Assembly (NCBI RefSeq): GCF_014200675.1
Contig: NZ_JACHCI010000013.1
Span: 1-64,000 of the forward strand
Direction of reading: 5' to 3'
Origin: Janthinobacterium saanense
Lineage (GTDB): Bacteria > Pseudomonadota > Gammaproteobacteria > Burkholderiales > Burkholderiaceae_D
Length of the DNA stretch: 64,000 bases
The notes beneath the pieces were generated by a model, which was not told the origin of the DNA, ran no database searches, and saw only the letters and a program-made list of their open reading frames with translations. Below, piece after piece: positions 1-64,000 of the stretch; within the stretch, counting starts at the first letter, position 1; each line of letters opens with the position of its first letter. Both the position numbers and the translations under genes were made by a program.

Positions 1-76
1 CGCCCCCGTTGGTATCGGCAGCGTTATGCTGCACTAGGTTGGACCATTGGCAGGCAGGACGGTTCGGCAAAGATGA

Positions 77-280
77 AGATCAGCGCTAATCAACTTCAAT
101 ATTGATAGCAAGCTAGACAGTACTTTGGAAGACCTCAAGGTCCACTATGGCGCCGCGTCGAAGGCTGAGGTTCTGCGCAAGGCGATTGCCTTGTTAAACG
201 TTGTCAGCCGCAATGAAAACGAGGACGGCAGCGTCACCATTCGGCACAATGAGCAGGATGTGAAGGTCATTTTGCGGTGA
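77..280 (+). pseudogene. Ribbon-helix-helix (CopG-like) small protein, probably frameshifted at its start
   Basis: Reading from about 101 gives NIDSKLDSTLEDL, then HYGAASKAEVLRKAIALL, then a short C-terminus ending at the TGA of 278-280. The helix pattern with AEVLRKAIALL is typical of small CopG/RHH DNA-binding proteins. No ATG lies in this frame. An in-frame TGA is at 74-76, and the only nearby ATG (73) is in another frame and stops at 103. Either translation starts at a rare codon (ATT 101 or TTG 125) or the 5' end carries a frameshift. The stop overlaps the GTG of the next gene, which suggests translational coupling. Function as a regulator is inferred from the fold only. Confidence 0.45.
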
Positions 281-639
281 GCCCGCCTGGTGCCGGCCAA
301 GGCAGAACGGTTAACCTTGGCGAGGAGGAAGCCAGGCTGGGCCCAACGCCAGTCGAGACCGCCACAGCACGCAGCATTACCGCCGACATGTGGTTTCGCG
401 GCTGTATGGTCGCAGTCGTTTGCGGCATTTTCGTCTGGCTCAATATGGGCGTCATGTCTTTCATACGCGACGCCTTTGCCCAGGATAACGCCATGATGAA
501 GGCGTCGCGACTGATGTCATCCACCGATCGCCTGATTACCTCGCATGTGGTAATGGCCTTGATTGGCGCCACGGTAGTGCAGACAGGCGTCGGCTTCATT
601 GCCATCATGAGTTATCTTTTCCCCAGGCGTCCCCGATAG
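277..639 (+). CDS. Small membrane protein, two transmembrane helices, unknown function
   Basis: A 120-residue protein with two hydrophobic segments (about residues 43-62 and 90-114) separated by a polar loop, ending in a basic tail (FPRRPR). No enzymatic motif is seen. The GTG start at 277 overlaps the stop of the upstream ribbon-helix-helix reading frame, and GAAGG lies 10 bases upstream. An ATG at 388 is a shorter alternative that would keep both membrane helices. The pairing with an RHH-type gene suggests a two-gene unit, but nothing in the sequence gives its role. Confidence 0.6.
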   Translation: MSPPGAGQGRTVNLGEEEARLGPTPVETATARSITADMWFRGCMVAVVCGIFVWLNMGVMSFIRDAFAQDNAMMKASRLMSSTDRLITSHVVMALIGATVVQTGVGFIAIMSYLFPRRPR

Positions 640-771
640 CCTTGGGGAAACATGCCGCTATGGTTTAATGATAATATTGCCTTTATTGTAATTCTTCCTT
701 GCCATAAATTATGAAAAGGGGGGCGTTTCCCCTTCTGCTTTCTGCTCTGTTTGCTCATCGACTACTCGATA

Positions 772-3177
772 ATGGACGCTAATCCATTCCGTCAGCCGTT
801 CGGAACCTACCCAGACAGCGAGAGCCTCATGCAAGCACAACACGATCAGCGCAATAGCGATAGCCTGACCATCGACCAATTAGCGGACGATCAGGTGACT
901 GATATGCATGAGCAGGATGATGAGCAGGATGAAACGCCGTCCCTATCCGCGCCGGTCGTCGCCGACCGCCAGCAGATGGAACTCAAAGCCATCCACGAAG
1001 CCATCGCCCGCGTGGAAGCCGAAGCGAAAGCCACTTGCGCCGCCGAGAGTCGGGCCCTGGCCGAAGCGCGCGTGCGCTCGCTGGCCGAAGACCGCGCCGC
1101 CATCGACGCCGCTGCCGCGGCGGCAGCGCAGCAAAATGCGCAAGCTGCCGAAGAAGCCATCAGCGCCAACCGCGAACGCCTGGAAACCATGCGCGCCGCC
1201 GCACAGGCCAGCGTAGCCCGGCTGGAAGCGGTCAAGCAGGAAACGGCGGAATTGCGCGCCCGTGTGGAAGCAGACAATGAAATCCGCCTGGCCGCCGAAC
1301 AGCGTACCCGCGTCGAGCAGGAAAACCGCCAGCGCGCCAGCGAACAGATCGCCGTACAGTCCGAACTGGCCGAGCAGGCAGCGCGCGCCTCCGAAGAATT
1401 GCAGGAACAGACCGAGCAGGCGCGTTTGCAGGCCGTCGAGCGCGTGGCCGCCGTGCAGGCTGCCAAGGATGAAATGATCGGTATCGCCTCGGCCGATGCG
1501 CGCGTGGCTGTGCTGGCCCGCGAGCGTGAGCGTCATGCGCATGGCGCGCGCCAGACGGCGCAGATGCTGGCCCAGGCCGAAAGCGAAGCGCTGGAACTGA
1601 CGGTGCAGCGCGAGCGCGCCGACCAGATCGCGCTGGAATCGGCCTTCAACCGCGCCGCCGCCGAAGTGCGGGCGCTGGAAGAAGCGCGTGCGCTGGCCCA
1701 CCTGGAACAGGAACGCGAAGCAATCGCCCTGGCGCAGGCGGAGTCTGAGCGCCATGCAGCGCAGTCGCTGCATTTGCGCTTGCAGACTGAAAAAGAATTA
1801 CGCGACGCAGCCGTCCACCGCGAGCGCCTGGAAATGGTGGCCGTTGCCAGCGCCCAGGCGCGCCGCGACGCCGACCTGCGCATCCTGGCCGCTACCGAAG
1901 CGCGCATCGAAGTGGACCGCCAATTGCGCGCCGTGGCGCTGGCCCGCGTGGCAGCCGAACAGGATGCGCAAGCCGCCGGCCAGACCAAACTGGAAGCGGA
2001 AGCGGCTGCCCTGATACAAATCAAAGAACGTGAAGCGGCCGAGCAAGCCGCCGCCGCTGCCGCCGCCTTGCTGCTGCAAGAAGAGCAATGCGCCGTACAT
2101 CTGGCGCAAGAACGCGTCGAGCAGGCGGAAACCAGGCAAGCCCTGGCGGCGCGCCAGAATGCGGCCGAACAGGAAGCCATCGCCAGCGTCGATGCGCAAC
2201 TGGTGACGCAGGCGCAAACAGCCGCATTGGCCGAGGAAAAAGCTGCCCAGGCAGCCTTGCTGCAGATGGCTGAACAGCAGCGCGCCGAAGCCGAGCAGGC
2301 CGCCATTGACGCCTTGCACGCCAGGCTCGATGCCGAAGCGCTGGCCCTCTGCGCAGCCCAGGAACGCGCTAGCGCTGAAGCGGCGCAAGCCGAATTGCTG
2401 CGCGGCCAGCAGGCGGCCGAACTGGTGTTGACGCAAGTTGCGCAAAACGAGGCGGACGCCATCCGTACCCTGATGGACCAGGCGCTGGTCGAAGGTGAAC
2501 AGAAGGCCGCTGCCGCGCAAGCGGTGCAGGCGCAGGCGCGCCTGGCCGTGGAACTGGGCCAGGTACATGCCGAGCGCGCCCGCGTGGAAAGTGAAAAAGC
2601 CCAGGCGGCCGAAGCGTTGCTGGCCTCGGAGCGCGACTTTGTCGCCGCCGAACGTGATTCGCTGGCGCTGATCGCACAAAAACTGGTGCAGCAGCGCCAG
2701 ACCAGCGTCGCCGAAGAACGGGCATCAAAAGCCATCGCCAGCCGCCTGGAAGCAGAAAAGCAGGCGACTGCCGCCGCCGAAGAGCGCGCCGTGCTGGAAC
2801 AGCAGGCACTCGACGCCATGCGCCAGCGCGAACAACTGGAACTGGCCGCGCAGCAGGCCGCCAGTGAGAAGACAGAAGCGCAGCAAGCCTTGCTGGCCAG
2901 CGCCCAGGCGCACGCGGCATTACAGCGCAAGGCCGCCGATACCACGCGCGCCATGGCCGTAGCCAAACAGCAATTACTGGAATTGGAAATGCAGCGCGCG
3001 CAGCAGCAGGAACGCGAACTGGCGGCCTTGCGCGTCAGCCTGCAACAGCAGCATCAACATGGCGAGTTTGCCAGTGCGCTGGCCTCGGCCCGCGCCAAGG
3101 CTGAACAGGCCAGCCTGGATGATGGTACGGCGCAGCCGGGGCACGCTGGCGCGGCGGGAGTCTGGCGCGCACGCTAA
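772..3177 (+). CDS. Very long Ala/Glu/Gln-rich coiled-coil protein
   Basis: About 800 residues. After an acidic N-terminal region of about 60 residues (DEQDE, DDQ motifs), the rest is almost uninterrupted alanine, glutamate, glutamine and arginine with heptad-like spacing and almost no proline, glycine or aromatic residues, so a single very long alpha-helical coiled coil is predicted. There is no signal peptide or membrane segment. It resembles the helical domains of TolA- or filament-like proteins only in composition. ATG 772 is chosen; TTG 751 and ATG 829 are alternatives and none has a strong Shine-Dalgarno. It ends before a strong terminator and converges on the ter operon. A cytoskeletal or scaffolding role is possible but unproven. 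Confidence 0.7.
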   Translation: MDANPFRQPFGTYPDSESLMQAQHDQRNSDSLTIDQLADDQVTDMHEQDDEQDETPSLSAPVVADRQQMELKAIHEAIARVEAEAKATCAAESRALAEARVRSLAEDRAAIDAAAAAAAQQNAQAAEEAISANRERLETMRAAAQASVARLEAVKQETAELRARVEADNEIRLAAEQRTRVEQENRQRASEQIAVQSELAEQAARASEELQEQTEQARLQAVERVAAVQAAKDEMIGIASADARVAVLARERERHAHGARQTAQMLAQAESEALELTVQRERADQIALESAFNRAAAEVRALEEARALAHLEQEREAIALAQAESERHAAQSLHLRLQTEKELRDAAVHRERLEMVAVASAQARRDADLRILAATEARIEVDRQLRAVALARVAAEQDAQAAGQTKLEAEAAALIQIKEREAAEQAAAAAAALLLQEEQCAVHLAQERVEQAETRQALAARQNAAEQEAIASVDAQLVTQAQTAALAEEKAAQAALLQMAEQQRAEAEQAAIDALHARLDAEALALCAAQERASAEAAQAELLRGQQAAELVLTQVAQNEADAIRTLMDQALVEGEQKAAAAQAVQAQARLAVELGQVHAERARVESEKAQAAEALLASERDFVAAERDSLALIAQKLVQQRQTSVAEERASKAIASRLEAEKQATAAAEERAVLEQQALDAMRQREQLELAAQQAASEKTEAQQALLASAQAHAALQRKAADTTRAMAVAKQQLLELEMQRAQQQERELAALRVSLQQQHQHGEFASALASARAKAEQASLDDGTAQPGHAGAAGVWRAR

Positions 3178-3190
3178 TAAAGGCAGGCAT

Positions 3191-3231
3191 AAAAAAACGG
3201 GGCCAGACGATGAGTCTGGCCCCGTTTTTTT
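3191..3231. terminator. Bidirectional rho-independent terminator
   Basis: Perfect stem with arms ACGGGGCCAGAC and GTCTGGCCCCGT around loop GATGA, flanked by an A-run on the left and a T-run on the right. It can therefore stop transcription of the coiled-coil gene on the plus strand and of the ter operon on the minus strand. Confidence 0.92.
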
Positions 3232-3246
3232 ATGCAGGAAGCAGCA

Positions 3247-3621
3247 TCAAGGACTCAGTACCACCTTGTCCGCATAGTATTCCGTCTCGCCGAAACACTG
3301 GGTCGGTACGCCCTTGTGCTGGCTGTAGCTGACCAGGATATGCTTGCCGGCGGCGGCCGACAATTGTTTGGCGACCATTTCATCGCGCACGCTGAACTGG
3401 AATTTTTCCGGGATCGTGCCTGGCAGCGCCGTCAGCAGCAACTCGCCTTCCCAGGTCTTGCAGATCCAGCCCCGCTTGGAAAACTTTTGCAGATAGCCAG
3501 CCCGTTCGCCTTCCGAGTACGAGAAGCTGAGTGACAGCCAGGTGTAGGCTGCCAGCAGCAAGATACCGGCCAGAATAAAAATGGCGAAGGCGAAAGTGAC
3601 TTTTTTGGTCGTAGGGGTCAT
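3247..3621 (-). CDS. Small membrane-anchored protein at the end of the ter operon
   Basis: A 124-residue protein with one N-terminal transmembrane helix (about residues 9-31) and a soluble domain containing YSEGERAGYLQKFSKRGW and CKTWEGE, a pattern seen in conserved proteobacterial hypothetical proteins. The start lies 18 bases downstream of the TerA-type gene and an AGAAG-like Shine-Dalgarno precedes it, so it is probably the last gene of the operon, followed by the shared terminator. No catalytic motif is visible and no function is claimed. Confidence 0.7.
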   Translation of the reverse strand: MTPTTKKVTFAFAIFILAGILLLAAYTWLSLSFSYSEGERAGYLQKFSKRGWICKTWEGELLLTALPGTIPEKFQFSVRDEMVAKQLSAAAGKHILVSYSQHKGVPTQCFGETEYYADKVVLSP

Positions 3622-3639
3622 GGTGGGCTTCTCTTAAAT

Positions 3640-4887
3640 TTAGTCTTTTCTGCCGGCTTTCCAGTTCAGGCCGAACTGGTAACGTTCGTCCATCGCCTGG
3701 TGCGCAGTGATTTTACCTTGGCCGCCGAAGTATTCCACCAATTTCGTCACCTGCAGATTGCCGCCGTGGTTTTCCAGCATGGCGATGGCGCACATGGCGT
3801 GCGGGCTGTGGCTGTCCAGGCGCACTTCGACCGTGGGCTGGCCCGGCACGTCAATCGTCACCACGCCATCGGTGGCCGCCCAGTTGGGCACGCCCTCGTA
3901 GATGAAGGCATACACCAGCACGCGCTTGATCTGGTCGAAATGCGTGCCGTTGATGAAGATGTTTTCGCCGTCGCTGGCACTGCCCGTGCGGTCGTCGCCT
4001 TCCAGGTGGATGTACGGCGGACGGTCGAAGGCGCCCCAGCTATTGCCCAGCGCTTGCACGGCGCTCTTGGCGCCATTCGTCATCTCGAACAGGCAGCCGA
4101 TATCGAGGTCGATGCCGCCGGCCGCTTCGGCTGGCTTGGCGAACAGCTTGCCCAGGAAACCCGTACCCTGGCTGGCGCTGGACGCCTGGTTTTGCGGCGT
4201 ATTCTGGTTCCAGTTCAGGTTGACCCGGATGCGGCCATAAGCGCCGTTGTCGCGCTTGTCGAGCGAGATCTTGTCGCCGCGTTTTTCCAGGCGTATTTTT
4301 GACAGCGAGATTTTATTCGCAGGTGGCGCCGCCGGTGCTGGAGCAGGGATCGATGCCGGCGCCGGTGCAGGCGTAGCTTGGCTCGCCTCGCTGCCGCCAA
4401 AGTGTTTCAGCAGCGCCGCCAGGCCGCCTGCAAAACCCTGGCCCACGGCGCCGAAACGCCAGCTGCCGTCGCGGCGGTACAGCTCACCGATGATGACGGC
4501 TTTTTCGTCCTGGAAGTCCTGTCCTGCAAACGCGAAGCTGGCATTGGACCCCAGCGCCAGGCTGGAGGCGCCCAGCGCGCGCATACTGCCCTGTTCCGTG
4601 GCGGCCGTGAAGACCAGCTTGTCGATGGAGGTCGGCAGGCGCGCCAGGTCGATCTGGAACACGGAACGCGGGCCGTTCAGGGCCACCGTCACGGCGTTGT
4701 CGGGCGAGCTCTTCTGGTTGTAGAACACCATGTAGCGGTCGTCCGACAGCTTGCCGCCAGCATCGACGCCGAAGCAGCTGACGTCCACTTCCATCGAGCC
4801 GGAAACGATGTCGAGCGTGACGGCGAAGGGGCCGTTCAAGCCCAGGTCAGCCAGTTTGCCTTTTTGTCCGCGTGTGAAATTGGTCAT
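3640..4887 (-). CDS. terA: TerA-type tellurium-resistance/stress protein (two TerD-like domains)
   Basis: About 415 residues. The N-terminal part (FTRGQKGKLADLGL, SSPDNAV, then IGELYRRDGSWRFGAVGQGF) is a TerD domain. A Pro/Ala linker follows (about 200-225), then a second beta-rich domain beginning SLSKIRLEKRGDKISL and containing the TerA-like stretch DLDIGCLFEM to YEGVPNW. TerD-family domains bind calcium in characterised members. The start is ATG 4887, which overlaps the stop of the upstream lyase gene (ATGA), so the longer reading frame through to 5034 is rejected. The assignment to TerA rests on this two-domain architecture; the substrate or partner is unknown. Confidence 0.85.
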   Translation of the reverse strand: MTNFTRGQKGKLADLGLNGPFAVTLDIVSGSMEVDVSCFGVDAGGKLSDDRYMVFYNQKSSPDNAVTVALNGPRSVFQIDLARLPTSIDKLVFTAATEQGSMRALGASSLALGSNASFAFAGQDFQDEKAVIIGELYRRDGSWRFGAVGQGFAGGLAALLKHFGGSEASQATPAPAPASIPAPAPAAPPANKISLSKIRLEKRGDKISLDKRDNGAYGRIRVNLNWNQNTPQNQASSASQGTGFLGKLFAKPAEAAGGIDLDIGCLFEMTNGAKSAVQALGNSWGAFDRPPYIHLEGDDRTGSASDGENIFINGTHFDQIKRVLVYAFIYEGVPNWAATDGVVTIDVPGQPTVEVRLDSHSPHAMCAIAMLENHGGNLQVTKLVEYFGGQGKITAHQAMDERYQFGLNWKAGRKD

Positions 4888-5864
4888 GATCGTGTAGTCC
4901 CTTCGTCGCTGTGAGCTTGGTTCAATGAGTGGTTCGATGAATGATTCGATGGTCCGGCGGCGTGGCGGATGCCAAACAGCCTCGCTTGTTCGATGATGCG
5001 CTGTGCCCAGCTGCTGTGGGTGGCCACTTCGCACATCGCGTCCTGCATGCGGAAGACGGCCGGGCTGTCCGGATCGATAATGCGCAGCGCCAGTTCAATA
5101 TCCGATTGCGCAACCTGGTAGTGGCGTTCGATCTGCGGCACTTGCTCCGGGTGGATGGCGGTTTTGGCGATCATGCCATGTGCCATATCCTGCGCCACCT
5201 CGGCGTCCAGCCATTGGCCTTGCGACAGGTGCTCAAAGACGGGCGCCGTCAATTGAAAACCGTGCGGCTTGAAGATCGTCACCAGGCGGCCGATCACCTG
5301 GCCCAGCGGCGTCTGGTAAATCGTGCCGGTGGTGGGGCGGCGCAGTCCCAGCAAGGCCAGCAAATCATTGCCGCCTATACGCAGCGCCAGGATGCGGCGG
5401 CGCACTTCGGGTGCTGATAATACGATCCTGAACTGCTTCATTTCTTCGTCGTCGAAGACTTCGACCGTTTCCAGGGTCGGCATCAGCAAGTGATGCGTGT
5501 GGCGCACCAGCTCGAAATAGGCGGCAAAGTTATGACGCGTGGATTTGGGCAGCACGAAGCCGCTCAGCTTATCCGCGCCCGGCATGGCCAGCACGCGCGC
5601 CAGCACTTCCACGTTACGCACGCGCACGAAGCGCAGCGTGTCCGATTCTTCGCGCATGGTTTGCAGCGCCAGCGACAGGTTGAACAGCGCGTAGCTCAGA
5701 TCGCGTTCGGCGATGGCGTCTTCCGTGCAAAAGATCACGGAGCGCAGATGGCCCAATTTATCGCCGTTGGCGATTGCCAGCAAATCCTTGTGCGTGGTCG
5801 GCACATACATGGAAGCGCCCAGCGCCGCCTTGTGTTCACTTTGTGGGTGGATCGCCTTATCCAT
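4884..5864 (-). CDS. CitE/HpcH-HpaI-like C-C bond lyase of the ter module
   Basis: About 326 residues with the TIM-barrel pattern of the HpcH/HpaI aldolase/citrate lyase beta family: VIFCTEDAI near the N-terminus, LRFVRVRN (arginines for substrate/CoA), TLETVEVF (metal-binding Glu) and RIGGNDLLALLG. Family members cleave or form C-C bonds on acyl-CoA or oxo-acid substrates. ATG 5864 is selected because AGGAG lies 8 bases upstream; the GTG at 5873 would overlap that ribosome site. It overlaps the upstream StiP-like gene by 8 bases and the TerA-type gene by 4. The physiological substrate in ter operons is not known. Confidence 0.82.
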   Translation of the reverse strand: MDKAIHPQSEHKAALGASMYVPTTHKDLLAIANGDKLGHLRSVIFCTEDAIAERDLSYALFNLSLALQTMREESDTLRFVRVRNVEVLARVLAMPGADKLSGFVLPKSTRHNFAAYFELVRHTHHLLMPTLETVEVFDDEEMKQFRIVLSAPEVRRRILALRIGGNDLLALLGLRRPTTGTIYQTPLGQVIGRLVTIFKPHGFQLTAPVFEHLSQGQWLDAEVAQDMAHGMIAKTAIHPEQVPQIERHYQVAQSDIELALRIIDPDSPAVFRMQDAMCEVATHSSWAQRIIEQARLFGIRHAAGPSNHSSNHSLNQAHSDEGTTRS

Positions 5865-6957
5865 CGACGGCACTCCTGATCAGGGCAACGGCCTGGTAGG
5901 GCAGTGCCGGTTCTACACTGACGGGGATGTTTTTTTCCTGTGCCAGCAACAGCAAATGCGCCACGTCCGGCGCCGTGGTGTCGCGCACGATCAGGCGCTC
6001 GGGCACGCGGCGCAGCAGCACGCGTGTCGCTTCGCCGATGCCGGGCTTGATCAGGTTAATGTCTTCGACGCCGTAGTCGCGCTGCGCCTGCGCCATATAG
6101 GCTTGCGAGCGGGCTGCCATGGCGTGGCTATCGACCGCTTCAGCCAGCGGCACACCATCGCTGGCGGCCAAGGCGAGGGCATCGGCCAGCAAGCCATCGG
6201 CGAAGGCGCGCGACTGGTCGTGCGCTTCGAACTGTGCATAATAGACGCAGCCATGGAAGTCGTCTGCGCCTATCTGCGCATTGAGCACCGAGCGGCTGAC
6301 CAGGCCAGACACCGTGGCGTTCAGTATGCTCGACGGGATCAGGTAGTCGCTGGACGAGGCGGCGCAGGCGGCCGTGCCGGCCAGGTCGGCCAATACGAAC
6401 AGGCCGCCATCGATGGCCGTGCCGTGCTGCGTATTGTAGTCGTGCACGGCCTGGCGCAGTTCGCGCGAAATCACGCCCTTGCCGGTCCAGCCATCGACAA
6501 ACACGATAGCTTCCGGCGCGTGGCCTTGCGCCAGGATGTGCTTGATGGCGTTGGCGTCGATGCCACGGTCGCGGATGATGGAGACCGAGTAATGGCTGCA
6601 CTCGCGCTGGAATACCTGGCGCAGCACATGGCCCAAAATGACACCCACCGGCGTGCCGGCGCGCGCCAGCGAAACGATGGTAACGGGGCCGCTGCGGCGC
6701 GCCGCGATCAGGGCCGCCAGGCGCAGGCAGTCGCGCGCCATCTGCAATCGGTTGGCGGCAAATGCGCTCTGGAATAGCGCCAGGTAGGCGGGCGAGGGCA
6801 GGGATTCCGGCGACAGCATTTCGCTGTAATGGCGCTGGCCCGACTGGATCAGCCGCTCTTTTTCGGCCAGGTCCAGTATCGGTTCAAGCGCCATCGGCGT
6901 GAGCAGAAACTGCACGTCGTCCTGGCGGTAACTGCCGCTGAAATGCATGGCCGTCAT
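5857..6957 (-). CDS. StiP/PELOTA-PRTase family protein of the ter module
   Basis: About 366 residues. The N-terminal two thirds carries a phosphoribosyltransferase-like fold: SLARAGTPVGVILGHVL, SIIRDRGID, then EAIVFVDGWTGKG as the PRPP-loop equivalent. The C-terminal part (INLIKPGIGEATRVLLRRVPERLIVRD) resembles the PELOTA RNA-binding-like domain that accompanies this family, often labelled cysteine protease StiP in databases. ATG 6957 overlaps the HAD stop as ATGA. In published genomic analysis of ter systems such genes belong to a predicted pathway for a nucleoside-like metabolite; the reaction itself is inferred. Confidence 0.8.
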   Translation of the reverse strand: MTAMHFSGSYRQDDVQFLLTPMALEPILDLAEKERLIQSGQRHYSEMLSPESLPSPAYLALFQSAFAANRLQMARDCLRLAALIAARRSGPVTIVSLARAGTPVGVILGHVLRQVFQRECSHYSVSIIRDRGIDANAIKHILAQGHAPEAIVFVDGWTGKGVISRELRQAVHDYNTQHGTAIDGGLFVLADLAGTAACAASSSDYLIPSSILNATVSGLVSRSVLNAQIGADDFHGCVYYAQFEAHDQSRAFADGLLADALALAASDGVPLAEAVDSHAMAARSQAYMAQAQRDYGVEDINLIKPGIGEATRVLLRRVPERLIVRDTTAPDVAHLLLLAQEKNIPVSVEPALPYQAVALIRSAVDG

Positions 6958-7706
6958 AGCGCCGCCACGGTGAGCGCCGCCAACTGCGTGCCATTGGGGA
7001 CGATGGCGTAGTCGCATTCAGCCATGAAGCGGGCGTCCGAGCGGCTGTCGCCCATGCCGAAGCTCAAAATGGGGCCGTGTTCGGCTTCCAGTTCGGCACG
7101 CAGGTAAGCGACGGCGCGCGCCTTGTTCAAAGTCTTGGGCAGCACGGCCAGGTTGTTGCCGTTGCGGTGGATGAAGTAGTCGCTGCCTTCGGTGGCTATC
7201 CAGTCTTGCAGCACTTGTTGTTCGATCTCGGCCAGCCGTTCGCCGCGCGCTTCATGGTCCTTGACGACGATGTAGAACGGCGTGCCGTAGTCTTCGATCA
7301 GGCGCGCGCGCGATGGCAGGCCAGCCTTGGACTGGAAGTCGTCGATGATGCGCATGGCGTCTGTCAGGCCGGGCAGGGCTGCCTGCATGTCTTCCTGCAT
7401 CAGCGCCAGCCAGCCCGCATCGAGTGCGCCGCCCGGCTGCAGCACGATACCGCCGTAATCGAGCACGCTGTAGCTGGTGAAGGGCAGGTCGACCCGGCGA
7501 AACGCGTCGCCATTGCGGGCGGTGGCCGGTATCAGGGTCATGCCGCTTTGGGCGAATTCAAAGAAGGCGCGCTGGCGCGCCGTGGTAAACGAGCAGGCAT
7601 CGCCATTTTTCAGGTAGGCAGCCGGTTGCAGGTCGGCCTCGCCCACGCATTTTTTCGGCGTCTGGAACAGGGTATCGTCCAGGTCAACAAACAGGAATTT
7701 CTTCAA
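6954..7706 (-). CDS. HAD-superfamily phosphatase of the ter module
   Basis: A 250-residue protein. Motif I is VDLDDT (Asp8 and Asp10), motif II lies around TLIPATARN, and motif IV is GMGDSRSDARF. This gives the complete HAD phosphatase set, with a cap region in the middle as in Cof- or sucrose-phosphatase-like members. It starts inside the upstream PRTase gene (23-base overlap) and ends in an ATGA overlap with the StiP-like gene. A sugar-phosphate or nucleotide-like substrate made by the neighbouring PRTases is likely but inferred. Confidence 0.85.
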   Translation of the reverse strand: MKKFLFVDLDDTLFQTPKKCVGEADLQPAAYLKNGDACSFTTARQRAFFEFAQSGMTLIPATARNGDAFRRVDLPFTSYSVLDYGGIVLQPGGALDAGWLALMQEDMQAALPGLTDAMRIIDDFQSKAGLPSRARLIEDYGTPFYIVVKDHEARGERLAEIEQQVLQDWIATEGSDYFIHRNGNNLAVLPKTLNKARAVAYLRAELEAEHGPILSFGMGDSRSDARFMAECDYAIVPNGTQLAALTVAAL

Positions 7707-8841
7707 TTTTGGTCTCTGACTGAAAGTGGAACAGGCGGCCGTTCAATTGGCCGGCGAGTTGCATGAGGGCCGGGCTGGCCGGCGTTTCATGGCAGATCAA
7801 GACGTGCTGGTACTGGCCCGGCGCGACGTTGTACAGATAGTTGGCAATGCCTTCGCCGTAATTGTCGTCGCAGGATACGATATGGCCGACGGAGCCCCAC
7901 GACAAAATCGGCGAGCGCGTGGTCGATTGCACCACCACGCTCTTGCCCAGCGCTTCGAGTTCGCGCGCCAGCAAGAATGATGGGTGCATGAATTCGCCCG
8001 TGCCCAGCACCAGCACCGTGTCGCCGGTGGCGATTTCCTGCGCCAGTTGCACGGCTAGGCTCTGTGGTGGCCTCAAGGCGCGGCCTACGCCGATGCGCCC
8101 AAAAGAAGCGCTGGCGCCCCGTTCCTGTTCCGCTTCGAAGCGCTGCGCCGGCGCGGCCGATGGCGCCGGCACTGCGCCCACCTGGAAGGCGTACTGGCCT
8201 GAGAGAGCAGCACCGATACTGGTGGGCAGGCCGAAACGCTGGCTCAAACCTGCGTTGGCTTCTTTGCCCATGAAATTGGTGATCACGCCCAGGTGCAGCT
8301 TTTCCAGTTGCGGATAGCGCGCGCGGCACACTGCCACCAGGTTGGCGAAGGTGTTGCCGGTCGACGCTTCATCGTCGATCAGCACCAGGCTGCGCGCGTT
8401 GGAAAACAGCAGGCTGGCCGCATCCGATAAATGCAGGAACTGGCGCGGCGCATGGCTGTGCGACTCTTCGAATTCAAAGAAGGGCACGCTGCCGACCCGG
8501 TAGCGCGAGCTATGCAAGAACAGCGCCTTGCCAGTTGGATTGGCCCGCAGCCAGGCTTCGAACACGCCCTGGCCCAGGCCCACGGCTGTTTCGGCCATGG
8601 CGATGAAGACCACGGGGCCGGGCAGGCTCGGTGGAATCTGCGCCGCCAGGTCATCGTGGATGGCTTCCATGGCGCGCGGCGTGACGGGCCAGTGTTTACC
8701 GAGCACCTTGGACAGGAACAGGAAGCCGCGCTTGGCGTTGGCCCGTGCGGCAAAGCCGACCAGCCAGTCGAGCGGAAAGCGCGCATCGTCCACCTTTAAT
8801 GTCAGTTCGCCCGTGGGCATTTGCTTCTTGACGATATTCAT
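7684..8841 (-). CDS. Phosphoribosyltransferase with C-terminal TRSP domain (ter module)
   Basis: About 385 residues. The PRTase core is recognised by the PRPP-binding loop SLVLIDDEASTGNTFAN and the hood/flexible region around FLHSSRYRVG. A C-terminal domain from about residue 245 (GRIGVGR, LVLGTGEFMHP, VVVQSTTRSPI) matches the TRSP domain that accompanies PRTases in ter operons. The start is the ATG at 8841, which overlaps the ATP-grasp stop. Together with the ATP-grasp, HAD and PELOTA-PRTase neighbours it fits the predicted nucleoside-like metabolite pathway of ter systems; the product has not been determined. Confidence 0.83.
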   Translation of the reverse strand: MNIVKKQMPTGELTLKVDDARFPLDWLVGFAARANAKRGFLFLSKVLGKHWPVTPRAMEAIHDDLAAQIPPSLPGPVVFIAMAETAVGLGQGVFEAWLRANPTGKALFLHSSRYRVGSVPFFEFEESHSHAPRQFLHLSDAASLLFSNARSLVLIDDEASTGNTFANLVAVCRARYPQLEKLHLGVITNFMGKEANAGLSQRFGLPTSIGAALSGQYAFQVGAVPAPSAAPAQRFEAEQERGASASFGRIGVGRALRPPQSLAVQLAQEIATGDTVLVLGTGEFMHPSFLLARELEALGKSVVVQSTTRSPILSWGSVGHIVSCDDNYGEGIANYLYNVAPGQYQHVLICHETPASPALMQLAGQLNGRLFHFQSETKIEEIPVC

Positions 8842-9875
8842 GGCAGCTCCACGGCGTGCGCCGTCTCGGCCACGCGCAGGCCTTCACGCACCGGCGGCAC
8901 GCTGAGCTTGTCGTAACCCTGGTCGAAGCCGGCCAGCGCCAGGTAGGGCAGGTTGGGGCCGGCGGCGCAAGCCATGCCGATGCCGCCCGACATGCGCGGA
9001 TTGATTTCCAGCAGCGCCAGGCCGTTCGCACCCTCACGGAACTGGATATTGAACACGCCGTTCAACTGATAGTCGCGCGCGAGTTTTTCGCAGGCGGCCA
9101 GCAAGTCGGCCCGCAATTCGATCAGCTGGCCGCTGCCGGCCGCGTGCAGTTTCTTGCGCGGGATGGCGCATACCAGGCTGCCGTGGTCGGCCACGCAGTC
9201 GGCGCTGTATTCGTGTCCATCCAGGTATTCCATCAGCAGCAGGGTCTTGAAAGTTTGCATGTGCGCCAGGCCGCTACGCAGCTCCTGTGCATTGATCTGG
9301 TAGGCGGCGCCGGCCAGCAGCAGCTGGGCGCTGGAGCGCTCTTCATCGAGTACGGCAAAACCCAGGCCATATACGGATTCGGATGGCTTGATGCACAGGG
9401 TGCGGTGCAGCGGACGCAGTTCGGCGTAGGCGGCGTCGTATTCGGCGATGGTGTTGACGGCGCGGTAGTCGGCCGGGCGCGCCATCGGTAAATCGAGGCT
9501 ATCGCAAAAGCGCGCCTTGTCATGCATCAGGGTCAGCACTTCTTCGGTGGCGACGCTGAGTACGCGCACGCCGATGGCGGCAAAGCGCGCGCTGGCGCTG
9601 GCGATGCGTGCCGCTTCCTTGCCGGGCCAGAAAATCGTGATTTCACGCGTGCGGCAAAAGTCCAGACACCATTTCACATAGGCCTCGCCCGTCAGGCCGG
9701 CCGGTTCGACGGCGTATTCATGCGCTTCCAGAAAAGCTGCCGCATGCGCATTGGTATTGCTGCAAACGAGGCGATAGCGCGGCTTGCCGTCCGTGGCAAG
9801 CAGATCGGCCTCGCGTATCAGCCGCATGGCCGTGGCGACCGAGGAAAACGTTTTATTGAACCAGACTCTGTGCAT
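8838..9875 (-). CDS. ATP-grasp ligase of the ter module
   Basis: About 345 residues. The ATP-grasp pattern is complete: MHDKARFCDSL, then the Lys strand in TLCIKPSESVYGLGF, the adenine-binding LLMEYLDGHEYSADCV, and the Mg-binding LLEINPRMSGGIG. Such enzymes join a carboxylate to an amine or thiol through an acyl-phosphate. ATG 9875 is preferred over GTG 9911. There is no strong Shine-Dalgarno, and a gap of about 75 bases separates it from the AIM24-like gene. It heads the block of six genes with overlapping ends. The ligated substrates are unknown. Confidence 0.85.
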   Translation of the reverse strand: MHRVWFNKTFSSVATAMRLIREADLLATDGKPRYRLVCSNTNAHAAAFLEAHEYAVEPAGLTGEAYVKWCLDFCRTREITIFWPGKEAARIASASARFAAIGVRVLSVATEEVLTLMHDKARFCDSLDLPMARPADYRAVNTIAEYDAAYAELRPLHRTLCIKPSESVYGLGFAVLDEERSSAQLLLAGAAYQINAQELRSGLAHMQTFKTLLLMEYLDGHEYSADCVADHGSLVCAIPRKKLHAAGSGQLIELRADLLAACEKLARDYQLNGVFNIQFREGANGLALLEINPRMSGGIGMACAAGPNLPYLALAGFDQGYDKLSVPPVREGLRVAETAHAVELP

Positions 9876-9950
9876 GTACGGGGAACCGGGTGAGAGAGAA
9901 AAACCGCACACGGATGTGCGCGGCAGGTGAGGACAGCAGGGTTGACGCGC

Positions 9951-10661
9951 TTAGCTGGCTTTGCCGCCCGACGCCGCCCATTTCAAAAAGGCGTCGCGGT
10001 TGCGCGAGCAGACAAAGACCTTGCCCGCCCCGGAAAAACGCAGCACGATGCCTTCGCCGCTGGTGACGCTATTGACGATATTGCCCAGGAAGCCGCCGAT
10101 GCCGCCCGAGCCGCTGGTGGTCACGGAGACTTCGTATTTCAGGGTGTTGTCCCAGCAGACCACGTGGGAATTGTCGATCACGACATCTTTGCCCGGCTCG
10201 ACGTCGAGCTGGAACATGGAGCCGAAGCCTGATACCACCACCTGGCCCGTGCCCGAGGTTTCCATCACGAAGAAGCCGCCCGACTGGGCGAAGAGCGCAT
10301 TGCCCAGGCTTTGCGTGCGCACTTTCATTTCCGTGCCCGAGGTGGCGGCGACAAACGCGCCGTCATTGAGCAGGTATTGGCGCGCGCCCACGTCGACCAC
10401 TTCAATGGCGCCCGGCAGGGTAGGCGAGAGCAGGCAGTCGCCGTTGCCGCGCACCGCTTCGATATGCTGCTGGAAGAACGATTCGCCATTGGCAAAGCGG
10501 CGCATGATGGCGCTACCGAGGCCGCCGGTCATTTTGCCCTTCAGGTCGAGCGCCGTTTCCATCATCACCATCGCATCCGATTCGCAATAAATGGTCTCGC
10601 CCTGTTTCAGGCTGACGTGCAAAAAGGGATCGACGTCACCCGTGACACTAAATACTGGCAT
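9951..10661 (-). CDS. AIM24/TIGR00266 family protein
   Basis: About 236 residues, beta-rich, with the family features EAVRGNGDCLLSPTLPG near the middle, the glycine-rich SGTGQVVVSGFGSMF, and the C-terminal SGEGIVLRFSGAGKVFVCSRN. Members form a beta-barrel-like fold; the mitochondrial homolog AIM24 is membrane associated, and bacterial members often sit in ter loci. ATG 10661 is chosen because GGAG lies about 8 bases upstream; the TTG further upstream is inside the terminator tail. Its ribosome site abuts the T-run of a hairpin that follows terD, so its expression is probably reduced relative to terD. Confidence 0.8.
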   Translation of the reverse strand: MPVFSVTGDVDPFLHVSLKQGETIYCESDAMVMMETALDLKGKMTGGLGSAIMRRFANGESFFQQHIEAVRGNGDCLLSPTLPGAIEVVDVGARQYLLNDGAFVAATSGTEMKVRTQSLGNALFAQSGGFFVMETSGTGQVVVSGFGSMFQLDVEPGKDVVIDNSHVVCWDNTLKYEVSVTTSGSGGIGGFLGNIVNSVTSGEGIVLRFSGAGKVFVCSRNRDAFLKWAASGGKAS

Positions 10662-10671
10662 GGTAATCTCC

Positions 10672-10704
10672 AAAAAAAAAGCCGCCTGATGACTTCCAGG
10701 CGGC
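10672..10704 (-). terminator. Intra-operon terminator between terD and the AIM24-like gene
   Basis: Read on the minus strand, arms GCCGCCT and AGGCGGC (10704-10698 and 10687-10681) enclose a 10-base loop and are followed by nine T residues. The T-run ends directly at the GGAG ribosome site of the next gene, so read-through is needed for the downstream genes unless a second promoter exists. Confidence 0.8.
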
Positions 10705-10725
10705 TGTGACTAGATGCTGGAACGC

Positions 10726-11301
10726 TTAGGCGTTGACGCCAAAAGAGCGAGCGAGGGGACCCAGGCCGCCGTTGAAACCCTGGCCGATGGCCTTGAATTT
10801 CCATTCGCCGCTGTAGCGGTAGATTTCGCCAAAGATCATCGCCGTTTCGGTCGAGCTGTCTTCGGACAGGTCGTAGCGGGCGATTTCGCGTTCGCCTTCC
10901 GCGTTCAGGCAGCGGATATAGGCTTTCGAGACCATGCCGAAGTTCTGGCGGCGCGCGTCGGCGTCGTGAATCGTCACGGTGATGCTGATGCGGTCGATGT
11001 CGGCTGGTACGCGCGACAGGTCGATTTCGATGCGCTCATCGTCGCCTTCGCCTTCGCCGGTCTGGTTGTCGCCCGTGTGGACGATGGAACCATCGGTCGA
11101 TTTCAGGTTGTTGTAGAAGATGAAGTCGGAGTCGCCACGGACTTTGCCGTCGCTTTTCAGGAGGAAGGCGCTGCCGTCAAGGTCGAAGGTGGCGCCGTCG
11201 GTCGAGCGCGGATCCCAGCCGAGGCCGATGATGATCTTGCGCAGGTTCGGTGCTTCCTTGCTCAGGTTGACGTTGCCGCCTTTTTGCAAACTGATTGCCA
11301 T
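10726..11301 (-). CDS. terD: TerD-family stress protein
   Basis: A 191-residue single-domain TerD protein: [42 protein letters not shown], the acidic stretch [12 protein letters not shown], and the C-terminal [20 protein letters not shown]. All family signatures including the calcium-coordinating acidic residues are present and the length is normal. AGGAG lies 6 bases upstream of the ATG. It lies between the TerC-type membrane protein and the AIM24-like gene. Family members take part in resistance to tellurite and other chemical stresses. Confidence 0.93.
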
Positions 11302-11411
11302 GTCGTGCTCCTTTTTAGTTAAAACTTAAAAGTGATGCTTCTTGTCAGTATGGCGGAGTGTTTTTGTCACTCCAGCCATTACTTTCCTATATAGGGACAG
11401 TTATCCCGATT

Positions 11412-12497
11412 TCAAGCCAGTGCTGCTTGTTGTTTCCGATGGCGCAAGGACGACCACAGCGACACCAGGATGAAGGTGACGCCCGACAGGCCCGTGAACC
11501 ATTCCGGTATATGGTACTTGACGGAGGCGAACATGATCAACGCGAGGATGCCGATCGCGTAATGGGCGCCATGTTCCAGGTAGACGAATTCGTCCAGCGT
11601 GCCCTTGTGCACCAGGAACACCGTCATCGAGCGCACGAACATGGCGCCGATGGCCAGGCCCAGCATGATGATGACGACATCGTTGGTGATGGCGAAGGCG
11701 CCGATCACGCCGTCAAAGCTGAAGGAGGCGTCCAGCACTTCCAGGTAGAGGAAGCCGCCGATGCTGCCGCGCGCCACGGACTTGATCAAGTCGCCATTGC
11801 CGCTTTTTGCAGGGACTGCTGTTTCTTCACCATCTTCGTCCTGCAGGTCCGGTTCGTTTTCTTCCAGCAAACCGCTGATCCAGTTCACGCCGATATACAC
11901 GGCGATGCCGACGATGCCCGAAGCGAGCACGCTGTATTTTTGTTCGGCGGGGCCCATCGCCACGCAGGCGGCCACGGCGCCCATGGTGATCAGCACGGCC
12001 AGGCTTTCAGTGCCCAGCGCGTTGACTTTTTCCTCTGCCCAACCCAGCCAGTGCAGTTCTTTTTCATCGTCGAACAGGAAGTTCAGTAACACCAGTAACA
12101 GGAAGGCGCCGCCGAAGGCCGCCACTTGCGCGTGATTATTTGTAAGGTGTTCAGCGTATATCTTGGGCGTGGTGGTGGCCATGGTCCACACATCGACCAG
12201 GCCCAGGCCGGTGGCGACGGAGACGATTACCAGCGGGAACAGCAAACGCATGCCGAACACGGCCACCAGGATACCGACCGTGAGGAACAGTTTTTGCCAG
12301 AATGCATTCCAGTGGCGCAGCACCGAGGCATTCACCACGGCATTGTCGAACGATAGCGATACTTCCATCACGCCCAGCACGCCCGTGATCCACAGCGCTT
12401 GCAGCAGGCCGGAGACGCCGCCATGGCTGTAGCCCCACCAGCCGGCAACGGCCATCAGGAGGATGGTGACTAAAAAAGAAACTCTGAAATGCCGCAT
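11412..12497 (-). CDS. TerC/DUF475-type integral membrane protein
   Basis: About 361 residues with roughly eight transmembrane helices. The two internal repeats that define the TerC-like superfamily are visible: EVSLSFDNAVVNA after the second helix and EVLDASFSFDGVIGAFA in the second half, whose acidic residues are thought to bind metal. A charged cytoplasmic loop (ENEPDLQDEDGEE) separates them. ATG 12497 is used because the longer reading frame lacks a ribosome site. It is the first gene of the ter operon. By analogy with TerC/Alx members a role in metal ion homeostasis or export is likely. Confidence 0.85.
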   Translation of the reverse strand: MRHFRVSFLVTILLMAVAGWWGYSHGGVSGLLQALWITGVLGVMEVSLSFDNAVVNASVLRHWNAFWQKLFLTVGILVAVFGMRLLFPLVIVSVATGLGLVDVWTMATTTPKIYAEHLTNNHAQVAAFGGAFLLLVLLNFLFDDEKELHWLGWAEEKVNALGTESLAVLITMGAVAACVAMGPAEQKYSVLASGIVGIAVYIGVNWISGLLEENEPDLQDEDGEETAVPAKSGNGDLIKSVARGSIGGFLYLEVLDASFSFDGVIGAFAITNDVVIIMLGLAIGAMFVRSMTVFLVHKGTLDEFVYLEHGAHYAIGILALIMFASVKYHIPEWFTGLSGVTFILVSLWSSLRHRKQQAALA

Positions 12498-12707
12498 GGT
12501 TACCCCGTTTGCGAGTGTTGAGACCAGGTGTGGATGGCCGGTGTTGATGCCGGTCAATTATTCTATTCGCCATGATTTTATAGTATCGCGGCGGGCTAGG
12601 GCATTTTTATCCGTGGGGAATCAGGCTGTTTTGCTTGCGCCGCCGATCTGCGATAATTCCCCCCTTGCTTCCCGCCACCCCTCATATATAGAACAAAGGA
12701 ATACCCC

Positions 12708-13133
12708 GTGGATATCGCTTACCTCGTCACTCCCCTGATCACCTGGATCCTGGTCGGACCGATCAAATTCCTGATCAATAGCGCCCGTACGCGCCAATGG
12801 GCGTTCGGCCTGGTCGGCAATGGCGGCTTTCCCAGCAATCATAGCGCCGTGGTATCGAGCATGGCGACCCTGATCGCCTTGCGCGAAGGCATAGGCCACC
12901 CGGCATTCGGCGTGGCCGTCACCCTGGCCTTCATCGTCATCATCGACGCCAACAGCTTGCGCCAGCACGTCGGCAAGCAGGCCGCCGCCATCAACCGCGT
13001 GGCCAGGGAAACGGCCAGCCCTGCGCACACCTGGTTGCGCGAACGCATGGGCCATACCCTGGTGGAAATCGCCGGCGGCCTGTGCACCGGTGTGGCGATC
13101 GGCTTCCTGGTGAATGCGGTGTTCGGCCGCTAA
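12708..13133 (+). CDS. Divergent PAP2 family membrane protein (DUF212, YuiD-like)
   Basis: A 141-residue protein with about four membrane helices. The GGFPSNHSAVVSSM motif (Ser/His of the PAP2 phosphatase signature) and the later IDANSLRQHVGKQA are diagnostic for the divergent PAP2 group. It starts at GTG 12708 with AAGGA 7-8 bases upstream. It is monocistronic, divergent from the ter operon and followed by a terminator. Activity on lipid phosphates or pyrophosphates is suggested by the family but not demonstrated for it. Confidence 0.85.
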   Translation: MDIAYLVTPLITWILVGPIKFLINSARTRQWAFGLVGNGGFPSNHSAVVSSMATLIALREGIGHPAFGVAVTLAFIVIIDANSLRQHVGKQAAAINRVARETASPAHTWLRERMGHTLVEIAGGLCTGVAIGFLVNAVFGR

Positions 13134-13155
13134 GCACCTTGGCCTGTTCCCATAC

Positions 13156-13180
13156 AACCCCGCCGCAAGGCGGGGTTTTG
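13156..13180. terminator. Rho-independent terminator after the PAP2-like gene
   Basis: Arms AACCCCGCC and GGCGGGGTT around a GCAA tetraloop, followed by a short T-run. Confidence 0.85.
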
Positions 13181-13241
13181 CGTTTCAGGGCGTAAAAACT
13201 ACGTTTCATCCCCGGAATCAGGCATTACAGGAAGCCGCCGA

Positions 13242-13271
13242 TTGACACTGCCGGAGGCACTCATGGATACT
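13242..13271 (+). promoter_or_regulatory. Probable sigma-70 promoter of the first RND operon
   Basis: TTGACA at 13242-13247 is a perfect -35 box. GATACT at 13266-13271 (4 of 6 matches to TATAAT) follows after 18 bases. The membrane fusion gene starts about 100 bases downstream. Confidence 0.4.
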
Positions 13272-13371
13272 CTGCGGCTTGTAGTTTTAATAAAAATAAC
13301 GCCCGTATGCCCAGCCGCAACTTAAAAAGTTGTCAGCCAGGTGGCGGTACTATCATTTCGGAGAAATATCC

Positions 13372-14523
13372 ATGTTGCGCAAAACCCTGTTAGTTGTGGC
13401 GATCGCCGCCGCCTTGACCGCTTGTGGCAAGGAGTCCAAAGACCCCGGCAAGGGCCAGGCCGCCACTGTTGCCAGCAACTTGCTGATTTCTCCTGAGGAT
13501 GTGCTGACTATCAGCGGCAATGCGCTCGCTTCCGGCCCGGCTGTGACTGGTTCGGTGCAGCCCGAGCGCAAGGCCGATTTGCGCGCCGAAGTGTCGGCGG
13601 TCGTATTGCAGGTATTGAAAGAAAACGGCGAATCCGTGAAGCGCGGCGATTTGCTGGTGCGCCTCGATGAGACCGCCATCCGCGACAGCCTCAATTCGGC
13701 CGAGGAAGCGACTCGCGCCGCCAACCAGACGCTGGAACAGGCGCAGCGCATGTTCGAGCGCATGAAAACCCTGCGTACCTCGGGCATGACGTCGACCCAG
13801 GCGCTGGAGGATGCGGAAATTCGCCGCAATAATGCGCAAAGCGACCTGGCTGCGACCAAGACCCGTTCGGTGCAGGCGCGCCAGCAATTGCAGCGCACGC
13901 TGGTGCGCGCGCCGTTCGACGGCATTGTCAGCGAGCGCAAGGTGTCGAATGGCGATACGGCGCAAATTGGCAAGGAATTGATCAAGGTGATCGATCCGAC
14001 CAGCATGCGCTTTGAAGGCCTGGTGTCGGCCGACAAGATCAGCGAAGTCAAGGTGGGGCAGGCAGTGCGGTTCTCCATCAACGGTTATCCGGGCCAGAGT
14101 TTTAACGGCAAGGTGCGGCGCGTCGATCCGGCCGCCAATCCGGTCACGCGCCAGGTCGCGGTACTGATTGACTTTACCGACGCCACGCGTCCCGGCGTGG
14201 CCGGTCTGTATGCGGAAGGCCGCATCGAAGCGAGCAGCGTGTCGGCGTTGATGTTGCCGGAATCGGCATTGGTACAGGCTGGCGACAAGGCATATACCTG
14301 GCGCCTGAAAGACAGGACGCTCAATAAAGTGCCGCTGGTGATCGGCGTGCACGACGCACGTACCGGCGATTGGGAAGTGCGTTCCGGCCTGGTCAGTGGC
14401 GACAGCGTGATGCGCCGTCCAGGCTCCAATTTCAAGGATGGCCAGAAAGTGGATCTGGTTAAGCCGAAGGCGGCGCCAGGCGCGATGGCGTCGGCGGTGG
14501 ATGCAGCCGGTAAAGGAAACTAA
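13372..14523 (+). CDS. RND efflux periplasmic adaptor (membrane fusion) lipoprotein
   Basis: About 383 residues. The signal peptide ends in a lipobox (AALTAC, Cys near residue 20), so it is anchored in the inner membrane facing the periplasm. The barrel-sandwich hybrid halves are around GSVQPERKADLRAEVSAVV and VRAPFDGIVSERKVSNGD, with a coiled-coil hairpin between them (about 110-180). ATG 13372 is chosen by the GGAG 8 bases upstream. It is 3 bases from the permease gene and thus co-transcribed. Substrates cannot be told from sequence. Confidence 0.9.
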   Translation: MLRKTLLVVAIAAALTACGKESKDPGKGQAATVASNLLISPEDVLTISGNALASGPAVTGSVQPERKADLRAEVSAVVLQVLKENGESVKRGDLLVRLDETAIRDSLNSAEEATRAANQTLEQAQRMFERMKTLRTSGMTSTQALEDAEIRRNNAQSDLAATKTRSVQARQQLQRTLVRAPFDGIVSERKVSNGDTAQIGKELIKVIDPTSMRFEGLVSADKISEVKVGQAVRFSINGYPGQSFNGKVRRVDPAANPVTRQVAVLIDFTDATRPGVAGLYAEGRIEASSVSALMLPESALVQAGDKAYTWRLKDRTLNKVPLVIGVHDARTGDWEVRSGLVSGDSVMRRPGSNFKDGQKVDLVKPKAAPGAMASAVDAAGKGN

Positions 14524-14526
14524 GCG

Positions 14527-17500
14527 ATGTTCTTATCCGATTTTAGTATCAAGCGGCCACTCGCCACGATCGTGCTGATCCTGGTGATGATGTGCGTGGG
14601 CTTGCTGGCGTTGAAAAAGCTGCGCGTCAACCAAAGCCCGGACGTTGACATCCCGCTCATCGTGGTCAGTATTCCTTATCCAGGTGCTTCGCCCGATACG
14701 GTCGAGCGCGAAATCGTCAACCGCCTTGAAAAAGCGCTGCAAAGCATTTCTGGCGTGAACAATGTGTACAGTTCGGCCAATGAAGGTTCGGCCGTGATCC
14801 GCATCGAGTTCGGCTTCAAGGCCAACCTGATCGAGGCGTCCGACGATATCCGCAATGCGATTGCTTCGGTGCGGTATAAATTGCCGATCGAAATGCGCGA
14901 ACCGATCTTGCAGCGCATCGATCCGTCGGCCCAACCCATCATGCAACTGGCGCTGTCGTCGAATACGCAAAGCCACGCTGAAATTTCGCGCCTGGCCGAA
15001 GACGTGCTGTCGGACCGTTTCCGTTCGATCGACGGGGTGGCGCTGGTGAATGTTGGCGGTTCGCTGAAGCGCGAACTGAGCGTCTTGCTGCACTCCGAAA
15101 AGCTGCGTGAATACAATGTGTCGGTCAGCGACGTGGTCAATGCGCTGCGCAACCAGAATACCAATGCGCCAGTGGGCAAGGTGCGCGGCGAGCTCGATGA
15201 AAAAAGCATACGGCTGGTTGGCCGCATCGAATCGCCAGCCGATTTCCAGAGCGTGGTGGTCAAGCGCAGTGGCAATGAAATTGTACGCCTGGCGCAAGTG
15301 GCGACCATCGAGGACGGTTTTGCCGAAGTCGACAGCCTGAGCATCCGCAGCGCCAAGCCGAATGTCGGCCTGTCGATCACGCGTACCCGCGAGGCCAGCA
15401 CCGTCAGCGTGGCTGGCAAGATCCGCGACATGGTCGATGAAGTCAACAAGACTTTGCCGAAGGGCACCAGCCTGGAAGTAACGCGTGACGGCGGCAAGGA
15501 TGCACAGAGCAGCTTGAACAACGTGATCGAATCGCTGGTGCTGGGGGCGGTACTGACAATTTTTGTGGTCTACGCCTTCCTCAACTCCTGGCGCTCGACG
15601 CTGATTACCGCGCTCAGCCTGCCGACGTCGGTGATCGCCGCTTTTATTGCCGTGTGGCTGTGCGGTTTTACGCTGAACTTCATGACTTTGCTGGGCCTGT
15701 CGCTGGCGATTGGCGTGCTGATCGATGACGCCATCGTGGTGCGTGAAAACATCGTGCGCCACATGCAGATGGGCAAGGACCGCCGCAAGGCGGCCCTGGA
15801 AGGCACGGCCGAAATCGGCCTGGCGGTGGCCGCGACGACCTTCTCGATCATCGCCGTGTTCATTCCCGTCGCTTTCATGCCCGGCGTATCGGGCGAGTGG
15901 TTCCGTCCGTTCGCCTTGACCGTAACGTGTTCGGTGATCGTCAGCCTGGGCATTTCGTTTACGCTCGACCCGATGCTGTCGGCCTACTGGGGCGACCCGG
16001 CCGATCACCATACGGCGCCGAAAAAGGGCTTGAGCGCCGTGCTCGACCGCTTCAATCACTGGTTTGACCATCAGGCCGACCGCTATGGCAATGTGATCGG
16101 CTGGGCGCTGCACCATCGCCGCTGGATGGGCGTGATCGCCTTCGCCACTTTCGTCGGTGCGCTGGTGATGCAGATTTTCCTCGGCGGCACCAGCTTCCTG
16201 CCAGCGTCGGATTCGGGCAACCTGATGATCGACGTGCGCATGCCTGCGTCAAGCAGTATCGAATATTCGCGCCTGAAAATGGAAAAGGCTGCCGAACTGG
16301 CGCGCACATTGCCTGAGACCAAGGAAACCAATAGCTCGATCAATGCTGGCGGCGGACGTATCTATGTCGATATCGGCAAGCGCAATTCGCGCAAACGCAC
16401 GGCTAAGCAAGTGGCAGGCGAGTTGCGCGAAAAAATGAAAACCCTGGTCGGCGCTGAATATGTGGTGCTCGACGATTTGAATAATGGTGCGCAAAAACCG
16501 ATCCAGGTGGAATTTACCGGCCCGGATTCACGCAAGCTGATGGAAATCACCAACGCCTATATGGACAAGCTGCGCCAGGTGCCGGGCGCCGTCGATGTCG
16601 GCTTGTCGCAGCAAGATCCGAAAGATGAATTGAAAATTGACATGGATCGGGGCCTGGCCAATTCCATGGGCATTTCCGTCAACGACGCGGCGCAGGCGCT
16701 GCGGGTGGCGTTCGCCGGCGTCGAAGTGGGCGACTGGATCGATCCGACCGGCGAAACGCGCGACGTGGCGGTGCGTTTGCATCCCGACGACCGGGTGGCA
16801 TCCGAAAACATCGAGCGCTTGCCGATCAATGTTATCGGCACCTCGCAAATGGTGCCGCTGGACCAGATCGCGCGCATCACGATGGGCAAGGGACCGTCCG
16901 GCATCGAGCATAAAAACGGTAAACGCACGATCACCGTATCGGCCAATGCGCAGGGCCGCTCGAATGGCGAAGTGACGTCGGATGCGATGAAGCTGGCCAA
17001 GTCGATGGATTTCCCGCCAGGTTATGGCCTGTCGCTGGGCGGCGCCGGCCAGGATCAGCAAGAGTTATTTACTGAAATGTTCCTGGCGCTGATCATGGGC
17101 GTCGGTTTGATGTATCTGATCCTGGTGATGCAATTTAATTCGTTCACGGCCCCGGTGGCGGTGATGCTGTCGCTGCCTTTGAGCCTGATTGGCGTCGTGG
17201 TGTCCTTGTGGGTAACAAAAAACACCCTCAACCTGATGAGCTTTATCGGCATCATCATGCTGATGGGACTGGTGGCCAAGAACGCCATCCTGTTGCTGGA
17301 TGCGGCGCGCAAGCGTGAAGAAGAAGGTTATGGCCGTGAAGATGCGCTGATGTATGCGGGCCGCATGCGTCTGCGCCCCATCCTGATGACTACCTTCGCG
17401 CTGATCGCCGGCATGTTCCCGGTCGCCTTGGGCCTGGGCGAGGGCGGCGAGTTCTACCGTCCGCTGGCGATCGCCATCATCGGCGGCACGATCACCTCGA

Positions 17501-17748
17501 CGATCCTGACCTTGCTGGTGGTGCCGACTTTCTATGACAGCATCGAGATTTCACGCGATGGCGCCGTTGCCAAGTTCCACTGGCGCCACGAGCGCATGCA
17601 CGTCATGTTCGCCCTGATCCTGACTTTCCTCGAATGCGTGCTGACCTTGCTGCTGCTGCGCTTCGTCTACCGCATGCTGAAAAAAGCCGTCTTGTTTCTG
17701 ACCAAAGGCCGTACACCACCGGGCACACCGGTCAGCCTGAACAAGTAA
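14527..17748 (+). CDS. RND efflux permease (HAE1 family)
   Basis: A 1073-residue protein with the twelve-helix AcrB-like layout: the first helix after IKRPLATIVLILVMM, a large periplasmic loop, helix 4 with GVLIDDAIVVRENIVRHM (the two proton-relay Asp), a second large loop, and GLVAKNAILLLDAARKREEE holding the relay Lys. The C-terminus has an extra hydrophobic segment (MHVMFALILTFLECVL) beyond the usual end. It forms a proton-driven pump with the upstream adaptor. No outer-membrane factor lies in the same transcription unit; the one after the terminator could serve both pumps. Confidence 0.93.
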   Translation: MFLSDFSIKRPLATIVLILVMMCVGLLALKKLRVNQSPDVDIPLIVVSIPYPGASPDTVEREIVNRLEKALQSISGVNNVYSSANEGSAVIRIEFGFKANLIEASDDIRNAIASVRYKLPIEMREPILQRIDPSAQPIMQLALSSNTQSHAEISRLAEDVLSDRFRSIDGVALVNVGGSLKRELSVLLHSEKLREYNVSVSDVVNALRNQNTNAPVGKVRGELDEKSIRLVGRIESPADFQSVVVKRSGNEIVRLAQVATIEDGFAEVDSLSIRSAKPNVGLSITRTREASTVSVAGKIRDMVDEVNKTLPKGTSLEVTRDGGKDAQSSLNNVIESLVLGAVLTIFVVYAFLNSWRSTLITALSLPTSVIAAFIAVWLCGFTLNFMTLLGLSLAIGVLIDDAIVVRENIVRHMQMGKDRRKAALEGTAEIGLAVAATTFSIIAVFIPVAFMPGVSGEWFRPFALTVTCSVIVSLGISFTLDPMLSAYWGDPADHHTAPKKGLSAVLDRFNHWFDHQADRYGNVIGWALHHRRWMGVIAFATFVGALVMQIFLGGTSFLPASDSGNLMIDVRMPASSSIEYSRLKMEKAAELARTLPETKETNSSINAGGGRIYVDIGKRNSRKRTAKQVAGELREKMKTLVGAEYVVLDDLNNGAQKPIQVEFTGPDSRKLMEITNAYMDKLRQVPGAVDVGLSQQDPKDELKIDMDRGLANSMGISVNDAAQALRVAFAGVEVGDWIDPTGETRDVAVRLHPDDRVASENIERLPINVIGTSQMVPLDQIARITMGKGPSGIEHKNGKRTITVSANAQGRSNGEVTSDAMKLAKSMDFPPGYGLSLGGAGQDQQELFTEMFLALIMGVGLMYLILVMQFNSFTAPVAVMLSLPLSLIGVVVSLWVTKNTLNLMSFIGIIMLMGLVAKNAILLLDAARKREEEGYGREDALMYAGRMRLRPILMTTFALIAGMFPVALGLGEGGEFYRPLAIAIIGGTITSTILTLLVVPTFYDSIEISRDGAVAKFHWRHERMHVMFALILTFLECVLTLLLLRFVYRMLKKAVLFLTKGRTPPGTPVSLNK

Positions 17749-17785
17749 GCTAACAGTCGCTGTCGGCATGTGTTTTATGCAAGAA

Positions 17786-17811
17786 AGAGCCTTCCTCGGA
17801 AGGCTCTTTTT
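17786..17811 (+). terminator. Terminator of the first RND operon
   Basis: Ten-base perfect arms AGAGCCTTCC and GGAAGGCTCT with a two-base loop, followed by a T-run. It separates the two RND units. Confidence 0.88.
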
Positions 17812-18006
17812 ACGTCAAGAACTTTTTTATCGTGGTGTGAGCGCAGACGATATTTGATGCTAGAATAAACTCGGCCAGCACAGTTGCATGGTCTCCAGTC
17901 TCCAGGCAAGTCCAGTTTCAGTCCGTCCAGTTTTAGTCGCGTCCAGTATTCCAGCAGCTCCCCAACGTTGTCATGATGTTGCAATGCAAAGTATCGGATA
18001 AGAATA

Positions 18007-19563
18007 ATGGTCCCCAGAACCCGGCTGTCCAGTATCGGCTTGCGCGTCAGGAGTAGCGCTGCGCCACGTTCCCTGCGTTTCCTTTTCCCTCTGTGCATGG
18101 TCAGCCTGCTGGCGGCATGTGCCGTGGGGCCCGACTTCAAGCCGCCCGCGCCGCCCGACGGTGGCGACAGCTATACGCCCTCGCCGATACCTGCACAGAC
18201 CGTGTCTGCACCGGGCGAAGCTGGCCAGGCGCAACGCTTCGTGCCGGGCCAGGATATTCCCGCCCAGTGGTGGTCGCTATTCCAGTCGCCGGCGCTGGAC
18301 CAGCTGGTGCGCGATGCCCTCAAGCGCAGCCCCAGCCTGGCGTCGGCCCAGGCGGCCTTGCGCCAGGCGAATGAAAATTACCGGGCCGAAAGCGGCGAGC
18401 TGCTGTATCCCAGCGTGAATGCCCAGCTGGGCTTCAACCGCGAAAAGAGCAGCCGCCTGACGGGCACCGGCGGTGTCGGCAATTTATACAATGCCTCGGT
18501 CAATGTGTCTTACACCCTGGACGTGTTTGGCGCCAACAAGCGGCAGCTGGAAGGCTTGTCAGCCCTGGTCGATTATCAGCAATACCAGCTGGAAGCGGCC
18601 TACCTGACCCTGACCTCCAACCTGGTGACGACGGCCATACGCGAAGCGTCGCTGCGCGCCCAGCTGCAGGCGACCCAGGACATCCTCGATGCGCAGCAGA
18701 AACAGCTTGATGTGATTCAGCAACAATTCAAGTTTGGCGCGATCGGCCGTGGCACGGTGTTGTTACAGCAAAATACGGTTGCGCAGACGCGCGCCACCGT
18801 GCCGCCGCTGGAAAAATCCCTGGCCCAGACCCGCCACCAGCTATCCGTGTATGCGGGCCAGCTGCCCAGTGAAGCAGGCTTGCCCCAGTTTGAACTTGCC
18901 TCGCTGCAACTACCGCAAGACTTGCCCCTGTCGCTGCCATCGAGTCTGGTGCGCCAGCGCCCCGACGTCCGCGCCAGCGAGGCTTTGCTGCACCAGGCCA
19001 GCGCGCAGATCGGCGTGGCCACGGCCAATCTTTATCCCCAGCTGACCTTGTCGGGCAGTTACGGTTCGGTGGCCACGGCCTTCCCCGCGTTGTTGCGCAG
19101 CAGTTCCGCCATCTGGGGCCTGGGCGCCGGGCTGGCCCAGCCGGTTTTCAATGGCGGCGCCCTGAATGCCAAGCGGCGTGCCGCCATCGCCGCTTATGAG
19201 GGAGCGGCCGCCGATTACCGTTCCACGGTGCTGGTTGCCTTCCAGAATGTGGCCGACAGCCTGCGCGCGCTCGATAGCGATGCTTCCGCGCTGAAAGAGC
19301 AGGCCCAGGTGGAGTCGCTGGCGCGCGAGTCGCTGGACTTGAATACCCAGCAATTCAAGCTGGGCGCCATCAGCTACCTGACCTTGCTCGACGCCCAGCG
19401 CACTTACCAGCAGGCCAGGGTGGGGCTGGTGCAGGCGCAGGCAGCGCGCTACGCCGATAGCGCCGCGCTATTCCAGGCGCTGGGCGGCGGCTGGTGGAAC
19501 CGTCCCGCGCTGGAAGCGGCCAGTACCAGCACGCACTTGCCGGTGGCGGCCCGCGCAGACTAA
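18007..19563 (+). CDS. Outer-membrane efflux lipoprotein, NodT/OprM type
   Basis: About 518 residues. After a basic N-terminus comes a signal with lipobox SLLAAC followed by AVGPDFKPPAPP, the hallmark of NodT/OprM-type outer membrane factors. Two repeats of long helices and beta-strands follow (for example LRQANENYRAESGELLYP and LTLLDAQRTYQQA). The start at 18007 gives a long n-region; ATG 18097 would leave too short a signal. It begins the second RND unit, 57 bases before its adaptor gene. It forms the trimeric outer-membrane channel for tripartite efflux. Confidence 0.9.
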   Translation: MVPRTRLSSIGLRVRSSAAPRSLRFLFPLCMVSLLAACAVGPDFKPPAPPDGGDSYTPSPIPAQTVSAPGEAGQAQRFVPGQDIPAQWWSLFQSPALDQLVRDALKRSPSLASAQAALRQANENYRAESGELLYPSVNAQLGFNREKSSRLTGTGGVGNLYNASVNVSYTLDVFGANKRQLEGLSALVDYQQYQLEAAYLTLTSNLVTTAIREASLRAQLQATQDILDAQQKQLDVIQQQFKFGAIGRGTVLLQQNTVAQTRATVPPLEKSLAQTRHQLSVYAGQLPSEAGLPQFELASLQLPQDLPLSLPSSLVRQRPDVRASEALLHQASAQIGVATANLYPQLTLSGSYGSVATAFPALLRSSSAIWGLGAGLAQPVFNGGALNAKRRAAIAAYEGAAADYRSTVLVAFQNVADSLRALDSDASALKEQAQVESLARESLDLNTQQFKLGAISYLTLLDAQRTYQQARVGLVQAQAARYADSAALFQALGGGWWNRPALEAASTSTHLPVAARAD

Positions 19564-19620
19564 TCATCCCTATCCGTTCGGCACAACCCGACAAGACGAA
19601 GAATAACAAGGAGTGTATCC

Positions 19621-20802
19621 ATGACTAAACGCATGCTGATCATGCTGGGGGCGATAGTAGTGCTGGTCGCCTTGCTGGCGCTGGGATTTTTCCTGCATAT
19701 CCGCCAACTCATGGCCAGCGCGCCCAAGCCGGGGCCGCAAACCGTGTCGTCGACCATCGTCCAAAAAGTCGGTTGGCAACCGCATCTGTCGTCGGTGGGC
19801 ACCATGGTGGCCGTGCGCGGCGTCGATGTGACGACTGAAATTGCAGGCCTGGTGCGCACGATTAACTTCAAGTCTGGCCAGGACGTGGCTGCAGGGCAAT
19901 TGCTGGTGCAGCTGAACGCCGACGCCGATATCGCCCAGTTGCGCGCACTGGAAGCGGCCTCCGAACTGGCCGTCTCCGTGCTGGCGCGCGACCGGCAGCA
20001 GTTTGCCGCGCAAGCCATCAGCCAGGCGCAGATCGACAGCGACCTGGCCGATCTGAAAAGCAAGCAGGCCCTGGCTGCGCAGCAAGCCGCACTGGTGCAG
20101 AAAAAAACCATACGCGCGCCGTTTGCGGGCAAGCTGGGCATCACCACCGTCAATCCGGGCCAGTACCTCAATCCCGGCGACAAGATCGTGACCCTGCAAA
20201 CCATCGATCCCATCTACGTGGATTTTTACATTCCGCAAAAAAACCTGAGCGGCCTGCAAGTGGGCCAGGTCTTGAACTTGTCCAGCGACGCCTATGCCAA
20301 TGTGGCGTTTGCCGGCAAGGTCAGTGCCATCAGTTCCAAGGTAGACCCCGCCACGCGCAATGTGCAGGTGGAAGCGACGGTGGCCAATCCCAAGCGGCAG
20401 TTGCTGCCAGGCATGTTTGCCAATGTGAATGTAGAAGTAGGCGATAAAAAACTGTATCTGACCCTGCCGCAGACGGCGATTACCTATAACCCTTACGGTT
20501 CCACCGTCTTCGTCGTGTATCCGGCCTCGCAGGCGCCCAAGCCCGCGACGGCTTCCGCGCCTGCTGCATCGGCTTCCGCCCCCGCTGCGCCGCCACCGAA
20601 GGCGGGCGACCTGGTGGTGCAGCAAGTCTTTGTTACCACCGGCGAGACGCGCGGCGACCAGGTGGCCGTGTTGACCGGCCTCACCGAAGGCCAGCAAGTC
20701 GTCACCAGCGGCCAGATCAAGCTCAAGAACGGCAGCCCCGTAGTGATCAGCAACGTGGTCCAGCCGCTCAACAATCCGCGGCCCACGCCGCAGGAACATT
20801 AA
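19621..20802 (+). CDS. RND efflux periplasmic adaptor (MexH-like)
   Basis: A 393-residue adaptor with an N-terminal membrane helix (residues 5-26) rather than a lipobox. It has the lipoyl-type halves GLVRTINFKSGQDVAAGQLLVQL and IRAPFAGKLGITTVNPGQYL with a short hairpin between, and the beta-barrel IYVDFYIPQKNLSGLQ. A Pro/Ala-rich insertion (about 300-325) interrupts the membrane-proximal domain. AAGGAG precedes the ATG. It overlaps functionally with, and lies 9 bases from, the permease gene. The overall arrangement of factor, adaptor and permease resembles MexGHI-OpmD-type systems. Confidence 0.9.
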   Translation: MTKRMLIMLGAIVVLVALLALGFFLHIRQLMASAPKPGPQTVSSTIVQKVGWQPHLSSVGTMVAVRGVDVTTEIAGLVRTINFKSGQDVAAGQLLVQLNADADIAQLRALEAASELAVSVLARDRQQFAAQAISQAQIDSDLADLKSKQALAAQQAALVQKKTIRAPFAGKLGITTVNPGQYLNPGDKIVTLQTIDPIYVDFYIPQKNLSGLQVGQVLNLSSDAYANVAFAGKVSAISSKVDPATRNVQVEATVANPKRQLLPGMFANVNVEVGDKKLYLTLPQTAITYNPYGSTVFVVYPASQAPKPATASAPAASASAPAAPPPKAGDLVVQQVFVTTGETRGDQVAVLTGLTEGQQVVTSGQIKLKNGSPVVISNVVQPLNNPRPTPQEH

Positions 20803-20811
20803 GGCGAGATC

Positions 20812-23800
20812 ATGAACTTCACCGATATCTTTATCCGCCGGCCCGTGCTGGCGATGGTGGTGAGCATGCTGCTGGTGGTGCTGGGCTTGCGTTCCCTGTT
20901 CAGCTTGCCCATCAACCAGTATCCAAAGACGCAGAACGCGGTGGTGACGATCTCGACCACTTATTACGGCGCCGATGCGCAGACGGTGGCGGGCTTTATC
21001 ACCCAGCCGCTGGAATCGGCCATCGCGCAGGCGCAGGGCATCGATTACCTGTCATCCTCGTCCAGCAGCGGCGTGTCGACCATCACGGCTACCTTGCGCC
21101 TGAACTATGACGCCAACCGGGCGCTGACGGAAATCAATACCCAGGTCAGTTCCGTGAAGAACCAGTTGCCGGTGCAGGCGCAGGCGCCCGTACTGACGGT
21201 GCAGACGGGCCAGACCACGGACGCCATGTACCTGGGTTTCTACAGCAAGAGCTTGCCGACCAATAACGTCACCGACTTCCTGAGCCGCGTGGTCAAGCCC
21301 AAGCTCGATTCGATCACGGGCGTGCAGACGGCCGAACTGCTGGGTGCGCGCCTGTTCGCCCTGCGCGCCTGGCTCGATTCGTCCAAGATGGCGGCGTTTG
21401 GCGTGACGGCGGCCGATGTCAGCACGGCGCTGGGCAACAATAACTACCTGGCGGCACTGGGTTCGAGCAAGGGCCAGATGGTGACCATCCCCTTGACGGC
21501 CGGTACCGATTTGCATTCGGTGGAAGAATTCAAGAAGCTGGTGGTCAAGCGCAGCGGCGACTCCATCGTGCGCCTGGAAGACCTGGCTACCGTCGTGCTG
21601 GGCTCGGAAAACTATGATTTCAACGTCGCCTTCAGCGGCGTGCGCTCCGTCTTTATCGGCATCAAGGTAGCGCCGGAGGCCAATATTCTCGACGTCGCCA
21701 AGCGCGTGCGCACCAGTTTTCCTGAACTCCAGTCGCAACTGCCGGCCGGCCTGACCGGTGAAATCGTGTATGACTCCACAGAGTTCATCAATACCTCGAT
21801 TAGCGAAGTCATCAAGACCCTGATCGAGGCCTTGATCATCGTCACCATCGTGATTTACCTGTTCCTGGGCAGCTTGCGCGCCGTGATCGTGCCGGTGATC
21901 GCCATGCCCTTGTCCCTGATCGGCACTTTTTCCATCATGCTGGCGCTCGGTTATTCGATCAATCTGCTGACCTTGCTGGCCATCGTGCTGGCCATCGGCC
22001 TGGTGGTGGACGACGCCATCATCGTGGTGGAAAACGTCGACCGCCACATGAAGGAGGGCAAGTCGCCGCTCGACGCCTCGCTGCTGGCGGCGCGCGAACT
22101 GGGCAGCCCCATCCTGGCCATGACGGTGGTCTTGATCGCCGTCTACGTGCCGATCGGTTTCCAGGGCGGCCTGACGGGGGCGCTGTTCACGGAATTCGCG
22201 TTCACTCTGGCCGGCGCGGTGGCGGTATCGGGTATCGTGGCGCTGACCCTGTCGCCCATGATGTGTTCGCGCTTCTTCAAGCCCGAGCAGGACAGCGGCC
22301 GTTTCGTGCAAGCGATCGACCGCGTGTTCGACAAGGTGCATCACCGCTATCAGCGCATACTGCATTCCCTGCTCGATACCTGGCCGGTGCTGGTGGTTAT
22401 GGCCGTGATCCTGATGCTGATACTGGGGCTGATGTTCAAGATGTCGCAGTCCGAACTGGCCCCCGAAGAAGATCAGGGCATCGTGCTGTCGCAGGTGGTG
22501 GGCGACCCCACGGCAACCTCGGACCAGATGCAGGTATATGCCGACCAGGTCTACCAGGTGGCCAAGGCCATGCCCGAATACAGCCAGATGTTCCAGATCA
22601 CGGGCGTGCCGACCGTCAATGCAGGCATAGGCGGCATGCTGACCAAGCCCTGGGACCAGCGCACGCGCAGCGCCAAGGAAGTGCAGCAGGAGCTGCAGGC
22701 GAAATGGAACAAGATTGCCGGCGCCCGCGTGGCCGCCTTCCAGTTTCCTGCCTTGCCCGGTTCTTCGGGTTTGCCCGTGCAATTCGTCATCACCACCACC
22801 GAACCGTTTGAAAACCTCAACACCATCGCGCAGCAGGTGCTCGACAAGGCTCGTTCATCGGGCAAGTTTTATTTCATCGACACCGACCTGAAAGTCGACA
22901 AGCCGCAAGCGACCGTGGTGGTCGACCGCGACAATGTGGCCGCGCTGGGCATGACGCAGCAAGATGTCGGCTCGGCGCTGGGAGCGGCGCTGGGCGGCGG
23001 CTATGTCAATTACTTTTCCATCGCGGGCCGTTCCTACAAGGTGATCCCGCAAGTGCTGCAGACGGACCGCCTGAACCCGTCCGAAGTGCTGAACTTTTAC
23101 ATCAAGACGCCGGACGGCAGCATGATACCGGCCAGCACCGTGGCCCACATCAAGTATGACGTGGTGCCCGAATCGATCAACCGTTTCCAGCAATTGAACT
23201 CCGTCACCCTGTCCGGCGTTTCCGGTTCTTCCCAGGGCGAGGTGCTGGCCTTCATGCGCGACACCCTGGCGCAAGTGGCGCCCAGCGGCTACACGGTCGA
23301 TTACTCGGGCCAGTCGCGCCAGTTTATACAGGAATCGGGCGGCTTCGTGGTGACCATGCTGTTTGCCGTGGTGATCGTGTTCCTGGCGCTGGCGGCGCAA
23401 TTCGAGAGTTTCCGCGACCCTGTCGTGATTCTTGTTTCCGTGCCGCTGGCCCTGTTTGGCGCCACCATGTTCATCTTCCTGGGCTTTGCCTCCATCAACA
23501 TTTATACGGAGGTAGGGCTGGTGACCCTGATGGGCCTGATCAGCAAGCACGGCATCCTGATCGTGGAAGTGGCGAACCAGCTGCAAAAGACGGGCTTGAG
23601 CAAGCGCGAGGCGGTGGAAGCGGCCGCTGCCGTACGTCTGCGCCCCATCTTGATGACGACGGCCGCCATGGTCTTCGGCGTGCTGCCGCTGGTGATCGCC
23701 TCGGGCGCGGGCGCGGCAGGCCGCCACGCGATGGGCCTGGTGATCTTTACAGGCTTGTCCATCGGCACCTTGTTTACCCTGTTCGTGGTGCCGGCCATGT

Positions 23801-23892
23801 ATTTGTTCCTGGCGGCCGACCACCAGGCGCTTGGTGCAAAGGCGCAAAACAAGGACGACCCCAGGGAAGTGAAGGAAGCGCCAGTGCATTGA
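20812..23892 (+). CDS. RND efflux permease (HAE1 family, MexI/MexW-like)
   Basis: A 1026-residue permease with the full AcrB-like layout. Proton-relay residues are in AIGLVVDDAIIVVENVDRHM (helix 4) and GLISKHGILIVEVANQL (helix 10). The conserved FTDIFIRRPVLAMVVSMLLV start and ELAPEEDQGIVLSQV in the second loop are typical of the MexI/MexW branch, which exports drugs and small aromatic or signalling molecules in Pseudomonas. It is the last gene of the OMF-adaptor-permease operon and is followed by a terminator. Substrate is not predictable. Confidence 0.93.
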   Translation: MNFTDIFIRRPVLAMVVSMLLVVLGLRSLFSLPINQYPKTQNAVVTISTTYYGADAQTVAGFITQPLESAIAQAQGIDYLSSSSSSGVSTITATLRLNYDANRALTEINTQVSSVKNQLPVQAQAPVLTVQTGQTTDAMYLGFYSKSLPTNNVTDFLSRVVKPKLDSITGVQTAELLGARLFALRAWLDSSKMAAFGVTAADVSTALGNNNYLAALGSSKGQMVTIPLTAGTDLHSVEEFKKLVVKRSGDSIVRLEDLATVVLGSENYDFNVAFSGVRSVFIGIKVAPEANILDVAKRVRTSFPELQSQLPAGLTGEIVYDSTEFINTSISEVIKTLIEALIIVTIVIYLFLGSLRAVIVPVIAMPLSLIGTFSIMLALGYSINLLTLLAIVLAIGLVVDDAIIVVENVDRHMKEGKSPLDASLLAARELGSPILAMTVVLIAVYVPIGFQGGLTGALFTEFAFTLAGAVAVSGIVALTLSPMMCSRFFKPEQDSGRFVQAIDRVFDKVHHRYQRILHSLLDTWPVLVVMAVILMLILGLMFKMSQSELAPEEDQGIVLSQVVGDPTATSDQMQVYADQVYQVAKAMPEYSQMFQITGVPTVNAGIGGMLTKPWDQRTRSAKEVQQELQAKWNKIAGARVAAFQFPALPGSSGLPVQFVITTTEPFENLNTIAQQVLDKARSSGKFYFIDTDLKVDKPQATVVVDRDNVAALGMTQQDVGSALGAALGGGYVNYFSIAGRSYKVIPQVLQTDRLNPSEVLNFYIKTPDGSMIPASTVAHIKYDVVPESINRFQQLNSVTLSGVSGSSQGEVLAFMRDTLAQVAPSGYTVDYSGQSRQFIQESGGFVVTMLFAVVIVFLALAAQFESFRDPVVILVSVPLALFGATMFIFLGFASINIYTEVGLVTLMGLISKHGILIVEVANQLQKTGLSKREAVEAAAAVRLRPILMTTAAMVFGVLPLVIASGAGAAGRHAMGLVIFTGLSIGTLFTLFVVPAMYLFLAADHQALGAKAQNKDDPREVKEAPVH

Positions 23893-23921
23893 CCGGTGCA
23901 CCAGGACTGATTGCCTTGCTC

Positions 23922-23958
23922 AAAAAAAGAGCCTTCTTCGGGAGGCTCTCTTTTTTTT
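23922..23958. terminator. Bidirectional terminator after the second RND operon
   Basis: Arms AGAGCCT and AGGCTCT with A-run before and eight T after; it serves the permease on plus and the Thr/Pro lipoprotein gene on minus. Confidence 0.85.
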
Positions 23959-23978
23959 GCTCCGCCGTTGGATATGGC

Positions 23979-24344
23979 TTAGCTGCTGCGCGGTGGCGCG
24001 GTGGTGGTATTGCCCGTGCCTGGTGTGGTGGTAGTGGGTGGCGGCACGCTGGTGGGCGGCGTGGTCGTGCCGTCGGGGTTGGTGGTGCTGCCTGGCGTGG
24101 CGCCTGGCGTCGCTGGCATGGTCGTATCCGGCGGCGTGCCAGTGCCGGTGGCGCCGTTGCTGCCATTCGTGCCGCTGGTGCCTGGCGTAGCGGCCGGTGT
24201 GGCTGGCGTATCGGTGGTGGCGGGCGTGTTGGCCGTGCTGGTATCGTTGTGCTTGTTGCAGGCGCTTAGCAACACACAGGCGATGACGCTGCCGAGGAGG
24301 AGTTTGCTGGTGGTGGTGCTGTTAGTAAAGAATGGTGCCGTCAT
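23979..24344 (-). CDS. Thr/Pro/Gly-rich low-complexity lipoprotein
   Basis: A 121-residue protein with an N-terminal signal ending in lipobox VLLSAC (Cys near 28), followed almost entirely by Thr, Pro, Gly, Ala and Ser with repeats of TPATP and TTTTPG. This is an extended, possibly wall- or surface-spanning linker without a folded domain. AAAGGGA lies upstream of the ATG. It lies downstream of the SAM hydroxide adenosyltransferase gene but behind that gene's terminator. Function is unknown. Confidence 0.65.
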   Translation of the reverse strand: MTAPFFTNSTTTSKLLLGSVIACVLLSACNKHNDTSTANTPATTDTPATPAATPGTSGTNGSNGATGTGTPPDTTMPATPGATPGSTTNPDGTTTPPTSVPPPTTTTPGTGNTTTAPPRSS

Positions 24345-24504
24345 GATTTTCCCTTTCTTGTTGGATGGCGTAAGTCACCAGGCTGCATGCATCACTGCAT
24401 CTGGAACAGGGCTGGCATCGCTTGCAAAGATTAGAGTGGCGGAACGGCCGCAGGTTCAGCGAATTTCGGCGCCAGTGCCGTGCAGATGTTTGCGCTGGCG
24501 CAGA

Positions 24505-24545
24505 AAAGAGAAAGATAAGCGGCCAGGAGTGGGGCTGCCTGGCCG
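24505..24545 (-). terminator. Probable terminator after the SAM hydroxide adenosyltransferase gene
   Basis: On the minus strand the arms CGGCCAGG and CCTGGCCG (24545-24538 and 24527-24520) are followed by a T-rich tract (CTTATCTTTCTCTTTT). Confidence 0.65.
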
Positions 24546-24559
24546 TAGTGCTGCAATGC

Positions 24560-25483
24560 TTATTTGGTGGCGGGAACCTTGCTCACTTCCACTTCCCAAT
24601 CCACGCCCGATTCGATGTGGTGCTTGGCGGCAAAGTCGCCCTGGCTGATGGCGACGGCCACGTCCAGCAGGCTGTTCAGGTAGACCAGCGGCTTGCCCTT
24701 GGCGACGCCGCCAAACGTGTGCTCGAATGGCGCCGTGACCTTGGCCACCTGCTTGCCCTTGTGCAAGATGCGCACTTGCAGCGTGTCATGCAGTTTCACT
24801 TGCAATTCATCGAGCAGGGCTTTCGGGATATTGGTCCAGACATTGCCATACTTCACGTCCAGCACGGGCACGATGCCACGGATGGTATTGCCGTCGCGCA
24901 CGGCGTGCTGATAAGCAATCTTGACCACCGATTCGCTGGGCAGCACGGGGCCGACCTGCTCGTAGCTGATGGCGCCCGAGGCCAGGCGCGCGCCCACGTA
25001 GGCGTATACGTCGCGGCCATGGAAGGTGTAGGACTCGCCGGAGCCGGCCAGGCGGTTGACCTTTTCATCGATTTCACGCAGTTCGGCCACGCCATCGCGC
25101 TCGGCGATCAGGGTAAACAAACCATTGTCCGGGCCCACGAAATAGCGGCCACCCTTGGTTTTCAGCACCACCGACTTGCGGCTGGTGCCCACGCCCGGAT
25201 CGATCACGGAGACAAATACCGTGCCTTGCGGCCAGTAATTGGCGGTCTGGTATAAACGGTAGGCGCCCAGCCAGATATCGTAGTCGGGAATCTGGTGCGT
25301 CAGGTCCGACACATTCAGGGTCGGGTCCACGCCATAGGCCACGCCGTGCATGGCCGAGACGGCGCCATCGGCCGTGCCGAAGTCCGTCATCAGCACCAGC
25401 GGATTGGCTGCCTGAGCGGCGGACAGCATGACAGCGCTCAGGCAGGCGCTGGCGAGAAGTTGGGATAAGTGTTTGCGAAGCAT
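24560..25483 (-). CDS. Exported SAM hydroxide adenosyltransferase (DUF62 family)
   Basis: A 307-residue protein. The conserved family core is clear: LMTDFGTADG, VFVSVIDPGVGT, YFVGPDNGLFT, YTFHGRDVYAYVGA and FEHTFGGVAKGKP. These carry the Asp, Arg and His residues that activate water. The family, related to fluorinase and chlorinase, splits S-adenosylmethionine with water to adenosine and methionine. Unlike cytosolic members, this one has a clean signal peptide ending AQA-ANP at about residue 25. AAGGA precedes the ATG. It lies 34 bases downstream of a TonB receptor gene and is almost certainly co-transcribed with it. Confidence 0.88.
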   Translation of the reverse strand: MLRKHLSQLLASACLSAVMLSAAQAANPLVLMTDFGTADGAVSAMHGVAYGVDPTLNVSDLTHQIPDYDIWLGAYRLYQTANYWPQGTVFVSVIDPGVGTSRKSVVLKTKGGRYFVGPDNGLFTLIAERDGVAELREIDEKVNRLAGSGESYTFHGRDVYAYVGARLASGAISYEQVGPVLPSESVVKIAYQHAVRDGNTIRGIVPVLDVKYGNVWTNIPKALLDELQVKLHDTLQVRILHKGKQVAKVTAPFEHTFGGVAKGKPLVYLNSLLDVAVAISQGDFAAKHHIESGVDWEVEVSKVPATK

Positions 25484-25517
25484 GTTTTTCCTTGTCTACG
25501 ATAATGATATGTTGCGC

Positions 25518-28025
<2,508 letters not shown>

Positions 28026-28150
28026 TCTCGGTCTGGTGTTTGTGGAAACTTTGACACGAGCTTAAGGCAGGCCATTGCCAGGGCTAACGATTCTTTATGG
28101 ATATGCTTATGGTGTTGTCATATTGCATCACAGCAGTATATCGCCCATAT

Positions 28151-28175
28151 AAAAAGCGCCCGGTTGGGCGCTTTT
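28151..28175. terminator. Terminator between cystine transporter and TonB receptor genes
   Basis: Arms AAGCGCCC and GGGCGCTT around GGTT, with A- and T-runs on either side. On the minus strand it ends the cystine transporter transcript. Confidence 0.82.
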
Positions 28176-28183
28176 GGTAGACA

Positions 28184-29584
28184 TCAAACCGTATGTTCGG
28201 CTTCGTCCAGATCGGGCGCGTCGTCGCTGTTGTAGACGTCCAGGTCAGTTTGCCCCATCACGCGGCTCGTTACCGTGCCGGCCGTAATCGAGCCGCTGAC
28301 GTTGAGCGCCGTGCGGCCCATGTCGATCAGCGGTTCGACCGAGATCAGCAAGCCAGCCAGTGCAACTGGCAAGTCCATTGCCGACAGCACGATCAGCGCG
28401 GCAAAGGTGGCGCCGCCGCCCACGCCGGCCACGCCGACGGAACCGATGGTGATGATGGCCAGCAGCGGCAGCAAGAAGCTGATCGTAAATGGATCAACGC
28501 CGACAGTCGGGGCGATCATCACGGCCAGCATGGCAGGGTAGATGCCTGCGCAGCCATTCTGGCCGATGGTCGAGCCGAACGAGGCGGCGAAGTTGGCGAT
28601 GCCTTCCGGCGTGCCCAGGCGCTTGGTTTGCGTCTGCACGCTCATCGGGATCGAGCCGGCGCTGGTGCGCGAGGTGAACGCAAACGCCAGCACGGGGAAG
28701 ACTTTTTTCACGAAGCGCACGGGGTTCAGGCCCACGCCTGTGATGATGGCCAGGTGCACCAGGAACATCAGGAACAGCGCGCTGTACGAAGCCACCACGA
28801 AGTTGATCAGTTTCAAGATGTCGGCCGCGCTGGAGCTCGATACCACTTCAAACATCAGCGCAAACACGCCGTAGGGCGTCAAACGCAGCACCAGGGTGAC
28901 CATGCGCATGACGATGGCGTGCGCCACTTTCATGAAATGTTCGAACGAGGCAAAGATTTCCGGCTTTTTCGCGGCGATGCCGGTGGCCGAGACGCCGATG
29001 AAGATCGAGAACACCACCACCGCGATGGTGGAGGTCTTGCGCGCACCCGTCATGTCGAGGAAGGGGTTGGTCGGCACGAAGCTGACCAGCAGTTTTGGCA
29101 GAGACAAGGCCTTGGCCGTTTCCAGCGAGCCTTGCAATTGCACGCCACGCGCCACTTCGGCTGCGCTCGACGTCAAGCCGACGGCGGTCAGGCCGAACAG
29201 CTTGGCCATCAGGATGCCGATGGCGGCCGCCACCGTGGTGGTAATGAGCAGGGTGCCGATGGTCAGCGCGCTGATCTTGCCCAGCGAACTGGCATCCTTG
29301 AGCTTCAAGATGGCGGAAATGATGGACACCATGATCAGCGGCATGATGATCATCTGCAGCAACTTGACATAGCCATTGCCGATGATGCCCAGGTATTCAT
29401 TGGTGCCGGCGATGGCCAGCGAGTCGATGCCGTAGATGGCTTGCGCCGCAGCGCCCAGCAGCACGCCCAGGCCCAGGCCCGTGAAGACGCGCACGGTAAA
29501 CGTCGCGTGGCGGCTTTGCTGGCGGAACATGAAGCCGATAACGACCAGTGCGGCCAGCAGGTTGAGGATAATGTTGATTGCCAT
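28184..29584 (-). CDS. tcyP: L-cystine:cation symporter (TcyP/YdjN type)
   Basis: A 466-residue member of the dicarboxylate/amino acid:cation symporter (SLC1-like) family. It has the re-entrant loop regions SRTSAGSIPMSVQTQTKRLG and FGSTIGQNGCAGIYPAM, and SVGVAGVGGGATFAALIVL, which group with TcyP/YdjN rather than with GltP (no NMDGT motif). It would import cystine across the inner membrane. AAGG lies upstream of the ATG. Its position beside the organosulfur locus fits a sulfur-scavenging theme, but no shared promoter motif was found upstream of it. Confidence 0.85.
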   Translation of the reverse strand: MAINIILNLLAALVVIGFMFRQQSRHATFTVRVFTGLGLGVLLGAAAQAIYGIDSLAIAGTNEYLGIIGNGYVKLLQMIIMPLIMVSIISAILKLKDASSLGKISALTIGTLLITTTVAAAIGILMAKLFGLTAVGLTSSAAEVARGVQLQGSLETAKALSLPKLLVSFVPTNPFLDMTGARKTSTIAVVVFSIFIGVSATGIAAKKPEIFASFEHFMKVAHAIVMRMVTLVLRLTPYGVFALMFEVVSSSSAADILKLINFVVASYSALFLMFLVHLAIITGVGLNPVRFVKKVFPVLAFAFTSRTSAGSIPMSVQTQTKRLGTPEGIANFAASFGSTIGQNGCAGIYPAMLAVMIAPTVGVDPFTISFLLPLLAIITIGSVGVAGVGGGATFAALIVLSAMDLPVALAGLLISVEPLIDMGRTALNVSGSITAGTVTSRVMGQTDLDVYNSDDAPDLDEAEHTV

Positions 29585-29723
29585 AATGGGCCTTATCTTG
29601 GTTTTATGTGGACTGCAAGGGGCATTCTATAGAACTTTGCCTTTGATAACATCCGCACCAGCCCTGGGCGGAAGGGGCAAACACTCTACCTTACTATGGG
29701 AGCGGACTGTTTGATGCGGCTGA

Positions 29724-29747
29724 GAATATTACCTTATAAGGATATTC
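29724..29747. repeat. Imperfect palindrome upstream of the small membrane protein gene
   Basis: GAATAT and ATATTC arms surround the perfect palindrome CCTTATAAGG, offset by two bases. It lies about 110 bases before the gene at 29856 and could be a regulator site; nothing else identifies it. Confidence 0.3.
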
Positions 29748-29855
29748 CTCTCGGGCATAAGCGACTGCCATGGGATTGTGGATTCGCTTGTTTCATGCCA
29801 GCATGGCATGTTGGGCCGCATCCTGTGGGCGGCTGTATTTGAACAGAAGGAGAAA

Positions 29856-30257
29856 ATGGATCATCGTTCTAAAGGGCAACTCATCGAAGCCGTCATCGCG
29901 GCCGGTCCCGCCACCCTGGCCATCACGGCCGGCTATCCCGTGCTGATCTACAAGCTGGTGCGCACCTATGCCGACGCGCCTGGCGCCAATAGCCTGGCTG
30001 CGCTGCTGCTGGCAGGCGGCCTGTGGGCCTTGCTGGAATTCTGGCGCATCGCCATCGCGACCGTGGCGCGCAAGGCCTACGCTTTCAATTGGCGCTTCTG
30101 GCTCGCCATCGCCGGTTTCCTCGCTTGCGCCGTGCGCTTCCTGCCCGATATGCCCGCTGGCATGGCGCTGCTGCTGATGGTGTTGCCGGCACTGGCCTGG
30201 GGCCATTTCATCGTCTTGCAGCGCATCGCCCTGGGCAAGGCCAGGTCGCGCCGCTAG
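29856..30257 (+). CDS. Small integral membrane protein, four helices, unknown function
   Basis: About 133 residues with four predicted helices (about 13-34, 44-66, 77-98 and 102-123 from the chosen start) and a basic C-terminus. ATG 29856 has AAGGAG 5 bases upstream, which rules out the longer reading frame. No motif ties it to a family I can name. It is flanked by the cystine transporter (divergent) and the TonB receptor unit of the sulfur locus. Confidence 0.65.
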   Translation: MDHRSKGQLIEAVIAAGPATLAITAGYPVLIYKLVRTYADAPGANSLAALLLAGGLWALLEFWRIAIATVARKAYAFNWRFWLAIAGFLACAVRFLPDMPAGMALLLMVLPALAWGHFIVLQRIALGKARSRR

Positions 30258-30435
30258 TTTTTATTTGACTGTAACTGCTGCTGCCTTCCATGGCTGGCAG
30301 CAGTGTTTGCATCCCGCTCTTTCCCCCACCTGTAACACATGCCCATCCCCCGGGACTGCGTGCCTCAGCGCCCTTCAGCAAGCCTTCATTCGTCAAAAAC
30401 CGTGCTAACGAAATGTAATAAGACGCGTCAAAAAG

Positions 30436-30469
30436 ATTCGTTTTCGTCGACAAATGCTGTTGATATAGT
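30436..30469 (+). promoter_or_regulatory. Shared promoter element A of the organosulfur locus
   Basis: ATTCGTTT (30436-30443), exactly 20 bases, then TATAGT (30464-30469) within GATATAGTCA. The same layout occurs before the aldo/keto reductase and the first DszB-like gene. It lies 45 bases before the TonB receptor ATG. TATAGT is probably the -10 box; ATTCGTTT overlaps or precedes the -35 position and may be an activator contact. Confidence 0.6.
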
Positions 30470-30513
30470 CAATCGGCCTACAAATTGTCACACATTCTCA
30501 CGGGAGTTTTGCA

Positions 30514-33036
30514 ATGCCGCTTACGTCAGTCGCAACAAAAAAATCTCAGACCAGTACACCGCGTTTGTCCCTGTTATCGATGCTGGTCGGCGGCCTGTGT
30601 GCGGGGGCGCCAGCGTTCGGGCAAGCGGTTTCCGCAGGCGACGCCTCGGCGGCGCAGGCGCAGGATGTGGTGGTGGTGACGGGCTCACGCGGCGAAGCGC
30701 GCAGCATATCCCGGAGCCTGTCGCCGATCGACGTGGTGGGCGCCAAGGAACTGGGCGCGACCGGCAAGCAAAACCTGCGCGATGCGCTGGCCACCTTGTA
30801 CCCCTCGTATAGCAACACGCCTGGCTTCAAGGGCCAGACCGGCATTGCCGTGGCCACGGCAACCTTGCGCGGCCTCGATGCCAATAGCGTGCTGGTGCTG
30901 GTCAATGGCAAGCGCCGCCACAAGACGCCGCTGATCATCAATGGCCAGTCGCCGACCGACCTGGATTTGATACCGATGAGCGCTGTCGACCATATTGAAA
31001 TCCTGCGCGACGGCGCTGCCGCGCAATACGGCTCGGACGCCATCAGCGGCGTGATCAACATCATCCTGAAGACCAATGACAGTGGCGGCGCCCTGAGTTA
31101 TCTGTACGGCCAGTATGGCAACACGGTCGGCGATTTCGATGGCAAGGGCAAGACCAATAACCTGCTGTTCAACCAGGGTTTTGCCCTGGGCAAGGATGGC
31201 GGCTTTATCAGCCTCAGCGCCACCGCCGACGCGCACCGCGCCACCAACGACCAGGGACCTATACCTTTAAGCACCAAGTTATATTTTGGTAACGATCCGC
31301 GCGAAACCAGCCAGTCGCGCTACAAGATGATACTCGGCAAACCCGCTGGCGAGACCTATAACCTGGGCTATAACGCCGAACTGCCGGTGGGGCCGAACGT
31401 GACCTTGTATTCCTATGCCACGGCTGGCAACCGGCGCTCGCAAGGCTGGGGATATTACCGTCCCGCCAATTCGCCGCAAAACTATGTCGATGTGTATCCG
31501 GACGGTTTTATCCCCAAGTTTGAAACCCGCGAAAACGATTACCAGCTGGTCGCCGGCGCGCGCGGCACCGGCCTCTTGGGCTGGAACTGGGACCTGAGCA
31601 CCAGTTATGGCCACGACAAGGCCGACATCTATACGCGCGATTCCCTCAACGGTTCGCTGGGGCCGGTCTACCAGAACCAGCATGACTTTTACGATGGCGC
31701 GCTCGTTTCCGGCGAATGGGTCACCAACCTGGACCTGACGCGCAATGTGCAGACCAGCTGGTTCGCCAAGCCGCTGTCGGTCTCTACCGGCTTCGAGCAC
31801 CGGCGCGAGCAGTTCCAGCAGCAGGCCGGCGAGTGGGCTTCGTATGCGAATGGCGGCTACGCCTTCCCGTCCGGTCCCCTGGCAGGCCAGCGGCCCAATT
31901 CGGGCGCCTCTGGCATGGCCGGTTTCTCGCCCGATGTCGCCGGTTCGCATGCCCGCACCAACGATGCGCTGTACGCCGATTTTAGCCAGGCTTTCACGCC
32001 AAAGTGGAGCGGCGCGGCAGCGGCCCGTTTCGAGCATTACAACGACTTTGGCAATGTCCGCACCGGCAAGCTGTCGACCCGCTATGAAGTCAGCGATACG
32101 GTCGCCCTGCGCGCCACGCTCAGCAACGGCTTTTCGGCGCCGACCTTGCAGCAGCAGTACTACACCACCAAGGTCGGCGGCTATACCACCGATCCCTTGA
32201 CGGGCTTGCTGCGCCAGTCGTTTGCCTTATCGGCGCCATCCGATAGCGTCGTCGCCAGGGCGCTGGGCGCGCAGGATCTGCAGCCGCAACGCTCGGTCAA
32301 TCAGAGTGTCGGCATTGTGTTGAAACCGTCGCCATCGACCAATATCAGCCTCGATGCCTACCAGATCGCGATCCGCAACCGCATCATTTCGACGCCGACC
32401 CTGCAGGGCGCTACCGTCAACAATATTCTCAATAGCGCCGGCCTGGGTCCCCAGGCGATCACTTCGGTCACTTATTTCACCAACGCGGCCAGCACGGTGA
32501 CCCGTGGCCTGGACCTGGTGATCGACCACCGCACGCTGCTGCCGGCCGGTTACGGCAAGATAGACTGGATCTTCACCAGTAACCAGAACCAGACCAAGGT
32601 CAACAGCCTGGCGGGCATACCGGCGGTGCTGGCCAACAGCGGTATCGCCTATAACCGGGCCACCATCAGCGCGCTGACGGACAATAATCCGAAGAACATC
32701 ACCTCGCTGAGCGCCTTGTGGAAGGTCGACAAGTTCGACCTGACGATCAAGGAAACCCGCTATTCCAAGGTCAGCAATGCCAATTCGGTGTCGGCCGCGC
32801 GCGATGAAGTGGTCGGCGCCGCCTTCATCACCAACCTGAACCTCGGCTACGCCTTGAACAAGCACGCGCGCCTGTCCATCGGCGCCGACAACCTGTTCGG
32901 CAAACGGCCCAATGAGCTCAATGCGGAAGCGAAGAAATTCTTTGCCATTCCCGTCACCAGCCCATCGTATAGCTGGTATTCGCCGTACGGCATCGACGGC
33001 GGTTATTACTATGCCCGCCTGGATGTCAGCTGGTGA
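30514..33036 (+). CDS. TonB-dependent receptor of the organosulfur locus
   Basis: An 840-residue receptor with a signal peptide (about residues 1-35, ending near FGQA), TonB box-like DVVVVTGSRGEARS, plug motifs TATLRGLDANSVLVLVNGKRRHK and DHIEILRDGAAAQYGSDAISGVINI, and the C-terminal barrel strand ending LDVSW. GGGAG precedes the ATG. The stop TGA overlaps the next start as TGATG, so the binding protein is translationally coupled. It probably carries the organosulfur substrate, or a chelated cofactor, across the outer membrane; the ligand is unknown. Confidence 0.9.
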   Translation: MPLTSVATKKSQTSTPRLSLLSMLVGGLCAGAPAFGQAVSAGDASAAQAQDVVVVTGSRGEARSISRSLSPIDVVGAKELGATGKQNLRDALATLYPSYSNTPGFKGQTGIAVATATLRGLDANSVLVLVNGKRRHKTPLIINGQSPTDLDLIPMSAVDHIEILRDGAAAQYGSDAISGVINIILKTNDSGGALSYLYGQYGNTVGDFDGKGKTNNLLFNQGFALGKDGGFISLSATADAHRATNDQGPIPLSTKLYFGNDPRETSQSRYKMILGKPAGETYNLGYNAELPVGPNVTLYSYATAGNRRSQGWGYYRPANSPQNYVDVYPDGFIPKFETRENDYQLVAGARGTGLLGWNWDLSTSYGHDKADIYTRDSLNGSLGPVYQNQHDFYDGALVSGEWVTNLDLTRNVQTSWFAKPLSVSTGFEHRREQFQQQAGEWASYANGGYAFPSGPLAGQRPNSGASGMAGFSPDVAGSHARTNDALYADFSQAFTPKWSGAAAARFEHYNDFGNVRTGKLSTRYEVSDTVALRATLSNGFSAPTLQQQYYTTKVGGYTTDPLTGLLRQSFALSAPSDSVVARALGAQDLQPQRSVNQSVGIVLKPSPSTNISLDAYQIAIRNRIISTPTLQGATVNNILNSAGLGPQAITSVTYFTNAASTVTRGLDLVIDHRTLLPAGYGKIDWIFTSNQNQTKVNSLAGIPAVLANSGIAYNRATISALTDNNPKNITSLSALWKVDKFDLTIKETRYSKVSNANSVSAARDEVVGAAFITNLNLGYALNKHARLSIGADNLFGKRPNELNAEAKKFFAIPVTSPSYSWYSPYGIDGGYYYARLDVSW

Positions 33037-34649
33037 TGGGCGGGGGAGGCATGTTGATATCGCGGCGTCACTTTATCGCTGCATTGGGGGCCGGTGCGCT
33101 GGTCCGGCCAGTGTGGGGCGCATCTGACCCTGCCGCGCCGGTGCGTGGCGGCACGCTGGTGGTCGGCGCCAATCCGGAGCCGACTACCCTGGCCAGCGCG
33201 ATCACCTCGGCCGGTCCCACGCAGCTGGTGTCGACCAAGATCTTCGACGGTTTGCTGACGTATGACCTGGCGTTGCAGCCGCAGCCGCAACTGGCCACCG
33301 CCTGGAAGGTCAGCCCCGATGGCCTGGCGATCGAGTTCACCTTGCGCGCCGGCGTGCGCTGGCATGACGGCCAGCCATTTACGTCGGCCGACGTGGCTTA
33401 CACCTTGATGAAAGTATGGAAGGTGTACCACAGCCGTGGCCGGGGCACGTTCGCCAACGTGCAGCGGGTAGAGACACCGACGCCTTTGCGTCTGGTGCTG
33501 CGGCTGTCCAAACCGGCGCCCTATATCCTCAGTGCGCTGGCGTCGGCCGAATCGCAAGTGCTGCCTGCCCATTTGTATCAGGGTGGGCCCGACGGCGCGG
33601 TGTTGAGCAACCCGGCCAATAACAAGCCGGTCGGTACCGGGCCGTTCCGTTTCGTGCGCTGGAACCGGGGCAGCGATATCGTCCTCGAGCGCAATCCGCA
33701 TTATTGGCAGCCAGGGCAGCCCTATCTGGACCAGCTGATTTTTCGTTTCCTGCCCGATGCGGGCGCCGCCGCTGCCGCGCTGGAGACGGGGGCGATCCAG
33801 CTGGCGACGATGATGGCCCCAGCCGACATCGCGCGCCTGCGCAAGAACAGCGCACTGGTAGTCGATACCCGGCCCACCGGTTTTTCATCGGTGATCAATT
33901 CCTTTGAATTCAATCTGGACCGGCCGGTGCTGCGCGATGCGCGCGTGCGCCAGGCAATCGCGCATGGCATAGACCGCGACTTCCTGATCAGGAATATCTG
34001 GTTCGGCGATGCCGTGGCGGCTACGTCACCGGTGCCATCCACATTGCCGGCCTTCTTTGGCAGCGGCTTGCCTGCCTATCCCTACGACTTGAAACGGGCC
34101 GCTGAACTGCTGGACCAGGCTGGCCTGAAGCCGGATGCGCGCGGTGTGCGTTTGACGCTGTCATGCGATCCGTATCCGAGTCCTGCACTGGTGCAGTCGG
34201 CGCAATACCTGCGCAGCAGCTTGCGCCGCATCGGCGTGCAATTGAATGTGCGCCTGCAGGATGCCGGCGAATTCGTCAACCGCATCTACACCCGCCGCGA
34301 TTTCGATACGGTGCTGTATGGCGCGGCGGCCGGGCCCGATCCAGCCATCGGCAGTCAGCGCTTTTACTCTTCGAAGAATTACCAGCCGGGCATCGCGTTT
34401 TCCAACGGCGCGCATTACCAGCATCCTCAGGTCGACAGCTTGCTGGAGGCGGCCCAGGTTGAACTCGATCCAGCCCGCCGCCGGGCCTTGTATCTGCAAT
34501 TCCAGCAAATCGTGCAGCGCGACGCCGTCACCTTGCCGCTGGTGGAATCGAGCATGCCGGTATTGCGCAGCCGCCGGCTGCGCAATGTGATGGTCACGGC
34601 CGATGGCCCGCTCGGTAATTTCGCCTCGGCCTGGCTGGACAAGAGTTAA
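33036..34649 (+). CDS. Dipeptide-type ABC substrate-binding protein, orphan paralog
   Basis: About 537 residues of the SBP_bac_5 (DppA/OppA) family: WKVSPDGLAIEFTLRAGVRWHDGQPFTSADVAYTL, VGTGPFRFVRWNRGSDIVLERNPHYW and RQAIAHGIDRDFL. The N-terminus contains SRRHFIAALGAGALV, a twin-arginine-like signal, so Tat export is possible. The ATG at 33036 overlaps the receptor stop; ATG 33051 is an alternative but its GGAGG is only one base away. No permease or ATPase follows. It is clearly related to the binding protein at 46610-48190 and may use that operon's transporter. Confidence 0.85.
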   Translation: MGGGGMLISRRHFIAALGAGALVRPVWGASDPAAPVRGGTLVVGANPEPTTLASAITSAGPTQLVSTKIFDGLLTYDLALQPQPQLATAWKVSPDGLAIEFTLRAGVRWHDGQPFTSADVAYTLMKVWKVYHSRGRGTFANVQRVETPTPLRLVLRLSKPAPYILSALASAESQVLPAHLYQGGPDGAVLSNPANNKPVGTGPFRFVRWNRGSDIVLERNPHYWQPGQPYLDQLIFRFLPDAGAAAAALETGAIQLATMMAPADIARLRKNSALVVDTRPTGFSSVINSFEFNLDRPVLRDARVRQAIAHGIDRDFLIRNIWFGDAVAATSPVPSTLPAFFGSGLPAYPYDLKRAAELLDQAGLKPDARGVRLTLSCDPYPSPALVQSAQYLRSSLRRIGVQLNVRLQDAGEFVNRIYTRRDFDTVLYGAAAGPDPAIGSQRFYSSKNYQPGIAFSNGAHYQHPQVDSLLEAAQVELDPARRRALYLQFQQIVQRDAVTLPLVESSMPVLRSRRLRNVMVTADGPLGNFASAWLDKS

Positions 34650-34708
34650 CCGCGACGTACAGATACCACTTGTTTATTGATGCATCACCTCACTACAAGG
34701 AAAGCACC

Positions 34709-35548
34709 ATGAGTCAGCTACAGTCCCGCTACGGATGGGATGCCACGTTTGAAAACGGCTTGTTTAACGCAGTGATCGCCGTGCAGGCGCCGCATTTGCC
34801 GGCGGCGCCGCCCGGTCCCGGCCAGACCCGCGAACCGCAGACGGCCGAAGAAATCGCCGAGGTGGTGGAATTCACGGCGCGGCTGGCGGCGCATGACACC
34901 TTCATCGTGCAAGCCGTGTCGAAGGCTATCGCCCACCTGGACATCGACACCCATTTCCAGCTGAAGCTGGCGCGCCAGGTCGGCGACGATGGCCACCACG
35001 CGGAACTGGCGCGCCACCGTTTGACGGCCCTGACCGGCAGCGACCAGCTACCCGTCATCGAAAGCTATGTCGGCGAGTTGTGGCAGGCGCTGGGCGATAT
35101 CCCTTATCGCGACGTGTACGGCTTCCTGGCGTTCCAGCTGCATTACGAGCTGCACATCCAGGGCCGCCTGAAGGCCGAGGGGCGCACCGCGAAAATCAAA
35201 TATGGACGCAAGAAGGATGAGGTGCTCGATTATGCGGTCGGTAACGAGGCCGATGACGAACTGCTACACCGTATCAATATCGTCGACTGGGTCAAGCAGC
35301 AACTGGCCGCGCTGCCAACGGCGCAGGAACGCCGGCAGTGGGTGGGCAGGGTGATCGCTGCCGACGACGACATGCAGCGCCGCCTCAACCCTTATCTGCG
35401 GCACCGCATCGCCAACGCGGGCCGCGCCTGGCAATCGGACTTGACGAACGTGACCGCCATTTACGATGGCTACCGCCGTCGCGTGCTCAGTCATTTGCTG
35501 GAAACGCCGGAGCAGGACTTGCCCGAGCTGACCAGCCTGGCGGCCTGA
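34709..35548 (+). CDS. Ferritin-like, possible diiron protein of the organosulfur locus
   Basis: About 279 residues, almost all helical. Candidate metal ligands are spaced as in four-helix ferritin-like oxidases: acidic/His residues Glu54, His62 and Asp63 in helix 1, Asp93-Asp94-x-His96-His97 in helix 2, Glu147 (HYELH) in helix 3, and Glu184-x2-His187 (DDELLHR) in helix 4. I do not recognise a named family. ATG 34709 has AAGGA upstream. It sits 3 bases before the LLM monooxygenase gene, so a role in substrate oxidation is plausible but inferred only from context and ligand spacing. Confidence 0.55.
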   Translation: MSQLQSRYGWDATFENGLFNAVIAVQAPHLPAAPPGPGQTREPQTAEEIAEVVEFTARLAAHDTFIVQAVSKAIAHLDIDTHFQLKLARQVGDDGHHAELARHRLTALTGSDQLPVIESYVGELWQALGDIPYRDVYGFLAFQLHYELHIQGRLKAEGRTAKIKYGRKKDEVLDYAVGNEADDELLHRINIVDWVKQQLAALPTAQERRQWVGRVIAADDDMQRRLNPYLRHRIANAGRAWQSDLTNVTAIYDGYRRRVLSHLLETPEQDLPELTSLAA

Positions 35549-35551
35549 ATT

Positions 35552-36679
35552 ATGAATCTGGACTTCACTGCGCCGGGCGATATCGCCGGCAGCCCCGTCG
35601 CCGAGGCTTTCCGCCAGCCGCTGATGCTGGGCGTATTCCTCAATCTGCAGGATATGCGCCGTTCAAGCTTGCCGAACACCTCGACCTGGACCTTCGATTA
35701 CAACGCCGACGTCGTCAAGACTGCCGATGCGCTGGGTTTTGAGCTGGCCTTCAGCCGCACCCAGTGGCTGCCCAAGGGCGGCTACGACGGCGAAGCCTCG
35801 CTCGACGCCTTTATCGCACTGGGCGCGATGGCGGCCATCACCCGCAAGATTTTGCTGATCTCCACCGTGCATGTGCTGTACGGGCCGTGGCATCCGCTGC
35901 ACTTCGCCAAGTTCGGCGCCACCCTGGACCATATCTCCAGGGGCCGCTGGGGCGTCAACATCGTGACCGGCCATCGCGCCGTCGAGCATGAAATGTTTGG
36001 CGCCGAGCGTATCGAACATGACCGCCGCTATGAACTGGCCGGTGAATTTTTCGACGTGGTGCAGCGGCTGTGGGCAGAGGCCGAAAATTACTCGTTTGAA
36101 GGGCAATCGTCGTGGCGCTTGAAAGACGCCTACGTGACGCCAAAACCGCAGTTTGGCCGGCCGCTGCTGGTGAACGCCACCGGTTCCGACGCCGGCATCG
36201 ATTTCGCCGCCCACTACTCCGACCTGGTGTTCATCACCAGCCCGGGCGGCGCCCATATCGATAGCGCCCTGGAGACCTTGCCGGCGCATATCGCCAAGGT
36301 GCAGCGCGCGGCAGAGGCGCGCGGCCGGCGCGTGCGCACCTTGATCAATCCCGTCATCGTCTGCCGCGAGACGGAGCGCGAGGCGCATGAATATGCGCGC
36401 CAGATCGTCGCTACCTCGGTACGCACCGGCAAGCACGATTACGACAGCGACGCCCATGCCTGGCGTGGCCGCAAGGACGCCAGCCACAAACAGGGTCTGG
36501 GCGTGGGCGGCAATATCGAAATCATCGGCAGCCCGGAGCAAGTGGTCGACCAGCTGCTTGCATTGAAAAAGACCGGCATCGATGGCGTGCAACTGAGCTT
36601 CAACGACTTTCAGCCCGAGCTGGAACACTTCGGTGCGCGCATTTTGCCGCTGCTCAAGCAAGCCGGCTTACGGCTCTAA
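35552..36679 (+). CDS. LLM-class FMN-dependent monooxygenase (SfnG/DszA-like), copy 1
   Basis: A 375-residue luciferase-like TIM-barrel enzyme. Diagnostic stretches are RQPLMLGVFLNLQ, TWTFDYNADVVKTADALGFE, STVHVLYGPWHPLHFAK, GRWGVNIVTGHRAVEHEMFG and LLVNATGSDAGIDFAAHYSDLVFI. This pattern is that of the dimethylsulfone monooxygenase SfnG and the related sulfone monooxygenase DszA, which use reduced FMN to cleave a C-S bond and yield a sulfinate. It follows the ferritin-like gene with 3 bases between. A clear paralog is at 41636-42820. An FMN reductase must be supplied from elsewhere. Confidence 0.85.
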   Translation: MNLDFTAPGDIAGSPVAEAFRQPLMLGVFLNLQDMRRSSLPNTSTWTFDYNADVVKTADALGFELAFSRTQWLPKGGYDGEASLDAFIALGAMAAITRKILLISTVHVLYGPWHPLHFAKFGATLDHISRGRWGVNIVTGHRAVEHEMFGAERIEHDRRYELAGEFFDVVQRLWAEAENYSFEGQSSWRLKDAYVTPKPQFGRPLLVNATGSDAGIDFAAHYSDLVFITSPGGAHIDSALETLPAHIAKVQRAAEARGRRVRTLINPVIVCRETEREAHEYARQIVATSVRTGKHDYDSDAHAWRGRKDASHKQGLGVGGNIEIIGSPEQVVDQLLALKKTGIDGVQLSFNDFQPELEHFGARILPLLKQAGLRL

Positions 36680-36717
36680 GATTGACACATCATTTTTGAA
36701 GCAGCGAAAGGTAAAGC

Positions 36718-38022
36718 ATGAGCGAGTATCAAGGATTCAAAGTCATCGTCATCGGCGCCGGTCCGGGCGGCCTGTTGCTGGCGCAGGGCTTGAAAAAGCA
36801 TGGCGTCAACGTGGCCGTGTATGAGCGCGATGTGGCGCGTACCGATTATTTGCAGGGCTTCCGGCTGCAAATCCGCAGCCGCGGCATCGACGCGTTGCAA
36901 GCCTGTTTGCCGGACGCGCTATACCAGTCGTTTGCCTCGACCTATGCGGCCGCGCCGGGCGAATATGCGCTGCTGTCGGAACAGCTGCAGGAATTGCCGC
37001 GCCGTGATCCCGACCCCGAAGTGGAACATAGCGAGCGTGAAAAATCGGTCAGCCGCATTACCTTGCGCCAGGTGCTGCTGTCCGGCCTGGACGATGTGCT
37101 GCACTACCAGAAAACCTATGACCGTTATGAAGAACGCGATGACGGCAAGGTGGTCGCTTATTTTACCGACGGCAGCAGCGTGGTCGGCGATGTACTGGTG
37201 GGCGCCGATGGCGCCAATTCGCGGGTGCGGCGCCAGCTGGTGCCGCAGGCGCGCTGGGTCGACACGGGTGCGCGCCGGCTGGCCGGCAAGATCGAACTGA
37301 CGGACGCCGTCAAGCGCAGCGTGCCGGCACTGTTTTATCAAAAAACCGTGTCCGTGAAATCGGACAGCGGCTACAACCTGTTCTTTACCAGCCATGAATT
37401 TCGCCCCGGCCACGAAGCCGTCGGCGCGATAGGCGGCGAGGATGCGGCCGCCATCGGCGAGCACGGCGGGCTGTTGTTCGACAATGCCAAAAGCTACATC
37501 ATGTGGGCGCTCAGCGGCTTGCGCGAGCAATTGCCGCCCGATGATGAACTGTTCAGCTACGACGGTGGACAGCTGCGCAGCTTCATCAACCAGGTGGTGG
37601 AAACATGGCATCCGGCCTACCGCCAGTTGTTTGACCTGAGCGACACGTCGACCCTGGGCGTACTGCCGATCCGCACCTCGCTGCCGGTAGAACCCTGGCC
37701 GACGCGGACCGTGACCCTGCTCGGCGATGCAATTCACAGCATGACGTATTTCCGTGCGCTGGGCGCCAACACGGCGCTGGCCGACGCCGCGCTGTTTGTG
37801 CAGCAGATCCTGGCCCACCGCGATGGCGGCAAGGCGCTGCTGGCGGCACTGCACGACTATGAAGCGCAGATGCTGGAACAGGGTTTTGACGCGGTGCGCA
37901 AGTCGATTGCCGCCTTTGAGCAAGGCCATGCCGCGACGTCCCAACACGACTGGCCCGATGTGCGCAGCGCGCCGGGCCAGTCCCTATGGGTGCAGAGTCA
38001 TAAAACCCGCCAGGCCGCCTAA
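36718..38022 (+). CDS. FAD-dependent aromatic-type monooxygenase
   Basis: A 434-residue class A flavoprotein monooxygenase. GxGxxG is GAGPGG (13-18), the DG motif lies in DVLVGADGANSRVRR, and the GD motif is degenerate but recognisable as LLGDAIHSMTYFRALGANTALADA, where the usual Pro of the MxPxxGxGxN part is replaced. GGTAAAG precedes the ATG. It is the last gene of the TonB-to-monooxygenase transcript and overlaps the convergent JmjC gene by 4 bases. It may hydroxylate the carbon skeleton before or after desulfurisation; this is inferred from position. Confidence 0.82.
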   Translation: MSEYQGFKVIVIGAGPGGLLLAQGLKKHGVNVAVYERDVARTDYLQGFRLQIRSRGIDALQACLPDALYQSFASTYAAAPGEYALLSEQLQELPRRDPDPEVEHSEREKSVSRITLRQVLLSGLDDVLHYQKTYDRYEERDDGKVVAYFTDGSSVVGDVLVGADGANSRVRRQLVPQARWVDTGARRLAGKIELTDAVKRSVPALFYQKTVSVKSDSGYNLFFTSHEFRPGHEAVGAIGGEDAAAIGEHGGLLFDNAKSYIMWALSGLREQLPPDDELFSYDGGQLRSFINQVVETWHPAYRQLFDLSDTSTLGVLPIRTSLPVEPWPTRTVTLLGDAIHSMTYFRALGANTALADAALFVQQILAHRDGGKALLAALHDYEAQMLEQGFDAVRKSIAAFEQGHAATSQHDWPDVRSAPGQSLWVQSHKTRQAA

Positions 38023-39230
38023 TTCTCCAGCGCTGGATACCACAGCAGCCGCAGGAAGCCTGACCGTATCAGTAATTCCAGCAGTTGCTGCTTGTCGGCC
38101 TGGGCCAGGCTGGCAAAGCGCTGGTAAAAGTCGCCCGCGCTGAACGCCGCCTGGCTGCCGGCCAGCCAGGCTAGCGCCTCGGCCAGGTGGGCGGGCACTT
38201 CGGTGTCCAGGGTGGTGCGGGCGACCCAGTGCTGGTCCAGCGCGCTGACGCTCAGCTTCAGCCTTTGTGGCAGCGGCTGGTATGCCAGGCTGGCTTGCGG
38301 CACTTTCTGCAGGCGGCTGGCGGGGCTCAGTGGTAATCGCGGTTGCGCTGGCTGCAGCAGGTCGGCGCCATGGATCTGCTGCAGCAGTTTTGGCAGTTGT
38401 GCCAGCAGCCCATCGAGGCGGTCGGCCAATGCACCGCTCCCCGCTGGCTGATTTGCTTCGTACAGGGGACGGCGCCACTCGGCTTGCTGCAGCAGCAAGT
38501 CGTGCAGGCGCTTTAACAGCCGTTCCATCGCCGGCGGCGGGCGGATGCCTATGCTGACCGAGAAAGAATCCTGTTCGGCCACGCTGCGGTGCCAGGTGCC
38601 GCGTGGCAGGAACAGCACCGAGCCGGGTTCCATGGCGATGGACTCGAAAGTGGCGGTGTCCGGCGACGGAAAACCGGCGCCCGCTTGTGGATACAGTTCG
38701 TCGCCGGGCAGCATGCCGGGGCCGAATTGCTGACCGCTGGGGTAGGGCAGGCCAGCGACTTTGGCGACGTGGAATACCTTGCGCCCCTGCAACTGGATAG
38801 AGATGACGTCGTCGGCGTCGAAATGACAAGACACGCCATCGCCGGGCGGCGAGGCAAACGCTCCCAAGGTGCTGCAGGCGGCCGGCAAACCCAGTTCCCG
38901 TTCCAGCGCTTGCAGCCACTGCGCCAGGGCAGGCACGAAGCGGGCGATATCGGGCAGATACACGGTCAGCCCCAGCTGGAACAGGTGCAGCGCATGGGCC
39001 TCGACGTTGATCGTGCGGGCGTCGCGCGTACCGCGCCCGAAGGTGACCGGTCCCCGGTAAGCCCGCGCCAGCGCCTCCAGGCTGGCCAGTTCCGGCACGC
39101 GCAGGGCTGGCGGCAGCGCGGCTGGCGGCCGGTGCACCGCATAGTGGCGCTCCGGCCAGTGCGACAGGAAATCGCCGGCATGGTCTGCACCGAATAGTGC
39201 GGCCAGTACCGGTCTAGGCTGAAGGGACAT
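38019..39230 (-). CDS. JmjC/cupin-4 family putative 2-oxoglutarate/Fe(II) oxygenase
   Basis: A 403-residue protein. Metal ligands are visible as His136-x-Asp138 (CHFDADD) and His214 (LPRGTWHRS), in the double-stranded beta-helix order expected for cupin-4/RoxA-like oxygenases, with a helical C-terminal region (about 240-400). Characterised relatives hydroxylate ribosomal proteins, but peptide-maturation members exist as well. It lies 8 bases downstream of the first DszB-like gene and is likely co-transcribed from the same motif-bearing promoter. Its target is unknown; a connection with sulfur use is only by position. Confidence 0.75.
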   Translation of the reverse strand: MSLQPRPVLAALFGADHAGDFLSHWPERHYAVHRPPAALPPALRVPELASLEALARAYRGPVTFGRGTRDARTINVEAHALHLFQLGLTVYLPDIARFVPALAQWLQALERELGLPAACSTLGAFASPPGDGVSCHFDADDVISIQLQGRKVFHVAKVAGLPYPSGQQFGPGMLPGDELYPQAGAGFPSPDTATFESIAMEPGSVLFLPRGTWHRSVAEQDSFSVSIGIRPPPAMERLLKRLHDLLLQQAEWRRPLYEANQPAGSGALADRLDGLLAQLPKLLQQIHGADLLQPAQPRLPLSPASRLQKVPQASLAYQPLPQRLKLSVSALDQHWVARTTLDTEVPAHLAEALAWLAGSQAAFSAGDFYQRFASLAQADKQQLLELLIRSGFLRLLWYPALEN

Positions 39231-39238
39231 GCAGGGAC

Positions 39239-40294
39239 TCAGGCGGCGGCCAGCTCATTTGCCAGCTTGTGTGCCAGTTCCAGCGGTTCGCGCACGATCC
39301 AGCTCCTAAAGTCGATATCGCCAGCGAGAAAACCTTCATCGCGGAAGAAGTTTTTTTGCAGCTCCAGCGCATGGACGTAGTCGTCGCTGAGTTTGGGCTC
39401 GAAGCTGCGGTGCAGCTGCGGCCCGTAGCCGCGCCGCACGGCCTCCACGCTCGACGCCGTTTCGGCGGCAATCGCACTGACCACTTCGTCCGGATGCGCA
39501 TGCGCCCACTCGGCGGTGCGCAGCAAGACCGCCAGGTAGCGCGCCACCAGTTGCGGGTGTTCCAGCGCCAGCGTGCGGTCGACCGTGATCGGGCGCGGCG
39601 TGCCTGAATTGATGCGCACCAGCGCATCGTCATACTGGTTGAAATCGACGATGGCGCGCAAGCCGTGCCTGGCGATCAGGGTTGCGCTGACGGCGCCCTT
39701 GGCATAGATCGCGTCGACCTGGCCTGCGAGCAAGGCTTCGCTGGTGGCGTGGCGCCGCACGTCCGTGTGTTCGACCTGCTCGCGCAGGCCGCCGCTGTCA
39801 TCGGTGGCGACATCGATGAACTGCACTTCGTCACGGCGCAGGCCCGCCAGCGAGAGGGCCGTCAGCAAGCCACGCAAGTCTTGTGCGCGGCCCACATCGA
39901 TATGCTCGCTGCTGATCTGTTTGGGCAGCCCGAGGCGGTGCCCCTTCAGGTCGGCCAGGGTGTGGACAGGACTGTCGGGCCGCACCAGTATCACTTGCTC
40001 TTCATCGACCCAGGTGATACCCACCACGGCGGTGTTCTGGCCGTTGGCGCGGGCCCAGATTGGCGGCGCGTTGCCGCCTTCGCGGAACATGTTCGGATGG
40101 GTATGGTCGAAGTGGGACTGGCGCACCGCCGGGTCGGCCGAGGCGCGTATCGATGCCAGCGTGATGCCTTGCTGCGCAAAAGCGTTGTGCAGCCAGCCGA
40201 AGTGCTGGGCGATGCCGGAGGTGGTCGGCACCGGGCAGCGCGTGTACCATAACTCGGTCGGTGCGGTGCCTGGGGCCGGAGCAATGCTGGACAT
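39239..40294 (-). CDS. DszB-like sulfinate desulfinase homolog, copy 1
   Basis: About 351 residues with the periplasmic-binding-protein fold of SsuA-like proteins but no signal peptide from the chosen start. The N-terminal WYTRCPVPTTSGIA aligns with YSNCPVPNALLTA around the catalytic Cys27 of DszB. SHFDHTHPNMFREGGNAPP aligns with DszB around His60 and Arg70. Here these are Cys20, His61 and Arg71, with the same 10-residue His-Arg spacing. DszB hydrolyses an aryl sulfinate to sulfite. ATG 40294 has AGGGA upstream. Database labels as a sulfonate-binding protein are possible, but the conserved catalytic residues favour an enzyme. Confidence 0.75.
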   Translation of the reverse strand: MSSIAPAPGTAPTELWYTRCPVPTTSGIAQHFGWLHNAFAQQGITLASIRASADPAVRQSHFDHTHPNMFREGGNAPPIWARANGQNTAVVGITWVDEEQVILVRPDSPVHTLADLKGHRLGLPKQISSEHIDVGRAQDLRGLLTALSLAGLRRDEVQFIDVATDDSGGLREQVEHTDVRRHATSEALLAGQVDAIYAKGAVSATLIARHGLRAIVDFNQYDDALVRINSGTPRPITVDRTLALEHPQLVARYLAVLLRTAEWAHAHPDEVVSAIAAETASSVEAVRRGYGPQLHRSFEPKLSDDYVHALELQKNFFRDEGFLAGDIDFRSWIVREPLELAHKLANELAAA

Positions 40295-40337
40295 ATGGGG
40301 ATCCCTGGAAAGCGTGAATGTTGCGGCGACGAGACTC

Positions 40338-40371
40338 AATATAGTCAAGCTGTAGCGGGCCTGAAACGAAT
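40338..40371 (-). promoter_or_regulatory. Shared promoter element C (before DszB-like copy 1)
   Basis: On the minus strand ATTCGTTT (40371-40364), 20 bases, then TATATT (40343-40338), 43 bases before the start codon. The plus strand of the same -10 region reads ATATAGTCA, identical to elements A and B. Confidence 0.55.
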
Positions 40372-40480
40372 CATTCGGCATATGTTTATGACTCTTCGGA
40401 GCCGCGCAGTGACAGCTTCAACGACAGTTCAAGTGACAACTTAACACCGGCTCCAAGGTGTCATAAACAAGCGTGAAAAA

Positions 40481-40514
40481 ATTCGTTTGGACGGGATTTT
40501 TTTGCCGATATAGT
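40481..40514 (+). promoter_or_regulatory. Shared promoter element B (before the aldo/keto reductase)
   Basis: ATTCGTTT (40481-40488), 20 bases, then TATAGT (40509-40514) within GATATAGTCA. TTGGAC at 40487-40492, 16 bases before TATAGT, would serve as the -35 box. Elements B and C are divergent in one 279-base intergenic region. Confidence 0.6.
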
Positions 40515-40573
40515 CAGCAGAGCTGAAGCGGCGGCTGGCCGTTTCGCCCATTCATACAACAGGAGCGTAGTCC

Positions 40574-41593
40574 ATGACGTACAGAAATTTGGGACAGACC
40601 GGCATCAAGGTGTCGTCCTTGTGCCTCGGCACGATGATGTTTGGTGGCCAGACCGATGAACAGGTCGCGCGCCGTATTACTGACAAGGCCTTCGAGCAGG
40701 GCGTCAATTTTATCGATACCGCCAACGTCTACAACGGCGGCCAGTCGGAAGAGGTAGTCGGCCGCCTGATCGCCGAACGGCGCAATCAGTGGGTGCTGGC
40801 GACCAAGTTCGTCAACCAGAATCCTGGCGCCAGCGGGCCGAATGACAAGGGCGCTTCGCGCAAGAATCTGATTCAGTCGGTTGACGCCAGCCTGAAGCGG
40901 CTGGGCACCGATTACATCGACTTGTTTTATCTGCACCGCGAAGACCATGAAACGCGTCCCGAGGAAACCGTGCGCGCCTTGAGCGACCTGGTCCAGGCGG
41001 GCAAGCTGCGTTACTGGGGTGTGTCGAATCACCGGGCCTGGAAACTGGCCGAATTCGTGCGCACCGCCGACTTGCTGGGCGTCGACCGGCCGGCCGCCAC
41101 GCAGCCATGCTACAACCTGGCCAACCGCCAGCCGGAAGCGGAGCATTTGTCGGCCGCCGAATATTATGGCGTCGGCGTGGTCTCATTCAGCCCGCTGGCG
41201 CGTGGCGTGCTGACCGGTAAATATGATCCCAGCTTGCCGCCGCCCGAAGGCAGCCGCGCCGGGCGCAACGACAAGCGCATCCACCAGACCGAGTGGCGTC
41301 CCGAGTCGCTGGAACTGGCGCAGCAGATCAAGCAGCACGCCGAAGCGCGCGGCATCAGCGCCGGCCAGTTCGCGCTGGCCTGGGTATTGAACAACCAGCT
41401 GGTCACGTCGGCCATCACCGGCCCCCGTACGGAAGAACAATGGGATGATTACCTGCCTGCCTTGCAGTATCAATTCACCGCCGAGGATGAAGCGCTGGTC
41501 GACAGCCTGGTCGTCACCGGCCATCCATCGACGCCGGGTTTCAATGACCCCAGCCACGTGATTGTCGGCCGCAAGCCGCGCCATGGCGGCTAA
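40574..41593 (+). CDS. Aldo/keto reductase of the organosulfur locus
   Basis: A 339-residue NADPH-dependent reductase. The catalytic tetrad is visible as Asp48 (FIDTANVY), Tyr53, Lys78 (ATKF) and His121 (FYLHRED), and cofactor residues lie in AITGPRTEEQWDD. It resembles the YajO/PdxI-type group that reduces aldehydes and ketones. ACAGGAG lies upstream of the ATG. It is monocistronic, convergent with LLM copy 2, and shares the locus promoter element. It may reduce the carbonyl product left after C-S cleavage; that is inference. Confidence 0.88.
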   Translation: MTYRNLGQTGIKVSSLCLGTMMFGGQTDEQVARRITDKAFEQGVNFIDTANVYNGGQSEEVVGRLIAERRNQWVLATKFVNQNPGASGPNDKGASRKNLIQSVDASLKRLGTDYIDLFYLHREDHETRPEETVRALSDLVQAGKLRYWGVSNHRAWKLAEFVRTADLLGVDRPAATQPCYNLANRQPEAEHLSAAEYYGVGVVSFSPLARGVLTGKYDPSLPPPEGSRAGRNDKRIHQTEWRPESLELAQQIKQHAEARGISAGQFALAWVLNNQLVTSAITGPRTEEQWDDYLPALQYQFTAEDEALVDSLVVTGHPSTPGFNDPSHVIVGRKPRHGG

Positions 41594-41635
41594 GCTGTAA
41601 AGAAGGCAGGCGCGCTGCGCCTGCCAGCCAGTGAC

Positions 41636-42820
41636 TTACAGACGCAGGCCCGCCTGCTTCATCAGCGGCAGCACACGCTCGCCGAAAAACTCCAGGTCTG
41701 GCTTGAAGTCGAAGAAGCTGCACTGGATACCATCGATACCGGCTTCCTTGAGGGCGATGATCTGTGCGACGATCTGTTCCGGGCTGCCGATCAGACGGAT
41801 ATTGCCGCCGACGGCGCGCGCCGCATCCTTGCCATTGTCCTTGCGCTCACGCCAGGCGTGCGCGTCGCTATTAAAATTCTGCATGCTGGCGACCGGATCG
41901 GCATGGGCCACGATGGCATCGTGATAGGCCCATGCCTCCTGTTCCGTTTCACGGCACACGATCATCGGGTTGATCAGCGTGCGCAGCTTGCGGCCGACGG
42001 CAGCGCCAGCCGCCTTGACCTTGGCCGTATGGGCAGGCAGCGAGGCCAGCGCTTCTGCAATGGCGCCACCGCCCGGACTGGTGATGAACACCAGGTCGGA
42101 ATGGCGGGCGGCGAAATCGATGCCGGCATCCGAGCCGGTGGCGTTGACCAGCAGCGGCCGGCCGTATTGCGGCCGTGGCGTGACGAAGGCTTTATCGAGC
42201 TTCCACGATGACAGCGCCGGCGTGACCGAATAATTATCGTCGGCCGCCCACAGGTGTTGTGCGGCGTCGAGAAATTCGGCCGCCATCGCGTAGCGGTGAT
42301 CGTGTTCGATGCGCTGCCAGCCAAACATCTCGTGTTCGACGGCGCGGTGGCCGGTGACGACGTTGATGCCCCAGCGGCCTTTCGAGACGTGGTCCAGCGT
42401 GGCGCAGTATTTGGCGAAGTGCAGCGGGTGCCACGGCCCGTACAGCACGTGGGTAGTGGCCACCAGGATGATGCGCCTGGTGACTGCCGTCATGGCCGCC
42501 AGCGAGGTAAATGAGTCGATGGCCTCGCCGTTGAAAACGCCGCCGTAACCGCCCTTGGGCAGCCATTGCGACAGCGCGAATGCCAGGTCGAAGCCGAACT
42601 CCTCGGCCCGCTGCACCAGCGCCAGGTTGTAATCGAAGGTCCAGCTGGTGCTGCGCTCCAGGTGCGAAGCGCTCCAGCCGCCCGCCTGGATAGGCAGGAA
42701 CAGGCCCAGCATCATCGGCTGGCGCAATATCTGCGACACCGGGCTGTCCGGGAAGTCGGCTGGCGCGGCAAAGCTGCTGGCGGTGGCAGTGGAAGGCGTG
42801 GTGGCGGTGGCAAGCGGCAT
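41636..42820 (-). CDS. LLM-class FMN-dependent monooxygenase (SfnG/DszA-like), copy 2
   Basis: About 394 residues. It shares the core signatures of copy 1: RQPMMLGLFLPIQAGGWS, STSWTFDYNLALVQRAEEFGFD, TTHVLYGPWHPLHFAKY, GRWGINVVTGHRAVEHEMFG and LLVNATGSDAGIDFAARHSDLVFI. It has an extra Ala/Thr-rich N-terminal stretch of about 25 residues. ATG 42820 has a weak ribosome site (ACGGAA); GTG 42853 overlaps the ATPase stop as GTGA and is the alternative. It is the last gene of the desulfinase-importer operon, which links uptake and oxygenation. The divergence between the two copies suggests different substrates or steps. Confidence 0.85.
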   Translation of the reverse strand: MPLATATTPSTATASSFAAPADFPDSPVSQILRQPMMLGLFLPIQAGGWSASHLERSTSWTFDYNLALVQRAEEFGFDLAFALSQWLPKGGYGGVFNGEAIDSFTSLAAMTAVTRRIILVATTHVLYGPWHPLHFAKYCATLDHVSKGRWGINVVTGHRAVEHEMFGWQRIEHDHRYAMAAEFLDAAQHLWAADDNYSVTPALSSWKLDKAFVTPRPQYGRPLLVNATGSDAGIDFAARHSDLVFITSPGGGAIAEALASLPAHTAKVKAAGAAVGRKLRTLINPMIVCRETEQEAWAYHDAIVAHADPVASMQNFNSDAHAWRERKDNGKDAARAVGGNIRLIGSPEQIVAQIIALKEAGIDGIQCSFFDFKPDLEFFGERVLPLMKQAGLRL

Positions 42821-42849
42821 GAGGTTTTCCGTAAGATGGGGGAGTTGGA

Positions 42850-44601
42850 TCACAGTGCAAAGCGGTAAAACGAAAATGGCAGCGACTCTTCACGCACTGG
42901 TGGTGCCAGCTGCTGGCCTATGCTGCTGGCAAAGGCCGACGTGGGGACGGCGGCGATCAGGCTGCGTGTGTACGGGTTGACCGGGTTGCGCCAGATGCTG
43001 CGATGGTCGCCGCTTTCGACGATTTTCCCGGCATTCATCACCAGCACGCGGTCGGCGATGTAGCGCACCACCGACAAATCGTGCGAGATGAACAGATAGG
43101 ACAGGCCGAATTCCTGCTTCAGATCGACCAGCAGGTTCAGGATCTGCGCTTGCACCGAGACGTCCAGCGCCGACACCGGCTCGTCGCAGATCAATAGCGA
43201 CGGCTGCAGCACCAGCGCGCGGGCGATGCCGATGCGCTGGCGCTGGCCACCCGAAAATTCGTGCGCAAAGCGCCGCAGCGCCGTGGCCGGCAAGCCGACC
43301 CGGTCGATGATGCTGCGCGCGCGCCGTTCGCGTTCGGCCCGCTCGCTGACGCCATGCACGCGCAGCGCGCCCTCGAGGATATCGGCCACGCTGTGGCGCG
43401 GGTTCAGCGAGGCGTACGGGTCCTGGAATATCATTTGCGCCTGGCGCCGGAATGGTTGCAGCTGGCGCTGGCTGATGCGGGTGATGTCGCTGCCCTTGAA
43501 CAGGATCTGTCCTGCCGATGGATCGATCAGGCGCAAGATGGTTTTACCCAGAGTTGATTTGCCGCAGCCCGATTCGCCCACCAGGCCCACCGTTTCGCCG
43601 GCGGCGATATCGAAGGACACGCCATCGACAGCCCGTACCAGGCCTTGTTCCGATGCGTAGTGCGTTTCCAGTTTGAGCAGTTGCAGCAGCGGCTGACTAT
43701 GCGTCTGCTCCTGTGCCGTTTGCACCGGCGCGGGCTTGCCATGGCTGAGGACAAAGCTGCGCTGGCCACTGCGCGGGTCGATGCTGGCGCTCACCTCCAT
43801 CAGCCGCTGCTGGCGGTAATGCAGCTCGCGTTCCAAAGTCAGCGACGCGCCCAGCAAGCCGCGCGTGTAAGCGTGCTGCGGCTGCGTGAAGATGTGTTCG
43901 GTGCGGCCCTGTTCCAGTTTTTCGCCGCCATACATCACGGCCACCCGGTCGGCCCATTGGCCGACCACGCCCAGGTCGTGTGTGATCAGCAGCAGCGCCA
44001 TGTCAAACTCGCGCCTTAGCGTATCGAGCAGTTCCAGTATCTGGGACTGTATCGTCACGTCCAGCGCGGTGGTCGGTTCGTCGGCGATCAGCAGGCGTGG
44101 ACGGCAAGCCACGGCCATGGCGATCATCACGCGCTGGCGCTGGCCGCCCGATAACTGGTGCGGATAGTCGTCGATGCGGCGCCGGGGTTCGGGCAGCTTG
44201 ACCAGGTCCAGCAATTCGATTGCGCGCTGGCGCGCCGCAGCCGCCGACTGCGGCTGGTGCAGCCGCAGCACTTCGCTGATTTGCTGGCCGATGGTCAGCA
44301 CCGGATTGAGCGACGTCATCGGCTCCTGGAATATCATCGAGATCGCATTGCCGCGCAGTGCGCGCAGCGCTGGCTGCGGTAACTTCACCAGGTCCTGCCC
44401 CTCGAACAGCACCTGGCCCTGGATGCTGGCGCTGGCTGGCAGCAGCCGCATCAGCGCCAGCGCAGTGCTCGACTTGCCGCATCCCGATTCGCCGACCAGT
44501 GCCAGGGTTTCGCCGGCGGCGATGGAAAAATCGAGGCCGCGCACCGCGTGGTGGGCGCCGAAATGGACGTCGAGCTTGTTTACTTCCAGCAGCAGGCTCA
44601 T
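42850..44601 (-). CDS. ABC transporter ATPase, two fused nucleotide-binding domains (DppD-DppF/GsiA type)
   Basis: A 583-residue protein with two complete ATPase domains. The first has Walker [10 protein letters not shown] (37-45), signature LSGGQRQRV and Walker [13 protein letters not shown]. The second has [26 protein letters not shown] and [12 protein letters not shown]. The linkers carry the oligopeptide-family C-terminal extension (for example YTRGLLGA and NPYTRSLIA). One polypeptide therefore powers the two-permease importer encoded upstream. It overlaps the permease gene by 4 bases. The family imports peptides, glutathione, opines or nickel; here an organosulfur ligand is inferred. Confidence 0.92.
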
Positions 44602-45611
44602 TCTGACCGGCTCCGCAAACGTGGGTTCAGCGCGTCGTTCAAGCCATCGCCCACCAGGTTCAGGGATAGCACCGCGACGATGATCGCGCTGCCGGGAATT
44701 GCCGTCAAATACCAGGCGCTGCGCAGCATCTCGCGGCCGCTGCCTATCAGGCTGCCCCAGCTGACCCGGTTCGGGTCGCCCAGGCCGAGGAAGGACAGCG
44801 CGGACTCCATCAGGATGGCGGTAGCGATCATCACCGAGGTGGTGACGATGATGGGCGGCAGGGCGTTGGGCAGGATTTCGGCAAAGATGATGCGGCTGTC
44901 GCTGTAGCCCAGGCTGCGCGCGGCCAGCACGAAGTCGCGCTGTTTCAGCGAGCGGAATTCAGCCCGCACCAGCCGCGCCACCGTGGTCCACGAGGTGATG
45001 CCGATGGTCAGTGCGATGACGGCGATGGTGGGTGGCACGATAGAGATGATCACGATCATCAGCAGGAAGGAGGGCGTGGCCTGAAACAGTTCCATCAACC
45101 GCACCAGGGCACTATCGATGCGGCCACCGAAATAGCCGGCGCAGGCGCCGATCAGCGTGCCTATCGATAGCCCGATGGCGGCGGCCGCAACGCCGATCAG
45201 CAGCGAGGCGCGGGCGCCGTGCAGGATGCCGGCCAGCATATCGCGTCCCAGCGAGTCGGTGCCCAGCCAGAATTGGGCATCCTGCCCCGGCCACAGCAGC
45301 GGCTGCGCCACCATGTCGAGCGGGTCGCCCGGATACAGATAAGGCGCGGCCAGCGCCATCAGCACGATCAGCAGCAGCAAGATGGCGCCCGTCATAGCGG
45401 CCGGGTTGCGCAGGTAGCGGCGCAAGACTGGATAGCCCCGGCGCTGCACGGCAAGCGTATTTTCTGGCTCTTTATCCTGGGCTTGCACTGCCTGCGGCGC
45501 GGTTCTTGGCGGGGCGATATTAATACGCAGATTATGCGGATTCGGTGGCCTTGTCGGGCTCAGTGATGCTATTGGCTGCGCGGGCGGATTGATAATCGTC
45601 GTCGTTTCCAT
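44598..45611 (-). CDS. ABC importer permease, DppC type
   Basis: A 337-residue inner-membrane permease with about six helices. The DppC-type N-terminal segment follows a polar stretch (YLRNPAAMTGAILLLLIVLM), and GTDSLGRDMLAGILHGAR plus the EAA-loop region RSLGYSDSRIIFAEILPNALPP are diagnostic of the oligopeptide/nickel permease family. The first about 60 residues are an unusually long, Pro-rich cytoplasmic tail. It lies 4 bases from the DppB-type gene and overlaps the ATPase gene. Confidence 0.9.
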   Translation of the reverse strand: METTTIINPPAQPIASLSPTRPPNPHNLRINIAPPRTAPQAVQAQDKEPENTLAVQRRGYPVLRRYLRNPAAMTGAILLLLIVLMALAAPYLYPGDPLDMVAQPLLWPGQDAQFWLGTDSLGRDMLAGILHGARASLLIGVAAAAIGLSIGTLIGACAGYFGGRIDSALVRLMELFQATPSFLLMIVIISIVPPTIAVIALTIGITSWTTVARLVRAEFRSLKQRDFVLAARSLGYSDSRIIFAEILPNALPPIIVTTSVMIATAILMESALSFLGLGDPNRVSWGSLIGSGREMLRSAWYLTAIPGSAIIVAVLSLNLVGDGLNDALNPRLRSRSE

Positions 45612-45615
45612 CGTT

Positions 45616-46599
45616 TCAAGCCTTGATGCGGGGGTCCAGCCAGACGTGCAGCACGTCGACCAGCAGGTTGGCGAGGATCACCATGAACGATGACAGCAGC
45701 AGCACACCCAGCGACACGGCGTAGTCGCGTCCCTGCACCGCTTCGAGCGCCAGCCGGCCCAGGCCGGGCCAGCTGAAGACGGTTTCGATGACGACCGCGC
45801 CGCCCAGCAGATTGCCAAGGTGGATACCGGCCACCGTGGTGACGGGAATCAGCGCGTTGCGCAGCACATGGCGCAGCTGGATGATGAAGGGATGCAGGCC
45901 CTTGGCTTCTGCGGTGCGCACATAATCCTGCGTCTGCACTTCCAGCATCGCGGCCCGTGTCAGGCGCGCATAGATGGCGATGAAGACGCTCGACAGGGCC
46001 AGCGCCGGCAGCAGCGCGTGGCTGATGCGGTCGCGCAGCGCATCCCATCCGCTCAGGGCCGCGCCGATGGTGGTGCTGCCATCGCTGGGCAGCCAGCCCA
46101 GGTGCACCGAAAACAGCACCACCGCCATCAGGCCGATCCAGAAACCGGGCGTGGAATACAGCAGCAGCGACAGGAGCGAGAGCACGCGGTCCGGCCAGCG
46201 GCCGGCCCAGGTCGCCATCACCACGCCGCACAGTATGCCCAGCACCACCGAGATAGCCAGGGCGCTGGCCATCAGCAGCAAGGTGTTGGGCAAGCGGCTC
46301 CAGATCAGTTCCATCACCGGCATATTGAAGCGCGGTGAAAAACCGAGGCTGAAATGGGCGAGGTGATTCAGGTAGTTCAGCAACTGATGCCAGAGCGGCA
46401 GGTCGAGGCCGAAATGGCTACGCATCATCGCCATCGTTTCCGCCGTGGCCGAGCCGGATTCGCCGGCCAGCACGTCGGCGGCGTCGCCCGGCACCAGTTG
46501 CAGCAGCAGGAAGTTGAGGATGACGATACCGATCACGGTCGGCAGCGCGTACAGCAGCGCGCGCCGCAGCGCCTTGAACAAACGTGGCAGGCGGTTCAT
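45616..46599 (-). CDS. ABC importer permease, DppB type
   Basis: About 327 residues with six predicted helices. The DppB pattern is clear: FLLLQLVPGDAADVL near the first helix, GILCGVVMATWAG, YSTPGFWIGLMAVVLFSVHLGWLP, and the EAA loop RTAEAKGLHPFIIQLRHVLRNALIP. ATG 46599 is preferred over the frame-extended start at 46653, which lies inside the binding-protein gene. It pairs with the following DppC-type permease. Confidence 0.9.
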   Translation of the reverse strand: MNRLPRLFKALRRALLYALPTVIGIVILNFLLLQLVPGDAADVLAGESGSATAETMAMMRSHFGLDLPLWHQLLNYLNHLAHFSLGFSPRFNMPVMELIWSRLPNTLLLMASALAISVVLGILCGVVMATWAGRWPDRVLSLLSLLLYSTPGFWIGLMAVVLFSVHLGWLPSDGSTTIGAALSGWDALRDRISHALLPALALSSVFIAIYARLTRAAMLEVQTQDYVRTAEAKGLHPFIIQLRHVLRNALIPVTTVAGIHLGNLLGGAVVIETVFSWPGLGRLALEAVQGRDYAVSLGVLLLSSFMVILANLLVDVLHVWLDPRIKA

Positions 46600-46609
46600 A
46601 GGGATAAAC

Positions 46610-48190
46610 TCATGGCGATAAATACAGCGTGGCGAAATTGCCATCGAGGCCATTTGGCGTCGGCGTATGCTCGTGCACCCGCTTGTTAAACAGCGTTATT
46701 TGCTGCGGTCCGACCAGGTTGATGTCGGGCAGTTGCTGGCCGACGATCTGCTGGATTTGCGTGAACTGGGCCAGCCGTTTGGCCTGGTCCGTTTCCACCG
46801 CCGCCAGCGCGAACAAACGGTCCACTTCGGGATTGCTGAAGTGCGAGGCATTGGTGAACGGCACGCCCTGGCGGTAGCCTTGCGACCAGTACAGCCGCTG
46901 CACGCCGACGGTCGGATCGAACAGATTGCTCATGCCATTGACCACGAAATCGAACTGGCGGTCGGTGTAGACGCGCTTCAGATAGGCAGGCAAATCCTGG
47001 GCGCGGATGGTGATGGCGATGCCGATGCGCGCCAGGGCCGACTTGACGTAGCTGGCCGTGCGCGCCGGCGTATCGCCGATAGGCAGCGGGTCCAGCGTCA
47101 GCGTGAAGCGGTTGCCGTCGGCGCGACGCGGATAGCCGGCCTGGTCGAGCAGCGCATTGGCTTGCTTCAGGTCGAAGGAATAGGGCGACGGCGCTGCGCT
47201 GTAATACGGGCTGCCCGGCAGGATGGGGCTGTGGATCACGTTGGCATAGCCATAGAACACGGCGCTCTTGATGATTTCGCGCTGCAGCGCGTGGGCGATT
47301 GCCTGGCGTACCGGCAGCTTGGCCAGTATCGGCTGGTCGAGATTGAATTCCAGCCGCTGCGGGCCGGCCTCGAACTGGTAGCCCGAAGTTTCAAGCCCCA
47401 GTTTCGGATTGTTTTTCAGGCGCGCCAGGTCGCCCAGCGGCACCGGGGTGTCGCCGCCCAGATCGACGCTGCCATTTTCAAAGGCGATTGCGCGTCCGGC
47501 CGCATCGGGGATGAACTTGACGATGATCTTGTCCAGGTAGGGGCGCGGCTTGTCCCAGTAGTCCGGGTTGCGCACATACTCGATGTAGCTGCCGCGCACC
47601 CATTTGGAAAACTTGAACGGACCGGTGCCTATCGGTGCGGAGTTGTTGGGATTCGACAGCGCGTCGCCATGCTCGTAAATATGCTTGGGGATGATGGGCG
47701 ATTCCGATGCAGCAAAGGCCTTGATCAGGTAGGGCGCCGGCTGCGACAGCTCCAGCACCACCGTGTATGGGTCCGGTGTGCGCACTGCCGTCAGGTTGGC
47801 GAAGGTGCTTTTGCCGCGCGGGTGGATTTTTTTCAGCAGCTCCAGCGAAAACGCCACGTCGGCCGAGGTGAACGGTTTGCCGTCATGCCATTTGACGCCG
47901 TGGCGCAAGGTAAAGGTATAGCGTTTGCCATCCGGGCTGATATTCCATGCGGTGGCCAGTTGCGGAGTCGGATTGAATTTGAAATCGTAGGCCAGCAAGC
48001 CTTCGGTGACCTTGCTGCTCACTTTCAGCACCGGCACCGCGCTGGTAGCCAGGTTCACCAGCGATGGCGGTTCCGGCGTGACGACGAAGTTGAGCGTGCC
48101 GCCGGCCACGGGGGCGGCCGGTGCTGCACTACTCGCAAAGGCCAGGCAGAATAGCGCGGTGGCGCAGGAGCGGCGTAAATATCGAGGCAT
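46610..48190 (-). CDS. Dipeptide-type ABC substrate-binding protein of the desulfinase operon
   Basis: About 526 residues. The signal peptide ends around SSAAPAAPVAGG. SBP_bac_5 features are WNISPDGKRYTFTLRHGVKWHDGKPFTSADVAF, IGTGPFKFSKWVRGSYIEYVRNPDYW and VRQAIAHALQREI. The start at ATG 48190 is chosen because the longer frame is non-coding in character and runs into the desulfinase gene. It lies 35 bases after the fused regulator-desulfinase gene and 10 before the first permease, so it supplies the ligand for this importer. It is paralogous to the orphan at 33036. Confidence 0.9.
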   Translation of the reverse strand: MPRYLRRSCATALFCLAFASSAAPAAPVAGGTLNFVVTPEPPSLVNLATSAVPVLKVSSKVTEGLLAYDFKFNPTPQLATAWNISPDGKRYTFTLRHGVKWHDGKPFTSADVAFSLELLKKIHPRGKSTFANLTAVRTPDPYTVVLELSQPAPYLIKAFAASESPIIPKHIYEHGDALSNPNNSAPIGTGPFKFSKWVRGSYIEYVRNPDYWDKPRPYLDKIIVKFIPDAAGRAIAFENGSVDLGGDTPVPLGDLARLKNNPKLGLETSGYQFEAGPQRLEFNLDQPILAKLPVRQAIAHALQREIIKSAVFYGYANVIHSPILPGSPYYSAAPSPYSFDLKQANALLDQAGYPRRADGNRFTLTLDPLPIGDTPARTASYVKSALARIGIAITIRAQDLPAYLKRVYTDRQFDFVVNGMSNLFDPTVGVQRLYWSQGYRQGVPFTNASHFSNPEVDRLFALAAVETDQAKRLAQFTQIQQIVGQQLPDINLVGPQQITLFNKRVHEHTPTPNGLDGNFATLYLSP

Positions 48191-48225
48191 GTGCAGGTGG
48201 CTCTTTCCGATGTCAGAAGGTTGAA

Positions 48226-50319
48226 TCAGGCTGCCAGCTCGGCGCTGATGTTGTCGCGGCGGGTCTCGAGCAGTTGCAGCGCTTGCCGCAGCGGCTGCGG
48301 ATCGATCCATTGTTCGATGTCGAAGTCGGTGGGCAGGTAGCCGCTGCCATGCAGGAATTGCTTGAAGTTGTCGAGCGCCGCCACCGAGCCTGGCGCCAGG
48401 TCGATATGCAGATTGTGGTGCAGCCTTGGGCCATACGCATGGCGCACCCACAGCTCGGGGCTTTTGGTTTCGCGGGCGATATAGGCGGTCGTTTCGGTGG
48501 GGTGCGCTTCTGCCCAGCGGCCGGCGGCGATGGTGCGCGCCAGCACCCGGGCCACCAGGTCAGGGCGCGCATCGAGCAGTGCCTGATCGACTGTCAGCGG
48601 GCGCGGTGCGCCGTTATTTGCATGCAGCAGACGATTGCCTTGCTGGCTGATGTCGACGATCACATCGGCCTGCGCCAGGTTGGCGGCGGCCAGTCCGGTC
48701 GCGCCCTTGGCGAACACCACATCGACCTCGCCGCTGATCAGCGCATGCACTTCCCGGCTGAATTCTTGCTGGCCATGCGTGCGCAGCAGGCGCGCAAAAC
48801 CCTGTTCGTCGACCGGCCTGGCATCGGCCAGTCCCAGCGGCGCATAGGGCAGGTCGACCAATTTCACGTCGTCGAGTGTCAGGCCGGCCACGTCAAGCAG
48901 CGTGCTGAAGCCGCGCAGCGCGGTGGCGCGGTGGAAGTCTACCACCCCGGAAACCAGGTTTTTGGGCAGACCGAAGCGTTTACCGCGCAGTTGTTCCACG
49001 CTGGCGATGCCGCTGCCGCGCAAGGCCAGCAGGCCCTGGAATTCATCGACCCAGGTCAGGCCGATCACACGCGTGGCCGCGCCGGAGGAACGCGCCCACA
49101 GCGCCGGGATATTGCCGCCCTGGCGGAACGAGTGCGGCTGCGAGTGGGTAAAGTGCGAGCGCCGTATGGCCGGGTCGTCCGCATCTTGCAAGGCGCGCAT
49201 TTGCAGGCCGTCAGCGGCGAATTCCTGCGCCAGCCAGCCTTGCTGGATAGCGATGCCGAACGGCGTGGGCGCCGGGCAGCGGGTGTACCAGAGCGTGTCG
49301 ATGGTGGTGGACATGGTGGGTGCTCCTCTGTGTATGGTCGGTGGTTGGACGATGCGGTGGATGTTTGCAGGGGCTGTGGCGTCACTGGCAAGCGTGGTAT
49401 CGCGATGCAGTTCCAGGTCGATGGCCTGGCGTGTCAGCTGGGGCGCGAAATGGCGGATGAATTCATAGGTGTAGCTGCGCAGGTAGGCGCCGCGCCGCAC
49501 CGCCAGCCAGGTGGTGCTGGCGGCGAACAAATGGCCCGCGTCCAGCGCCCGCAAGCCTGCGTCGTGTTCGGCGTCGAACGCCACCGATGCCAGCACGCCG
49601 ACCCCAAGGCCGAGCCGTACATAGTCTTTGATGACGTCGGAATCCATCGCCGTCAGCACCACATCGGGGCTCAGGCCGGTGGTGGCGAACGCCTGGTCGA
49701 TATGGCGCCGGCCGGTGAAGCCATGGTCATAGGTTAGCAGCGGGAATTGCACCAGAGCGCGCAAGGTCAGCGGACCCAGTTCCAGCAAGGGGTGGCCGTC
49801 TGGCACCAGCACCAGATGACTCCAGCGGTAGCAGGGAAAGGCGGCCAGTTCCGGGTAGGCCGCCAGGCCTTCGGTGGCGATGCCGATGTCTGCCTTGCCT
49901 GCGATGACAGACCTGGCGATGTCTTCCGGCGTGTTTTGCTGTAGCGCGACGCGCACGTCGGGAAACGCGCCGCGAAACCCCAGCATCGCTTGCGGCAGCG
50001 CGTAGCGGGCCTGGGTATGGGTGGTGGAAATACCCAGTACGCCGCTGGCGAGCGCCGTATATTCGACGCCGGCGCCTTGCAGCTTGCCGGCCTCGATCAG
50101 CAGGCGTTCCACGATGGGCATGATGGCCCGGCCCGAGTCGCTCAGGCCAGTAATGCGTTTGCCGCTGCGTTCAAAGATGGCGAACCCCATCGCGTCTTCC
50201 ATATCGCGCACATGACGGCTGATGCCTGGCTGCGTCATGCCCATGGCGCTGGCCATCTGGCTCAGATTGAAGCTGTGGCGTGGCAGTTCGAGGATAGTCC
50301 GTAATTGTTGAAAATTCAT
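48226..50319 (-). CDS. CysB/Cbl-type LysR regulator fused to a DszB-like desulfinase, copy 2
   Basis: One uninterrupted reading frame of about 697 residues. Residues 1-310 are a complete LysR-type regulator of the CysB/Cbl/SsuR group: HTH around MGMTQPGISRHVRDMED, then ISTTHTQARYALPQAM, LTYDHGFTGRRHIDQAF and DSDVIKDYVRLGLGVGVLA. After a linker of about 30 residues comes a full DszB-like domain (LWYTRCPAPTPFGIA and RSHFTHSQPHSFRQGGNIP), with Cys13, His54 and Arg64 counted from the internal ATG at 49314. That internal ATG has AGGAG 8 bases upstream, so a free desulfinase may also be made. It heads the importer-LLM operon. A stop codon lost between two formerly separate genes is the alternative. 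Confidence 0.8.
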   Translation of the reverse strand: MNFQQLRTILELPRHSFNLSQMASAMGMTQPGISRHVRDMEDAMGFAIFERSGKRITGLSDSGRAIMPIVERLLIEAGKLQGAGVEYTALASGVLGISTTHTQARYALPQAMLGFRGAFPDVRVALQQNTPEDIARSVIAGKADIGIATEGLAAYPELAAFPCYRWSHLVLVPDGHPLLELGPLTLRALVQFPLLTYDHGFTGRRHIDQAFATTGLSPDVVLTAMDSDVIKDYVRLGLGVGVLASVAFDAEHDAGLRALDAGHLFAASTTWLAVRRGAYLRSYTYEFIRHFAPQLTRQAIDLELHRDTTLASDATAPANIHRIVQPPTIHRGAPTMSTTIDTLWYTRCPAPTPFGIAIQQGWLAQEFAADGLQMRALQDADDPAIRRSHFTHSQPHSFRQGGNIPALWARSSGAATRVIGLTWVDEFQGLLALRGSGIASVEQLRGKRFGLPKNLVSGVVDFHRATALRGFSTLLDVAGLTLDDVKLVDLPYAPLGLADARPVDEQGFARLLRTHGQQEFSREVHALISGEVDVVFAKGATGLAAANLAQADVIVDISQQGNRLLHANNGAPRPLTVDQALLDARPDLVARVLARTIAAGRWAEAHPTETTAYIARETKSPELWVRHAYGPRLHHNLHIDLAPGSVAALDNFKQFLHGSGYLPTDFDIEQWIDPQPLRQALQLLETRRDNISAELAA
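49312..49327 (-). promoter_or_regulatory. Internal ribosome site and start codon for a free DszB-like protein
   Basis: On the minus strand AGGAG (49327-49323), 8 bases, then ATG (49314-49312). This is a better ribosome site than that of the fused gene's own start, so internal initiation is likely. Confidence 0.65.
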
Positions 50320-50331
50320 GGAAGTTCTCAT

Positions 50332-50878
50332 ATCGCACGCCCGTCGGGAGCACGGCTAGCCTCTATCAAATGCGGCACAAAATGCGTCCCTGCTGTGATA
50401 CCGGCTGCGTCGCAAGGCTTTCAACATACAAGCCTAAAGCGGGGTGCAACAGATGAGAACGAAGCTTTTTGGCGTCGCATATCTGTTTTTGTCATGGTTT
50501 GACAGCCGTATTGCTGCGGCGCCTGAAACACATATGCATATGCGCAAACGCGCTGTTTTTTTGAGAAGAAACAGGGTATTCAAGGCGCAACAGATGCGTT
50601 TCTTGATTCAATTGGCAAGCATCTCGCCTGGCTTCTTTTTACAAAGTGGATGAAGATAGTTGCGCGATGCATGCGGGCTATGAAGAAAAGATGATGTTGT
50701 TTTTAGGGCCGGCTTAGGCCCTCTGGTTTTATGTCCCGGAAATTGCAGTGCTATGTAGTCATTATTATAAATAATATAATATTGACCGATTTGAGCCACA
50801 GGCAGTGACAGCTTGGCGATATACTCACACTTGCGTGGTGAAACTGGCCTACTTTATTTAAATCTTGAAAGAATCTCG
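50332..50878. other. 547-base intergenic region upstream of the fused regulator gene
   Basis: No convincing gene. On the minus strand TTGAAA, 18 bases, TATCAC (around 50422-50393) is a weak promoter candidate for the regulator-desulfinase operon. The words GCAACAGATG occur twice (near 50447 and 50588). AT-rich DNA at 50760-50785 (ATTATTATAAATAATATAAT) is a probable promoter zone for the plus-strand gene at 50879. The locus motif ATTCGTTT-N20-TATAGT was not found here. Confidence 0.4.
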
Positions 50879-51343
50879 ATGAAAGCTTTGTTTGTGTTGC
50901 TGTTCGTGTCAGGTGCGGCCTTGGCGGATGATGCCGCCATGTTGCAATGCCGTTCCATCGCTGATGTCCCTGGCCGCGTGGCATGTTATGACGCTATTCC
51001 ATTGGGCAAGGCTGCGCCGGTTGCCGCCGCTCCTGCCGTGGTGGCGCCAACAGCGCAGCAGCGCGAACAGCGTTTTGGCATGGAAACGATCAAGCCTGCC
51101 AAAGCGGCCGCGGTAGAAGACAATTCGATCAGCAGCACCATTGCCGGCAAGTTTGACGGCTGGAGCGGCAATACATTGATCAAGTTGAGCAATGGCCAGG
51201 TGTGGCGCATTGTCGATGGCAGCTCGGCCGTGCTGTCGCCGATGAGCAATCCGAAAGTGACGGTCGAGCGTAATTTCGTCGGCACCTTCTTCCTGAAGAT
51301 CGAAGGCACGAATAATTCGCCGAAGGTGCGCCGCGTACAGTAA
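50879..51343 (+). CDS. Secreted conserved hypothetical protein
   Basis: About 154 residues. The signal peptide (MKALFVLLFVSGAALA-DD) directs it to the periplasm. The mature N-terminus has CRSIADVPGRVACYDAI, a two-cysteine motif common to a group of small exported proteobacterial proteins, followed by an Ala/Pro linker and a beta-rich C-terminal domain (KFDGWSGNTLIKLSNGQVWRIV to PKVTVERN). GAAAG lies upstream of ATG 50879. No enzymatic role can be assigned. Confidence 0.75.
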   Translation: MKALFVLLFVSGAALADDAAMLQCRSIADVPGRVACYDAIPLGKAAPVAAAPAVVAPTAQQREQRFGMETIKPAKAAAVEDNSISSTIAGKFDGWSGNTLIKLSNGQVWRIVDGSSAVLSPMSNPKVTVERNFVGTFFLKIEGTNNSPKVRRVQ

Positions 51344-51355
51344 GCAATCAGTAAA

Positions 51356-51955
51356 TTAGTCTGGATCGGGCGTGTCGTGCCAGACGATGCGCCCATTGCC
51401 TGCCTCGTCCAGGCGCGCCAGCAGGGTATCGGCCGCCTTGTCCGCCAGGCTGAAATCGAATAGCACGGCGTGACCATGCTGTACTTCCAGCAAAGTGGCG
51501 CTGGCCGCCTCCAGCTCGCGGCGTAGCATGCCTTCCATGGCGTAGGGCAACGAGCAGCGCAGCGCCCGCTGGCGCACGATGGCTATTTTCTCTGCCTGCA
51601 GCAGCGCCTGCGCCACGCTATCGGTATAAGCACGCACCAGGCCGCCCGCGCCCAGCTTCACGCCGCCGAAATAACGCACCACCGTCGCCAGCACGCCTTC
51701 CAGATCCTGGTGGCGCAACACATCGAGCATGGGCCGCCCGGCCGTGCCGCTCGGTTCGCCATCATCGACGGCCGCCGATTGCCCACCCGCCAGCAACGCC
51801 CAGCACACATGGCAGGCGCCAGGATGCTGCGCCTTCAAACCGTTCACCACCTGCTGTGCGGCTGCCCGGTCCGTCATGGGCTGCACGCAGCCGATAAAAC
51901 GGCTTTTCTTGATGATCAGTTCGCTGTGGACAGGCGTGGCAATGGTGGACGGCAT
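51356..51955 (-). CDS. YigZ/IMPACT family protein
   Basis: About 199 residues. The N-terminal IMPACT domain shows the typical KKSRFIGCVQPM, HPGACHVCWALL, DDGEPSGTAGRPML and RYFGGVKLGAGGLVRAY, and the C-terminal part is the small DUF1949 domain. The family is widespread; the eukaryotic relative modulates translation control, and bacterial members are thought to bind nucleic acid. The start is taken at ATG 51955, which has no clear ribosome site. Confidence 0.9.
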   Translation of the reverse strand: MPSTIATPVHSELIIKKSRFIGCVQPMTDRAAAQQVVNGLKAQHPGACHVCWALLAGGQSAAVDDGEPSGTAGRPMLDVLRHQDLEGVLATVVRYFGGVKLGAGGLVRAYTDSVAQALLQAEKIAIVRQRALRCSLPYAMEGMLRRELEAASATLLEVQHGHAVLFDFSLADKAADTLLARLDEAGNGRIVWHDTPDPD

Positions 51956-52022
51956 AAGGAGCAGGGCGGCGGGCAAAGCAATATGATAGAGGAAATGCAC
52001 GCGTCGGACGAGGCCGGGCCGA

Positions 52023-52280
52023 TTACGCTACTGTCCCCGCGACCAGCTCGCGCAGCTTCGCATCGCGCACCTGCAAGAGCTCGAACAGGCCCAGCGCGTG
52101 CAGGGCCGGCAGCGCTTCGACGATGTCGCGCTCCGCTTCCGCTTGCTGATCGTCGCTGCTGGCCGGGTCCAGCCAGACGCGGGCGTTGAACAGGAAGGCG
52201 CCCACCGTCCCCTTGCGCACGGTAACGTCATTGAATTGCCCCTGGTTTTGTTCGTCGGGTAACAGGTCTTCTGCACGCAT
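52023..52280 (-). CDS. Small conserved hypothetical protein
   Basis: An 85-residue soluble protein (MRAEDLLPDEQNQGQFNDV at the start, then GTVGAFLFNARVWLDP). AGGAG lies 6 bases upstream of the ATG, supporting that it is real. No domain is recognised. It is divergent from the AraC regulator, with about 67 bases between the two start codons, which could make it a target of that regulator. Confidence 0.65.
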   Translation of the reverse strand: MRAEDLLPDEQNQGQFNDVTVRKGTVGAFLFNARVWLDPASSDDQQAEAERDIVEALPALHALGLFELLQVRDAKLRELVAGTVA

Positions 52281-52347
52281 GATGTACTCCTGTGGTGGTT
52301 GAGAGGCTCCACTGTATGATGAGGCGATTGTCTTGTCTGCCTTGTTT

Positions 52348-53112
52348 ATGCCTATCGATACTTCAAATCAGCCAACGCCGGTGCCCTTGCATGCTGTGCT
52401 AATTTCCCAGCCGCAGGAAAGGCTGACACCTGCCCACAGCCACGCCAGCGGCCAGCTATTTGGCGCCGTGCGCGGCTTGCTGTCCATCGGTGCCGAGACA
52501 GCGCAGTGGGTAGTGCCGGCCAGCCACTGCGTGTGGATGCCGCCGCATCACGTTCACTCCCTGCGCTCGCATGGCCCGTTTGCGGGCTGGAGCGTGTATG
52601 TGGATGAGGCCGCTTGTGTCGGCTTGCCCGCTGCACCCTGCGTGCTGCGCGTGTCCGAGCTGCTGCGCGTGGCCGTGGCGCGCGCCGCCAGCTGGAACGG
52701 TCAGGTGCGGGACGAGCGGCAGGCCAGGGTGGCAGGCGTGATCCTCGATGAAATCGCCGCCGCGCCACATGAAGCGCTGGGCTTGCCGCTGCCCAGCGAT
52801 CCTCGTTTGCTGCGGGTAGCGCGTGCCGTGCTGGATGACCTGGCTGGCGAGCATGCAGTAGAGGCTTTGGCTGCCTGGGCTGGCCTCTCGCCGCGCACCC
52901 TGGTGCGCCGTTTTACGGCCGAAACAGGCTTCCACTTTTCCGCCTGGCGCCAGCGCGCCCGCATCCTGCGCGCCCTGGAATTGCTGGCCGCCGGTCAGCC
53001 CGTCACCAGCATCGCGCTGGACCTGGGCTACGACAATGTGAGCGCCTTCATCGCCATGTTCAAGCGCGTGATGGGCGTGACGCCGGGAAAGTATGGGGAA
53101 GGGCAGGAGTAG
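52348..53112 (+). CDS. AraC-family transcriptional regulator with cupin sensor domain
   Basis: About 254 residues. The N-terminal cupin-like sensor (TPAHSHASGQLFGAVRG, VWMPPHHVHSLRSHG) has His residues positioned as in small-ligand or metal-sensing members. The C-terminal HTH_18 domain carries AVEALAAWAGLSPRTLVRRFTAETG and SIALDLGYDNVSAFIAMFKRVMG. ATG 52348 is preferred to TTG 52333. It probably controls itself and the divergent small gene. The ligand is unknown. Confidence 0.88.
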   Translation: MPIDTSNQPTPVPLHAVLISQPQERLTPAHSHASGQLFGAVRGLLSIGAETAQWVVPASHCVWMPPHHVHSLRSHGPFAGWSVYVDEAACVGLPAAPCVLRVSELLRVAVARAASWNGQVRDERQARVAGVILDEIAAAPHEALGLPLPSDPRLLRVARAVLDDLAGEHAVEALAAWAGLSPRTLVRRFTAETGFHFSAWRQRARILRALELLAAGQPVTSIALDLGYDNVSAFIAMFKRVMGVTPGKYGEGQE

Positions 53113-53126
53113 ATGGGGAACAATGC

Positions 53127-53157
53127 AAAAAGCCAACTGCGAACAGTTGGCTTTTTC
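53127..53157. terminator. Bidirectional terminator (AraC gene and tRNA-Lys)
   Basis: Arms AGCCAACTG and CAGTTGGCT around a 4-base loop, A-run on the left and T-run on the right. Confidence 0.85.
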
Positions 53158-53172
53158 TTTACTGCAAATTCT

Positions 53173-53248
53173 TGGTAGGCCGTGCGGGATTCGAACCTGC
53201 GACCAACGGATTAAAAGTCCGCTGCTCTACCAGCTGAGCTAACGACCC
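53173..53248 (-). tRNA. tRNA-Lys (anticodon TTT), copy 1
   Basis: The complement reads GGGTCGTTAGCTCAGCTGG, an anticodon loop CTTTTAA (anticodon TTT), T-loop GGTTCGAATCC and a 3' end ACGGCCTACCA with encoded CCA. It is 76 nt with all four arms pairing. It is followed by the terminator at 53127-53157. Confidence 0.97.
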
Positions 53249-53512
53249 AAGGGCGGCTATTATGGCGGAAACAAGCCGGTCTGGCAAGGTGTGGCAGGTG
53301 TTTCTTTTCTGCAAGTGAATAAGGCCATTGATCTATTGGCATCTTATTTATTGCACTTTTCAAGTTGAAAACGAGGAGGCCGGCGGCGTGCCGGAGCTCC
53401 TGCGGCTTTCGGTCAGTTAAACCTGTGCTATGCCCGAGGGGGGGTAAGCAAAAGCGGTAAAACTATAATTTTGGATATTAATCCGTGCCACACGTCAAGG
53501 TCAGCCGCATTT
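53249..53512. other. Intergenic DNA inside the tRNA-flanked region, no gene seen
   Basis: 264 bases, visibly more AT-rich than neighbouring genes around 53320-53360 and 53455-53480. It holds no reading frame of interest and no clear terminator for the large gene that ends at 53513. Confidence 0.5.
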
Positions 53513-55990
53513 TTATGCGGCCAGCTTTTCGCAGGCGTCTACAATGTGTTCTGCGTCGTATCCAAAGGCCGGACGTTGCTTTACCACGCTGACCACCAGC
53601 GGCTTGATGATGGCGTTGGCCATCGCACGCCGATTGGGTGCCGCATGTAGCACTTCCAGACTTTTAGGTGTCAATGCCTGGTCGAGATTAGCGCTGAGGT
53701 TATTCATTTCGAACTCAGTCAGCACGAAGTTGCGCGCCAGATATTCAGTCTGGGAGCGGATAATACGCAGCATGCGTTGTTGATCATCCTCCATCAATGT
53801 ACCGGCAATATGATTGGTGATGGTTCCCGCAACCACGCCACCGATGGCGCCACCCACGAAGCGGCCTACCCACAGGCCCGCTGGACCAAATGGGCTGCCT
53901 GCAGCAGCGCCAATCAGCGAACCGGCGATACCACCGGCTACACTGGATGAAGCGACTGCCATATTTTTCAGGAATTGTGCATTGGATATGCTTCCTCTGA
54001 TCAGCTTGATCAGATCTGGTCCCGTCGTCACCGCAATCAGTACGACCGAGGTGACAATCGTGCCACGCATTGCGTTAGACACGCCATTGCGGTTAACCCC
54101 AAATCCTTGCGCCAGGAATTGCCTGATGCCAGGAGATAACTTCTCCGCATCCACAAACTTCAGTAACAGCTGCACGCTTTCCAGTCGATGCAGTTGCTGC
54201 GTGCCCACATAGACGGCCAGCGATTTGCCAAAGGTTTTCCCGCCTTGGACCACCGCCACGCGCAAAGCGATTTCCCTGTCACCCGTCTGTAGATAAAACA
54301 GGCAGGCGGTGATGCCGAAGCTGATGCCACCTGCCGTCAGCCCAACGATCGTGCCTTCTGCCAGATCGTAAGTCAGCGATTCGACCGTACCGAATTTGGT
54401 AATGTTCCTGGCCTGCTCATAGGTCAGGTGGCCTTTGCGTACCAGTTTGCTGGCCTCTGCTGGGTCGCTTACTCCATCAACCTTGCCGTCTTTAATCTTA
54501 TTAGACATGGTCTCGACCGCTTTGTCGTACTGGTCCCTGGGAACCTCGAGCTGCATCGGCTGGCCATTTGGATCGACGTAGCGATACTGTCCTTCATCGC
54601 CGTTGAAGGCGGCATTCACGCTGCGTTGCGCTGTGCTGCAATACTTGGTCTGGATATGTTGACTATCCACAATACGGTCTGCGCCATCCTTGGCATTGTT
54701 ACCACCGACCAAGTCGGCTTTTTTACCGCTGAGGGCGTCCAGGCGATGGTTGGCTTGTTCGGCGGCAAAGCCATGTCCCTGGCCGTTAGCGGCAAAGATC
54801 TTGTGATTCTCACGCCATGCACTAGCGCCTGCCATGATGATCAGGCCAGAGCTGCTGGCGTCGGCAAGGAAATTGCCGTATTCGCTTTCGCGGATTTCCT
54901 CGCAGGCTTTTTCAGTTTGACGGCACAAGGTCGAGCAGTACCAATCGCTATGCTGGCCATGTTCCTCCTGCGGCTTTTCTTCAACGACGCTACACGCAAT
55001 GCACTTATGATACAGATGCGTATGCTTGTAATGGATGTAGTAATTTTGTTCGCTGAATTCGTAACGTTCGCCGTGCGTGAAATGCCGCTCCGCATATTCG
55101 CGACTGTTTTCGTCGGATAAGTTTAATAAGGCTTTAATTAGTGAGATGAAGTCGTGTTCTTCCATGCGAAGTTTGCTTTCAACCGCTGCGTGCAGCTTGG
55201 CACACTGTTCGTCATACCACGCGCGATTGAATAGCCAGACATTGTCACCCAGTTCCAATTCCTCTACGTATTGCTGTTCCAATATCAGCATGAGTACGCC
55301 GTGATACAGCGGTTCAGTTTTTTTAGCGGATAGATCGTCGCTTTGCAACAGTTCATTCAGGTAGGCTGTAGAGTTCAACACCCGTACCGACAACATTTTT
55401 TGATGCACATCTTCCAGCAATTTACGACAATTGACTTCCTGCTGTAATAAATAGCCGACAGCACATACGCAGATGATCCAGTACACGCTACTAAGACGCC
55501 AGTCGCTCCAGACGGTGATGCTTTCAGCAAAGCAAGCGGTAGCGAAAACCAGGCAGGATGCAAAAAACAAGCGAAAGAAATCGCGGTCGGCAGTCGAGAA
55601 AAATTTGATGGCGACACTTAGCTTCTGAGCGCCCACGCGTTTGCGATGGTGTAGTAAAGTCAAGCCCAGCAATAGCAGTGGCAAGGAGTATTTCAAGGAG
55701 GCCCAACTGATCGGCGCCACATCGGGATGCTGCCCGGTCAGCAATGAGGCGAAGATGGCTACGCACCCTGCAAACAGCAGTGTGGCGAAAATCAGCCGTA
55801 GGCGCAACAGGCGGAATATGCGTTCAAAAAACAGGGCAATTACGCCTTGCACGCCGCACAATATGCCCAGCGCGAGAACCAGCAGGATGCCGATCAAGCC
55901 CAACAAGAACTTGAACAAAAACTTCATCAGCGCCAGTGCAAGCACTAGCGCAATTATTCCAACGATCAACTGCAGCACGTAATACTCCAT
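53513..55990 (-). CDS. Large membrane protein with Cys cluster, nuclease-like motif and glycine zipper
   Basis: An 825-residue protein. Residues 1-185 hold about six hydrophobic helices. Residues 330-363 hold a cysteine cluster (C330-x2-C333, C352-x3-C356, C363) that could bind zinc. Residues 405-480 contain GHGFAAE, NNAKDGADRIVD and HIQTKYC; Glu411, Asp438 and Gln447-x-Lys449 are ordered as in a PD-(D/E)xK-type nuclease core. Residues 670-730 form a glycine-zipper membrane segment (GGIAGSLIGAAAG, GGAIGGVVAG). The base composition is lower in GC than that of its neighbours. It sits alone between tRNA-Lys repeats, which suggests horizontal gain. An effector or defence role is possible but speculative. 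Confidence 0.7.
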   Translation of the reverse strand: MEYYVLQLIVGIIALVLALALMKFLFKFLLGLIGILLVLALGILCGVQGVIALFFERIFRLLRLRLIFATLLFAGCVAIFASLLTGQHPDVAPISWASLKYSLPLLLLGLTLLHHRKRVGAQKLSVAIKFFSTADRDFFRLFFASCLVFATACFAESITVWSDWRLSSVYWIICVCAVGYLLQQEVNCRKLLEDVHQKMLSVRVLNSTAYLNELLQSDDLSAKKTEPLYHGVLMLILEQQYVEELELGDNVWLFNRAWYDEQCAKLHAAVESKLRMEEHDFISLIKALLNLSDENSREYAERHFTHGERYEFSEQNYYIHYKHTHLYHKCIACSVVEEKPQEEHGQHSDWYCSTLCRQTEKACEEIRESEYGNFLADASSSGLIIMAGASAWRENHKIFAANGQGHGFAAEQANHRLDALSGKKADLVGGNNAKDGADRIVDSQHIQTKYCSTAQRSVNAAFNGDEGQYRYVDPNGQPMQLEVPRDQYDKAVETMSNKIKDGKVDGVSDPAEASKLVRKGHLTYEQARNITKFGTVESLTYDLAEGTIVGLTAGGISFGITACLFYLQTGDREIALRVAVVQGGKTFGKSLAVYVGTQQLHRLESVQLLLKFVDAEKLSPGIRQFLAQGFGVNRNGVSNAMRGTIVTSVVLIAVTTGPDLIKLIRGSISNAQFLKNMAVASSSVAGGIAGSLIGAAAGSPFGPAGLWVGRFVGGAIGGVVAGTITNHIAGTLMEDDQQRMLRIIRSQTEYLARNFVLTEFEMNNLSANLDQALTPKSLEVLHAAPNRRAMANAIIKPLVVSVVKQRPAFGYDAEHIVDACEKLAA

Positions 55991-56273
55991 TATTTTTTAA
56001 TAAACAAATAATTACACAAAACAATGTAATTTGGAAATATTTATATTGCCCTTGATAGCTCTGGAAAGCACCCGGGTCACGAGGTTTGCGAGAAATGCTT
56101 TGCACGGCGCATCTATCCAGATAACGATCAACGCCGATCATGTCGTGTGCTTAAAAGTATGGATGAGGGACAGTTTGTAGTTGATGCTCATGCCGTCGAT
56201 GCGCATGTCGTCGACGGTGGAGTCGCCCTCGATCAGCATGGGGTAGCTATTCCAGTAAATGGATTAAGAAGCG

Positions 56274-56307
56274 AAAAAGCCCACGAACCGAAGTTTGTGG
56301 GCTTTTT
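56274..56307. terminator. Terminator-like hairpin beside the tRNA fragment
   Basis: Arms AGCCCAC and GTGGGCT with A-run and T-run on either side. It is nearly the same hairpin as the one beside tRNA-Lys copy 2 (57855-57892), so it was probably copied together with the tRNA 3' end. Confidence 0.75.
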
Positions 56308-56323
56308 CAATGCTGCAAATTCC

Positions 56324-56375
56324 TGGTAGGCCGTGCGGGATTCGAACCTGCGACCAAGGGATTACAAGTCTGCGC
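56324..56375 (-). pseudogene. Truncated tRNA-Lys fragment (3' half)
   Basis: From the CCA end through the T-arm to the anticodon stem this matches tRNA-Lys exactly up to ...GCGACCAA, then drifts (GGGATTACAAGTCTG against CGGATTAAAAGTCCG) and is lost. No D-arm or 5' acceptor follows. Such a 3' tRNA copy is what site-specific integration into a tRNA gene leaves as an attachment repeat. Confidence 0.8.
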
Positions 56376-56830
56376 TTCGAACAAGCCGAAACCCGTATGA
56401 ATAATAGCGTTAGGCGGATCAGGTGGGGAGTGTTTTACCCTGTTAACCGTGAGTTTTGGCCCCGCAACAGCGAATGTGGCCGCGGAATATTCCCCACTTT
56501 CGTGCCCTGATTTCTTTTTCGACATGCGTACTGCCCGCCCGACCACGACTCTTGAAATGTGACACATTGCCGCTGGACCGCGTGTCCAGTTTGGCTGGAT
56601 TAGCTACTCTGCCGGCGCAGGTCAGCTATCCATCCTGAGTTGCCCTGCAATACCACTGCACAAAGGCATTAAATTGGTATGGTCTGCCCAAGCGGCTCTC
56701 TAAGGCGCTACCCACTCAGGAAATGCACTTGCAGAGGCGACTGGTATGCTCGGTTTAATGACTTTATGAAACCACTTGACTGGCCATTGTTAGACTTGCA
56801 TTCTGGCAACATCACTCACTCACCTAGAAT

Positions 56831-57823
56831 ATGGAGCCAGCTTTGAACCGAACTCTCATGAACACTCTTGTCGCCGGACTGATGGGGGGCTCGCTGCTCG
56901 CCTGCGGCGGTGGCGACACGTCCTCGCCAGCGAGCACAACTGCATTGCTCGCTACGACAGCAGTATGTTATGCCGCCTGGTCGCCTGCCACCGCCTACAG
57001 TGGCGGCGCGACGGTGAGCTACAACGGCGTTAATTACAGGGCCGCGTATTGGACGCAAGGCAACAATCCATCGACGAATAGTGGTCCCGTTAACAGTGGC
57101 CAGCCGTGGATCACCGATTCTGTCTGCGGTGGCGGCACTACGCCGACGCCGACGCCTACTCCCGACCCGAGTGGTAGTTTTGCCGGCCTGTCAAAAGCGC
57201 AGTTCGAAGCATGGTTCCCGAGCCGCAGTTCGTTCTACCAATACGCTGACTTCGTCGCTGCAGCAGCTTACTATCCAAGCTTTGGCAAGTCGGGCAACGC
57301 TACCCTGGACAAGCAGGAAGTGGCGGCCTTCTTCGCCAACCTGCAGCACGAGTCGGACAACTTAAAGGCAGTCAGGGAATACAACACCGCCAACTGGCCC
57401 TTGTACTGCGATGTGAACTGGGTACAAGTCCCCTGCAAGAGCAATAACGTGGGCGACCAGTATTTCGGTCGTGGCCCGATCCAGATCAGCTGGACCTCAA
57501 ACTACCGTAGTCTGGGCAACGCCATGGGGCTGGGCGAGCAACTGGTGAACAATCCGGAATTGTTGGCCACCAACGCCACCATCGCGTGGAGAAGTGCGAT
57601 CTGGTACTGGATGACGCAGCCTGGCCGCGCCGGGAGGTCGGCGCATGATTCGATGGTCGGCGGATACGGTTTCGGCCAGACCATCAATGCCATTAACGGC
57701 AATCGCGAATGCGTAGGCGGCACTGCGTATCAGGGGCCGGCCCAGATGCAGACCCGCGTGAATTACTACACGACCTTCACCCAGAACCTGGGCGTACCCA
57801 CCGGTCCTAATCTGAGTTGCTGA
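56831..57823 (+). CDS. GH19 chitinase-type lipoprotein with chitin-binding domain
   Basis: About 330 residues. The signal peptide ends in lipobox SLLAC (Cys near 25). A CBM5/12-type chitin-binding module follows (AWSPATAYSGGATVSYNG to WTQGNNPSTNSGP), then a TPTPTPTPDP linker, then the GH19 catalytic domain with FFANLQHESDN (catalytic Glu), GDQYFGRGPIQISW and NYRSLGNAMGLG. It would hydrolyse chitin or related glycans, or peptidoglycan, at the cell surface. The start is uncertain: ATG 56831 or ATG 56858, neither with a strong ribosome site. It is the only gene of the second tRNA-flanked cassette. Confidence 0.88.
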   Translation: MEPALNRTLMNTLVAGLMGGSLLACGGGDTSSPASTTALLATTAVCYAAWSPATAYSGGATVSYNGVNYRAAYWTQGNNPSTNSGPVNSGQPWITDSVCGGGTTPTPTPTPDPSGSFAGLSKAQFEAWFPSRSSFYQYADFVAAAAYYPSFGKSGNATLDKQEVAAFFANLQHESDNLKAVREYNTANWPLYCDVNWVQVPCKSNNVGDQYFGRGPIQISWTSNYRSLGNAMGLGEQLVNNPELLATNATIAWRSAIWYWMTQPGRAGRSAHDSMVGGYGFGQTINAINGNRECVGGTAYQGPAQMQTRVNYYTTFTQNLGVPTGPNLSC

Positions 57824-57854
57824 TAGGCACGGACTGAAGCTCAGTCCTGAAAGC

Positions 57855-57892
57855 AAAAAGCCCACGAAGCGAAATTCGTGGGCTTTTTTTTT
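57855..57892. terminator. Bidirectional terminator (chitinase gene and tRNA-Lys copy 2)
   Basis: Arms AAAAGCCCACGAA and TTCGTGGGCTTTT, with a T-run on the plus side and an A-run on the other. Confidence 0.9.
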
Positions 57893-57904
57893 ACTGCAAA
57901 TTCT

Positions 57905-57980
57905 TGGTAGGCCGTGCGGGATTCGAACCTGCGACCAACGGATTAAAAGTCCGCTGCTCTACCAGCTGAGCTAACGACCC
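57905..57980 (-). tRNA. tRNA-Lys (anticodon TTT), copy 2
   Basis: Identical in sequence to the 76-nt gene at 53173-53248, including encoded CCA, and followed by its own terminator on the minus strand. Confidence 0.97.
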
Positions 57981-58075
57981 AAGGGGGCGCATTATGCAGG
58001 TTGGCGGGCGTTTTGGGAAGGGCTGGGCGGAATTGTGGCTGAAATTTTCCTTGCTTATGCGCCGGACTGGGCCTA

Positions 58076-58100
58076 ATATAGGTAGGTAGCCTACCTATAT
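58076..58100. promoter_or_regulatory. MarR operator palindrome
   Basis: Perfect 11-base arms ATATAGGTAGG and CCTACCTATAT with TAG between, ending 10 bases before the MarR start codon. It is the expected position for autorepression by the regulator. Confidence 0.85.
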
Positions 58101-58110
58101 AAGTGATCCC

Positions 58111-58584
58111 ATGTCCGACAATCGAATATCCAATACCGCCGATACACCCATCCCGGAACGCGCGCTGGCGCTGTCCGATGAGCTGCGGCTGGCCTTCAAG
58201 GGCTTGCTGCGTTCCATGCAGCGCGAAGGGGGCGAGATGGCTTCCAATGTATCGATGATGCAATACATGCTGCTGGCCCTGATCCATGAAACGCCCGGCA
58301 TCGGCGTGGCGGCCCTGGCGCGCGTGCAGAATGTGCGCGGGCCTACCGTCAGTGCGCAGGTCAAGTCGTTGGAAGAGGCGGGTCTGGTCGAGCGCAGTGC
58401 GCCCGATCCGCAAGACCGCCGCCGTTCTGGCTTGCAAATATCTGCTGAAGGCTTGCGCGTGATCGAGTCCTTGCGTGCGCGGCGCCGCGATGCGCTGGCG
58501 CGGCGCATTGCCCGCTTGTCGCCGGCACAGATGGATGCGCTGGCCGCCGCCATGCAACCCCTGCTTGAGATCGGACAGTCATGA
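58111..58584 (+). CDS. MarR-family transcriptional regulator
   Basis: A 157-residue winged-helix regulator: helix bundle, then GIGVAALARVQNVRGPTVSAQVKSLEEAGLVERS as recognition helix and the wing DPQDRRRSGLQISAEG. It directly follows a perfect palindrome and overlaps the MFS gene by 4 bases (ATGA), the classic layout of a MarR repressor that controls a drug exporter and is released by the exporter's substrate. Confidence 0.9.
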   Translation: MSDNRISNTADTPIPERALALSDELRLAFKGLLRSMQREGGEMASNVSMMQYMLLALIHETPGIGVAALARVQNVRGPTVSAQVKSLEEAGLVERSAPDPQDRRRSGLQISAEGLRVIESLRARRRDALARRIARLSPAQMDALAAAMQPLLEIGQS

Positions 58585-60092
58585 GCAAGCAAGCACATGT
58601 GGGTTCGGAAGAGCCCGTTACACCGCGCGAAGTGCGCGCCGTCTTTTTTGGCTTGATGGTCGTGATGGGCCTGGGCGCCCTGGACCAGAGCATCGTAGCC
58701 ACGGCCTTGCCGCGCATCGTCAGCGACCTGGGCGGCATGGCGCATTTGTCGTGGGTGGTCACGGCCTATGTGCTGGCCTCGACCGCCACCATGCCGCTGT
58801 ATGGCAAGCTGGCCGATCAATATGGCCGCCGCCCCATGATTTATACCGCCTTGCTGACCTTTTTGCTCGGTTCGGCCCTGTGCGGGCTGGCGCAGAACAT
58901 GACGGAACTGATTATTTTCCGCGCCATCCAGGGCCTGGGTGCGGGCGGCTTCATGCCGCTGGCGCAAATCATCATCGGCGACATGGTGCCGCCCGGCGAG
59001 CGGGGCAAGCGCCAGGGCATGGTACCCATCGTGTTTGCCGTCACCAGCGTGCTGGGGCCGGTGCTGGGCGGCGTGATCACCGACGCCCTGTCGTGGCACT
59101 GGATCTTTTATGTGAACCTGCCGATAGGCGCGGTGGCCTTTTTCATCATCGCGCGCGCCATGCGCAAGCCGGTACGCATGCATGCGCACAAGATCGATTA
59201 CCTGGGTTCGTTTTTATTGGTAGGCGCCATCACTTCGGCGCTGCTGGTACTGGCGCTGGGCGGCACCGAGTGGCCGTGGGATGCGATGGCGATCAAGGTG
59301 TGCGTCGCGATTGCGCTGGTGATGGGCGGCTGGCTGGCCGTGCATGTGGGCTGTGTCGATGAGCCGGTGCTGCCACCGGATTTGTTCGAGAACCGCACTT
59401 TCAATATCGCCAGCCTGGTGATGGCGATGACCTTCATGGGCCTGATGGGCGCCAGCGTGTTCTTTCCGCTGTTCTTTCAGTTGGTGATGGGCACCAGTCC
59501 GGCCGAATCGGGCGTGATGACGGTGGCCATGATGGTAGGCCTGGTGGTGTCGTCGATGGTCAATGGCCGGGTGCTGTCGCGCTCGGGCAAATACAAAATG
59601 GTGCAGGTGGCGGGCCTGAGCGTGGCGGTGCTGGCGTTTGCCGTGCTGGCCTGGGCCATGGAAACGGCGCAGGGTTATTGGGTGATCGAGCCGGCCATCT
59701 TTTTCCTGGGCACGGGCCTGGGCCTGGTGATGCCGAATATGACGATTGCCGTGCAGAATGCCTTGCCGCTGGCGCGGCGCGGCGTGGGGACAGCTTTGCT
59801 GGCTTTCTTCCGTTCGCTGGGCGGCTTGCTGGGCGTGACGGGTTCCGGCGCCATCCTCGCGCACCAGTTGCATGCGCACGGCGTGCAAGCCGTGTCCACC
59901 CTGGGCGCGCATGCGGCGCAGGCGCAAACGGTGGAAGTGTATCGCCACGCGATTGCCAGCGTGTTTGGCGCCGGCGCCGTGCTCTTGCTGCTGGGCTTGC
60001 TGGTACTGCTGTTCTTGCCGGAACTGCCATTGGAGGGCCATCCGGCCAATGTGAAAAAGGCGGCGGCTCCTGCAGATGCAGAGTTAATCTAA
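58581..60092 (+). CDS. MFS multidrug exporter, EmrB/QacA (DHA2) type
   Basis: A 503-residue transporter with about 14 helices. Motif A is GKLADQYGRRPM after helix 2, and motif D1 is LDQSIVATALPRIVSDLGG in helix 1. Motif C-like residues of drug:proton antiporters lie around GPVLGGVITDALSWHWIFYVNLPIG. It is co-transcribed with and presumably repressed by the upstream MarR protein. Confidence 0.9.
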   Translation: MSKQAHVGSEEPVTPREVRAVFFGLMVVMGLGALDQSIVATALPRIVSDLGGMAHLSWVVTAYVLASTATMPLYGKLADQYGRRPMIYTALLTFLLGSALCGLAQNMTELIIFRAIQGLGAGGFMPLAQIIIGDMVPPGERGKRQGMVPIVFAVTSVLGPVLGGVITDALSWHWIFYVNLPIGAVAFFIIARAMRKPVRMHAHKIDYLGSFLLVGAITSALLVLALGGTEWPWDAMAIKVCVAIALVMGGWLAVHVGCVDEPVLPPDLFENRTFNIASLVMAMTFMGLMGASVFFPLFFQLVMGTSPAESGVMTVAMMVGLVVSSMVNGRVLSRSGKYKMVQVAGLSVAVLAFAVLAWAMETAQGYWVIEPAIFFLGTGLGLVMPNMTIAVQNALPLARRGVGTALLAFFRSLGGLLGVTGSGAILAHQLHAHGVQAVSTLGAHAAQAQTVEVYRHAIASVFGAGAVLLLLGLLVLLFLPELPLEGHPANVKKAAAPADAELI

Positions 60093-60104
60093 CGGTAACT
60101 TGCA

Positions 60105-60123
60105 AATGTTAACGATTCTCATT
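60105..60123 (+). promoter_or_regulatory. Fur box
   Basis: On the minus strand the site reads AATGAGAATCGTTAACATT, which matches AATGATAATCATTATCATT at 16 of 19 positions. It lies upstream of the DUF3325-PepSY operon, a typical iron-regulated unit. Confidence 0.65.
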
Positions 60124-60144
60124 TAAGCTGTCGAATATGTCAGG

Positions 60145-60163
60145 ACCGGGCTCTTCGCCCGGT
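60145..60163. terminator. Hairpin between the MFS gene and the iron operon
   Basis: Arms ACCGGGC and GCCCGGT around TCTTC. No long T-run follows, so it is a weak terminator for the MFS transcript or a 5' leader structure. Confidence 0.4.
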
Positions 60164-60237
60164 TGTCTGGCCGTTCAAATAAAGGCTTTTATGAAATCTG
60201 ATGTGGGTGCTGAGTGTCCTGCGCTGGGAGCGTGCGC

Positions 60238-60528
60238 ATGATGCTGATTGGTATTGCTGTCGCCTGGCTGGCCGCCGTGTGTTTGTATCTTGCTTCCCCG
60301 CATCAATCGCTATGGACTGCCGCGCCCACCCAGGCGCAGGCGCAGCTGCAGCTGCGGCGGCGCCTGCTGCGCGCCAGCGCCACCGTGGCCGCCGTCGCTT
60401 CGGTCTGGCTGGCGTCGCAAGAGTGCGGTGTGGCGTGCGCCTTTTTCATCGTCCTGTCGGCCTTCATGCTGGCCCTGGTCGCGTTGCCATACCTGGCTGC
60501 CTGGCGCAAGGTGTCTCATGCGCGGTAA
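60238..60528 (+). CDS. DUF3325-like small membrane protein
   Basis: A 96-residue protein with three hydrophobic helices (about 3-20, 43-60 and 65-85 from ATG 60238). GGGAG precedes the ATG. Its size, helix layout and position ahead of a PepSY membrane protein match the DUF3325 proteins of siderophore-uptake operons. It overlaps the next gene by 11 bases. Confidence 0.65.
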   Translation: MMLIGIAVAWLAAVCLYLASPHQSLWTAAPTQAQAQLQLRRRLLRASATVAAVASVWLASQECGVACAFFIVLSAFMLALVALPYLAAWRKVSHAR

Positions 60529-60787
60529 ATCTTTTGCAGCCATTTTGCTGGGCCTGCCACTGGCTGTCGCCCTGGTCGGCCTTGCCGCCTTGCTGAGCAG
60601 CGATCAGGCCCGCCACACCTTGCCGTGGCTACTGGTGTTTTTCCCCGTATGGATAGGCGTGATGAGCGTCGCCTTTTTGTTCCGCAGCGGCGCGCGCGCC
60701 TGGCTGTGGCTGGGCAGCGCCTGTCTGCTGGCTTACGCCGTGCTGTATGGCTTGAAGGCGAGTGGCCTGGTGACGGTGGCGGCATGA
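60518..60787 (+). CDS. Small membrane protein of the iron operon (DUF3649-like)
   Basis: An 89-residue protein starting MRGKSFAAILLGLP with three hydrophobic helices. It starts inside the preceding gene and ends in an ATGA overlap with the PepSY gene, so all three are translationally coupled. The DUF3649 label rests on size and neighbours rather than on a decisive motif. Confidence 0.6.
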   Translation: MRGKSFAAILLGLPLAVALVGLAALLSSDQARHTLPWLLVFFPVWIGVMSVAFLFRSGARAWLWLGSACLLAYAVLYGLKASGLVTVAA

Positions 60788-62355
60788 AATCATCGACCTT
60801 GCGCAGTTTTGTCGCCGTCCACACCTGGGTCGGCCTGATCGCCGGCTTCGCCCTGTTTATCGCCTTTTATGCGGGCGCCATCACGGTATTCAACAAGCAA
60901 TTGCATGTCTGGGAAAGCCATAGCGCCAAGAAAGAAACACCGCAATCGCTGGCCCAGGCCCAGCCGCTGATCGACGCGGTGCTGGCTGCGCACCCGCAAG
61001 CCCGGGACGGTTTTTCCGTCAAGCTGCCCAGCGAGTACGAACCCCGGCTGTTGCTGGACTGGGATGAGCGCAAGCCCGATGGCAGTGTCATCGAGCACAA
61101 TTTCAAGCTGGCGCCCGATGGCCGCCTGATCGACGTCAAGCCCGAATCGGAGCTGTCGCACTTCCTGGTGCGCCTGCATTACACGGCCGGGCTGCCGACC
61201 CAGCTGGGTACCTATCTGCTGGGCCTGGTGTGCGTGCTGTACGGGCTGGCGCTGGTCAGCGGCGTGGTGATTTATGCGCCATCGTTCTTCAAGGATTTGT
61301 TTGCGCTGCGCATAGGCAAGAACCTCAAGCGGCTATGGCAAGATGCGCACAATGCCGTCGGTATTTTGTCCTTGCCCTTCCACATCATGTTTGCCTGGAG
61401 CAGCGCGATCCTGACTTTGGGGCTTTTGCTGATGGCGCCGTTCCAGTTCCTGGTGTTCGATGGCAAGCTGCTCAAGCTGGTGCAGCCCGACATCTTTATC
61501 AGCAAGCCTGTCGCGGCCGCTGGCGTGCAAGCGCCGCTATTGCCGGTGCAAGACTTGCTCGATGTCGCCGTGCGCCAGGTGCCAGGCATGCAGATGACCT
61601 ATCTGCGCTACAAGCATGCCGGCGATGCGCATGGCGTGGTCGAAGTGTATGGCGATGTGGCCCAGCGCACCTTGACCGGCAACGCGGCCGTGGTGCTGGG
61701 CACCAGTGATGGCAAGGTCGAGAGGGTGCTGGCGCCTAGTGGTTTCAGTCCTGGCACCATGTTCTTGCGCGGCTTGACGAGTTTGCATTACGGCGATTTT
61801 GGCCATGCTGCCGTGCTGTGGATGTATTTTGTGCTGGGCATGGCGGGCGCCTTTTTGTTCTACAGCGGCAATTTGTTGTGGATAGAATCGCGCCGCAAGC
61901 ACCGCTTGCGCGAACAGCCGCGCAACACGCGCTGGATGGCGCAAGGCACCTTGGGCATCTGCCTGGGCTGCGTGGCCGGTATCGCGGCCTTGTTCCTGGT
62001 CAATAAACTGGCGCCAGCCGGCCCGGACGGCCTGGTGGCGTGGGAAGAGCGCACGTATTATGCGGTCTTTTTTGCCGCTGTTATCTGGGCCTTTATCCGC
62101 CCGCCGGCGCGCGCCGCGCATGAGTTGCTGATGCTGTGCGCGGTATTGTCGCTATTGTTGCCGTTTGCCCAGTGGTATGCGGGCGGCGTCAATCCCTTGC
62201 TGTCGGCCTGGCGCGGCGAGACGGTCATCGTGGTGGTCGACCTGATGGCGCTGCTGTTTGCCTGGATCTACTGGTCCATGGCGCGCGCGGTGTTGCGCCG
62301 TGGCTTGCATGGCGACCCACATAGCGTGTGGACCTTGCAAGCCTTGCCGGGCTGA
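60784..62355 (+). CDS. PepSY-associated membrane protein, putative siderophore reductase
   Basis: A 523-residue protein. The N-terminal PepSY_TM helix with FVAVHTWVGLIAGFALFIAFYAGAI is followed by a periplasmic domain, a second helix pair (LGLVCVLYGLALVSGVVIY), HNAVGILSLPFHIMFAWSSAIL with heme-type His residues, and several C-terminal helices. Related proteins (FoxB/PiuB type) reduce ferric siderophores with bound heme in the inner membrane. ATG 60784 overlaps the upstream stop. The Fur box at 60105 fits iron control. Confidence 0.85.
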   Translation: MKSSTLRSFVAVHTWVGLIAGFALFIAFYAGAITVFNKQLHVWESHSAKKETPQSLAQAQPLIDAVLAAHPQARDGFSVKLPSEYEPRLLLDWDERKPDGSVIEHNFKLAPDGRLIDVKPESELSHFLVRLHYTAGLPTQLGTYLLGLVCVLYGLALVSGVVIYAPSFFKDLFALRIGKNLKRLWQDAHNAVGILSLPFHIMFAWSSAILTLGLLLMAPFQFLVFDGKLLKLVQPDIFISKPVAAAGVQAPLLPVQDLLDVAVRQVPGMQMTYLRYKHAGDAHGVVEVYGDVAQRTLTGNAAVVLGTSDGKVERVLAPSGFSPGTMFLRGLTSLHYGDFGHAAVLWMYFVLGMAGAFLFYSGNLLWIESRRKHRLREQPRNTRWMAQGTLGICLGCVAGIAALFLVNKLAPAGPDGLVAWEERTYYAVFFAAVIWAFIRPPARAAHELLMLCAVLSLLLPFAQWYAGGVNPLLSAWRGETVIVVVDLMALLFAWIYWSMARAVLRRGLHGDPHSVWTLQALPG

Positions 62356-62366
62356 TGCATGAGAGG

Positions 62367-62388
62367 AAGAGCCCGGCAGGCTCTTTCT
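62367..62388. terminator. Terminator between the PepSY and OYE genes
   Basis: Arms AAGAGCC and GGCTCTT around a 5-base loop with a short T-run; it lies between convergent genes. Confidence 0.7.
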
Positions 62389-62395
62389 TGTGCTA

Positions 62396-63484
62396 TCAGT
62401 AGCGTTCCAGCCAGTGCGCGTATTGCGCCGGCAAGGTCCACGAAGGGCGCTCGACACCCAATTCCTTGGCGGCGGCGTATGGCCAGTGCGGGTTGGCCAG
62501 GTGCGAGCGGCCCACCATTACCAGATCGAGCTGGCCATCCTTGACTGCCTGTTCGGCGATGGCCGGCGTGCCGAAACCCCAGGCCGATGAGACGGGTATG
62601 CCTGCTTCGCGGCGGATGCGTTCAGCGATGGGCGCCAGGAAAGGCGTGCCCCAGGGAATGGCCGCGCCAGGTATCGAAAAGCCCACGCTGACGCTGAGCA
62701 TATCCAGGCCGGCCGCCTTGAAGCCGCGCACCAGGCCTATCGATTCCAGCAAAGTGGCTTCATCGCGGCCATCGTATTCGATCACGCCGAAACGCACGGT
62801 CAGCGGCAGGCTTTCCGGCCATACCTCACGCACGGCTTTTAATGTTTCCAGCAGGAAGCGGGCGCGGTTTTCCACGCTGCCGCCATAGATATCGTCGCGC
62901 TGGTTCGAGTGGGCGGAAAAGAAACTTTGTCCCAGGTAGCCGTGGGCAAAATGCAGTTCCAGCCATTCGAAGCCGATTTCACGCGCGCGCAGGGCGGCGT
63001 CGACGAAGTCCTGGCGCACGCGGGCGATATCGTCCAGGCTCATGGCGCGCGGCGTTTTCGGCAGGCCGGCGCCAAAGGCGATGGCCGATGGCGCGATGGT
63101 GTTCCAGCCACGCGCATCGCCTTCGGCAATATGGTCGTCGCCTTCCCATGGGCGGTTGGAGCTGGCTTTGCGGCCAGCATGGCCGATCTGGATGCCAGGC
63201 ACCGAACCGGCTGCCTTGATGGCCTTGACGACAGGGCCAAACGCTTGCGCCAGATCATCATTCCAGATACCGGTACAGCCCGGCGTGATACGGCCTTCAG
63301 GCGACACGGCCGTCGCTTCGACGATCACCAGGCCTGCGCCGCCGCGCGCCAGGGTGGCGTAGTGCGACAGATGCCAGTCGTTGGCCTTGCCATCGGCGGC
63401 CATGTACTGGCACATGGGTGGCACGGCGATACGGTTGCGCAGGGTAATATCTTTGAGTGTGAAGGGCTGGAAGAGGGCGGACAT
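62396..63484 (-). CDS. Old Yellow Enzyme family NADPH:flavin oxidoreductase (XenA/YqjM type)
   Basis: A 362-residue FMN TIM-barrel enzyme. The YqjM/XenA branch is shown by Cys in PPMCQYMAADG (near residue 25), HAGRKAS, the His pair region FEWLELHFAHGYLGQSFFS, RDDIYGGSVENRARF and the C-terminal DLVMVGRSHLANP. Such enzymes reduce activated C=C bonds, nitro compounds and other electrophiles. It is divergent from an ArsR regulator with a shared palindrome between them, so it is probably induced by electrophilic stress. Confidence 0.92.
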   Translation of the reverse strand: MSALFQPFTLKDITLRNRIAVPPMCQYMAADGKANDWHLSHYATLARGGAGLVIVEATAVSPEGRITPGCTGIWNDDLAQAFGPVVKAIKAAGSVPGIQIGHAGRKASSNRPWEGDDHIAEGDARGWNTIAPSAIAFGAGLPKTPRAMSLDDIARVRQDFVDAALRAREIGFEWLELHFAHGYLGQSFFSAHSNQRDDIYGGSVENRARFLLETLKAVREVWPESLPLTVRFGVIEYDGRDEATLLESIGLVRGFKAAGLDMLSVSVGFSIPGAAIPWGTPFLAPIAERIRREAGIPVSSAWGFGTPAIAEQAVKDGQLDLVMVGRSHLANPHWPYAAAKELGVERPSWTLPAQYAHWLERY

Positions 63485-63524
63485 GGTGGCCTTGGTTCGT
63501 GAAAGGGAGGAGTAGGATAAATTT

Positions 63525-63552
63525 CCATTGTTCGAATGTATTCGAACAATGG
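63525..63552. promoter_or_regulatory. Perfect palindromic operator between the OYE and ArsR genes
   Basis: Thirteen-base arms CCATTGTTCGAAT and ATTCGAACAATGG separated by GT. It lies 40 bases before the OYE start and about 20-35 before the ArsR start, where a bound repressor would block both promoters. Confidence 0.88.
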
Positions 63553-63585
63553 ATGGAGTATAGCTGATGGTGTATGATTCTGCAC

Positions 63586-63921
63586 ATGCGCCCCCATAAA
63601 CACCCTCCCGCCAGCGATTTCGTCCTTGAACGTGTGCTCTACGCCTTGAGCGATTCCATCCGTCTCGACATCGTGCGGCGCCTGGCCGGCGTGGCAGCGG
63701 CCACTTGTGGCGAGCTTGACGGCGGCCGGCCCAAGTCCACCGTCTCGCACCACTTCAAGGTGTTGCGCGAATCTGGCCTGGTGTTTACGGAAAATAGCGG
63801 CACCATTCACATGAATTCGCTGCGCCGGCTCGACATCGACGCGCGCTTTCCCGGCTTGCTCGACGCCATCCTGGCGCAGCATCCGGTATCGGTATTTGCG
63901 GCTGCTGCCGCCAGCAACTAG
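63586..63921 (+). CDS. ArsR-family regulator
   Basis: About 111 residues (115 if ATG 63574 is used). The winged helix includes LSDSIRLDIVRRLAG, TCGELDGGRPKSTVSHHFKVLRESGLVFTENSG. The Cys of the ELCVCDL-type metal site is reduced to one Cys (ATCGEL), so it is probably a redox or electrophile sensor rather than a metal sensor. It should control itself and the divergent OYE gene through the palindrome at 63525. Confidence 0.85.
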   Translation: MRPHKHPPASDFVLERVLYALSDSIRLDIVRRLAGVAAATCGELDGGRPKSTVSHHFKVLRESGLVFTENSGTIHMNSLRRLDIDARFPGLLDAILAQHPVSVFAAAAASN

Positions 63922-64000
63922 GCTGCGCGGCGACCCCATCCTTTAACCTCGGCTATCATATCGGCCGGTCGGCAAAATCATCAGCAAGTCGCTTGCTCGG

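Follow-up and report, generated by a model that had tools for sequence, protein, structure and literature searches.

Here we describe a natural protein fusion in which a LysR regulator of the CysB group is joined, in one open frame on the minus strand, to a DszB-like protein predicted to be a desulfinase. We read it, with a probability of about 70%, as a recent gene fusion confined to one lineage, which arose when the spacer between two neighbouring operon genes was deleted and which left the regulator carrying the enzyme as a tolerated passenger. The fusion is probably accidental rather than a new kind of sensor. Throughout, the window is the whole stretch of 64,000 nucleotides that was analysed, and G015 is a relative of the same genus in which the two genes are separate.

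Results

The fused frame

The fused frame starts at the ATG at 50319, ends at the stop at 48226-48228 and encodes 697 residues on the minus strand without an interruption. The original prediction had described an uninterrupted LysR regulator in frame with an uninterrupted desulfinase homolog, and both halves are indeed complete; its placement of the fusion at 48226-50319 also stands, to which we add the strand that it omitted, the minus strand. An alternative ATG at 50331, upstream of the fusion start, would give 701 residues; it is absent in G015, whereas the ATG at 50319 is kept there. Pfam finds three domains in the fused protein, HTH_1, LysR_substrate and NMT1. Residues 1-305 (49405..50319, minus strand) are the CysB-group LysR regulator with its helix-turn-helix and effector domains, as delimited by Pfam, the NCBIfam model NF009327 and the alignment to CysB; residues 306-335 (49315..49404, minus strand) form a linker of 30 residues, delimited by the alignment to G015, AlphaFold2 and GC3; and residues 336-697 (48226..49314, minus strand, stop included) are the DszB-like half, 362 codons counted from an internal ATG. 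This internal ATG, at 49314-49312, is preceded at 8 bases by AGGAG (49323..49327, minus strand), which resembles a ribosome binding site, just as had been claimed for the enzyme part. With its own ribosome binding site and ATG, the enzyme half could be made free as well as fused, as was also proposed, and the forms of 76 and 39 kDa that were expected agree with the computed masses: the whole fusion comes to 75.9 kDa, and translation from the internal ATG would give 39.5 kDa.

The regulator half

The best NCBIfam model for the regulator half, among the 25 models shown of the 34 matched, is NF009327 (CysB family), with 396.8 bits (E 6.6e-119), slightly below its curated cut-off of 402. Both Pfam domains score above their cut-offs (HTH_1 37 bits against 26.6, LysR_substrate 139 against 28). 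The label "CysB/Cbl-type regulator" that it was first given holds as far as membership of the group goes, and fails for CysB and Cbl themselves, whose equivalog cut-offs are missed (339 bits against 436 and 330.8 against 491, respectively). Judged by its sequence, the regulator half is a paralogue within the CysB/Cbl group and neither CysB nor Cbl sensu stricto. At least two further CysB-group regulators are found in the same genome, at C11 (58% identity) and at C18 (47% identity).

Residues 1-303 align without a gap to CysB of known structure, and the positions named in an excerpt of a CysB study (PMC11329422) can be compared one by one. Seven of nine effector-domain positions (149, 160, 164, 166, 196, 197, 227, 244 and 247) are identical to CysB; the exceptions, A160 and S227, recur in G015. 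In the DNA-binding domain, five of the eight positions named there (11, 20, 22, 27, 33, 34, 41 and 44) are identical, namely E11, S20, I33, S34 and E41, while M22, G27 and M44 differ from CysB and again are the same in G015. The activating region of CysB, Y27 T28 S29, is not kept: the window and G015 both have G27 M28 T29 (residues 27-29, at 50233-50241 on the minus strand), and three paralogues that we checked carry F27 T28 S29. According to the same source, Y27G by itself abolishes activation and autoregulation by CysB (PMC11329422). Since the glycine is common to the window and to the two-gene G015, this change predates the fusion. It suggests that the regulator may bind or contact the polymerase differently, or that it may act as a repressor only. 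A CysB-group regulator would be expected to bind N-acetylserine or a related inducer.

The excerpt also bears on the place of the join. Repression is lost when CysB is cut short by 19-30 residues at its C-terminus, and the residues that pack at the A-C interface include Arg307, Ser308 and Glu310 (PMC11329422). The linker begins at residue 306, right at this interface and truncation region, so the join may not be harmless. An addition at the C-terminus through a flexible linker is plausible, and its neutrality is not certain.

The enzyme half

The enzyme half aligns with residues 19-361 of the DszB chain (match to PDB 2de2, E 9.8e-14), and in a Foldseek search with the structural model the top three matches are all DszB (E 2.2e-21 to 1.2e-19), at an identity of 24% in the structural alignment. 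Cys348, His389, Arg399 and Gly402 of the fusion align with the active-site positions of DszB, which we take to be Cys27, His60, Arg70 and Gly73 (a C27S mutant appears in a PDB title). When 19 DszB-like proteins were aligned, the arginine column was invariant and the cysteine, histidine and glycine columns were almost so. By these comparisons the enzyme half is a complete DszB-like protein and a predicted desulfinase. AlphaFold2 modelled the enzyme domain mostly with confidence, apart from a loop at residues 495-517 (below 50); residues 300-337, which hold the linker, are below 50 too, and the regulator half is mostly below 50 and poorly modelled, a part on which the model says little; the input alignment had few rows, and these were much alike.

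The junction compared with G015

Among the 40 genomes of the genus that were searched, its own included, G015 is the only other one with an orthologous gene pair. There the regulator stops at a TAA after 343 codons, and 86 bases later the enzyme ATG follows in another frame. The start codons of regulator and enzyme lie 1118 bases apart in G015; in the window this distance is 1005. The net shortening of 113 is not a multiple of three, and from it we infer the exact deletion event. In one alignment the G015 stop falls within an unbroken gap of about 94 columns, and the regulator tail has two smaller gaps, of 8 and 12; with a second aligner the long gap comes out as two, of 26 and 68, and it is the one of 68 that lies across the stop. 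The AGGAG and its 8-base spacing to the enzyme ATG are common to both genomes. Because the long gap covers the G015 stop, the linker is made of what is left of the regulator tail followed by sequence that in G015 is the 5′ leader and ribosome binding site of the enzyme gene, here read as protein. Its GC3 is 0.60, compared with 0.78 and 0.80 in the two halves.

The original prediction had named a lost stop codon as the simpler explanation, and here the G015 stop is gone in the window together with most of the spacer. It had also looked to conservation of the linker in related strains; G015 instead has a stop and a different frame at this place, which comes near to what the prediction itself said would make the fusion two separate genes.

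How easily such a junction arises can be estimated from deletions made in silico in G015, which began from codon 300 on, touched the stop and spared the AGGAG and everything after it. An open in-frame fusion resulted from 3320 of the 10032 combinations of start and end (33%; 3 were empty or inverted). With about one in three simulated deletions leaving an open fusion, the open junction is by itself no evidence of selection. A script that looked in G015, from codon 295 to the enzyme ATG, for direct repeats with copies more than 60 bases apart found none longer than 8 bases.

How often the fusion and the gene pair occur

When 61 relatives were searched with the 697-residue query, a match over both halves was seen, among the matches listed, in the fusion's own genome only. 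The same query returned no second fusion from 40 genus, 392 family, 369 class and 399 order genomes, sets that overlap and of which the larger groups were sampled rather than covered whole, at cut-offs of E 1e-120 to 1e-130 (the search of the 61 relatives excepted). Matches to single halves, among those listed for the 61 relatives, scored about 300-430 bits at 45-60% identity, so a similarly diverged fusion should have passed these cut-offs. Of the 392 family genomes, 32 contain a match to the enzyme half alone at E 1e-40 or better.

The pairing of the two genes is also rare. A CysB-type regulator adjoins the DszB-like match in 5 of 35 loci, checked mostly with 1.5 kb flanks, and all five come from G000 and G015. 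A contig scan with a single-protein query returned no relative, and an alignment-based scan returned at least 577, from which 78 named loci were kept; in none of these 78 (several stop at contig ends, with flanks below 4 kb) did the DNA around the DszB-like gene contain a CysB-type LysR match with an E-value of 1e-15 or lower. Among the loci and genomes examined, then, regulator and enzyme are adjacent in two genomes and fused in one. Titles and abstract openings of open-licence PMC papers were searched as well, and no LysR-desulfinase fusion was found among the matches listed.

Two sets of apparent fusions were set aside. The frame of 625 codons at L012 in G031 has a stop after about 310 residues that the alignment had crossed, and for the DszB-like frames of 526-709 residues that are second copies in G020, G029, G033 and other genomes, the matches listed cover the enzyme half only.

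The operon, its neighbours and candidate operators

The fused gene heads a run of genes on the minus strand. The next gene, 35 bases past the enzyme stop, encodes a family 5 solute-binding protein (46610..48190; Pfam SBP_bac_5, 305.7 bits), and there follow two Dpp/Opp-type permeases (45616..46653 and 44598..45611), a two-domain Dpp/Opp-type ATPase (42850..44601) and, at the end of the run, a luciferase-like flavin monooxygenase (41636..42853; Pfam Bac_luciferase, 165.6 bits). The order is the same in G015: regulator, DszB-like enzyme, family 5 solute-binding protein, two permeases, ATPase and luciferase-like monooxygenase.

Upstream of the regulator start, in the best-conserved block, lies a candidate operator, AAAAAGCTTCGTTCT (50456..50470, minus strand). 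A similar 15-mer, AAAAAGATTCGTTTT (30430..30444, plus strand), is a candidate second operator about 70 bases before a TonB-receptor gene at 30514. Each site falls inside a block that is conserved in G015, strongly so at the second. With three mismatches allowed, the first motif has 3 matches in the window, one of them within the enzyme gene, against 0.67 expected, a number reached in 2 of 100 shuffles. A joint pattern, AAAAAGNTTCGTTNT, was derived from both window sites, so that its two exact matches in the genome are not independent, and genome-wide with one mismatch it has 4 matches against 13 for the same pattern reversed. As it matches less often than its reversed control, the case for the sites rests on conservation in G015 and not on rarity. 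At 106 other loci a stricter form of the motif is absent, as it is in the control, and a looser form matches once, against 0 in the control; the motif is thus not general to these clusters. We propose that the two sites may mark one regulon of uptake and desulfurisation genes, the binder being the fused regulator or another protein of the CysB group.

Elsewhere in the window (33033-36679, plus strand, and 38019-40381, minus strand) lies a module with a second family 5 solute-binding protein, a second luciferase-like monooxygenase, a JmjC-domain protein, a second DszB-like gene and an open reading frame at 34670-35548 without a Pfam match. None of it was seen among the open reading frames of the corresponding G015 stretch, and it was therefore either gained in the lineage of the window or lost in G015. 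In a further set of loci (L066-L086, from Paraburkholderia, Caballeronia, Burkholderia and relatives), a luciferase-like monooxygenase, a DszB-like gene and a family 5 solute-binding protein stand together in 18 of 21 cases, at times with Dpp-type permeases too; the enzyme identity is 57-66%, and the group is a putative organosulfur module.

Divergence and selection

Between the window and G015, regulator residues 1-305 have a pairwise dN/dS of 0.215 and the enzyme one of 0.134, and four other operon genes (the monooxygenase left out) lie at 0.117-0.216, values that average the entire divergence rather than the time since the fusion and so cannot show selection after it. Raw counts of amino-acid changes in the regulator, polarised with eight outgroups, give 15-19 on the window branch and 8-9 on the G015 branch, with 15-18 unpolarised. 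For the enzyme, six outgroups give 4-7 changes in the window and 5-9 in G015, with no consistent bias. The excess on the window branch of the regulator, found with all eight outgroups, is compatible with mild relaxation.

Discussion

The ancestor of this fusion was presumably an organosulfur operon that opened with a CysB-group regulator, which had its own stop, and continued with a separate DszB-like gene, as in G015. Some 100 bases (net 113) would then have been deleted, among them the regulator stop and most of the spacer, an event that left the frame open by chance and spared the ribosome binding site and ATG of the enzyme. The products today would be a 76-kDa fusion and a free 39-kDa enzyme from the internal start. 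The regulator half may still respond to the inducer of its group and recognise its operator, and the enzyme would be tolerated as a passenger at the C-terminus. Most likely the cell makes both forms and the fusion acts as an ordinary regulator that carries a passenger. We take the direction to be fusion rather than fission by parsimony, because in the other examined loci each half is a gene of its own; with a single two-gene ortholog in the searched genomes, it is on parsimony that the direction rests.

A selected sensor is very unlikely. In the manner of a trigger enzyme, the fusion would place the desulfinase beside the effector domain, and its binding of a sulfinate or its release of sulfite would alter DNA binding by the regulator. 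Both halves are uninterrupted, pairwise dN/dS (an average over the whole divergence) is low, the active-site residues and seven of the nine effector-domain positions named in the CysB excerpt are kept, and regulator and enzyme belong to one gene run, all of which would suit a sensor. Yet the fusion is found in one genome only among those searched, a good part of the linker corresponds to leader in G015, about a third of such deletions leave an open frame anyway, and the free enzyme probably persists. The original prediction of a regulator that senses the flux through its own enzyme fares poorly for much the same reasons: G015 has two genes, no second genome among those searched has the fusion, and a good part of the linker is non-coding leader in G015. 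Its fullest version, in which the desulfinase is held at the effector domain and sulfite or sulfinate sets both its own operon and that of the TonB receptor, we consider slightly less probable still.

The strain might instead have two genes in truth and have lost a stretch of the spacer in the draft assembly. The genome is a draft of 48 contigs and its relative G015 has two genes, but the two sequences are set apart at the junction by one long gap, further shorter gaps and numerous substitutions, which is no single-base error, and the longest distant direct repeat in the G015 region, 8 bases, is too short for an assembly collapse; an error of this kind is very unlikely. Less far-fetched, and still unlikely, is early decay, in which the fusion damages the regulator, now on its way to loss, while another CysB-group protein drives the operon. 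The additional CysB-group regulators, at C11 and C18, could stand in, the window branch carries more regulator changes than that of G015, and the join sits at interface residues where, by the CysB excerpt, truncation harms (PMC11329422). Against decay, the regulator has neither a stop nor a frame break, and its dN/dS, although averaged over the entire divergence, falls inside the range of the operon.

A passenger fusion by spacer deletion would be a clean snapshot of operon neighbours becoming one protein, in which the two-gene relative, the spacer deletion, the translated leader and the internal start can all be seen, and the internal start should keep the enzyme available alone. Its significance would be greater if the fusion regulates unlike the two-gene form, and the window and G015 lend themselves directly to such a comparison.

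Among known systems, the dsz operon of IGTS8 holds DszA, DszB and DszC, according to an excerpt of PMC8557817. DszB (2'-hydroxybiphenyl-2-sulfinate desulfinase, PDB 2de2 and 2de3) is the best fold match of our enzyme, which has cysteine, histidine, arginine and glycine at the active-site positions, whereas the structural identity is 24% and the window enzyme is linked to a Dpp/Opp-type transporter and a luciferase-like monooxygenase. Acd, a different case, belongs to the acyl-CoA dehydrogenase family and not to that of DszB. In Advenella mimigardefordensis, as far as the excerpted text tells, one cluster holds a LysR gene and, downstream of it and separated by a single other gene, a desulfinase gene, and Acd acts on 3-sulfinopropionyl-CoA (PMC5373536); the clustering of LysR and desulfinase is alike, and the separate proteins and the substrate of Acd set that system apart. 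The regulator half resembles the CysB/Cbl group in its helix-turn-helix and effector domains, in its ungapped alignment to CysB over residues 1-303 and in seven of the nine effector positions named in the excerpt, and departs from CysB at residues 27-29, where it has Gly-Met-Thr, as does G015, in place of Tyr-Thr-Ser. Unlike CysB and Cbl, it misses their equivalog cut-offs and its C-terminus continues into an enzyme. Regulators fused to enzymes are widespread and functionally tested in the BirA, PutA, NadR and MocR types, and the window fusion, known from one genome, shares with them the joining of DNA-binding and catalytic parts on one chain.
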